A stretch of 33,127 nt of DNA from an uncultured Burkholderiales bacterium (GTDB lineage: Bacteria > Pseudomonadota > Gammaproteobacteria > Burkholderiales > Burkholderiaceae_C). Where the stretch lies: NCBI GenBank assembly GCA_903844825.1, contig CAIMVC010000031.1, forward strand, positions 1 through 33,127, given 5' to 3'. Position numbers and translations under genes: made by a program. The notes beneath the pieces are model-generated. The model worked only from the letters and a program-made list of their open reading frames with translations. It had not been told where the DNA came from and ran no database searches. Positions 1 through 33,127 of the stretch are shown piece after piece; positions within the stretch are counted from its first letter, which is position 1; each line of letters starts with the position of its first letter.

Positions 1-2
1 CG

Positions 3-1109
3 CGCAGGCGCCTACCGCGTGGCGTGTTCGATTTTTTTGACGGTGGTGCGGACGATGAGATCACGCTGCGCGCCAACTGCGACGGTTTCAAGCGTCTGCG
101 CCTACGCCCGCGTGTGCTTGTGAATGTGCAGCAACCCGAGCTGTCCACCCCTGTCGTTGGCGCCACTGCAGCTGCGCCGTTGGTTATTGCACCGACGGGT
201 GCGATCGGGGCCGGCTGGCCGGGCGCAGATGTGGCGATTGCCCGCGTGGCCGCGCGACTGGGCATTCCCTACACCTTGTCGACAATGGCAACCTCGTCTA
301 TTGAAGATGTGGCTGCCGTGGGTGGCCGCTTGTGGTTTCAGTTGTATGTGCTGCGCGACCAGGCCCTCACGCAAGGCCTGCTGAAACGTGCGCAGGAGGC
401 GGGCTATGAGGCGCTGGTCGTCACGCTTGACTTGCCAACCGGTGGCAAGCGCGAGCGCGACCTGCATAACCGCTTTACCGTGCCACTGCGCCCCAACGCG
501 CGTACCGTTTTTGATTTCGCCAGCCACCCGGCCTGGTGCCTGCAGATGCTGCGCCACGGCCAGCCGCGCTTCAAGAACCTGATCGGATTTGAGGGGAGCG
601 ACGATCCGCGTGCGTCCATCGCGGCCAAGGTCGGCCAGAGCCTGGATGCCACGTTCGATTGGGATGCCTTAGAGCGCTTGCGTCAAAGGTGGTCAGGTCG
701 TTTTATGGTCAAGGGCGTGTCGCGCGGCGACGACGCGGCGAGGTTGGCAGCGATGGGTGTGGACGCGATCTGGGTTTCCAACCACGGCGGCCGACAGCTC
801 GACGGTGCCGTGGCAGCCGTGGACGCGTTGCCCGCCGTAGTGGCCGCGGTGCAAGGCCGGGTGCCGGTGTTGCTTGACTCGGGAGTGCGCCGTGGTACGG
901 ACATTGTCAAGGCCATCGCGCTAGGGGCGCAGGCCGTGGCGATCGGGCGCGCCACCTTGTACGGTGCGGCGGCAGGTGGCGAAGCCGGCGCGGAGCGCGC
1001 GCTGCAGATTCTCACGGAAGAGTTACGCCGCGCCATGCAACTGTGCGGCACGCCGCGCATCGCCGACATCGACCATGAACTGCTGCAGGGCGCGAGCCAA
1101 CCCGCATGA
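3..1109 (+). CDS. FMN-dependent alpha-hydroxyacid oxidase/dehydrogenase (5' truncated)
   Basis: Member of the glycolate oxidase / L-lactate dehydrogenase (LldD) / mandelate dehydrogenase family, which oxidises L-2-hydroxyacids to 2-oxoacids with FMN. The frame is open to the window edge and reads RRRLPRGVFDFFDGGADDE, the usual N-terminal 'LP...F.F.GGA.DE' block, so the true start lies upstream; the GTG at 24 is internal. Visible family features are the FMN-binding lysine in FMVKGV, the catalytic histidine in SNHGGRQLDG and the C-terminal phosphate-binding DSGVRRGTDIVKA/AIGRA segments. It overlaps the next gene by ATGA, so the two are probably translationally coupled. Substrate cannot be told from sequence; the neighbours (hydroxyacid dehydrogenase, hydroxypyruvate isomerase-like) suggest a short hydroxyacid such as glycolate, lactate or glycerate. 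Confidence 0.92.
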   Translation, partial: RRRLPRGVFDFFDGGADDEITLRANCDGFKRLRLRPRVLVNVQQPELSTPVVGATAAAPLVIAPTGAIGAGWPGADVAIARVAARLGIPYTLSTMATSSIEDVAAVGGRLWFQLYVLRDQALTQGLLKRAQEAGYEALVVTLDLPTGGKRERDLHNRFTVPLRPNARTVFDFASHPAWCLQMLRHGQPRFKNLIGFEGSDDPRASIAAKVGQSLDATFDWDALERLRQRWSGRFMVKGVSRGDDAARLAAMGVDAIWVSNHGGRQLDGAVAAVDALPAVVAAVQGRVPVLLDSGVRRGTDIVKAIALGAQAVAIGRATLYGAAAGGEAGAERALQILTEELRRAMQLCGTPRIADIDHELLQGASQPA

Positions 1110-2101
1110 GCCAGCCCACCCTTTTGATCACGCGCCATCTGCCGGAGTCTGTGCTGCAACAAGCGCGTGCCTCGTTCGAGGTAAAACTGTGGCCTCATGA
1201 CGAGCCCATCGGCCAACACCTGATTGCCTGGGCACAAGGCTGTGACGCGCTGTTGGTGATGGCTACCGACCGCCTGGACGCGGCCACACTGCGTCAGTTG
1301 CCGGCATCGGTGCGGGCCATCGCGACGTACTCTGTGGGCCACGATCATATTGACCTGTACGCCGTCACGCAACGCGGCATCCCCGTTTTTAATACGCCCG
1401 ATGTGCTCAGTGACGCTGTGGCAGAGGTTGCGTTGTTGCTGATGTTGTCAGCAGCGCGCGATGCGGCCACGGCAGAAACCGCGCTTCGCAGCGGCGGTTG
1501 GGGTCCGTGGTCGCCCACGCGGTTCCTGGGGCAGCAGCTGACGGGCCGGCGCCTGGGCTTGTACGGCATGGGTCGGATTGGGATGGGCATCGCCCAACGT
1601 GCGCTTGGGTTCGGCATGCAGGTGCACTACCACAACCGCACGGTGCACACCGCGGCGACTGGGTTCACTTATCACGCATCGCTGGAATCGCTGATGGAAC
1701 ACAGTGATGTGTTCTGTGTCTGCGCACCATCGACGCTACAGACACGTGGCACCGTCAACCGGGCGCGGCTGGCGTTATTGCCACGCGGTTCGGTATTCGT
1801 CAATATTGCGCGCGGTGACCTGGTCGACGAGGACGCGCTCTTCGAAGCCATCTTATCTGGCCATATTGGCGGGGCCGGTCTCGACGTCTACCGGGACGAG
1901 CCAGCCATTGATCCGCGTTTCCTGCAGCTGCCGCGCACCACCTTGCTGCCGCACATCGGCAGCGCCACGCTTGATGCTCGCGAAGGTATGGGCCGGCTCG
2001 CGCTGCAGGCACTTGAGGCCTTCCTGCTCCAAGGCAAGCCACCTGCCAATTGCCTCAACCCCGATGCGCTTGCGTCACCCTTCGCAAAAGGAAGCGCGTG
2101 A
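1106..2101 (+). CDS. D-2-hydroxyacid dehydrogenase, NAD(P)-dependent (glyoxylate/hydroxypyruvate reductase type)
   Basis: 331-residue protein with the layout of D-isomer 2-hydroxyacid dehydrogenases: a split substrate domain around a Rossmann domain. The nucleotide motif is GLYGMGRIGMGIA, followed by HNRT; the R after the beta-alpha unit hints at NADPH preference but does not prove it. Catalytic residues are visible as R in ARGDLVDEDAL, E in YRDEP and H in LLPHIGSAT. It would reversibly reduce glyoxylate, hydroxypyruvate or another 2-oxoacid in the cytoplasm. It starts at an ATGA overlap with the oxidase and ends in a GTGA overlap with the isomerase-like gene, so it is inside one operon. An oxidase for one stereoisomer next to a dehydrogenase for the other could invert a hydroxyacid centre via the 2-oxoacid; this is inference. 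Confidence 0.92.
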   Translation: MSQPTLLITRHLPESVLQQARASFEVKLWPHDEPIGQHLIAWAQGCDALLVMATDRLDAATLRQLPASVRAIATYSVGHDHIDLYAVTQRGIPVFNTPDVLSDAVAEVALLLMLSAARDAATAETALRSGGWGPWSPTRFLGQQLTGRRLGLYGMGRIGMGIAQRALGFGMQVHYHNRTVHTAATGFTYHASLESLMEHSDVFCVCAPSTLQTRGTVNRARLALLPRGSVFVNIARGDLVDEDALFEAILSGHIGGAGLDVYRDEPAIDPRFLQLPRTTLLPHIGSATLDAREGMGRLALQALEAFLLQGKPPANCLNPDALASPFAKGSA

Positions 2102-2973
2102 GCTGGACTTTGCGTTACGCCCCACATCTGGGCTATCGGCCGCCCTTTGAGCCGCAGTTCAGCGCGCTGGTGGGCAGTCAGGACCCGGTCGAGCATGTGC
2201 GATTCGCCGCCGATCAGGATTTTGCGGGCGTGCTTTATGCTGCCGCGCGCGGGCGCACACCTGAAGAGCAAAAACGCGTCGGCCAAGCCATTGCGCAGCA
2301 CTCTCTGGAAGCAGGGTGCCTGCTCTACACCACCTTCGATCAGTTGCGTAACACGAGCTGGGCCATCGACAGTGAGGATGCAAGGCGCTGGATTGCGGCC
2401 GAGCTCGCGCAGGCCATTGCCGCAGCGCACCGCGTGGGGTCGCGGCACCTGGCGGTACTCGGTGGTGCAGTTCCACAGCAACCTCTCGGCCCGCAACACC
2501 AGGCTTTTGCCCGTAACCTGCGCTTTGCGGCCGACCTCGCGGGGCGCGATGGCTTGGTGTTGTGTCTTGAGACATTGAACAGCCACAGCGTGCCTGGGAT
2601 GTTGTTGCACCACATGCCTGAAGCGCTTGCTGTTGTGCGTGCTGCGGACCACCCCGCCGTGCGCCTGATCTTTGACACCGCGCACGTGCAGGCCATGGAT
2701 GGCGATCTGCTCACCCACCTGGAGCAGGCCTGGGACCACATCGAGATCGTGCAACTGGCCGATCATCCCGGCCGCCTTGAACCAGGCACGGGGGAAGTCG
2801 ATTTCCCCGGGGTGTTGCGGGTGTTGGCCCACCGCACCTACAAGGGTCTGGTCGAGCTCGAACACGGCTGGGCTGAGCCAGGCATTGATAGCGAGCGCCG
2901 CGGGCTTGACACCTTGCGCCGCCTCGACGGCGCAGCCGCATCCCATTTATCGTCCCAAGGAGATGCCCCATGA
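2098..2973 (+). CDS. Hydroxypyruvate isomerase-like TIM-barrel protein
   Basis: About 291 residues from a GTG start at 2098 that overlaps the preceding TGA (GTGA) and is preceded by AAAGGAAG at good spacing; an in-frame ATG further upstream lies inside the previous gene and is not needed. Features of the Hyi/xylose-isomerase-like TIM barrel are seen: LRYAPHLGY at the N-terminus, the metal ligand Glu in LCLETLNSH, Asp-x-x-His in FDTAHVQ, QLADHPGR, and a final Glu in VELEHG. Hyi converts hydroxypyruvate and tartronate semialdehyde, but many paralogues act on other sugars or keto compounds. Its place between a hydroxyacid dehydrogenase and a hydrolase agrees with small hydroxyacid metabolism. 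Family is firm; exact substrate is not. Confidence 0.88.
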   Translation: MSWTLRYAPHLGYRPPFEPQFSALVGSQDPVEHVRFAADQDFAGVLYAAARGRTPEEQKRVGQAIAQHSLEAGCLLYTTFDQLRNTSWAIDSEDARRWIAAELAQAIAAAHRVGSRHLAVLGGAVPQQPLGPQHQAFARNLRFAADLAGRDGLVLCLETLNSHSVPGMLLHHMPEALAVVRAADHPAVRLIFDTAHVQAMDGDLLTHLEQAWDHIEIVQLADHPGRLEPGTGEVDFPGVLRVLAHRTYKGLVELEHGWAEPGIDSERRGLDTLRRLDGAAASHLSSQGDAP

Positions 2974-3854
2974 AGGCCCAGCACGACACCGTCGCCGACA
3001 TTGAGCGGCGGCTAGCAGCATTCGGCACGGTATTCGATGGTGAGGTGCTCGGCGCCACCCGTGCGATTTACCGACCGCTGCTGGACCTTGAGCCCGTGGG
3101 TGTGGAGCAACTTGAGCAGGCCTATGGGCCGCATGAGCGACACCGCCTTGACGTGTACCGCCCCGCCGGCACCAGCCTCGCGACTGCGGTGTACGTGCAC
3201 GGTGGCGGCTTCGTCGCCGGCGATAAAAACGGCGATGGTGTGTTCTACCGCAACGTGGGCTGCTGGCTGGCACGCCAAGGCTTCACGGCGGTGTTACCCA
3301 ACTACCGACTGGCTCCAGGCCATGGTTGGCCCGCCGGTACCCGTGACCTGCAATCGGTGCTGCAATGGGTGCAGCAGGACTTACAGACCAATGACGCCGA
3401 CGCACCGGTGGTGCTTTGGGGTCAGTCCGCAGGCGCCAGCCATGTAGCGTCATGGTTGTTTGATGACGCCGCGCGCGGCGCTGCACCCGCCCTGGCTGTC
3501 GATGGTGTGCTGCTCATGAGCGGCCTCTACCGAGCCGAGGCACCCCTGCCTGCGGGGCCAAAGGCGTATTTTGGTGAGGACACCGCGCTGTATGCGCAGC
3601 GCTCGCCCTTCACGCATGTACGCCCGATGAGCACACCGCCGGTGTGGCTGGCGGTGGCGGAGCTTGACCCGGGCTGGATCGCCGAGCAGACCTACGCGCT
3701 CGCGCATGCGCTGACGCGGGCCAACGGAAGGAGTCCGCCGTTGCTGTTTAACCGGGGTCACAACCACGTGTCGACCGTGCAGAGCCTGGGCTCGCCGCAG
3801 CGGGATGTCGCAGACGAAGTTCTGCGGTTCCTGTTGTCGGTAGTTGACCGTTAG
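2970..3854 (+). CDS. Alpha/beta hydrolase (HSL-type esterase/lipase or formamidase-like)
   Basis: 294-residue alpha/beta hydrolase of the hormone-sensitive-lipase-like group. The oxyanion-hole motif HGGGF is in YVHGGGFVAGDK, the nucleophile elbow is WGQSAGAS, the acid is probably the D of VAELDPGW and the histidine is in NRGHNHVST near the C-terminus, so the triad is complete. The start is the ATGA overlap with the isomerase-like gene, preceded by AAGGAG. No signal peptide is seen, so it should be cytoplasmic. Related proteins include carboxylesterases and kynurenine-formamidase-like enzymes. In this operon it may release a hydroxyacid from an ester or amide, which is inference from context only. 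Confidence 0.88.
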   Translation: MKAQHDTVADIERRLAAFGTVFDGEVLGATRAIYRPLLDLEPVGVEQLEQAYGPHERHRLDVYRPAGTSLATAVYVHGGGFVAGDKNGDGVFYRNVGCWLARQGFTAVLPNYRLAPGHGWPAGTRDLQSVLQWVQQDLQTNDADAPVVLWGQSAGASHVASWLFDDAARGAAPALAVDGVLLMSGLYRAEAPLPAGPKAYFGEDTALYAQRSPFTHVRPMSTPPVWLAVAELDPGWIAEQTYALAHALTRANGRSPPLLFNRGHNHVSTVQSLGSPQRDVADEVLRFLLSVVDR

Positions 3855-4072
3855 ACCCGAAGGCCCAAGTGCACCCGAGCTTTCTCGAACGCGCCCAACA
3901 AAAATTCGAAGATGCTGTGTCTGACATGCGGGGTCTTGCATTGCCTTACCTGCAACATGCGCTCGCAGGCGCGTGTTTCCATTAAGGCGATGCTCAGGTC
4001 GCCGGCGCCAGAGAGCAGGCAGGCCCACGCCGAAGAGAAGCCAGGATTGGCTAGATTGAGAAAAATGCGCAC

Positions 4073-5839
4073 ATGACTACCGGATCCCCTGAAGAACTGC
4101 GGCACCCAGAGTCCCCCACAAAGCCTGGGCGCAACGGCGCCGAGACCCTGGTCGATACGCTGGTGGCCTGTGGCATCGACACCATCTTTGGCTACCCCGG
4201 CGGCGCCGCGCTGCCGCTATATGACGCGTTGCACGGCCAACCGGCGATACGCCACGTTCTGGTCCGTCATGAACAGGCGGCCGTACACGCTGCCGAAGGT
4301 TACGCGCGTACCACCGGCCGGCTCGGTGTCGTGCTAGTGACTTCCGGGCCGGGCGTGGCCAATACCATCTCCGGCCTGCTCGATGCCATCAGCGATTCGG
4401 TGCCCGTGCTTTGCATCAGTGGCCAGGTCGCTACCGCAGTGATCGGCACGCAGGCCTTTCAGGAGTGCGATGCGCTTGGCATGACGCGCCCGGTGACGAA
4501 ATGGAACCACCAACCGCGCGATGCCAATCACATCGCCGAGGCGGTGCGCGATGCCGTGCGCATCGCGCTCGGCGGCCGGCCCGGTCCTGTGCTGTTGGAC
4601 CTGCCCAAGGATGTGCAGTTGCAGCAGGTGAACGCCTCGTCGCCCTCTCAAGCTGCTGTCGTTGCGAACCCGGCTCCCTGGCCCACGCAAGAGGCTTTGC
4701 GTGCCGCCGCCGCGCTCATCGCACAAGCACAAAGACCGGTGCTATACGGCGGTGGCGGCCTTATCAATTCCGGAGAGATCGCTTGCGAGCTCTTCTCAAG
4801 CCTGGCGCGCGACTGGCATCTGCCGACCACGCTCACGCTCATGGGTCTGGGCGCATTGCCCGCCTCCGATGCTCACTTCCTCGGCATGCTTGGGATGCAT
4901 GGCACCGTGCAAGCTAACCTCGCCATGCACCACGCGGATCTCATCATTTGTGTAGGTGCGCGTTTCGATGACCGAATTACCGGCCGCTTGAGTGACTTTA
5001 GTCCGGGCGCGCGCAAGATCCACATCGACATCCACGCCGCCAACATCGGCAAGGTGGTGCCAGTGGACGTGCCGCTGACAGGCGACTGTGGTGCGGTGCT
5101 CGCAGCGCTTAGGTCCTTGCTGCCGCCGCTACCGCCCTCGCCGGATCGTCTGGCGGGCTGGTGGTCTCGGATCGATCATTGGCGTTCGGCCAACTGTCTG
5201 GCTTTCACGCCTGATGAAAACAACATCCTTCCGCAACAGCTGATGCATGCGCTCCAGGCCCGACTGGATGGTCGCGACGCGATCGTATCCACCGACGTAG
5301 GACAGCACCAAATGTGGGCCGCGCAGTATCTGCGCATGGAGCGGCCCAGGCGCTGGCTCACTTCCGGGGGCGCCGGCACGATGGGCTATGGCCTGCCAGC
5401 AGCCATCGGCGCGCAGATCGCGCATCCGGACAAGACCGTTGTCTGCGTGAGTGGAGATGCTTCGGTGTTGATGAAGATCCAGGAACTTTCGACCGCCGTG
5501 CAACACCAGACGCCGGTGAAGCTGGTCTTGTGCAACAACGGCTTTATGGGCATGGTGCGGCAGTGGCAGCAGCTCAACCACGGGAATCGCCTGAGTCACA
5601 GCTGGAACGAGGCGCTGCCTGACTTCGTGGCGCTGGCGCATGCCTTTGGCTGGGGTGCACGCCGCGTGGATCGTCCTGAGGAACTCGACGACGCTCTGGC
5701 TCAATGCCTAGACTACGGCGGCCCGTTTTTTCTCGACGTACGCGTGTCTCCACTGGAAAACTGCTACCCCATGATGCCTGCCGGCTGTGGTCACCAGGAA
5801 ATCATGCTTGCCGATGGCGTTTGGTATGACCAGCGCTAA
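4073..5839 (+). CDS. Acetolactate synthase large-subunit-like ThDP enzyme
   Basis: 588 residues with the three ThDP-enzyme domains in order: PYR domain ([14 protein letters not shown], then [15 protein letters not shown]), central domain, and PP domain with the ThDP motif beginning [10 protein letters not shown] and ending LCNNG. The catalytic Glu of the PYR domain is present (E67 in [16 protein letters not shown]). Glyoxylate carboligase carries Val at that place, so despite the hydroxypyruvate-isomerase-like neighbour this is not a typical Gcl. [18 protein letters not shown] is close to the IlvB pattern. No ilvN-type regulatory subunit follows, which suggests a catabolic or unregulated carboligase. 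It stands 218 bases after the upstream operon, so it may have its own promoter. Exact donor and acceptor are unknown. Confidence 0.87.
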
Positions 5840-5933
5840 GGCGGTCGCTGCTCAGCTATAGGTCGATTTTATTTACTACGGCGCGTGCGATCACCTTGGC
5901 CGCCACAGCCCGGCTGGCGGGTATAAACAAGGC

Positions 5934-6860
5934 ATGAATCTCGGCAGTCCCACCCCCTCTGATCCGGCCACCTCGGACGATCCCTACCCACTGGAACAGG
6001 CACCCAACTTGCCAGAAGCGGTGCGGCAAGTGCTTGACGCCGCCCGGCGTGTTCACACCCCGTGCGGCACTGGCGGGCTGGTCTGGCACATCTGGGGCGA
6101 GCAGGGCGCCGACCCGGCGCTCGCGCCACTGGTGCTGCTGCACGGCGGCAGCGGTAGCTGGACCCACTGGCTGCGCAACGTGATGCCGCTGGCGGCGACG
6201 GGTCGGCGCGTTTATGTGCCGGATTTGCCCGGTTTTGGCGATTCGGACATGCCGCCCGGTGGCGCCGATGCCGATGTGATTCCCGAACCCCTGGCGCAGG
6301 GACTTGATCGCCTCGTCGGTGCCGAGCCCTGCGACCTGGTGGGCTTTTCTTTTGGCGGCATGGTGGGCGGCTTGCTGGCGTCGCGCTACCCGGCGCGCGT
6401 GGCCCGGTTGGTGATGGTGGGCGCGCCCGGCTTTGGGCTCGATGCGCTCGAGCCGGTACGGCTCAAGGGCTGGCGCCACCTTCCCGATGCCGAACAGCGC
6501 ATGGCGGTGCACCACCACAACCTGCAGGTGCTGATGCTGCATGATCCCGCCTCCATCACCGAGTTGGCCTGCCAGTTGCAAGCTGCCAACGCCGTGCGCG
6601 ACCGCTTGCCGGGGCGCCGCCTGGCACGCACCGACGTGCTGGTCCGCGCCTTGCCCGCATTGACCTGCCCGGTGCACCTCTTTTATGGCGACCAGGACCC
6701 TTACTACCGTGGTCAGGCGCCGGACTACGAAGCCCGCATGCGCGGCGCCTCCCAGTTTCGCGGCATGGGTGTCATCGCCGGGGCTGGGCACTGGGCGCAG
6801 TTTGAAAAGCCCGAGTTGTTCAATCGCCTGCTACTGGCCGCCTTGAACGAGTCCCGGTAG
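5934..6860 (+). CDS. Alpha/beta hydrolase (MhpC-like)
   Basis: 308-residue alpha/beta hydrolase. Oxyanion motif HGGSGSWTHW, nucleophile Ser in VGFSFGGMVGG, probable acid D in YGDQDPYYRG and the catalytic His in GAGHWAQFEKP are all present in the right order. AAGG lies a few bases upstream of the ATG. The family covers C-C hydrolases, esterases, lactonases and haloperoxidase-like enzymes, so only the fold and the triad can be asserted. It is the last gene before the promoter/operator region at 6975-7012 and may belong either with the ThDP enzyme upstream or stand alone. Confidence 0.85.
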   Translation: MNLGSPTPSDPATSDDPYPLEQAPNLPEAVRQVLDAARRVHTPCGTGGLVWHIWGEQGADPALAPLVLLHGGSGSWTHWLRNVMPLAATGRRVYVPDLPGFGDSDMPPGGADADVIPEPLAQGLDRLVGAEPCDLVGFSFGGMVGGLLASRYPARVARLVMVGAPGFGLDALEPVRLKGWRHLPDAEQRMAVHHHNLQVLMLHDPASITELACQLQAANAVRDRLPGRRLARTDVLVRALPALTCPVHLFYGDQDPYYRGQAPDYEARMRGASQFRGMGVIAGAGHWAQFEKPELFNRLLLAALNESR

Positions 6861-6974
6861 GCGCGCGGGCCGGTCCCTTGAATGGGCGCGACACCCGCCC
6901 CTCACTGAGGCGGCAGGCGGTGGCAATCCATCAATCCGGGCCCCTGGCTTTTTCCCCAAGGCCGGGGTGCTTCA

Positions 6975-6996
6975 TTTGTTCTATTGACAGAACAAA
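6975..6996. promoter_or_regulatory. Palindromic operator, copy 1 (TTGTTC-N8-GAACAA)
   Basis: Perfect inverted repeat with 8-base arms TTTGTTCT and AGAACAAA around ATTGAC. The core TTGTTC-N8-GAACAA (6976-6995) recurs with identical spacing at 17446-17465, in front of the ABC importer operon. The -35 hexamer TTGACA sits inside it, so a bound dimeric protein would block RNA polymerase. The binding protein is not known: the local GntR/UTRA regulator is a candidate, and an IclR- or TetR-type regulator outside the window is the alternative. Confidence 0.8.
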
Positions 6997-7012
6997 CACG
7001 CGCGTGCAATAT
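6984..7012 (+). promoter_or_regulatory. Predicted sigma70 promoter of the amidase/deacetylase operon
   Basis: Perfect -35 TTGACA at 6984-6989, a 17-base spacer, and a weak -10 CAATAT at 7007-7012. This would start transcription near 7019 and leave a leader of about 54 bases before the ATG at 7073. The -35 lies within the palindrome 6975-6996, which implies repression of this operon. Confidence 0.55.
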
Positions 7013-7072
7013 CTGACGCTGGGTCCCTGCACGGGACAGATATGCACCCTTCCTTACTGAAAGACAGCCAGC

Positions 7073-7759
7073 ATGCAAGCTTCCAGCCAGACGGCCCGCG
7101 AACTCTTTGAAGCGATCAAGGCCAACCCGACCCGTAAGCGCTTCGGTTTTGGCAAGATGCCGGCACTGATCAACATCGACCTGCAAAAGGCCTACACCTG
7201 CGTCGGTGAGTTCGCTACGGCCTACGAAACCGATCCGCGCCAGTTAGAACACGTCAACACGCTGGCGGCCGAGTTTCGTGCCAAAGGCTTTCCGGTGGTC
7301 TGGACTTATGTGGCCTACATGGACTCTGGCGAAGACTGCGGTGTCTGGGGCACGCGCACCGACACCCCGGATTCGCTGCAAAACATCAAGGTTGGCAGCC
7401 GCCGGGCCGAGTTTGACGACCGCCTGGTGATCGACCACAAGCGCGACATCGTCATCAACAAGCGCATGGCCTCGGCCTTTTTTGAAACCAATCTGGGCTC
7501 GGTCTTCAACTTTCATGGCGTCGACACCATCGTGGTCACCGGCGGCTCGACCTCGGGTTGCGTGCGCGCTACGGTGGTTGACAGCATTTCCCGCAGCTTT
7601 CGCACCATCGTGCCCGAGGAGTGCGTGGCCGACAAGCACGAGTCGCCGCATTTCGCCAACCTCTACGACATGGGCCTGAAGTACGCCGATGTGCTGTCGG
7701 TGGCCGAGACCATCGAGCAATTGCGCCAGGTGCCCTCGGCTGCCGGAGCCCGGCCTTGA
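7073..7759 (+). CDS. Isochorismatase-family cysteine amidohydrolase 1 (N-carbamoylsarcosine/maleamate amidase type)
   Basis: 228 residues with the isochorismatase-like hydrolase fold and the complete catalytic triad of the amidase branch: D36 (NIDLQKAY), K130 (INKRMASAF) and C163 (GGSTSGCVRATV) after the usual cis-peptide region. Characterised relatives hydrolyse amides or carbamoyl groups, for example N-carbamoylsarcosine, maleamate, ureidoacrylate and nicotinamide. The ~33-residue N-terminal extension resembles the N-carbamoylsarcosine amidase subgroup. It is the first gene behind the operator-controlled promoter and is joined by a TTGA overlap to the PuuE-like hydrolase gene, so both probably act on the same substrate series: ring opening, then amide hydrolysis. 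Confidence 0.87.
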   Translation: MQASSQTARELFEAIKANPTRKRFGFGKMPALINIDLQKAYTCVGEFATAYETDPRQLEHVNTLAAEFRAKGFPVVWTYVAYMDSGEDCGVWGTRTDTPDSLQNIKVGSRRAEFDDRLVIDHKRDIVINKRMASAFFETNLGSVFNFHGVDTIVVTGGSTSGCVRATVVDSISRSFRTIVPEECVADKHESPHFANLYDMGLKYADVLSVAETIEQLRQVPSAAGARP

Positions 7760-8673
7760 AACGCGATCCCGCTTTATACGACTACCTGCCCTACAACGCG
7801 CAGCGCCCGGCCATCCGCTGGCCCAACGGCGCCCGGGTGGCGTTTTGGGTGGCGCCCAATGTCGAGTTTTACGAGCTCAACCCGCCGCGCAATCCGGCCC
7901 GCGCGCCCTGGGCTCGGCCGTCGCCCGATGTGCTTAATTATTCTTACCGCGACTACGGCAACCGGGCTGGCTTTATGCGCATGCTCGAGGCCATGAAGCG
8001 CTGCAACATGCGCGGCAGCGTCTCGCTCAACGTGGCCATGTGCGAACACCACCCCGAAGTCATCAAGGCCTGCGCCGACAATGGCTGGGAGTTTTACTCC
8101 CACGGCACCTACAACACACGTTACCTGATGGGCATGAACGAAGCGCAGGAGCGCGCCGTGATCCAGGACTCCATCGACACCATCAAAAAGCACACCGGGC
8201 AAAAGCTCGACGGCTGGCTGGCTCCCGCGCTGACCTATACGCCCAATACCATGGACCTGGTGGCCGAGATGGGGCTGACCTATATTTGCGACCTGTTTCA
8301 TGACGACCAGCCCGGCCCGGTCAAGGTCAGGCAGGGTCGGCTGACCAGTGTGCCGTACTCGCTGGAGATGAACGACACCATCGTCTACAACGTCAACCTG
8401 GTGCAGCCTCGGCGCTATGCCGACATTCTCAAGCGCCAGTTCGACCGTCTGTATGAAGAGGGCGAGCAGTCGGGCACCGTCATGTGCATTCCGCTGCACC
8501 CCTATCTGGTGGGCCAGCCCTACCGCATGGCGGCGTTTGAAGAGGCGCTGTCTTACATCACCAGCCACGACAAGGTCTGGCTGGCCACCGGCCGTGAAAT
8601 CGCCAAGCATTTCAACGACCATTACTACGATGCCTTTGTCAAAGCCGCCCACCCGGTGGGGGAAGCACCATGA
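7756..8673 (+). CDS. PuuE-like polysaccharide-deacetylase-superfamily hydrolase 1
   Basis: 305 residues from a TTG start whose last two bases form the preceding TGA (TTGA overlap), with GGAG 7 bases upstream; no ATG lies nearby. The fold is that of the NodB/polysaccharide deacetylase superfamily, but the first metal motif TFDD is replaced by VAPNVEF, and the H-x3-H motif is reduced to H116 in YSHGTYNTRY. H248 in IPLHPYLVGQPYR and the RDYGNR block (residues 65-70) are conserved with the three paralogues in the window. This pattern matches the PuuE (allantoinase) and cyclic-imide hydrolase branch, which opens cyclic ureides or imides, more than sugar deacetylases. No signal peptide is seen, which also speaks against cell-wall work. 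Confidence 0.82.
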   Translation: MKRDPALYDYLPYNAQRPAIRWPNGARVAFWVAPNVEFYELNPPRNPARAPWARPSPDVLNYSYRDYGNRAGFMRMLEAMKRCNMRGSVSLNVAMCEHHPEVIKACADNGWEFYSHGTYNTRYLMGMNEAQERAVIQDSIDTIKKHTGQKLDGWLAPALTYTPNTMDLVAEMGLTYICDLFHDDQPGPVKVRQGRLTSVPYSLEMNDTIVYNVNLVQPRRYADILKRQFDRLYEEGEQSGTVMCIPLHPYLVGQPYRMAAFEEALSYITSHDKVWLATGREIAKHFNDHYYDAFVKAAHPVGEAP

Positions 8674-9608
8674 GCGCCATTGAACTGCCCGCCAACTACC
8701 TGGACTATCCGCAGCGCCGCTATGGCATGGACCATGACCGCTACGACTGGTCCATGCTCACCGATCGCAAGCCGGTTGCATGGCCTGGCCAGGCGCGTGT
8801 GGCCTTATGGGTGGTGCCGGCGCTGGAGTGGTTTCCCCTGAACATGGCGGGCGTGCCCTTCAAGCCGCCAGGGGCCATGCAGACCGCGTACCCGGACCTG
8901 CGCCACTACACGCTGCGCGACTACGGCAACCGCGTGGGTATTTTTCGGATCATGAAGGCGCTTGAAAAGCATGGCATTCGCCCATCGGTGGCAGTCAATG
9001 CGGCCGTGGCGGTGCGCTATCCCTCGCTGATTCGCGAGTGCACGCAGCGTGGCTGGGAGATCATCGCCAACGGTCTGGATATGGACCATCTGCATCACGC
9101 GGCGCTGCCGGTCGAGGCCGAGAAAAAACTGATCGACACCACGCTGGAGATTTTGCGCAGCGCCAGCGGCCAGGCCGTACGCGGCTGGCTGTCGCCGGCC
9201 AAGTCGGAGTCGGCCGCCACGCTGGACTTGCTCGGTGCGGCCGGACTCGACTACGTGTGCGACTGGGTCAATGATGACATGCCGTACGCCATGCGAACGG
9301 CTAGCGGAGCGCTGCATGCCATGCCGCATCCGATCGACATCGACGACTACACCATCCTGGTGCAAAACCACCACACCGAAGACGACTTCCGTGATCAGCT
9401 ATGCGACCAGTTCGACCTGCTCTACAAGGAGTCGGCGACCCAGGGTGGGCGCGTAATGGCGATTTCGCTGCACCCCTGGGTGATTGGCCAGCCCTACCGG
9501 ATGCGGGCGCTGGAAGAGGCGCTGGCGCACATCATGCGACATCAAGGGGTGTGGGCGGCGACGGGAAGCGAGATCTTGGATGCCTGGAAAGCCTCCCAGG
9601 CCGCCTGA
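8670..9608 (+). CDS. PuuE-like polysaccharide-deacetylase-superfamily hydrolase 2 (divergent active site)
   Basis: 312 residues, ATGA overlap with hydrolase 1. It shares the blocks LRDYGNRVG, GWLSPAKSES, CDWVNDDMP and LHPWVIGQPYRMRALEEAL with its paralogues. The histidine of the SHG motif is replaced by Asn134 in EIIANGLDMDHLHH, although histidines follow shortly after. It could be a catalytically altered enzyme, a substrate-shifted one, or a partner subunit of hydrolase 1. Length and absence of a signal peptide are the same as in the others. Regulation should follow the operator at 6975. Confidence 0.8.
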   Translation: MSAIELPANYLDYPQRRYGMDHDRYDWSMLTDRKPVAWPGQARVALWVVPALEWFPLNMAGVPFKPPGAMQTAYPDLRHYTLRDYGNRVGIFRIMKALEKHGIRPSVAVNAAVAVRYPSLIRECTQRGWEIIANGLDMDHLHHAALPVEAEKKLIDTTLEILRSASGQAVRGWLSPAKSESAATLDLLGAAGLDYVCDWVNDDMPYAMRTASGALHAMPHPIDIDDYTILVQNHHTEDDFRDQLCDQFDLLYKESATQGGRVMAISLHPWVIGQPYRMRALEEALAHIMRHQGVWAATGSEILDAWKASQAA

Positions 9609-9657
9609 CAGCGTGGCGCTGAGGTCAGCGCCCTGGTCGGCCGCAGCGTCTGGCGGC

Positions 9658-10221
9658 TCAGGCCGGGCGCGGCGCGCTCTCGGCCAGGTCGTTCCACACG
9701 TCCTGCCGCTGGATCAGACCCTCAGCGACCTCAAAGCGGTCAATGAAGCGAATGCCCGAAAACGCCGAGCCGTCCAGCCATACGCCGTGCAGCGTGCCAA
9801 AGCAGTAGACCACCGTCATGCCCTCGCTCCAGCTTTCGTCAAAGCGCTCGTAGTCCTTGGCGATGCTGTTGTAGCGCTGCCGGGACCAGGCCAGCAGTTC
9901 TTCGAGCTTCTGCATGCGTGCCTGGCCGGGAAACTGCATCACAAAGCCGGGTGCCAGCAGCCTGGCCGCTGCCGGCAGATCGCGGTTTTGCATCAGACCC
10001 AGAAATTCATGCACCAGGGCGCTGGCGTCCGCGCATTCCGGCCCGCCCTTGGAAAACACCCGGCCTTCGCGCTGGTAGGTGTGCGCATGGTTGACAAACA
10101 CGGTGGTCCCCGCATTGGCAGCCGCAATGACCGAGCGCGCGGCCAGTGCCACGCGGCCGACCAGGCGCTCTTCGGCCTGGGCGCTGTAGCCGGGTAGCAA
10201 GGTGATGGAGATAACGGGCAT
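9658..10221 (-). CDS. 4-oxalocrotonate-tautomerase-like domain fused to SnoaL/NTF2-like domain
   Basis: 187 residues read on the minus strand from an ATG preceded by AAGGA. The first ~60 residues start MPVISITLLPG, with Pro2 where 4-OT tautomerases have their catalytic base, then a helix with EERLVGRVA and VFVNHAHTYQREGRVFSKGG, the usual tautomerase length and layout. Residues ~65 to 180 form a SnoaL/NTF2-like alpha+beta barrel (VHEFLGLMQNRDLPAAARLLAP ... GIRFIDRFEVAEGLI). Both domains are in one uninterrupted frame, so the fusion is real in this sequence. The gene is divergent from hydrolase 3, 35 bases away. A role in isomerising or shuttling an unsaturated intermediate of this pathway is plausible but unproven. 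Confidence 0.72.
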   Translation of the reverse strand: MPVISITLLPGYSAQAEERLVGRVALAARSVIAAANAGTTVFVNHAHTYQREGRVFSKGGPECADASALVHEFLGLMQNRDLPAAARLLAPGFVMQFPGQARMQKLEELLAWSRQRYNSIAKDYERFDESWSEGMTVVYCFGTLHGVWLDGSAFSGIRFIDRFEVAEGLIQRQDVWNDLAESAPRPA

Positions 10222-10256
10222 GGTGCCATCCTTGGATAATCTTTGTAGGGGCGATC

Positions 10257-11216
10257 ATGCCCGTTTCTTTGAAGGTCCGCATGTCCCTTGATGGCAGTGA
10301 CCGCATCAAGTACTCGGCTGCGCCCGGGCGGGTGCCCCTGCGCTGGCCGGGCGGCGCCCGTGTGGCCTTGTGGGTGGCGCCCAACATCGAACACTACGAG
10401 TACCTGCCCGAAAAAATTCGCGTGCGCAATCCCTGGCCGCGCACGCCGCACCCCGACATTCTGGGCTACGGCCTGCGCGACTATGGCAACCGGGTGGGCG
10501 TCTGGCGCCTGATGGAGGTCTTCGACCGCTACCGTCTGCCCTGCACGGTGTCGCTGTCCATGTCGGTGCTGGACCTGTACCCCGACATCGCCCAGGCCAT
10601 GCTCGAGCGCTCCTGGGAGTTCATGTCGCATGGCCTGTACAACACCCGCTACCACTGGGGCCTCAGTGAGGACGAAGAACGCGCCGCGATTGACGAGTGC
10701 CAGCAGATTCATCGCCGCATCACCGGCAAGTCATTGACCGGCTGGTTCTCGCCCGCGGCCTCCAACACGCTGAGCACGCCCGACCTGGTGGCTGAGGCCG
10801 GCATCCGCTATTTGTGCGACCTCTACCACGACGACCAGCCGACACCGATTCAGGTGCGCCAGGGCGAGCTCACCAGTCTGCCCTATTCGATGGAAATCAA
10901 CGACAGCATTGCCTGGCGCCGTGGCCAGGAAGCGGCGGCGTTTGCGCAAAAAATCTGCGACGAGTTCGACACCCTGTATGCCGAGGGGGCCGAGCACGCC
11001 AAGGTCATGAACATCGCCGTGCATCCCTTCATCATGGGGCAGCCGCACCGCATCGAGCACCTGGCGCGCGCGCTCGACTACATCCTGGGCCATGACGGCG
11101 TGTGGTGCGCCACCGGCTCCGAGATCGTGGCCAGTTACCGGGCGCAAATGGCAGCGGATTCAGCACCGGATTCAGCGTCAAATTCTTCGCCAGGCCCTTC
11201 GTCGGTGACCGCCTGA
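10257..11216 (+). CDS. PuuE-like polysaccharide-deacetylase-superfamily hydrolase 3
   Basis: 319 residues from ATG 10257 (AGGGG at 5 bases), or 311 from ATG 10281, which also has a good GAAGG site; alignment of N-termini with hydrolase 1 favours 10281. It is the closest paralogue of hydrolase 1: WVAPNIEHYE, LRDYGNRVG, MSHGLYNTRY, CDLYHDDQPTP, VRQGELTSLPYSMEINDS and VHPFIMGQPHR align almost block for block. The same non-canonical active site (no TFDD, single SHG histidine) argues for cyclic amide/imide or ureide hydrolysis. The C-terminus has a Ser/Ala/Pro-rich tail of ~20 residues not seen in hydrolase 1. The separation of two near copies suggests duplication within the cluster. Confidence 0.82.
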   Translation: MPVSLKVRMSLDGSDRIKYSAAPGRVPLRWPGGARVALWVAPNIEHYEYLPEKIRVRNPWPRTPHPDILGYGLRDYGNRVGVWRLMEVFDRYRLPCTVSLSMSVLDLYPDIAQAMLERSWEFMSHGLYNTRYHWGLSEDEERAAIDECQQIHRRITGKSLTGWFSPAASNTLSTPDLVAEAGIRYLCDLYHDDQPTPIQVRQGELTSLPYSMEINDSIAWRRGQEAAAFAQKICDEFDTLYAEGAEHAKVMNIAVHPFIMGQPHRIEHLARALDYILGHDGVWCATGSEIVASYRAQMAADSAPDSASNSSPGPSSVTA

Positions 11217-11302
11217 GCCCGGCGCAGCCGACGCCAAATTAGATCAAGCCCTTCAACGCCTTCATCTCCCGCACTCCCTGCACTCCCTTCACGGAAGCCT
11301 TC

Positions 11303-12007
11303 ATGTCAACACCTGCCGACTACATTCGCGCCTTCATGCCCGAGCGCCCCGTTCATACCGAACAGGCCGCGCTGCTGATCATCGACATGCAATACGCCAC
11401 CGGCTCGCGCCAGGGCGCCCTGGGGCGCAAGCTCAAGGCCGAAGGCTCGAGCGTCGGCGACTACCGTTTTGCGCGCATCGAGCAGTCGGTGCTGCCCAAC
11501 ACCTTGCGCCTGCGCGAACTCTTTACCGCGCTGGGCCGTCCGGTGGTGCATGTGACCATTGGCGCCGCCTTGCCCGACGCCGCCGACGCACCGGTTCACA
11601 TGCGCAAACTGTTTGTCGAGTTCAACAACATCGTGGGCAGCCGCGAGCACGAGATCGTCGATGAGCTCAAGCCCCGTGCCGGTGAGCATGTGCTGCGCAA
11701 GACCACCATTGGTGCCTTCGCGTCGACCAACATCGATAGCCTGCTGCGGGCGCTGGGCTGCGAGCAACTGTACCTGGCCGGCGTGTCCACCAACATGTGT
11801 GTGGAGACCACGGCACGCGAGGCGGCCGACCGCGGCTACCTGGTCACCCTGGTGGAAGACGCTTGCGGCACCACCCACGAAGACCTGCACCAGGTGACCT
11901 TGCGCAACTTTCAGCGTCTCTTTGGCCGCGTCCGTTCGACCGACGAGACCCGGCTGGAATTGAGCGCCGCTGTGGCGACCCCGGTGACCGCTGCTAACGT
12001 GCTCTGA
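11303..12007 (+). CDS. Isochorismatase-family cysteine amidohydrolase 2
   Basis: 234 residues; complete triad D28 (LLIIDMQYA), K133 (VLRKTTIGAF) and C166 (GVSTNMCVETTAREA). The STNMCVE motif and the overall layout fit the amidase branch (biuret, ureidoacrylate, carbamoylsarcosine-like hydrolases). GGAAG stands upstream of the ATG. It is clearly different from amidase 1 in the loops around the triad, so the two may act on different half-amides or on successive steps. It follows hydrolase 3 by 86 bases and precedes the racemase-like gene by 12, giving a second 'ring hydrolase plus amidase' unit parallel to 7073-9608. Confidence 0.87.
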   Translation: MSTPADYIRAFMPERPVHTEQAALLIIDMQYATGSRQGALGRKLKAEGSSVGDYRFARIEQSVLPNTLRLRELFTALGRPVVHVTIGAALPDAADAPVHMRKLFVEFNNIVGSREHEIVDELKPRAGEHVLRKTTIGAFASTNIDSLLRALGCEQLYLAGVSTNMCVETTAREAADRGYLVTLVEDACGTTHEDLHQVTLRNFQRLFGRVRSTDETRLELSAAVATPVTAANVL

Positions 12008-12019
12008 AGCGCTGAGCCC

Positions 12020-12784
12020 ATGAAAAAAATTCTGATCATTGTTCCCTTTGCCATGTCGGCCGAGAACCTGGCGCTGCGCCGGCAGCAACTGCAGGGGCTG
12101 CAGTTCGGGCCTGACCTGCAGTTTGAGTACCGCGCGGTCAAGGCCGGGCCGGTGAACTACTCGAGCCATCACGACTTTGTGCTGGCGGATGCCTGCATTT
12201 TCGAAGCCGGCTGTCGCGCCCAGGACGAAGGTTTTGCGGCGGTCTGCATCGACACCATGAGCGACTCGGGCGTGGCGGCGCTGCGCTCGGTGCTCGACAT
12301 TCCGGTGTTTGGCCCCGGCAAGGTGTCCATGCTCGCTGCGCTGATGCTGGGCGACCGGTTTTCAATCCTCACCATGGCCAGTCGCTGGAAGCCGCTTTAC
12401 AAAAAAGCACTCGACGAGTTGGGCTTGCATCACAAGTGCGCGTCGGTGCGTGCCATCGAAGTGCCACCCGACAACCAGAACCTTCTCTCTGGCAAGGAAG
12501 CTGATGTTTTTCCGCTGCTCGAAGCCGCGGCCATGAAAGCCATTGAGAGCGACGGCGCCGAAGTCATCATTCTGGGCTCGACGACCATGCACCAGGCGCA
12601 TGCCTATTTGCAAAGCCGTCTGCCGGTGCCCATCATCAACCCCGGACCTTTGAGTTACAAAATGGCCGAAGCCGCGCTGGCCCTGGGCCATTCGCACAGC
12701 CGTGTAGGCTATCCCCGCCCCATGCATCCGCGGCTGGACATGCTCACCGCCATGATGGACGCGGCGCAGCGTTCGCTGAGCTGA
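12020..12784 (+). CDS. Asp/Glu/hydantoin racemase superfamily protein with altered catalytic residues
   Basis: 254 residues of the Asp/Glu/hydantoin racemase superfamily (HyuE-like): MKKILIIVPF start, DIPVFGPGK middle block, INPGPLSYKMAE end. Active racemases use two cysteines. Aligning 'VVIACF.D.G' with the first site (VCIDTMSDSG) places Thr79 there, though C76 is near. At the second site, usually GCAGM, the protein has GSTTM with Ser187. A two-base racemase reaction therefore looks unlikely and an isomerase, decarboxylase or hydrolase-like role should be considered; relatives in the superfamily include maleate isomerase and arylmalonate decarboxylase. It is 12 bases after amidase 2 and almost surely in the same operon. 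Confidence 0.8.
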   Translation: MKKILIIVPFAMSAENLALRRQQLQGLQFGPDLQFEYRAVKAGPVNYSSHHDFVLADACIFEAGCRAQDEGFAAVCIDTMSDSGVAALRSVLDIPVFGPGKVSMLAALMLGDRFSILTMASRWKPLYKKALDELGLHHKCASVRAIEVPPDNQNLLSGKEADVFPLLEAAAMKAIESDGAEVIILGSTTMHQAHAYLQSRLPVPIINPGPLSYKMAEAALALGHSHSRVGYPRPMHPRLDMLTAMMDAAQRSLS

Positions 12785-12802
12785 CACCGTGAGGACGGCG
12801 AC

Positions 12803-13636
12803 ATGACTCTGCTGCTCAGACCCGAACAGGTGCAGGCCTACGAGCGCGACGGCTTTGTTTTCCCGGTTGACGTGCTCACGCCGCAAGAAGTCAGTCAGTG
12901 GCGAGCTGAGCTGCAGGCCTGGGAACAGGCGCGTGGCGCGGCCATCGACTTTCCCGAAAAGTCAAAGTCCTATCTGCTCTTTAACTGGGCCGACCAACTG
13001 GTACACCACCCCCGGATTCTGGATGCGGTCGAAGACTTGATCGGCCCCGACATCCTGGTCTATCACTCGACGCTGTTCATCAAAGAAGCCCACACGCCCG
13101 CCTATGTGCGCTGGCACCAGGACAGCTCTTATTTTTACCTCGAGCCGCACCTGCACGTGACCGCCTGGGTCGCACTGTCGGATGCCAGTGTGCGGGCAGG
13201 CTGCATGCGCGCCTTGCCCGGCAGCCACCGCTGGGGCGCTTTTGCGCATGACGACAAGCCTGACCCGCTGAACATGATCAAGCGTGGCCAGGGCATCAGC
13301 GATCGCTTTGACCACGAGAGCGGCACCCTGATGCCGGTGTCCGCCGGACAGATGTCGCTCCACCACACCGATCTGGTCCATGCGTCGGGCGCCAACGACA
13401 ACGATGACCGCCGCATCGGCTACGCCATCAGCTACATTCCCGCGCAGGTGCGGCCGATCGGCGAGATCCGGCCGTCGGCTCTGCGCGTGCGCGGACGCAG
13501 CCACGGTCATTTCGCCGACGAGCAGCGTCTTGATGCGCCCCTGTCGCCGCTGGCGTATGAGCGGCATGCCGCCGCGCTGGCCTTGTTCAGGGCGCGCCAG
13601 GACGCAGGATTTATACCCACCGGAGCCAACACATGA
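12803..13636 (+). CDS. Phytanoyl-CoA dioxygenase (PhyH)-family Fe(II)/2-oxoglutarate oxygenase
   Basis: 277 residues with the PhyH double-stranded beta-helix pattern. Iron ligands are H105 and D107 in YVRWHQDSSYF and H193 in DLVHASGAND; the 2-oxoglutarate-binding Arg is R203 or R204 in DDRRIGYAIS. RALPGSHRWG is the usual PhyH loop. Enzymes of this family hydroxylate an unactivated carbon of small molecules or CoA esters. The ATG follows the racemase-like gene by 18 bases and the stop overlaps the next gene by ATGA. In this cluster it may introduce the hydroxyl needed for later steps, which is inference only. Confidence 0.87.
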   Translation: MTLLLRPEQVQAYERDGFVFPVDVLTPQEVSQWRAELQAWEQARGAAIDFPEKSKSYLLFNWADQLVHHPRILDAVEDLIGPDILVYHSTLFIKEAHTPAYVRWHQDSSYFYLEPHLHVTAWVALSDASVRAGCMRALPGSHRWGAFAHDDKPDPLNMIKRGQGISDRFDHESGTLMPVSAGQMSLHHTDLVHASGANDNDDRRIGYAISYIPAQVRPIGEIRPSALRVRGRSHGHFADEQRLDAPLSPLAYERHAAALALFRARQDAGFIPTGANT

Positions 13637-14064
13637 TGCCCCCCCTCTCACCAGAATCATCAGCCTCATCAGCTTCGTCCGTCCTGTCCTCAGCAGGCCT
13701 GACGGCTCTGGCCGAGCGTTACTTCGCCGCGGTCGACAGCAAAAATGTGGCGGCCGCGCTGGCCTGCTTTGCGCCGCAGGCCAGCTTCACGATTGCTACT
13801 TACAACACCCACTACCAGGGTCGCGACAGCGCCATTGCCGGCATGTTCGAGCGGCTCAACAAGCGCTACGCCCAGGTCTGGCACGGCGACTTCGACCACG
13901 TCAGCGACGTCCCCCATCAGCGCATCGCCAGCCGCTTTCGCGTGGAAAACATCACCCATGAGGGCCAAAAATTGATCAAGAACAATTGCAACTTTTTCCG
14001 CGTCGAGGGTGGCCTGTTTGTCGAGGTGTTTGTCTATATGAGCGGCGAGAACTCGCTGACTTGA
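13633..14064 (+). CDS. SnoaL/NTF2-like protein
   Basis: 143 residues starting at the ATGA overlap with the dioxygenase gene. A Ser-rich, probably disordered start (~20 residues) is followed by an NTF2/SnoaL-like cone: LAERYFAAVDSKNVAAALACFAPQ, then GRDSAIAGMFERL and paired beta strands to the end. Such proteins are polyketide-cyclase-like isomerases, dehydratases or small ligand-binding domains, often the beta subunit partner of oxygenases. Coupling to the PhyH gene suggests it acts on the oxygenase product. A different SnoaL domain is fused to a tautomerase at 9658-10221. Confidence 0.75.
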   Translation: MMPPLSPESSASSASSVLSSAGLTALAERYFAAVDSKNVAAALACFAPQASFTIATYNTHYQGRDSAIAGMFERLNKRYAQVWHGDFDHVSDVPHQRIASRFRVENITHEGQKLIKNNCNFFRVEGGLFVEVFVYMSGENSLT

Positions 14065-14070
14065 CCGCGT

Positions 14071-14141
14071 GGATGGCCGAGCTGCGCTCGCGATGACGCA
14101 AAGGCAGGATCGCCGCGCTGCGCTTGCCATGACGAAAAGGC
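14071..14141. repeat. Tandem pair of REP-like 35-base units
   Basis: Two direct copies, 14071-14105 and 14107-14141, 36-base period, identical at 30 of 35 positions by eye. The shared core is GCTGCGCT.GC.ATGACG. Each unit has a GC-rich partly self-complementary part followed by ATGACG and an A-rich AAAGGC end. Short repeats of this kind are scattered between genes in many proteobacterial genomes (REP/REPIN-like). Confidence 0.6.
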
Positions 14142-14190
14142 GTGGTCCGCGCCACGCGCAATGCTTGTTCCATGTCATCGCCCCCATCAG

Positions 14191-14994
14191 ATGAATGCGG
14201 CGCGTCGTGTGCTCCTGGGGGGTCTGGTCGGCAGTTGCCTGGCCTTGTTGGGCTACGCTTTGGGCGTTGGCCCTCATCAGCTGGAGGTGACAAGGCACTC
14301 CTTGCGATCGAGTGCATCGGTCCCTGCGATTCGTATTGCGCAACTGTCTGACCTGCATTTGCACGGCATGGGCCGGCATGAGGCGAACATTGCCGCGCAG
14401 TTGCAACGGATTCAAGCCGACCTGATCGTGCTGTCCGGTGACGTGATCGACAGGCCGGACGCACTGCCCGTGCTGGACCAGTTTCTGGGCACGCTGGGGC
14501 CGGCGCACAAGGTGGCTGTTCTTGGTAACTGGGAGTATTGGAGCGATGTTGATTTGCTGGCCCTGCGTGCGCTTTATGAGCGCCATGCGGTGCGGCTGCT
14601 CATCAATGAGCGCACGGTCTACACCGTCGGTTCGCGGGTGCTGCATGTCGCGGGGGTGGACGATTTCACGGCGGGCCAGCCTGACGCTCGTTTGCTGCTG
14701 CCACCGGCCGGGGCCGAAACCCGCTTGCTGGTGCAGCACTCACCGGGCTGGTTCGATACAACCGATGCGCTGCAGCCATTGGCTCAGCTTGACCTTTGCC
14801 TGTCGGGGCATACGCATGGTGGACAGGTGGCCTTGTTTGGAAAGCCCGTCTGGACGCCCCGGGGCAGCGGCCGCTTCAGCGCTGGTTTTTATCAAACGCG
14901 CCACTGCAAGCTCTATGTGTCGCGAGGCTTGGGGACGTCGATTCTTCCGAGCCGATTCGGCGCGACAGCAGAAATCGCGGTCTTTGATTTGTAG
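14191..14994 (+). CDS. Metallophosphoesterase (YaeI/YkuE-like)
   Basis: 267 residues from ATG 14191, chosen because MNAARRVLLGGLVGSCLALLGYALG gives a sensible basic-plus-hydrophobic membrane anchor; an in-frame ATG at 14161 would add ten residues. No strong ribosome site is visible for either. Calcineurin-like motifs are D54/H56 in SDLHLHG, D84 in SGDVID, QHSPGWFD and SGHTHGGQ. In the third motif, normally GNHD/E, the sequence is GNWEYW: the His that usually supports phosphate cleavage is Trp114. Relatives act on UDP-diacylglucosamine-like lipids or unknown substrates at the membrane. It is downstream of two REP-like units and does not look functionally tied to the catabolic cluster. Confidence 0.83.
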   Translation: MNAARRVLLGGLVGSCLALLGYALGVGPHQLEVTRHSLRSSASVPAIRIAQLSDLHLHGMGRHEANIAAQLQRIQADLIVLSGDVIDRPDALPVLDQFLGTLGPAHKVAVLGNWEYWSDVDLLALRALYERHAVRLLINERTVYTVGSRVLHVAGVDDFTAGQPDARLLLPPAGAETRLLVQHSPGWFDTTDALQPLAQLDLCLSGHTHGGQVALFGKPVWTPRGSGRFSAGFYQTRHCKLYVSRGLGTSILPSRFGATAEIAVFDL

Positions 14995-15065
14995 ACCTGA
15001 ATCCGGCAGTGGGGGGCGGCCGAGGATCCGAGGCGGGCCCGTTCGCCTTTTGAGCGCTCGTGCAG

Positions 15066-15095
15066 TCTCAGGCGCTCTCAGTCGCTCTCAGGCGC
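15066..15095. repeat. Three tandem 10-base repeats at the 3' end of the MmgE/PrpD gene
   Basis: TCTCAGGCGC, TCTCAGTCGC, TCTCAGGCGC follow each other without gap. The stop codon of the minus-strand MmgE/PrpD gene (15078-15080) lies inside the array. The first and third units are identical. Slipped replication is the simplest origin. Confidence 0.75.
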
Positions 15096-16430
15096 GCGCT
15101 CCAGCAGCGCCGTCCATTCGGGCAGTGGCAACTGCAGGGCTGCCAGTCCCAGCGTGGCCTCAAGCACGGCGTGGGCGTGCGCGGCCGGCCCGACGCGTTG
15201 GGTCAGGTCCATGAATTTGTGGCGCAACTCGGCGCGTGTGTAGGGGGCGGCGTCGTCACCGCGGTTGACGCCGGCCTCGCCAGTGACTTGCATGCCGTTG
15301 CCCAGCGTGATCACGACCCTGGCCGGGCGCTCCAGTGGCAGCCGGCGGGTCATGGCGGGGTCTTCGCTGACTTCGACTTTTTGCGCCAGCGCCAGCACGG
15401 CCGGGTCGCGCACCGCGTTCCAGGTGAAGCTCGCCAGTGCGCTGCTGCCGTTGACCAGCCGGGTTGCCACTGCAAAGGGCACGGAAAACTTGGCGGCCAG
15501 CGTGTTGCGCGGTGACTTGTCCTTGAGTTCGGCGGCCAGGTTGTAGGTCTGCACGTCAATGCGTGCAATGTCGGCGGGCGAGGGCAGCTGGCCCTGCGCG
15601 GCGAGCTGGTCCAGTGCGTCGAGCGTGCCGTGGTTGTAGCGGCAGCATGAATGCAGCTTGAAGTAGTTGTGCATCAGGTGCCAGTCGCGGTCCAGGTCGA
15701 GCAGGAGTGATGCGGTGTCGAATTTTTCGGAGATGATTTTTCCGAGCAGCGAACTCAGGCCGTCGCTTTCTCCGGTAAAGCCGCTCTCGGCCAGTTGCAG
15801 GGCCAGCAAGCCGTTGCGGTTGCTCAGGCCAGCATAGCCGTTGCGAACCAGCCCGCCTTCGAGCATGGTCTGCTTGGACGTGGCGGTGGTCAGCGATGAG
15901 CCGATGTTGATGGTTTCGCGCATGGCGTCAGCGTTCATGCCGGCGATGCGGGCGCAGGCCGCTGCCGCAGCGACGGTGCCCCAGGTGCCGTGCGGGTGCA
16001 TGGCGCCGCGCAGGGCCGAGGCGGCGCCGAGTCGCGAGCCGACTTCGTAGCCGGTGACGACGGCCGACAAAAAGACACTGGCAGGTGCAGCACGCTCCTG
16101 GGCCAGCGCCAGCGCCGCCGGAATCACGTGCACGGCCGGATGCCCGCGCGAGAAGCGGTTGCCTTCGTCCATTTCCAAAAAGGTGCCGGCCGTGCCGTTG
16201 ACCAGTGCCGCCACGTCGGCGGTGCCGCGGCGGCCCAGACCCACCAGGGCGGCGGCCGAACCGGCTGTTTGTCGGGTGGCCAGGGCCCGAAGTTCGGGCT
16301 CGGCCGAACCGGCCACGATGGCGCCCACGGTGTCGGCCAAAATCCAGCCGACCTGCTCCTGGATGCTGCCGTCCAGTGCGTTGTAGTCCACGCTGGCGGC
16401 AAAGCTGCTGAAGGTGTCGAGGTAGTTCAT
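15078..16430 (-). CDS. MmgE/PrpD-family protein (2-methylcitrate dehydratase-like)
   Basis: 450 residues, full length for MmgE/PrpD. Visible family features are the helical N-terminal domain (ILADTVGAIVAGS), the FLEMDEGNRFSRGHPAVHVIPAALALAQ active-site segment, HPHGTWGTVAAAAACARI, and KLHSCCRYNHGTLDAL in the second domain. Members dehydrate 2-methylcitrate, act on cis-aconitate (IRG1-type decarboxylases) or have unknown dicarboxylate/tricarboxylate substrates. No PrpC or AcnD gene is adjacent, so a classic methylcitrate cycle is not supported here. With the LeuCD-like and isocitrate-lyase-like genes of region C it could handle a substituted tricarboxylate or dicarboxylate. It is 29 bases after the minus-strand hydrolase 4, probably one operon. 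Confidence 0.88.
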   Translation of the reverse strand: MNYLDTFSSFAASVDYNALDGSIQEQVGWILADTVGAIVAGSAEPELRALATRQTAGSAAALVGLGRRGTADVAALVNGTAGTFLEMDEGNRFSRGHPAVHVIPAALALAQERAAPASVFLSAVVTGYEVGSRLGAASALRGAMHPHGTWGTVAAAAACARIAGMNADAMRETINIGSSLTTATSKQTMLEGGLVRNGYAGLSNRNGLLALQLAESGFTGESDGLSSLLGKIISEKFDTASLLLDLDRDWHLMHNYFKLHSCCRYNHGTLDALDQLAAQGQLPSPADIARIDVQTYNLAAELKDKSPRNTLAAKFSVPFAVATRLVNGSSALASFTWNAVRDPAVLALAQKVEVSEDPAMTRRLPLERPARVVITLGNGMQVTGEAGVNRGDDAAPYTRAELRHKFMDLTQRVGPAAHAHAVLEATLGLAALQLPLPEWTALLERAPESD

Positions 16431-16459
16431 GGGGGGTCTTTCCAGATCGGGTTGCGGGC

Positions 16460-17365
16460 TTATGTCGGGCTGGGCTGGATCTGGTCAAGCAGGGCGCCAG
16501 GGCTGGTCCAGCTCACGTCGCTGCGCTGCTTCAGGCCCATCAGCAGTTGGCGCAGCATGGCGATGCGGCTGGGCATTCCGCAGAGCCAGGGGTGCAGTCC
16601 CAGGCCGAACACGGCGGCGCGCTGGTGCCCGACCGATTCGATCGCCAGCCGGTCGAAGGCTGCCTGGCTGAGCTCGGCCCAGGCGCGGGGTTCGATGTTG
16701 CGCAGCCATTGGCACTGCACGTCGTCCCATTCGCTGGACAGGGGGATCGACAGCAAGCGCGCGTCGGCAGCCCGTCCCGGGGCCGGACTCATCCAGTACG
16801 GCTGATCGTCATTGACCCAGTCCAGCGTGTAGGCCATGCCCGCCTCGGCCAGCAAGTGGTAGGTGTCCGGGCTGCTGCCCCAGTCCTGGCTGAGCCAGCC
16901 GCGGGGCCGCTGGCCGGTGGCTTGCGTGAGCGTGGCCAGGCTGCTGCGGATGTGCTCGCGTTGCTCGTACAGCGACTGCTCGGAATGCATCATGCGCGTG
17001 GCAGCGATGCCATGGGCCAGCCACTCGCAGCCCCAGTCATTGAACTGCTGCACCAGCGCGGGCAGGCGCTGGGCGGCCATTGCATTGGCGGCAATGACGG
17101 GCCGGATGCCGGCCTGCTGCAGGGCCTCGATAACCCGGAAAATACCAACGCGCAAACCATATTCGCGCTGCGACCAGTTGCGGTAGTCCGGATGAAAACT
17201 GCCGAACTCGCCTACAAAGCGTGGGTCGCGCAGACTGCCCGGTGGCGACTCGAAGTCCCAGTGCTCCAGAAACAACACGGCGTAGGCCTGCAGGCCGGGC
17301 GGCAGCCGTGCTTCACCAGCTTGGCGCAGAGGCAGAGCGGAGTAGGGGTAGAGGCTGTGATCCAT
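16460..17365 (-). CDS. PuuE-like polysaccharide-deacetylase-superfamily hydrolase 4
   Basis: 301 residues, most divergent of the four paralogues. Shared blocks are QREYGLRVGIFRVIEAL, LAHGIAATRMMHSEQ, RGWLSQDWGSSPD, LDWVNDDQPYWM and LHPWLCGMPSRIAML. The His of the AHG motif and the C-terminal HP are present; the first motif reads LFLEHWDFE instead of TFDD. It is transcribed away from the binding-protein gene, so the region 17366-17520 with its palindrome probably serves both directions. Function as a cyclic amide/imide or ureide hydrolase is inferred from the PuuE-like pattern and the neighbours. Confidence 0.8.
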   Translation of the reverse strand: MDHSLYPYSALPLRQAGEARLPPGLQAYAVLFLEHWDFESPPGSLRDPRFVGEFGSFHPDYRNWSQREYGLRVGIFRVIEALQQAGIRPVIAANAMAAQRLPALVQQFNDWGCEWLAHGIAATRMMHSEQSLYEQREHIRSSLATLTQATGQRPRGWLSQDWGSSPDTYHLLAEAGMAYTLDWVNDDQPYWMSPAPGRAADARLLSIPLSSEWDDVQCQWLRNIEPRAWAELSQAAFDRLAIESVGHQRAAVFGLGLHPWLCGMPSRIAMLRQLLMGLKQRSDVSWTSPGALLDQIQPSPT

Positions 17366-17407
17366 CCGATTTATTTTTAAGCGATGCCTGTCCGAGGGTT
17401 TTTTTGC

Positions 17408-17436
17408 TTGACTTCGCCAATTGATGTCTGCATAGT
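17408..17436 (+). promoter_or_regulatory. Predicted sigma70 promoter of the ABC importer operon
   Basis: -35 TTGACT at 17408-17413, 17-base spacer, -10 CATAGT at 17431-17436. Transcription would start near 17443, directly before the palindrome 17444-17467, so a bound protein would block initiation or early elongation. A divergent promoter for the minus-strand genes must also lie in 17366-17520 but was not resolved. Confidence 0.5.
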
Positions 17437-17443
17437 CTAGGGT

Positions 17444-17467
17444 AATTGTTCTACAAATGGAACAATT
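17444..17467. promoter_or_regulatory. Palindromic operator, copy 2 (TTGTTC-N8-GAACAA)
   Basis: Perfect inverted repeat with arms AATTGTTC and GAACAATT around an 8-base spacer TACAAATG. The core TTGTTC-N8-GAACAA matches copy 1 at 6976-6995 in both half-sites and in spacing, while the spacers differ, as expected of a protein binding site rather than a copied sequence. It lies between divergent hydrolase 4 and the importer operon. Confidence 0.82.
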
Positions 17468-17520
17468 AAATCAAACCCGATTCCCAAACACCTGATTTGC
17501 CTTTCATTGAGGATTTGCCC

Positions 17521-18738
17521 ATGATTACCCACGCCAAGCTGTCTCGTCGATTGATTCTCCAGGCTGGCGCTGCCAGCGCCGCCCTGGGTGCGCCAGGCCT
17601 GCTGCTGGCGCAAGCCAAGCCGATCAAGATCGGTCTGATCCATCCCGTCAGCGGCGGTCTGGCCTACAGCGGCAGCCAAGGTCGTCTGGGGTGCCAAATG
17701 GCGATTGACGCTATCAACGCCGCTGGCGGCATCAAGTCCATGGGTGGCGCCAAGCTCGAGGCCGCACTGGGCGACTCCCAGTCGCGTCCCGAAGTCGGCG
17801 TCAGCGAGGTTGAGCGTTTGCACCAAGACGGTGTGTCGGCCTATGTGGGCTGCTTTTCCAGCGCCATCGCGCTGCCCGCCACGCAGGCGGCGGCCAAGTA
17901 CAACACCCCGTTCATGATTGACGTGGGCGTGTCCGATCTGATCGTCACGCGCGGCCTGAAAAACGTCTTCCGCCTTGCACCCGGTTTTGGCAAGTGCGCC
18001 GATGACGCCATCGTGGCGTTGGGTGAAGTCAACAAGGCTGCTGGCAATGTGGCCAAGACGGCCGTGCTGGTGCACGAGGAGTCCGAGTTCGGAACCGGCA
18101 CCGCCAAGTTGCTGGCGGGCAAGTTGCCCTCGATCGGTGTGCAGGTGGCTGACACCATCAAGCACGCCAACCCGACGCGTGACTTCTCCAACGTCGCCTT
18201 GCGCATCAAGAGCCTCAAGCCCGACCTCGTGATCATGAGCAACTACCAAAACGAGTACGTGCTGCTGGCCCGTACCCTGCATCAGCAAAAGGTCGACTTA
18301 GCTGGCATGTTCAGCGTTCTCGGTGGCGGCTTTAACTACAAGCTGGTCAAAGAGCAGCCCCAGGTGGCGCAGCACATGATGGACTTCAACCACTGGTTCA
18401 ACCCGCGCAACCCGGCCGCCATGGAGATGAAGAAGAAAGTCGAAGCCACGGGCAACCTGTTCACCTTCGAAGTCTACTGCGGCTGGAACTCGGTCATGTT
18501 GTATGCCGACGCCCTGGAGCGTGCCAAGACGGCGGACAAGGAAAAAGCCATCGCCGCTTTGGAGAGCAGCACCTGGTCCAACCACTTCATGCCCTATGGC
18601 GACACCAAGTTCGTTGGCGGTCAAAACACCGGTGGCCGCGCCGCGCTGCTGCAGGCCACGGCAACCGATATCGAGGTGGTCTGGCCTAACCAGTTTGCCT
18701 CGGTCAAGCCCGTGTTCCCGCGCCCCAAGCTCAGCTGA
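17521..18738 (+). CDS. ABC importer periplasmic substrate-binding protein (LivK/amide-binding type I)
   Basis: 405 residues from ATG 17521 with GAGGA 7 bases upstream; a TTG start 24 bases earlier is less likely. The N-terminus SRRLILQAGAASAALGAPG is a twin-arginine-like signal ending LLLAQA, so export, perhaps folded by Tat, is expected. The mature part is the two-lobed peripla_BP_6 fold: KIGLIHPVSGGLAYSGSQ, then AINAAGGI, YVGCFSSAIALPATQAAA and a C-terminal lobe with FEVYCGWNSVMLYADALE. Such proteins bind branched amino acids, urea, short amides or aromatic acids. Position before livHMGF-type genes defines it as the importer's receptor. A terminator-like hairpin follows the gene, typical where the receptor is made in excess. 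Confidence 0.92.
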   Translation: MITHAKLSRRLILQAGAASAALGAPGLLLAQAKPIKIGLIHPVSGGLAYSGSQGRLGCQMAIDAINAAGGIKSMGGAKLEAALGDSQSRPEVGVSEVERLHQDGVSAYVGCFSSAIALPATQAAAKYNTPFMIDVGVSDLIVTRGLKNVFRLAPGFGKCADDAIVALGEVNKAAGNVAKTAVLVHEESEFGTGTAKLLAGKLPSIGVQVADTIKHANPTRDFSNVALRIKSLKPDLVIMSNYQNEYVLLARTLHQQKVDLAGMFSVLGGGFNYKLVKEQPQVAQHMMDFNHWFNPRNPAAMEMKKKVEATGNLFTFEVYCGWNSVMLYADALERAKTADKEKAIAALESSTWSNHFMPYGDTKFVGGQNTGGRAALLQATATDIEVVWPNQFASVKPVFPRPKLS

Positions 18739-18770
18739 TAGGTTGGCGGTTTTCTCATCGCTTTGAAGTT

Positions 18771-18806
18771 CCGGGACTGGCCCATGGGGGCGGTCCCGGC
18801 GTTTTT
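18771..18806 (+). terminator. Intra-operon terminator-like hairpin after the binding-protein gene
   Basis: Arms CCGGGAC (18771-18777) and GTCCCGG (18793-18799) pair perfectly, an inner GCCC/GGGC can extend the stem, and CGTTTTT follows. It sits between the receptor gene and the first permease, so partial termination would raise receptor over membrane subunits. Confidence 0.6.
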
Positions 18807-18832
18807 CAGCCTGCCACGACAGGGGTATTGAT

Positions 18833-19702
18833 TTGGACTTGACGATCCTCGGTGCGGCCGCGATCAACGGACTTCTGGTCGGGGGTATCTACACCCTCGT
18901 GGCTTCAGGTCTGACCTTGATCTACGGTGTCTTGCACATCATTAATTTTGCGCATGGCAGCACGCTGATGCTGGCCATGTTCGGCGTTTATTACCTGCTC
19001 ACGAAGCTCGGGATTGATCCCTACTTGTCGCTCTTGATCATGGTGCCGGCCATGTATGTCTTTGGCTTTTTTCTCTACAAGTTGCTGATCGGCCGCCTGG
19101 CGCAGGGCAAGGACGAAAACATCCTGCTGATCACCCTGGGCCTGTCGATCCTGATCGAGAATCTGGCGCTCATGTTTTTCAAGGGGGATACCCGCACCAT
19201 CTCGGTGGCGTATTCCGACCGGATGGTGGAGATCGGCCCCACGCTGGTGTCGCTTCCCAAGATCATTTCATTTGCTGCGGCCATGGCGCTGTGTGCGGCG
19301 CTGGGGCTGTTCATCCAGCGCACTGACACCGGCAAGGCGATTCGCGCGGTGGCCAAGGAGCGCATGGGGGCGCGTCTGGTGGGCATCGACGTGGACCGCG
19401 TCTTTGCCATCTCTTTTGGCATCGGGCTGGCCACGCTGGGCGCGGCGGCCTGTTTGCTGATGCCGATTTTCTACGTCTCGCCGACCACCGGTCATGTCTT
19501 CGTGATGGTGGCCTTCACCGTCGTGGTGCTCGGCGGCATGGGGAGCTTTCTGGGCGCTGTGGTGGGTGGCCTGATCGTGGGTCTGACCGAATCCTTCGGT
19601 GGCTTGTTTTTGGGCGAGAGCCTGGGGCAGATCGGCATTTCGCTGATCTTCATCCTGATTTTGCTGTTCCGGCCCTCAGGTCTTTTTGGAGCCCGGCGAT
19701 GA
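18833..19702 (+). CDS. Branched-chain amino acid-type ABC transporter permease (LivH-like)
   Basis: 289 residues from a TTG start with AGGGG 7 bases upstream; no other start gives the full N-terminal helix (LDLTILGAAAINGLLVGGIY). Hydrophobic throughout with about eight membrane segments. LivH hallmarks are GLTLIYGVLHIINFAHGS and the cytoplasmic loop GKAIRAVAKERMGARLVGIDV that contacts the ATPases, plus VVVLGGMGSFLGAVVGGL. Overlaps the next permease gene by ATGA. It forms the inner-membrane channel with the LivM-like protein. Confidence 0.92.
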   Translation: MDLTILGAAAINGLLVGGIYTLVASGLTLIYGVLHIINFAHGSTLMLAMFGVYYLLTKLGIDPYLSLLIMVPAMYVFGFFLYKLLIGRLAQGKDENILLITLGLSILIENLALMFFKGDTRTISVAYSDRMVEIGPTLVSLPKIISFAAAMALCAALGLFIQRTDTGKAIRAVAKERMGARLVGIDVDRVFAISFGIGLATLGAAACLLMPIFYVSPTTGHVFVMVAFTVVVLGGMGSFLGAVVGGLIVGLTESFGGLFLGESLGQIGISLIFILILLFRPSGLFGARR

Positions 19703-20673
19703 ACGACAACGTACGCGCGATCGGGTGGCCTTTGCACCTGGGTCTGTTGGCCATTGCAGTGGCATTTCCTTTTGTTTTTTCTTCACCCTTCATGGTCAAT
19801 TTCGGGGTGCTGGCCCTGTTTTATGCCTTCATCGGCCAGTCATGGAACATCGCGGGCGGCTTTGCCGGCCAGTTGTCGTTTGGGCATGTGGTGTTTTTTG
19901 GCGCCGGGGCCTATGCCTCCACCATCTTGCAACTGCGTCTGGGCATGAACCCCTGGCTGGGTTTGCCGGTCAGTGCGGTGGCCGGAGCCATCGTCGGCGG
20001 CATCATTGGCTTTCTGTCGTTTCGCGCCGGTCTCAAAGGCTCTTACTTTGCGCTGATCACGCTGGCCTTTGCCGAGGTCTTGCGTATTTTGGTGAACTCG
20101 GTGGGCTTCACCGGGGGCGGTCTTGGTTTGCTGATACCGGCCAAGATCAGCGCTGCCAATTTCCAGTTTTCGGAACGCATCGGTTTTTACTTTCTGATCC
20201 TCGCGTTGACGGTGGTGTCGGTGGTGGTGGCCGTGTGGCTCAAGCGTTCGCGCTTTGGCGCGCAACTGGCCGCCATTCGGGAGAATGAGGAGGCGGCCAT
20301 GGCCCTGGGCATCAACGTCTTCAACGAGAAGGTCAAGATCATGGTGTTGTCCGGCGCGATGTGCGGTGTCGGCGGCTGTTTCTTCGCGCAGTACTTTTTG
20401 TACATCGACCCTACCATCGTGTTCGGGGTAGACAAATCGGTCGAGATGCTGCTGGTCAGCATGATCGGCGGCGCCGGCACGGTTTACGGTCCGCTGATCG
20501 GGGCCGTGCTGCTGGCCGGCGTCAGCGACGTGACCCGCATCCTGACCAACGTGCAGGGCCTGTCGCTGGTGCTCTACGGTACCTTGCTGGTGATCATCAT
20601 TGCCTTTTTGCCCAATGGCCTGATCGACCTGTTCAGCCGCATCGGCAAGCGCATCAAACGGGGGGGCGCATGA
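19699..20673 (+). CDS. Branched-chain amino acid-type ABC transporter permease (LivM-like)
   Basis: 324 residues, multiple hydrophobic segments. LivM hallmarks are SWNIAGGFAGQLSFGHVVFFGAGAY, the coupling-loop segment AAIRENEEAAMALGINVFNEKVK, and MIGGAGTVYGPLIGAVLL. The start is the ATGA overlap with the LivH-like gene and the end overlaps the ATPase gene the same way. Second half of the transmembrane channel. Confidence 0.92.
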   Translation: MNDNVRAIGWPLHLGLLAIAVAFPFVFSSPFMVNFGVLALFYAFIGQSWNIAGGFAGQLSFGHVVFFGAGAYASTILQLRLGMNPWLGLPVSAVAGAIVGGIIGFLSFRAGLKGSYFALITLAFAEVLRILVNSVGFTGGGLGLLIPAKISAANFQFSERIGFYFLILALTVVSVVVAVWLKRSRFGAQLAAIRENEEAAMALGINVFNEKVKIMVLSGAMCGVGGCFFAQYFLYIDPTIVFGVDKSVEMLLVSMIGGAGTVYGPLIGAVLLAGVSDVTRILTNVQGLSLVLYGTLLVIIIAFLPNGLIDLFSRIGKRIKRGGA

Positions 20674-21429
20674 TGCTCAAGGTCGACGGACTGACCAAAA
20701 TTTTCGGCGGACTCAAAGCCGTTGACAGCGCCAGCCTGGAGGTCGCTGAAGGTCGCATCGTGGCCCTGATCGGGCCCAATGGTGCGGGCAAGACAACGCT
20801 GTTCGCCTGCATCGCGGGCTTTCAGCCTGTCAACGCCGGGCAGGTGGTTTTTCAGGGCCAGGACATCACCGGCCGGCCGGTGCACGAAATCGCGCGCCAA
20901 GGCATGGTGCGTACCTTCCAGATCACGCAGCCCTTTGCCAAGCTCACGGTGCACGAAAACATCGCGGTGGGCGCGTATCAAAAATTCACCGACAGCGCGC
21001 AAGCCTGGGCGCATGCCCGGCGCATTGCCGAGCAGGTGGGCATGGGGCACATGCTCGAACAACCCGCCTCCGAGCTGACCGTGGCGGGGCGCAAGCGGCT
21101 CGAGTTGGCCCGAACGCTGGCGACATCACCCAAGCTGCTGCTGCTTGACGAGGTCATGGCCGGGCTCAACCCGCAGGAGATCGTCGAGATCATTGGCATC
21201 ATCCGCAAGATTCGGGACAGTGGCGTGACGGTGCTGCTGATCGAACACGTGATGCATGCGGTGATGAGTCTGTCGGACCACATTTATGTGCTGTCGTACG
21301 GCAAGATCATCGCGCAAGGCCAGCCGCAGGAAATCGTTACCAACCGGGCCGTTGTGGAGGCTTATCTGGGCCGCGGCGCGGCCGACCAGATGGCCGGCAT
21401 GCAGCCGACATCGGCAGCGGGAGCCAGCC

Positions 21430-21437
<8 letters not shown>
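20670..21437 (+). CDS. ABC transporter ATP-binding protein (LivG-like)
   Basis: 255 residues from ATG 20670 (ATGATG; 20673 is equally possible). Walker A GPNGAGKTT, Q-loop region RTFQITQPF, Walker B LLLLDEVMAGLN and the switch His in IEHVMHAV are present. The signature is LTVAGRKRLELA rather than LSGGQ, a variant common in LivG-type ATPases. The reading frame stays open far upstream inside the permease gene but that part is an overlap shadow. Ends by overlapping the LivF-like gene by 8 bases. Confidence 0.92.
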
Positions 21438-22131
<694 letters not shown>

Positions 22132-22134
22132 GGC

Positions 22135-22911
22135 ATGACAGCGCAGCTTCCGATTGGTGCCGACATGGCCGGTCGGCGCGCGCTGGTCACGGGCGCGGGC
22201 TCCGGCATCGGTCTGGCAACAGCGCAAGCCTTGCGCCAGCGCGGAGCGCGCGTCACCGCTGTGGTGCAGACCACCGAACAGGCCCACGCCGTGCGGCTGG
22301 CGATGCCTGAGGTCGGCGTGATGGTGCAGGACTTGCTGGATGACGCGGGCTGTGCGGCCTTGCCGGAGCGTGCCGCGCAAGACATGGGCGGGCTCGATGC
22401 CGTGGCTTGCTGTGCCGGCATTTTCTTCAAGAAGAGCTCGGACGACACCACGCTGGACGAATGGCGGCAGACCCTGGCGCTGAACCTGAGCGCCACGTTT
22501 GTGCTCACGCGCGCGGCCATTGCGCAGATGCGTCAGGCACGTTCAACCGCAGGTGATGACGCCAGCGTGGTGGTCATCACCAGCCAGATCGGACTGGTCG
22601 GTCATGCCCGTGGGGCGGCCTATGCGGCGTCCAAGGCCGGGCTCAACGGCATGGTTCGCTCGCTGGCTCTGGAGTGGGCCAGCGAGGGCTTGCGCGTGAA
22701 TGCGGTCGGCCCCGGCCCGGTCGAGACACCGATGGTGGCCTCGACCCTGGCCGATCCCGCTGCGCTGGCTGCGATGCAGGCCAGCATCCCGATGGGGCGG
22801 CTCGGGCAGCCCGCTGAAATTGCCGAGCTGGTGAGTTTTTTGCTGTCGGCGCGCGCCTCCTTCATCACCGGTCAGGTGATTTGCGCCGATGGCGGTTTCA
22901 CGGCGCGCTAG
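22135..22911 (+). CDS. Short-chain dehydrogenase/reductase (SDR)
   Basis: 258 residues. Classical SDR: coenzyme motif TGAGSGIG (19-26), CCAGIF in place of NAG at ~92-97, catalytic S150, Y163 and K167 (YAASKAG), and the C-terminal [10 protein letters not shown] seen in FabG-like proteins. It would oxidise or reduce a hydroxyl/keto group with NAD(P). It begins 3 bases after the LivF-like stop and is therefore in the importer operon, so it probably acts on the imported compound or an intermediate. Confidence 0.9.
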
Positions 22912-22930
22912 GCCGCAGCTTCGAGAATCC

Positions 22931-23242
22931 ATGGGTTTGAACAAGCTCAGCGAACTGGCCGACGTGGTCCGCAGCAAGAACGCGGGCCCGGCGCAGCTGA
23001 CCATTGATATTTTTTTCCGCAATAACGCCGCCTACCTGCAGGCCGTCGCCAGCCCCGCATTGAGTTGCGCGGCGGTGGCCGACCTGTACCAGCTCGATGC
23101 TGCCCAGGTCCGGCGCTTTGACCTGCCCACGCTGAGCGCCATGAAGTTGTCCATGCCGCGGCGCCTGTGTGCGGGCGACCCGGGCGACGGCGATGTGTAT
23201 GGCGCGCAGCAGCATGCTCCCTTGCTGGAGGTGTTGCTGTGA
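22931..23242 (+). CDS. DUF4387-family protein
   Basis: 103 residues from ATG 22931. The pattern KLSELADVVRSKNAGPAQLTIDIFF ... SMPRR ... GDVYGAQQHAPLL is that of DUF4387. These small proteins are usually encoded next to AtuA/DUF1446 proteins, as here, where the stop overlaps the next start by GTGA. A joint complex or a split enzyme is likely; no activity is known to me for the small partner. Confidence 0.82.
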   Translation: MGLNKLSELADVVRSKNAGPAQLTIDIFFRNNAAYLQAVASPALSCAAVADLYQLDAAQVRRFDLPTLSAMKLSMPRRLCAGDPGDGDVYGAQQHAPLLEVLL

Positions 23243-24669
23243 GCCGCCCACGCTCGGCCACGGCCGCCTTGCTGCAGTCGCACAAGCCCGGGGCAGAGCC
23301 CTTGCGCGTGCTATCAGCCTCGGGCCAGCTCGGGTTTGGCATTCCCGAGGCTTCCTTTGCGCGCGGTATGGCCAGGCGCCCGCACGTTATTGGTTGCGAC
23401 ATGGGCTCAATCGACCCCGGCCCCTACTACCTCGGCTCCGGCCGCATGGCCGCGCCTGAAGCCATGGTGCTGCGTGATCTCGAACTGGTATTGCTCGCCG
23501 CACGCCAGGCCGATGTGCCCTTGATCATCGGCAGTGCTGGCACCGCCGGTGCGCGCCCACACCTTCAGGCCACGCTGGCGCTGGTGCAACAAATCGCCGA
23601 GCGCCACCAGCTGCGTTTTCGGCTGGCGACTATTGCCAGCGATGTGTCAGCCGAGCAGGTGCTTGAAGCCCTGCGCGCGTCCCGTCTGCAATCGCTGGAC
23701 CCGGGCGCTGGGCCCTTGCGATTGCCGACCGAGGCCGAGGTGATGGCCTGCAGTCACATCGTGGGGCAGTGCGGCACCGAAACTTTCACGCGTGCGCTGC
23801 AGACCTTGCCCGACGTGCTGATCGCCGGGCGCGCCTGCGACACCGCGATTTTTGCCACCCTGCCCGAGATGCTCGGCTATCCGCCCGCGCTGTGCCTGCA
23901 CATGGCCAAGATCATCGAGTGCACCTCGCTGTGCTGCAGCCCGGGCGGGCGCGACGCCATGCTGGCCGAACTGAGTCTGGACGGCTTCACGCTCGAGAGC
24001 ATGAACCCTGCCTTGCACGCGACGCCCGCCTCGGTGGCCGCGCACGCCCTGTATGAACAGAGCGATCCGTTTGAGGTGCAGGAGCCGTCTGGCACCTTGA
24101 AGCTCGAGACTGCCCGCTACGTTGCCCTGGATGCGCACCGCACCCGCGTCAGTGGTGCCCTCTGGCTGCCGCGCCAGCAGCCGACGCTGAAGATTGAGGG
24201 CGCGCTGCGCGTGGGAGCCCGCACGGTCCTGCTTGCCGGGGTTGCCGACCCGACCCTGCTGCAGCACTTGCCCGAGGCGCTGCAGGCGGTCGAGGCGCGG
24301 GTGCGTCAGTTCCTGCCAGGCGACTGGAAGGTCTACCCCCATGTGTATGGGCAAGGGGCAGTCAGGGCGCTGCTGCCTGCGCAGCACGGCCGCCATGAGG
24401 CCGGTCTGGTGATCGAGTTCATTGCACCCGAGGCGGCGCTGGCTCGAACGGCAGCCAGCGTTTTCAAACAAAATTTGTTGCACTACGGCTACCCGGGCCG
24501 TGTGTCCACCGCAGGCAATCTGGCGTTTGCCTTCACGCCCAGCGAGCTGGACGCCCACGAGGCCTACCGCTTTGTGCTCTACCACCTCATGGCCGATGCG
24601 CCCTTGAGCGATATTTTCCAGATACACAGCCATGACGTCGAGCCGGTCCCTCCGCTCGAGGTTCATTGA
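23239..24669 (+). CDS. AtuA-like (DUF1446) protein
   Basis: 476 residues from GTG 23239, which overlaps the DUF4387 stop. DUF1446/AtuA features: IGCDMGSIDPGPYYLGSG near the start, IIGSAGTAGARPHL, SHIVGQCGTETFTRAL, LIAGRACDTAIFA and AKIIECTSLCCSPGGRDAML in the middle. AtuA belongs to the acyclic terpene utilisation cluster of Pseudomonas but its biochemical role is not firmly established. Here, between an importer/SDR and a hydro-lyase/lyase block, it probably processes the carbon skeleton, possibly a hydration or isomerisation on a free acid or CoA ester; this is a guess. A TTGA overlap links it to the regulator gene. Confidence 0.85.
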   Translation: MSRPRSATAALLQSHKPGAEPLRVLSASGQLGFGIPEASFARGMARRPHVIGCDMGSIDPGPYYLGSGRMAAPEAMVLRDLELVLLAARQADVPLIIGSAGTAGARPHLQATLALVQQIAERHQLRFRLATIASDVSAEQVLEALRASRLQSLDPGAGPLRLPTEAEVMACSHIVGQCGTETFTRALQTLPDVLIAGRACDTAIFATLPEMLGYPPALCLHMAKIIECTSLCCSPGGRDAMLAELSLDGFTLESMNPALHATPASVAAHALYEQSDPFEVQEPSGTLKLETARYVALDAHRTRVSGALWLPRQQPTLKIEGALRVGARTVLLAGVADPTLLQHLPEALQAVEARVRQFLPGDWKVYPHVYGQGAVRALLPAQHGRHEAGLVIEFIAPEAALARTAASVFKQNLLHYGYPGRVSTAGNLAFAFTPSELDAHEAYRFVLYHLMADAPLSDIFQIHSHDVEPVPPLEVH

Positions 24670-25484
24670 ACACCCCAGCTGATACCCGCATGTCCGACGT
24701 ACTTCCCCTGACCAAATACCACCAGATCTATCTGGTGCTGCACGAACAATTGCAAGAAGGACGCTTTGCCGATGGCATGCCCGCCGAGGTGGTGCTGGCC
24801 CAGCAGTTTGGCGTGGGCCGTGTCACCGTGCGGCGGGCGCTGGAGCAGTTGGTGAGCGAGGGCCTGATCGTGCGTGTGGCTGGACGCGGCACCTGGCCGA
24901 CACCGGGCCAGGGCCTGCGTCCGACCGGACCGCTGGGCCAGGCGGTGCAAACCCGGCCAACCCGGCTCACAGGTCTGATGGAAAACATCGTCAGCGTCAG
25001 CCGCCACACCACGGTCAAGGTGCTGGAATGGCGCACCATTGATGCGTCTGCCGCCATCGCCGAGGCGCTGCAAATTCCGCTTGGCGCCAAGGTCAAGAAG
25101 GCTGTGCGCATGCGCAGCTCGCAGGAGGGCCCGCTGTCCTACATCACCACCTATACGCCCGAGGCGCTGGTCGCTGGCTTTGGCCGGCGCGAGCTGGCCG
25201 TCAAGCCGATCTTGCAACTGCTCGAAGAAGCCGGCGTTGAACTCGGTCGCGCCCAGCAAACCGTGTCGGCGCGTCAGGCCGATGCCGTCGTCGCCAGCGA
25301 GCTTGGCGTGGCCATTGGCACCGCCTTGCTGGCGGTGCGCCGGCTGGTTTTTGATATCAACGACAAGCCGGTGCAGTGGCTGCACGGTCTGTACCGACCC
25401 GATCGCTACGAATACCAGATGGAAGTCTCGCAAGTCGGCAGCATTGATGCCCGCATTTCGGTCAGGGAGCAGCAGTCGCCGTGA
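24666..25484 (+). CDS. GntR-family transcriptional regulator, HutC/UTRA type
   Basis: 272 residues from TTG 24666 (TTGA overlap, GAGG 4 bases upstream) or 264 from ATG 24690. The N-terminal winged helix shows LTKYHQIYLVLHEQLQEGRF, then LAQQFGVGRVTVRRALEQLVSEGLIVRVAGRGTW, an excellent GntR match. The rest is a UTRA ligand domain (LTGLMENIVS ... LQIPLGAKVKKAVRMR ... YEYQMEVSQV), which senses a small metabolite. Being inside the operon it probably controls it, and the palindromes at 6975 and 17444 are the obvious candidate sites. However, HutC-type operators usually have closer half-sites than N8, so this link needs proof. Confidence 0.88.
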   Translation: MNTPADTRMSDVLPLTKYHQIYLVLHEQLQEGRFADGMPAEVVLAQQFGVGRVTVRRALEQLVSEGLIVRVAGRGTWPTPGQGLRPTGPLGQAVQTRPTRLTGLMENIVSVSRHTTVKVLEWRTIDASAAIAEALQIPLGAKVKKAVRMRSSQEGPLSYITTYTPEALVAGFGRRELAVKPILQLLEEAGVELGRAQQTVSARQADAVVASELGVAIGTALLAVRRLVFDINDKPVQWLHGLYRPDRYEYQMEVSQVGSIDARISVREQQSP

Positions 25485-25513
25485 GCCGGCCCTGAGTCCG
25501 TCTATTTTCAAAC

Positions 25514-26827
25514 ATGTCTTTTACTCCGAGCAACGCACCCATGACAAACCCTGAGTGGCCAGCCCAGACCCTGGCGCAAAAACTACTCGCCAAGGCCGCC
25601 GGCCGCGAGCAGGTGGCTGTCGGCGAGATTCTGAATTGCCGGGTCGACCTGGCGATGTTTCACGACTCGTCCGGTCCCCGGCGACTCAAGCCCATGCTCG
25701 ACGAGCTGGGAGCGACGATCTGGGACAAGTCCCGCGTCGTGCTGGTGATGGACCACTACGTGCCCGAGCAGGACGAGGACTCGCGCCGCATCGTGCGCAT
25801 CGCCCGCGACTGGGCCAGCGAGCAGCGCCTGCCGCATGTCTACGACAGCATCGGTATCTGCCATGTGGTGGTGCCGCAAAAAGGACATATCCGCCCGGGC
25901 ATGTTTTGCGTAGGCGGCGACTCGCACTCGCCGACGGGCGGCGCTTTTGGTGCTTACATGTTCGGCATTGGCAGCACCGAGATGCTGGGGGTGATGGTCA
26001 CCGGTGAACTCTGGGTGCGCGTGCCTGAGACCTTGCGCATGCAGTGGCACGGTCAGCTGCAGGCGGGCGTGACAGCCAAGGACATGATGCTGCACATGGT
26101 GGGGCGCTTTGGCATGAACGGTGGGCAGTACCAGGCCGTTGAATTTTGCGGCCCGGCGGTGCAGGCGCTGTCGATGCAAGAGCGCATGACGCTGTCCAAC
26201 ATGAGCGCCGAAATGGGCGCGCAAGTCGGCCTGATCGCGCCCGACCAGACCACCCGTGACTGGCTCGCCGCCACCGGCGAGCCCGCCGCACGGGAGGTGG
26301 ATATTGACGGCTGGTGGACGGATGAGGGCGCCGCGGCGACCACCCACACTTTTGACGCGGCCAGCCTGGCGCCGCAAGTCGCCGCCCCGCACAGCCCGGC
26401 CAACACCCGCGCGGTACAAGCGTTCAACAAGGTGCGTATTGATGTGGCCTACATTGGCGCCTGCACGGGCGCCAAGCTTGACGACCTGCGCGCCGCTGCC
26501 CACGTTTTCAAGGGCGCAAAAGTGGCGAGCGGCGTGCGCCTGATGGTTGCGCCGGCCAGCGTGCAAGACCAGCAGCAGGCTGAATCCGAAGGCGTCATGG
26601 CCGTGCTGCGCCAAGCCGGTGCTGAGGTCTTGCCCACGGCCTGTGGTGCCTGCTCGGGCTACGGCGGCACCATTCCTGATGGCGCCAACGTCATCGCCAC
26701 CACGGCGCGCAACTTCAAGGGCCGCATGGGCTCGGTGTCGGCGCAGGTTTACCTGGCGTCACCCTACACCGTGGCAGCGTCTGCGCTGCGCGGCGAAATT
26801 TCCGATCCACGGGAGATGATGGCATGA
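25514..26827 (+). CDS. Aconitase-family hydro-lyase, large subunit (LeuC/DmdA-like)
   Basis: 437 residues from ATG 25514, or 428 from ATG 25541. Three 4Fe-4S ligand cysteines are visible: C317 (IGACTGAKLDD), C377 and C380 (TACGACSGYGG), together with VMDHYVPEQ, GGDSHSPTGGAFGAYMFGIGSTE and the swivel-less two-subunit length. This is the type-2 LeuC/homoaconitase/2,3-dimethylmaleate hydratase group. A biosynthetic role is less likely because no leuA or leuB lies nearby and the genes around are catabolic. It would add water across a double bond of a maleate-like dicarboxylate or tricarboxylate. Small subunit follows with an ATGA overlap. Confidence 0.88.
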   Translation: MSFTPSNAPMTNPEWPAQTLAQKLLAKAAGREQVAVGEILNCRVDLAMFHDSSGPRRLKPMLDELGATIWDKSRVVLVMDHYVPEQDEDSRRIVRIARDWASEQRLPHVYDSIGICHVVVPQKGHIRPGMFCVGGDSHSPTGGAFGAYMFGIGSTEMLGVMVTGELWVRVPETLRMQWHGQLQAGVTAKDMMLHMVGRFGMNGGQYQAVEFCGPAVQALSMQERMTLSNMSAEMGAQVGLIAPDQTTRDWLAATGEPAAREVDIDGWWTDEGAAATTHTFDAASLAPQVAAPHSPANTRAVQAFNKVRIDVAYIGACTGAKLDDLRAAAHVFKGAKVASGVRLMVAPASVQDQQQAESEGVMAVLRQAGAEVLPTACGACSGYGGTIPDGANVIATTARNFKGRMGSVSAQVYLASPYTVAASALRGEISDPREMMA

Positions 26828-27312
26828 GCGAGCATCGCGTCTGGAAATTTGGGGCCGACATCGACACCGATGCGCTGGCCCCCGGCGCCTACATGAAGCT
26901 GGGCATCGAAGGCATTGCGCCGCATTGCCTGGAGGCGGTGCGGCCCGAGTTCGCCGGCGCGGTCAGGCCAGGCGCGGTGATCGCCGCCGGACCCAATTTC
27001 GGCATTGGCTCGTCCCGTGAACAGGCCGCTGCAGCGTTGGTGCATCTGGGCGTCAAGGCGGTGATCGCACCGTCTTTCAGTGGGCTGTTTTTTCGCAACG
27101 CCTTCAACCTGGGCCTGCTGCTTTTGACCACGCCCGAAGCCGAACAACTCAGCGACGGCGAAGTCATCACACTTGACTGGCAGACCCTGGTTTTGAGTCG
27201 GGCGTCGGGCCAGAAGCTGGTCTGCGAGGCCATTCCTGATTTCCTGCTCGACATGGTGGCCGCTGGCGGGCTCATGAATCAACTGCGAAAAAAACAAGGA
27301 CTTCTGGCATGA
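26824..27312 (+). CDS. Aconitase-family hydro-lyase, small subunit (LeuD/DmdB-like)
   Basis: 162 residues, normal for a LeuD-type swivel subunit. HRVWKFGADIDTDALAPG at the start and GPNFGIGSSREQAAAAL, including the substrate-binding SSR, are diagnostic, followed by VKAVIAPSFSGLFFRNAFNLGL. ATGA overlaps on both sides place it firmly in an operon between the large subunit and the flavoprotein. Works as heterodimer with the preceding protein. Confidence 0.9.
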   Translation: MSEHRVWKFGADIDTDALAPGAYMKLGIEGIAPHCLEAVRPEFAGAVRPGAVIAAGPNFGIGSSREQAAAALVHLGVKAVIAPSFSGLFFRNAFNLGLLLLTTPEAEQLSDGEVITLDWQTLVLSRASGQKLVCEAIPDFLLDMVAAGGLMNQLRKKQGLLA

Positions 27313-28733
27313 ATGCTTCACCGTTGACTTCCTCCTCAGCCGCCCGCGCCCCCCGTATCGTGCGCGCCCAGCAGATGACGGCCGAAGCGCCGCACGTGCC
27401 GGTGGTGATTGTGGGTGCGGGGGCCTGCGGCCTGACGGCCTCGGTGCGGCTGCGCGATGCCGGCATCGACTGCGTCCTGCTTGAGCGCGACAGCACGGCC
27501 AGCGGCTCGACGGCCTTGTCCTCGGGCTTTATTCCGGCGGCCGGCACGCGCCTGCAAAAGTCGCTGGGCATTGAGGACTCGGCCGAGCTTTTTGCCAAGG
27601 ACATCCAGGCCAAGGCCCATGGCGACGCCGCACCGCATTTGGTCCAAGCCTACTCGCACGCGGTGGCCGAGGCGATCGACTCGCTCGAGGCGCACGGCAT
27701 TGTTTTTGAAGTGCTGGACGGCTTCCTCTACCCCGGCCACGGTGTGCGCCGCATGCACGCCCTGCCCGAGCGTACCGGCGCGGCCCTGATGGCCCGACTC
27801 GAAAGCACGGCCAGCGCACTGGGTGCCGACGTGCTGGGCGAGTCGGTGGTGCGCGAGTTGTGGATGAACGCCGACGATCGCGTGCTGGGCGTGGGCTACC
27901 AACGACCCGACGGCAGCATGGAGCACCTGGCCTGCGACGTGCTCATCCTGGCGTGCAACGGTTTTGGCGGCAACCCGGACATGGTTCGTGAGCTCTTGCC
28001 CGAGATGGGCCAGGCCCTGTTTTCCGGCCATGTGGGCAATGACGGCAGCGCCATCGTCTGGGGTCGGGCGCTGGGCGCGCGTCTGGCCGACCTGGGGGGC
28101 TACCAGGGTCATGGCTCCTGGGTCACGCCACAGGGTGCGCTCATGAGCTGGGCCGTGATGATGGAAGGCGCCGTGCAGATCAACACGCAGGGTCGGCGCT
28201 TTCATGACGAGACCCAGGGCTATTCCGAGGCTGCGGTGCATGTGCTGGCCCAGCCTGGCGGCGTGGCTTTTAATGTGTTTGACGCGCCCCTGCTGGCGAT
28301 GGCCCGCACCTTCCCCGATTTTGCCGAGGCCGAAGGCGCGGGAGCGCTCAAACTGGCCAGCAATGCGCAAGCGCTGGCCGATCTCATTGGCTGCGATCTG
28401 GCCACGCTGCAGCAGACCCTGGCCGACATCCGGCCGGGTGCCACCGACGCGCTGGGGCGCCGCTTCAAGCGCAGCCTGAACGCGCCGTATTACGCCGTGA
28501 AGGTCACCGGTGCGCTGTTTCATACGCAAGGCGGCCTGGACATTGACGCGCAGTGCCGCGTGCTCAAGACCGACGGCACGGCGCTGCCCAATCTGCTGGC
28601 CGCCGGGGGTGCGGCCCGCGGGGTGTCGGGCAATGCGGTCTGGGGTTATCTGTCTGGCAATGGTTTGCTCAGTGCGGTTGGCGGCGGCTGGGTGGCCGCT
28701 GGCACGGCAGCAGCGCAAGTGGCGTCGGCCTGA
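27309..28733 (+). CDS. FAD-dependent dehydrogenase of the fumarate reductase/TcuA/ketosteroid dehydrogenase family
   Basis: 474 residues. Dinucleotide-binding motif VVIVGAGACGLTA (G36-x-G38-x-x-G41) with E59 at the end of the second strand, STALSSGFIPAAGTR, a mobile capping domain, and the C-terminal FAD block NLLAAGGAARGVSGNAVWGYLSGNGLL. The length and domain order match soluble flavoproteins such as tricarballylate dehydrogenase TcuA (about the same size), which create a C=C bond in a carboxylic acid. Next to a LeuCD-like hydratase and a retro-aldol lyase this would be step one of dehydrogenation, hydration, cleavage. Reductase activity or a ketosteroid-like substrate cannot be ruled out. 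ATGA overlap with the small subunit gene. Confidence 0.85.
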   Translation: MNASPLTSSSAARAPRIVRAQQMTAEAPHVPVVIVGAGACGLTASVRLRDAGIDCVLLERDSTASGSTALSSGFIPAAGTRLQKSLGIEDSAELFAKDIQAKAHGDAAPHLVQAYSHAVAEAIDSLEAHGIVFEVLDGFLYPGHGVRRMHALPERTGAALMARLESTASALGADVLGESVVRELWMNADDRVLGVGYQRPDGSMEHLACDVLILACNGFGGNPDMVRELLPEMGQALFSGHVGNDGSAIVWGRALGARLADLGGYQGHGSWVTPQGALMSWAVMMEGAVQINTQGRRFHDETQGYSEAAVHVLAQPGGVAFNVFDAPLLAMARTFPDFAEAEGAGALKLASNAQALADLIGCDLATLQQTLADIRPGATDALGRRFKRSLNAPYYAVKVTGALFHTQGGLDIDAQCRVLKTDGTALPNLLAAGGAARGVSGNAVWGYLSGNGLLSAVGGGWVAAGTAAAQVASA

Positions 28734-28755
28734 GGTTTCAGGCGCCGTCTTTTTT
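28728..28755 (+). terminator. Weak terminator-like hairpin
   Basis: GCCTGA/TCAGGC around a GGTT loop (28728-28743), beginning in the last codons of the flavoprotein gene, then six bases and a run of six T. The stem is short and not adjacent to the T tract, so it is weak and may only attenuate transcription into the lyase gene. Confidence 0.3.
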
Positions 28756-28798
28756 ATTCTTCTTTTTAAAGAGTTCCCTCACGGACCTTCAAGGATTT

Positions 28799-29656
28799 AT
28801 GTCAACTTCACTTCAGCAGCGCTTGCAGCAGCCCCGGGTCTTGCTCGCGCCGGGTGTGTACGATCCCTTCACCGCCCTGATTGCCGAGCAAGCCGGCTTT
28901 GAGGCGCTGTACCTGTCGGGCGCGTCTATCGCCTACACCCGGCTCGGGCGCTCCGACATCGGCCTGACCACCGCCACCGAAGTGGCCGATACGCTGGCGC
29001 GCATCACCGAGCGCGTCAATATCCCGGTGATCGTCGACGCCGACACCGGCTTTGGCAACGCGCTCAACACCATGCGCACCGTACGCGCTTTCGAGCAGGC
29101 CGGTGCCACCATGCTGCAGCTCGAAGACCAGACTTTTCCCAAGCGCTGCGGCCACCTTGACGGCAAGAGCGTGGTGCCGGTGACCGAAATGTGCGGCAAG
29201 TTGCGGGCGGCGCTTGACGCCCGCAAGTCGTCCCAGACGCTGATCCTGGCGCGCACCGACGCGCTGGCCGTGGAAGGCTTTGAAGCGGCCATGGAACGTG
29301 CCGAAGCCTACCTGTCGTGTGGCGTTGACGCTCTGTTCATCGAGGCCCTGCGCAGCCCCGAACAAATGGCGCAGGCCTGCGAACGCTTTGCCGGTCGCAT
29401 TCCGCTGCTGGCCAATATGGTCGAAGGCGGCAAGACCCCGGTGCAAAGCGCCAAGGTCTTGGGTGAGAAGGGTTTTCGCATCGTCATCTTCCCCGGTGGC
29501 ACCGCCCGCGCCGTGGCCTTCACCCTGAAAAAATACTATGCCAGCTTGCATGAGCACCAGACCACGGCGCCCATGCAAAGCGAGATGCTGGACTTTGATC
29601 AGCTCAACGAACTCATCGGCACACCCGAGCTGCTGCAATTGGGGCAGCGTTACTGA
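28799..29656 (+). CDS. Isocitrate lyase/PEP mutase-family lyase (methylisocitrate or dimethylmalate lyase-like)
   Basis: 285 residues from ATG 28799 with AAGGA upstream. TIM-barrel enzyme with the Mg-binding D80-A-D82 (VIVDADTGFGN), LQLEDQ, and the catalytic-loop cysteine C117 in PKRCGHLDGK. The Cys is kept in C-C lyases (isocitrate, 2-methylisocitrate, 2,3-dimethylmalate lyases), and is a point against a PEP mutase. NMVEGGKTP near residue 205 is also typical. Expected reaction: retro-aldol type cleavage of a substituted malate/isocitrate to a 2-oxoacid plus a carboxylate. Placed directly after the flavoprotein gene and hydratase, as the last step of that block. Confidence 0.88.
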   Translation: MSTSLQQRLQQPRVLLAPGVYDPFTALIAEQAGFEALYLSGASIAYTRLGRSDIGLTTATEVADTLARITERVNIPVIVDADTGFGNALNTMRTVRAFEQAGATMLQLEDQTFPKRCGHLDGKSVVPVTEMCGKLRAALDARKSSQTLILARTDALAVEGFEAAMERAEAYLSCGVDALFIEALRSPEQMAQACERFAGRIPLLANMVEGGKTPVQSAKVLGEKGFRIVIFPGGTARAVAFTLKKYYASLHEHQTTAPMQSEMLDFDQLNELIGTPELLQLGQRY

Positions 29657-29689
29657 GCCTTGTGCTGCGCTGGCGGCGAGCTTCAGGCT

Positions 29690-30469
29690 TCAAGCCGCCG
29701 CACAATAGAGCAGCGCCGGGAAGGTGCTCAGCCAGGCCCAGAAAAAGCGGTTCAGGCCGAAGTACCAAAACACCAGGCCATGAAACACGGCGGCGCTGCT
29801 GCAAAACACGATCGCCAGTCGCAGGTCGAGCAAAGCCAGGGGAAAGCAGCCCTCCCACACGGTAAACGCCCAGGCGCAGGCCCGTGCCACGCGTGGCCTG
29901 TGAAAGACGCTCTGCTGGCTCAAAGGCCCGTAAATGCCGGTGTCGAGAAAGACGCTCAGCGCCCGGCCTGAGCGCCATTCGGGGCGCAGCAGCTTGACCC
30001 AGCCCGACACAAAGTAAGAGCTCATGGCCTGCAAGCTCACGTACCACAGGCAGGCGCGCCAGCCCAGCACGGGCTCGCCCAGTGCCGCCAGGGCATGGGC
30101 CATCAGCAGCCCTGTCAGGCCCACCAGGGTCATGAAGTCGCTCCCGCCATTGAAGGCACCGCGCCAGCGCAGCAGCAGCGCCAGCGCGATCACAAACAGC
30201 AGCCCCGCGCCGGCCAGGCCCAGTTGTCCGGCCATCAGAGCCAGCGCTAGCGCCAGCCGCAGCCACAGCATCAGCTGGTAGGGCAGAGGTTTGAACAACT
30301 GATCGAGGCCGGCGCGAATCCAGCGCGGACGCTGCGGCACTTCGGCGCGTTGAATGGCCCAGTCGCCGACGCGGTCCAGGCGCTGGATCGTCAGGTACTC
30401 CAGCGACTGCAGCAGCAAACTCAGGCCCAGCAGAAACTCAAAGACGCGGGCAGCCAGGCTCAGTGCCAT
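29690..30469 (-). CDS. HTTM-like multi-pass membrane protein
   Basis: 259 residues, mostly hydrophobic with about seven to eight membrane segments. Blocks such as RWRGAFNGGSDFMTLVGLTGL, then SSYFVSGWVKLLRPEWRSG and CAWAFTVWEGCFPLALL resemble HTTM/vitamin-K-gamma-carboxylase-like bacterial membrane proteins. The resemblance is by pattern and not certain; no carboxylase activity is implied. GGAG precedes the ATG, and its start overlaps the end of the next minus-strand gene by 10 bases, so the two are co-transcribed. Convergent to the lyase gene, 33 bases away. Confidence 0.7.
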   Translation of the reverse strand: MALSLAARVFEFLLGLSLLLQSLEYLTIQRLDRVGDWAIQRAEVPQRPRWIRAGLDQLFKPLPYQLMLWLRLALALALMAGQLGLAGAGLLFVIALALLLRWRGAFNGGSDFMTLVGLTGLLMAHALAALGEPVLGWRACLWYVSLQAMSSYFVSGWVKLLRPEWRSGRALSVFLDTGIYGPLSQQSVFHRPRVARACAWAFTVWEGCFPLALLDLRLAIVFCSSAAVFHGLVFWYFGLNRFFWAWLSTFPALLYCAAA

Positions 30470-31038
30470 GTGGGCAACTCCGGCGACAGCAGCATTTGCA
30501 CCGCATCGTCTGCAGCTGCCTCCGCGGCTGCTTCTGCCCCGGTCTTGGGCGACTCCATCCGCACTTGGAACTGGAAGGCGTCAAGGCCGGTCGGCAGCTG
30601 CGCGGGTGTCACCGCCAGCATGGGCGTGCCGCCCCAGTGGTCACCGGTGATGGCCTGGTGCGCCAGTCTGCACACCAGCTGGTAGCTCACGCATTGGCCA
30701 ATGTCGGCGCCCTCGGGCAGTTCGTTGATGTCACTGGCCAGATGATCGACCAAATTTTGGTGCGACAAGGCCAGGTTCACGGCCGGGTTGTGCAGCAGGT
30801 GGCTGAGCCGGCGCGGCACACGCGGGTAGACCCGGTGCCAGCGCGTCCACTGACCCAGACGATCCCGCCCACGCACGTACAGGCGCGGCGCCATGCCAAC
30901 GGCATGAAAGAACTTCCAGTTGGGAAAAAAAGCGCGCAGAAAAAAAAGCCAGGGGCCCTGAACGACGCGGGCGCGCCGGCGCAGCATCCAGGCCAGTAAA
31001 GCGAAATAGGCGGCGACGAAAAGCGCGGTCAGGGTCAT
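30460..31038 (-). CDS. Conserved hypothetical membrane-anchored protein
   Basis: 192 residues; I do not recognise the family with certainty. An N-terminal hydrophobic helix (MTLTALFVAAYFALLAWML) followed by RRRAR suggests a single anchor with the rest in the cytoplasm. FFPNWKFFHAVGMAPRLYVRGRD recalls the beginning of proteins paired with HTTM-like membrane proteins. The rest is soluble-looking, with an Ala/Glu-rich stretch before the C-terminus. Coupled to the membrane protein gene downstream by a 10-base overlap, so the two likely form one unit. Confidence 0.65.
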   Translation of the reverse strand: MTLTALFVAAYFALLAWMLRRRARVVQGPWLFFLRAFFPNWKFFHAVGMAPRLYVRGRDRLGQWTRWHRVYPRVPRRLSHLLHNPAVNLALSHQNLVDHLASDINELPEGADIGQCVSYQLVCRLAHQAITGDHWGGTPMLAVTPAQLPTGLDAFQFQVRMESPKTGAEAAAEAAADDAVQMLLSPELPTWH

Positions 31039-31097
31039 GCCAAGCTCAGGCGCATGCGCTCATGACAGGCCGCCGGGCCGCTCACCGCCGCTGGCGC

Positions 31098-31505
31098 TTA
31101 TTTCTCGATGGCCAGCAACTCGATTTCAAAGGTCAGCGTGGCATTCGGCGGTACCACGCCACCGGCGCCCCGCTCGCCATAGGCGGTCGCGGGCGGGCAG
31201 GTCAGCGTGGCTTTGCCGCCGACCTTGATTTTTTGCATGCCCTCGGTCCAGCAAGGCACCACCCGGTTCAGCGGGAAAGTCGCCGGTGCATTGCGTTTGT
31301 AAGAGCTGTCAAATTCGGTGCCATTGGCCAGCGTGCCACGGTAATGGACCTTCACCGAGTCAGATGCCTTGGGCTGTGCGCCCATGCCGTCGACGGTGTG
31401 GGTGACCTTCACGCCAGACGGCAGCGTCTCGGCCGGGGCGGCCGCAAAAGAGTTGGCAGACAGGGCGACGGCGGCCAGGCACAGGAAGCGGGTAGCGGTT
31501 TTCAT
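31098..31505 (-). CDS. FKBP-type peptidyl-prolyl cis-trans isomerase, exported
   Basis: 135 residues. A signal peptide (MKTATRFLCLAAVALSANSFAAA) is followed by one FKBP domain: SDSVKVHYRGTLANGTEFDSSYKR, then FPLNRVVPCWTEGMQKIKVGGKATLTCPP, AYGERGAGGVVPPNATLTFEIELL. Length is typical of short periplasmic FkpA/Mip-like isomerases without the dimerisation arm. Two Cys in the domain could form a disulfide in the periplasm. No obvious link to the catabolic genes. Confidence 0.92.
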   Translation of the reverse strand: MKTATRFLCLAAVALSANSFAAAPAETLPSGVKVTHTVDGMGAQPKASDSVKVHYRGTLANGTEFDSSYKRNAPATFPLNRVVPCWTEGMQKIKVGGKATLTCPPATAYGERGAGGVVPPNATLTFEIELLAIEK

Positions 31506-32027
31506 GGTGGGATGAAGGTTGTTGCTGATGGGGTGACTTTACTACCTGTTGGCGGGGCTGGCGCCGGCGCGTCGGGCTCATTGGGGCCCTGAACGACTGG
31601 TATGTTCAGGCTGGGTCAGCCTGGCCCTTTGTGTCATGCCAGCCGCCTGAATTCGTTGCAGCCTTTATTGGGCGCCAAAGCGCAGCAGCGCGGTACTCTG
31701 CGCCTCTGAGACCCAAGGGTCTTAGTCGCTGGCTTTTTCGTCAGGCACATCTGGGTCGGCAGAGAGGCGAAGAATGGTCTCGATTGTGTGCGGCTTCCTT
31801 TGCCCGGTGATTTCCAATTGAAACGGGACCAGCACTCAGCTTGCTGACCCGTTATTTCAGGATGATTCGCAAATTCCGTCATGTTCATTGTTTCCCCTGG
31901 GTTTTTTGGCATGGATGCCTTCAAGCCGCCGTCAGAACCATGTCAATGTGCAAGCGGGACCACTGCCATTTGGGTGGGCAAACGCTGCCTTGCGCCTTCA
32001 AAGGCCTGGACCCGCTGGTGGAAGATT
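31506..32027. other. Gene-poor tract after the FKBP gene
   Basis: No convincing intact gene. A minus-strand frame 31722-31835 (GTG start, 38 codons) reads LVPFQLEITGQRKPHTIETI and onward in coding-like style and may be the tail of a lost gene. A 14-base palindrome, AGACCC-AA-GGGTCT (31709-31722), lies at its stop. Another minus-strand stretch ending near 31943 contains RYASDEIFHQRVQAFEGA and may be left from a partner of the TumE-like gene at 32028. None of these can be named. Confidence 0.5.
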
Positions 32028-32261
32028 TCATCGCTGGCGTAGCGGCCAGGGGCGCAACATGAAGGAGCGTTTTTTGAGCATCACCCTGCACCGTTCGTTG
32101 TCAAAACCAGCGATGCGAACGCCATCCTTGGCATGGACCGCACGGAATTTGAAGCCGTGCTCGCTAGGTGGAACCGGGGTTAGCAAACCCCAGACCACCA
32201 CCTCGAGCACCCCGCCGTCGGGCGTGATGTTCTTGAAGCGGGTGATCAGTTCCGCGGGCAT
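32028..32261 (-). pseudogene. Remnant of a TumE-like (DUF6516) toxin gene
   Basis: The frame reads EVVVWGLLTPVPPSEHGFKFR and GFDNER, the DUF6516/TumE pattern (VVW..P.PV..S.HGFKYR, then YDNERGKGDHRH). After NER the frame leaves the pattern; shifting by one base gives VQGD in the place of GKGD, so a single-base indel seems to have broken it, and the family's C-terminal half is missing. TumE proteins are toxins of type II toxin-antitoxin pairs. No intact antitoxin gene is visible beside it. Annotated as decayed. Confidence 0.5.
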
Positions 32262-32334
32262 GTTGGCTATTCGGCCAACAGGAACGAGGGGATGTCAAAT
32301 ATGACAACACAAAGCCGGGATGGGTGTGGCTTGG

Positions 32335-32572
32335 CTAGAACGCAGACCCCGGCTCACTCAAAAAAAGCCAACTCCGCAGCCGTGGACTCGCGGCCCAGCA
32401 GGGCGTTGCGGTGGGGGTAACGGCCAAAGCGGTCGATGATGGCCTTCTGGCGCAGCTCAAAGCGCAAGCGGTCTTCCATGCACGGTTGCGCAAACAGGGC
32501 GACGGCTTGCACGTGTACCCGCTTGGACGCGCTGTGCATGTAGGGCATTCAGGCGAAGCTGCGCCAAGGGCA
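32335..32572 (-). pseudogene. 3' remnant of a DUF924-family gene
   Basis: MPYMHSASKRVHVQAVALF and AIIDRFGRYPHRNALLGRES are the C-terminal half of DUF924 proteins. The frame ends too early at AFFE; skipping one base in a run of seven T (minus strand) restores FLSEPGSAF and a stop at 32335, the normal family ending. Just upstream of MPYMHS an in-frame TGA interrupts the pattern and the N-terminal half is not recognisable. Hence a truncated and frameshifted remnant, unless the homopolymer shift is a sequencing error. Confidence 0.65.
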
Positions 32573-32600
32573 GGCTGCGGCCTCAACAGCCAAAGGTAGG

Positions 32601-32702
32601 GCTGATCAAGCTGCAAAGGTCGAGCAACCGTTTCGGGTGATCAAGCACCCGCTCGGGCAAGGCAAGCTGAGCTGCCGGGGCCTGGTCAAGAACACAGCGT
32701 AA
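32601..32702 (+). pseudogene. IS5-type transposase C-terminal fragment (plus strand)
   Basis: From 32613 the plus strand encodes AKVEQPFRVIKHPLGQGKLS followed by CRGLVKNTA and a stop. This is the conserved C-terminal block of IS5-family DDE transposases (AKVEHPFRVIKRQFG...RYRGLAKNTAQL). Only this piece is left, and the stop comes before the usual final helix. It faces a second IS5 piece on the other strand. Confidence 0.65.
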
Positions 32703-32886
32703 CCGGTGACCCCCTTCCGCGTTTTAGGACCTGTAGACGGTGCTGCACGCGCCGCTTGCTCGCGCGCACGGCCACCATCCAACTCACGCTCGGCACTTCT
32801 GCCCGCTTGTCAGCGCCTTGGTAGCCGACATCGGCGAACTCCACCGACACATCTCCGTTCAGGCGTTGCCGGCATGGGTGCATCAA
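32686..32886 (-). pseudogene. IS5-type transposase internal fragment (minus strand)
   Basis: Minus-strand frame with VEFADVGYQGADKRAEVPSV and then SWMVAVRASKRR, which is the IS5-family block around the second catalytic Asp (DAGYQGADKR). Upstream and downstream parts of the transposase are not recognisable in this orientation; the natural continuation appears instead on the plus strand at 32601-32702. No inverted terminal repeats were identified. Confidence 0.6.
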
Positions 32887-33127
32887 CGGGCGCTGTGGCG
32901 CCGGATGCGCCGACCCGCCCTAACTCGCTGATTTATAAAAACCAACCTCGGGGCAACAGATAACAGATCGGCTGGAAGTGTCGAAGTCGGGTGCTCTGGC
33001 CCTGCGTGCCAATCGCGACAACCGGAGTCGCTACTCACTTTCTCTGGATCGGCGGTCAGGTTCAACCGCAATAGCGCCTCAAGATGCTCCGGATTACGCG
33101 CCCACTACTCCCCCAGTCGAATACAAC
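32887..33127. other. Unassigned right end of the window
   Basis: No gene, RNA or repeat could be supported. The stretch is next to IS5 remnants and is probably more decayed DNA or an intergenic region. Confidence 0.4.

Follow-up and report, generated by a model that had tools for sequence, protein, structure and literature searches.

A candidate island for cyclic imide catabolism with paired PuuE-like hydrolases and isochorismatase-type amidases in an uncultured Burkholderiales bacterium

Which compound is degraded where PuuE-like hydrolases and isochorismatase-type amidases are encoded side by side? This question is raised by a stretch of 33,127 nucleotides from an uncultured Burkholderiales bacterium, all of which was analysed and is called the window here. 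A sequence-only reading had proposed a cyclic amide/imide or ureide catabolic system at 7073-12784. The two isochorismatase-type amidases, the PuuE-like proteins and the hydantoin-racemase-like protein that it named there are borne out by open frames and Pfam matches, but the system runs on past 12784, the additional genes with the strongest links (MmgE/PrpD, transporter, GntR, LeuC, LeuD, flavoprotein, and lyase) extending as far as 29656. Whether this island serves to break down substituted cyclic imides seems to us an even call. The genes concerned are:

7073-7759, + strand: ISO1, isochorismatase-family cysteine amidase (PF00857), proposed half-amidase
7756-8673, + strand: PUU1, TTG start, 4 bp overlap with ISO1; active-type PuuE-like hydrolase, proposed ring-opening (imidase) subunit
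8670-9608, + strand: PUU2, 4 bp overlap with PUU1; PuuE-like partner, proposed non-catalytic or altered subunit
9658-10221, - strand: accessory SnoaL_2 protein (PF12680, 29 bits), between PUU2 and PUU3
10257-11216, + strand: PUU3, second active-type PuuE-like hydrolase
11303-12007, + strand: ISO2, second isochorismatase-family amidase (PF00857)
12020-12784, + strand: Asp/Glu/hydantoin-racemase-family protein (PF01177) with neither of the two racemase cysteines
12803-13636, + strand: accessory PhyH-family dioxygenase (PF05721, 120.6 bits)
13633-14064, + strand: accessory SnoaL-like protein (PF12680, 42 bits)
15078-16430, - strand: MmgE/PrpD-family protein, proposed alkylsuccinate isomerase (NCBIfam PrpD model, 50.5 bits)
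16460-17365, - strand: PUU4, partner-type PuuE-like protein (TIGR03212, 88.7 bits)
17497-22131, + strand: livKHMGF-type ABC transporter, proposed substrate or product uptake (by eye from translations)
24666-25484, + strand: GntR-family regulator (by eye from translation)
25514-26827, + strand: LeuC/HacA/DmdA-type hydratase large subunit (TIGR01343, TIGR02086)
26824-27312, + strand: LeuD/DmdB-family hydratase small subunit (TIGR02087)
27309-28733, + strand: fumarate-reductase/flavocytochrome-c-like FAD protein (PF00890), proposed alkylsuccinate dehydrogenase or reductase
28799-29656, + strand: isocitrate lyase/PEP mutase-family lyase (PF13714), proposed C-C bond cleavage

Homologues of the SnoaL_2 protein at 9658-10221 occur in 21 of the best 80 loci described below at 62-81% identity, and in L095 at 55%; its N-terminus starts Met-Pro, which we take, on grounds other than a family match, to be tautomerase-like. 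Upstream, at 1106-2973, lie glyoxylate-reductase-like and hydroxypyruvate-isomerase-like genes.

The conserved amidase and PuuE-like unit

Loci were the best 80 retrieved with ISO1 as query, and PUU1 was counted when it lay no more than 700 bp away. PUU1 stood beside ISO1 in 64 of these 80 best loci, which are kin to each other and not independent, many being metagenome-bin fragments; it was missing from 11, and five were unscored. This recurrence places the pairing beyond chance, and under a tighter adjacency rule it is seen in 57 of 71 loci that offer room for it. PUU2 was present in 62 of the 64 ISO1-PUU1 loci, while the other two run into a contig end. The conserved unit is therefore the amidase with PUU1 and PUU2: the pairing of PuuE-like protein and amidase proposed earlier stands, but with two PuuE-like proteins per amidase instead of one. 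It recurs in several lineages.

PUU1, PUU2, and PUU3 pass the PF01522 cut-off; PUU4 is just under it (21.0 vs 23.1) and matches the PuuE model with an E-value of 3e-25. The putative active-site residues of PUU1 (E37, H116, N120, D179, D183, D184, N206, D207, and H248) are found in 82 of 82 rows, and the PUU3 equivalents of E37, H116, N120, and H248 in 24 of 24. At the corresponding positions of PUU2, H116 is replaced by Asn in 38 of 79 rows (His in 33) and E37 by Gln in 18 (Glu in 61). The gap from PUU1 to PUU2 has a median of -4 bp, i.e., an overlap, and does not exceed 20 bp in 66 of 72 pairs. A reverse search with PUU2 in 369 genomes of the class gave four genomes beyond our own with E-values up to 1e-90, all with an adjacent second PuuE-like gene, which is PUU1-type in G347 and G386. 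Four genomes, our own included, encode fusion polypeptides (four, of 634-647 aa) that join a PUU1-type half to a PUU2/PUU4-type half. Trees place PUU1 and PUU3 in one type, PUU3 grouping with PUU1 and the fusion N-halves (support 96/99); PUU4 groups with the fusion C-halves (98/78, on a branch that is not starred), and PUU2 forms a clean group with neither the PUU1/PUU3 type nor the fusion C-halves. The residues kept in PUU1 and not in PUU2, the gene overlap and the natural fusions suggest that PUU1 and PUU2 form a two-subunit ring-opening hydrolase.

The amidases ISO1 and ISO2 are isochorismatase-type cysteine amidases, as they match PF00857 (101 and 127.5 bits, cut-off 27) and hold the Asp-Lys-Cys residues. 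These are D36, K130, and C163 in ISO1, kept in at least 97% of 96 sequences, and D28, K133, and C166 in ISO2, kept among 16 aligned sequences; we take them to be the catalytic triad of the family. Identity with RutB (40.1 and 80.6 bits for ISO1 and ISO2, cut-off 377.95) or the biuret amidohydrolase BiuH (38 and 83.2 bits, cut-off 370) was rejected.

Probable dicarboxylate enzymes as recurrent neighbours

The 64 ISO1-PUU1 loci include 16 with a LeuC homologue (about 1.1 expected), 17 with an isocitrate-lyase-family homologue and 20 with an MmgE/PrpD homologue; LeuC and the lyase were found in none of the 11 loci with ISO1 but without PUU1. Triad and LeuC-type genes form single-direction runs in L079, L080, L084, L090, L092, L113, L114, and L117. 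A run of this kind is seen in Sphingomonas pJE1; the order is ISO1-PUU1-PUU2-LeuC-LeuD-lyase in Allopusillimonas (L084), and the same run plus a flavoprotein in Rhizobium rhizoryzae (L113). Liv-type transporter homologues adjoin the triad in Alcaligenaceae bacterium 429 (L079), Paenalcaligenes suwonensis (L080), and L024, and a GntR gene diverges from PrpD-ISO1-PUU1-PUU2 in L052 and L065. In some relatives, a CoA-transferase of the CaiB type occurs with a lyase of the HMG-CoA-lyase type, either in place of the isocitrate-lyase-family enzyme or alongside it.

In the window, the large hydratase subunit passes TIGR01343 (411.5 bits, cut-off 385.7) and TIGR02086 (414.3, cut-off 410.15), and the small one TIGR02087 (163, cut-off 108.95). 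Leucine-pathway LeuC was rejected (TIGR00170, 240.1 vs 560.25); TIGR00170-passing proteins occupy the LeuC slot in L084 and L114. The FAD protein matches PF00890 (175.7 bits) and stays under the cut-off of TIGR01813 (209.6 vs 285.45), as does the MmgE/PrpD protein, by far, under that of the PrpD model (950). The lyase (PF13714, 149.5 bits) carries a KRCGH motif and exceeds no NCBIfam cut-off; methylisocitrate lyase PrpB was rejected (TIGR02317, 285.7 vs 354.4), and the structure of a 2,3-dimethylmalate lyase, 3fa3, appears among its matches without being the best. The recurrent neighbours (LeuCD, isocitrate-lyase family, and MmgE/PrpD) would handle unsaturated and hydroxy dicarboxylates rather than amino acids, and the flavoprotein, too, points to dicarboxylic acids.

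Conversely, the imidase/amidase units could belong to one pathway and the LeuCD-lyase unit to another, the two sharing a genomic island. Within the fetched stretches, 38 of the 64 loci have the triad without LeuC, lyase, and HMG-CoA lyase homologues, and in samples chosen independently of ISO1 similarity 5 of 13 show none of these three. LeuC was missing from the fetched stretch of 48 loci; a genome search for 14 of them found a LeuC (78-87% identity) on the ISO1 contig in nine, the two parts of these window-like clusters lying 10-17 kb apart, and none on that contig in the other five. The single-direction runs in several lineages and the absence of LeuC and lyase from all 11 ISO1-only loci argue against such a separation, which we judge rather unlikely.

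The ring substrate

PuuE opens a hydantoin ring, and it is the closest fold of PUU1. PUU1 and PUU2 could thus be a hydantoinase, with ISO1 as carbamoylase yielding an amino acid and the racemase-like protein racemising the ring. The nearest PDB chains of ISO1 are N-carbamoylsarcosine amidohydrolase (26st/1nba, 2e-30) and two isochorismatase-family hydrolases, followed by 3ot4/3uao (6e-22), which we take to be maleamate amidohydrolase; this order would suit a ureido acid and counts against an imide. HyuA/HyuB adjoin the triad in a Salipiger relative, so hydantoins may be the substrate of some members, and in the window the racemase-like gene follows ISO2. The AF2 model of this protein (PF01177, 106.3 bits, cut-off 31) most resembles an allantoin racemase (3qvk/3qvj, TM 0.80), but T79 and S187 stand where 3qvj has its two cysteines. 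Among 22 distinct rows, position 79 is Thr in 21 and Ala in one, and position 187 is always Ser; the L081 and L121 copies, outside these rows, also lack both cysteines. A hydantoin or allantoin racemase of the two-cysteine type is therefore rejected. A homologue was found at just 18 of the 64 ISO1-PUU1 loci. The amidase slot holds an asparaginase in L116 and an amidase-signature enzyme in L133 (with an NCS1-type permease 3' of the pair); a carboxamide would suit these enzymes better than a carbamoyl group would. No amidohydrolase-superfamily hydantoinase or HyuC-type carbamoylase was recognised among the window genes read by eye or profile-scanned, the scans covering all but the liv genes, the SDR, GntR, metallophosphoesterase-like, and two terminal genes. 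The missing cysteines, the scarcity of racemase-like homologues, the asparaginase in L116 and the dicarboxylate neighbours make hydantoin or other ureide catabolism unlikely.

None of the PUU proteins reaches the cut-off of the PuuE model TIGR03212 (424.6; PUU1 151.1, PUU2 125.9, PUU3 158.1, PUU4 88.7 bits), and a genuine PuuE (480.2 bits) is encoded on another contig of the same genome. Allantoin breakdown by extra PuuE paralogues, which the superfamily and the genes at 1106-2973 might suggest, is hence barely credible, and no allantoicase or ureidoglycolate gene was recognised among the window genes called. The cyclic amide/imide part of the sequence-only reading is supported in the form of a PuuE-like opener with an isochorismatase-type amidase, while missing racemase cysteines, low PuuE scores, a true PuuE elsewhere and dicarboxylate neighbours leave its ureide/hydantoin branch unsupported.

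Pfam and the public annotation of many plasmid records say polysaccharide deacetylase. In an alignment with HpPgdA (33 residues taken as tag subtracted; metal ligands as given in section 8 of PMC3084791), H116 of PUU1 falls on His86 and T121 on His90, the second zinc His; in our own reading, Asp14 lies opposite E37, in a stretch outside the printed alignment. Position 121 is Thr in 75, Ser in six and Gly in one of 82 rows, so the CE4 Asp-His-His metal site is absent from PUU1. As the AF2 model of PUU1 is closest to PuuE (1z7a/3cl6, TM 0.77-0.79) with ordinary CE4 enzymes far behind, and the neighbours are an amidase and acid-processing genes, N-deacetylation of sugars or cell wall polymers is close to negligible.

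A possible cyclic imide route

For the cyclic imide reading, we infer reactions, heteromer and substrate class as follows. PUU1 with its partner subunit PUU2 would open the ring of a substituted maleimide or succinimide to a half-amide, probably metal-free as in PuuE, and ISO1 (ISO2 for the PUU3/PUU4 set) would free ammonia to give a substituted succinate or maleate. With a saturated acid, the MmgE/PrpD protein may adjust the stereocentre and the FAD protein may introduce the double bond. The LeuC/LeuD-type hydratase would then add water, and the isocitrate-lyase-family enzyme would split the hydroxy-dicarboxylate into a 2-oxo acid and a carboxylate, a step for which some relatives may use the CoA-transferase and HMG-CoA-lyase-type pair instead or as well. 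Triad recurrence, LeuC excess, single-direction runs, the asparaginase and amidase-signature substitutions, the residue pattern of PUU1 and PUU2, their close spacing, adjacency in the reverse search and natural fusion, the nine LeuC genes farther along the ISO1 contig, T121 in PUU1, and the HxnM precedent described below favour this route; the ISO1 match, the Salipiger HyuA/HyuB, the 38 stretches, the five ISO1 contigs that lack LeuC, and the 5 of 13 in the independent samples count against it.

Several known systems resemble parts of it. Eubacterium barkeri reportedly uses DmdAB and 2,3-dimethylmalate lyase in nicotinate fermentation, likewise a LeuCD-family hydratase and an isocitrate-lyase-family lyase on substituted maleate/malate; we know of no imide stage there. 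Blastobacter sp. A17p-4 is said to degrade cyclic imides by an imidase, a half-amidase and then TCA enzymes. The likeness lies in the logic (imide to half-amide to dicarboxylate), whereas the unit described here pairs two PuuE-like proteins with an amidase of the isochorismatase type and comes with hydratase/lyase genes that would process a substituted acid. PuuE allantoinase shares the fold and the missing second metal His, but neither the model scores nor the adjoining divergent partner and amidase. For this Blastobacter strain, PMC1940265 lists a maleimide hydrolase, EC 3.5.2.16. In the part of PMC9304392 consulted, the PuuE-related HxnM of Aspergillus nidulans nicotinate catabolism is given the role of cyclic imidase, with the amide hydrolase HxnN acting after it; that text names a single imidase, a six-membered imide and a different amide hydrolase, and describes no hydratase/lyase stage. 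Methylsuccinate isomerase, in the consulted part of PMC12290011, is another MmgE/PrpD-family member acting on a branched succinate, in a cluster that runs via CoA esters in contrast to the flavoprotein and LeuCD of the window. The cluster thus appears to be a variant of known imidase/half-amidase logic.

A bolder version, which we regard as very doubtful, is an undescribed, widespread bacterial pathway that mineralises alkyl-substituted maleimides/succinimides via a heteromeric PuuE-like imidase in which one subunit is active and the other degenerate. Speculatively, the maleimides that remain when chlorophyll, haem, and bilins are oxidised could be what it degrades in nature, and if true, it would be a missing last stage of tetrapyrrole decay.

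If the imide reading is true, proteins that are filed as polysaccharide deacetylases in many Proteobacteria, in a Thermomicrobiales bin and on a plasmid of Arthrobacter would turn out to be nitrogen-ring hydrolases whose partner, amidase, and carbon route are defined. The paired active and eroded proteins, also found fused, would offer a clean test of why enzymes retain a degenerate partner, and the genes would be candidates to try on drugs and fungicides that contain imides and on the breakdown products of pigments. A mis-named gene set would thereby become a pathway testable with one isolate and one compound.

Gene content of the window and of its genome

We hold the isochorismatase-type amidase ISO1 and the PuuE-like proteins PUU1 and PUU2 to act as one functional module with higher confidence than we can give to any substrate. 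These genes lie on the 33-kb contig C31, which the window covers completely; the assembly totals 4.66 Mb, spread over 464 contigs. Among the matches listed (one genome per species) the nearest ISO1 relatives are found in Comamonadaceae-type bins (Comamonadaceae, Polaromonas, Rhodoferax).

Features of the window (nucleotide positions, strand)
7073-7759, +, ISO1, isochorismatase-type amidase
7756-8673, +, PUU1, PuuE-like
8670-9608, +, PUU2, PuuE-like
9658-10221, -, SnoaL-type gene with a SnoaL_2 domain at the C-terminal end, on the strand opposite to the preceding and following PUU/ISO genes
10257-11216, +, PUU3, PuuE-like
11303-12007, +, ISO2, isochorismatase-type amidase
12020-12784, +, racemase-like gene
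16460-17365, -, PUU4, fourth PuuE-like gene, adjoining an MmgE/PrpD gene
23167-24669, AtuA-family protein (PF07287), preceding the GntR-LeuC-LeuD run; several relatives have one too

Downstream of PUU4 follow a livKHMGF-type transporter, an SDR, the AtuA-family gene, a GntR regulator, the hydratase subunits LeuC and LeuD, a fumarate-reductase-like flavoprotein and an isocitrate-lyase/PEP-mutase-family gene (the lyase), of which the transporter, SDR and regulator were assigned by eye. The SnoaL-type gene has a homologue in 21 window-like loci (62-81% identity), and its product has a Met-Pro start, resembling a 4-oxalocrotonate tautomerase segment. Upstream (1106-5839) are glyoxylate-reductase-like, hydroxypyruvate-isomerase-like and acetolactate-synthase-type genes, which might act on a product that is glyoxylate or a 2-oxo acid. 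They were dropped as core members, as none was found in L031-L034, where only the alpha/beta hydrolase beside ISO1 is kept. The 588-aa TPP enzyme was rejected as a glyoxylate carboligase, since it falls short of both models for that enzyme and scores 693.1 with the acetolactate synthase model TIGR00118 (cut-off 538.35). Elsewhere in the same genome, four clusters (L146 on C125, L145 on C2, L147 on C323, L148 on C166) contain the same families in varied sets, namely an ISO-type amidase, MmgE/PrpD, flavoprotein, lyase, LeuCD and a liv-type transporter.

Recurrence of the amidase and the paired PuuE-like proteins

An alignment of five ISO1 proteins, searched against one genome per species, matched at least 593 stretches, 498 of which encode a relative, and the best 80 loci were kept. 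Within these, PUU1 lies at most 700 bp from ISO1 in 64, is absent from 11 and is not reached in five that end too early. Of the 64 ISO1-PUU1 loci, 62 also carry PUU2, and the remaining two (L035, L059) stop less than 1 kb downstream of ISO1. The median spacing between PUU1 and PUU2 is -4 bp, with 66 of 72 pairs at 20 bp or less. Genes of the relatives were called by a rough script that misplaces some starts and misassigns some neighbours (ISO1 of L020, for instance, was missed and yet found by tblastn).

When 369 genomes of the class were searched in reverse, with PUU2, 14 matched at E <= 1e-40, including the own genome. Four others matched at E <= 1e-90 and all four have a second PuuE-like gene directly adjoining, one of the four matches containing a stop; the other nine reach just 32-37% identity. 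PUU1 was found in 9 of 299 genomes of the family (E <= 1e-60; own included, three at 45-48% identity only) and in 10 of 398 genomes of the phylum (E <= 1e-75; own included, one at 45% identity only). L093 (6314-10696), one of the 11 loci without PUU1, has its ISO1-type amidase, with no PUU genes, next to a luciferase-like monooxygenase; an SDR and an amidase are adjacent too, and the ring might here be opened oxidatively in the manner of RutA/RutB.

Other amidases can occur beside the pair. On Arthrobacter crystallopoietes pLDW-10 (L116, 5231-11824) a xanthine-dehydrogenase-type hydroxylase is followed by PUU1-type and PUU2-type genes and then an asparaginase, so that an imide may be made there and then opened. 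In L133 an amidase-signature gene precedes the pair and an NCS1-type permease follows it, and Agrobacterium pAt1D1108a has the pair with a transporter and an amidase. An asparaginase in this slot suggests half-amide substrates, because this enzyme cleaves a side-chain carboxamide; the gene set of Salipiger, in which the full triad (ISO1, PUU1, PUU2) occurs with amidases and HyuA/HyuB, points the other way.

Putative active-site residues, fusions and a proposed second set

PUU1 residues E37, H116, N120, D179, D183, D184, N206, D207 and H248 are kept in 82 of 82 sequences, some of them distant single proteins, and the PUU3 equivalents of E37, H116, N120 and H248 in 24 of 24. Among the 79 PUU2 sequences, which include two fusion C-halves (L029, L030), the H116 position holds N in 38 and H in 33, and the E37 position Q in 18. 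In the CE4-type deacetylase HpPgdA the zinc site is formed by Asp14, His86 and His90, while His247 holds the water (PMC3084791). Aligned with PUU1 (numbering reduced by 33 residues, an assumed expression tag), His86 corresponds to H116, His90 to T121 and His247 to H248; PUU1 thus lacks the second metal histidine. According to the same source, PuuE binds no metal either (PMC3084791), and PuuE is the closest structure to the predicted PUU1 model (mean pLDDT 82). The alignments show conserved D36, K130 and C163 in ISO1, and D28, K133 and C166 in ISO2. The predicted model of the racemase-like protein is closest to allantoin racemase 3qvj despite the missing cysteines, whose positions are occupied by Thr (21) or Ala (1) and by Ser (22) in 22 distinct rows.

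Four polypeptides of 634-647 aa join a PUU1-type half to a PUU2/PUU4-type half and neighbour an MmgE/PrpD homologue. One is encoded in the own genome:

L030 (contig C335), 6943-8850, fusion beside an MmgE/PrpD gene, with an amidase-signature gene on the far side of that gene; an ABC transporter is present

In a tree of 78 rows, drawn at random (22 of 82 PUU1, 22 of 79 PUU2, 10 of 24 PUU3, 9 of 19 PUU4), PUU1 and PUU3 fall together with the fusion N-halves (support 96/99), and PUU4 groups more weakly with the fusion C-halves (98/78); PUU2, PUU3, PUU4 and true PuuE each do not form a single group. Two rows of the outgroup (PUUE_L142, PUUE_L144) were wrongly chosen, two fusion halves appear in duplicate and the tree has long branches; it was used solely for these two groupings. 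Of the 80 loci, 15 carry PUU4 and 14 of these PUU3 as well; the exception (L040) breaks off 2.6 kb beyond ISO1 on the downstream side. In L031, PUU3, ISO2 and PUU4 are missing together from an otherwise kept cluster; L041 has PUU3, with neither ISO2 nor PUU4 found within 10 kb downstream. PUU3, PUU4 and ISO2 would form a second set of different specificity.

Carbon-side neighbours and the proposed route

In the 64 ISO1-PUU1 loci, LeuC homologues occur in 16 and lyase-family genes in 17, and 26 loci carry one or more of the trio LeuC, lyase and HMG-CoA lyase; PrpD is present in 20, the racemase-like gene in 18 and the flavoprotein in 6. Each of these was found in none of the 11 ISO1-only loci, whereas CaiB occurs in 4/64 and 3/11, respectively. 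The aconitase family gives 101 matches, including split pieces, over the 89 Mb of 20 genomes; the 64 loci together span 1.01 Mb, for which about 1.1 would be expected. The Fisher (26/64 vs 0/11, P 0.013) and Poisson (P 1e-13) values assume independent loci, which these are not. A whole-genome search for 14 of the 48 loci that lack LeuC in the stretch examined found LeuC (78-87% identity) in nine, on the same contig and 10-17 kb from ISO1, and none on ISO1's contig in five. A sample independent of ISO1 similarity, the 13 PUU1 loci from the family and phylum searches that reach at least 50% identity (cut-off L021 and the own window excluded; L022 and the ISO1-selected L106 apparently being one contig), has LeuC in six, lyase in four and one or more of the trio in eight. 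The other five (L020, L023, L129, L131, L133) have no homologue of these three in the stretch examined, which counts against the full reading set out below, as do the 11 ISO1-only loci and L041 with its PUU3 lacking ISO2 and PUU4 partners in the 10 kb downstream.

The strongest link of the triad to the carbon side comes from same-direction runs, for example ISO1-PUU1-PUU2-LeuC-LeuD-lyase in Allopusillimonas (L084) and Rhizobium rhizoryzae (L113). Sphingomonas pJE1, Sphingobium pTomTYG65b, Acidiphilium and one Burkholderiales bin add an HMG-CoA-lyase-type gene and a CaiB-type CoA-transferase. In the window and in L099 the hydratase is of homoaconitase/DmdA type, whereas the proteins that fill this slot in L084 and L114 score above the cut-off of the leucine-type LeuC model, as if the step were kept rather than the subfamily. 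The lyase carries the KRCGH motif; DmdAB and dimethylmalate lyase are enzymes for comparison.

On the full reading, a catabolic island for substituted cyclic imides, PUU1 (with PUU2) would open the ring and ISO1 would deamidate the resulting half-amide to a dicarboxylate. Saturated acids would be isomerised by the MmgE/PrpD protein, another member of whose family is methylsuccinate isomerase (PMC12290011), and dehydrogenated by the flavoprotein. LeuCD would then hydrate the product and the lyase cleave the C-C bond, the product pair being set by the substituents. We consider this reading evenly poised between right and wrong. Combining an imidase with a half-amidase is reportedly known from Blastobacter. 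The same logic is described for HxnM/HxnN (PMC9304392). No account of the present gene set was found in the open-licence PMC literature, a weak form of absence. What is new here is the pairing of PuuE-like proteins, an isochorismatase-type amidase as the half-amidase, and the link from these to a route for substituted dicarboxylates.
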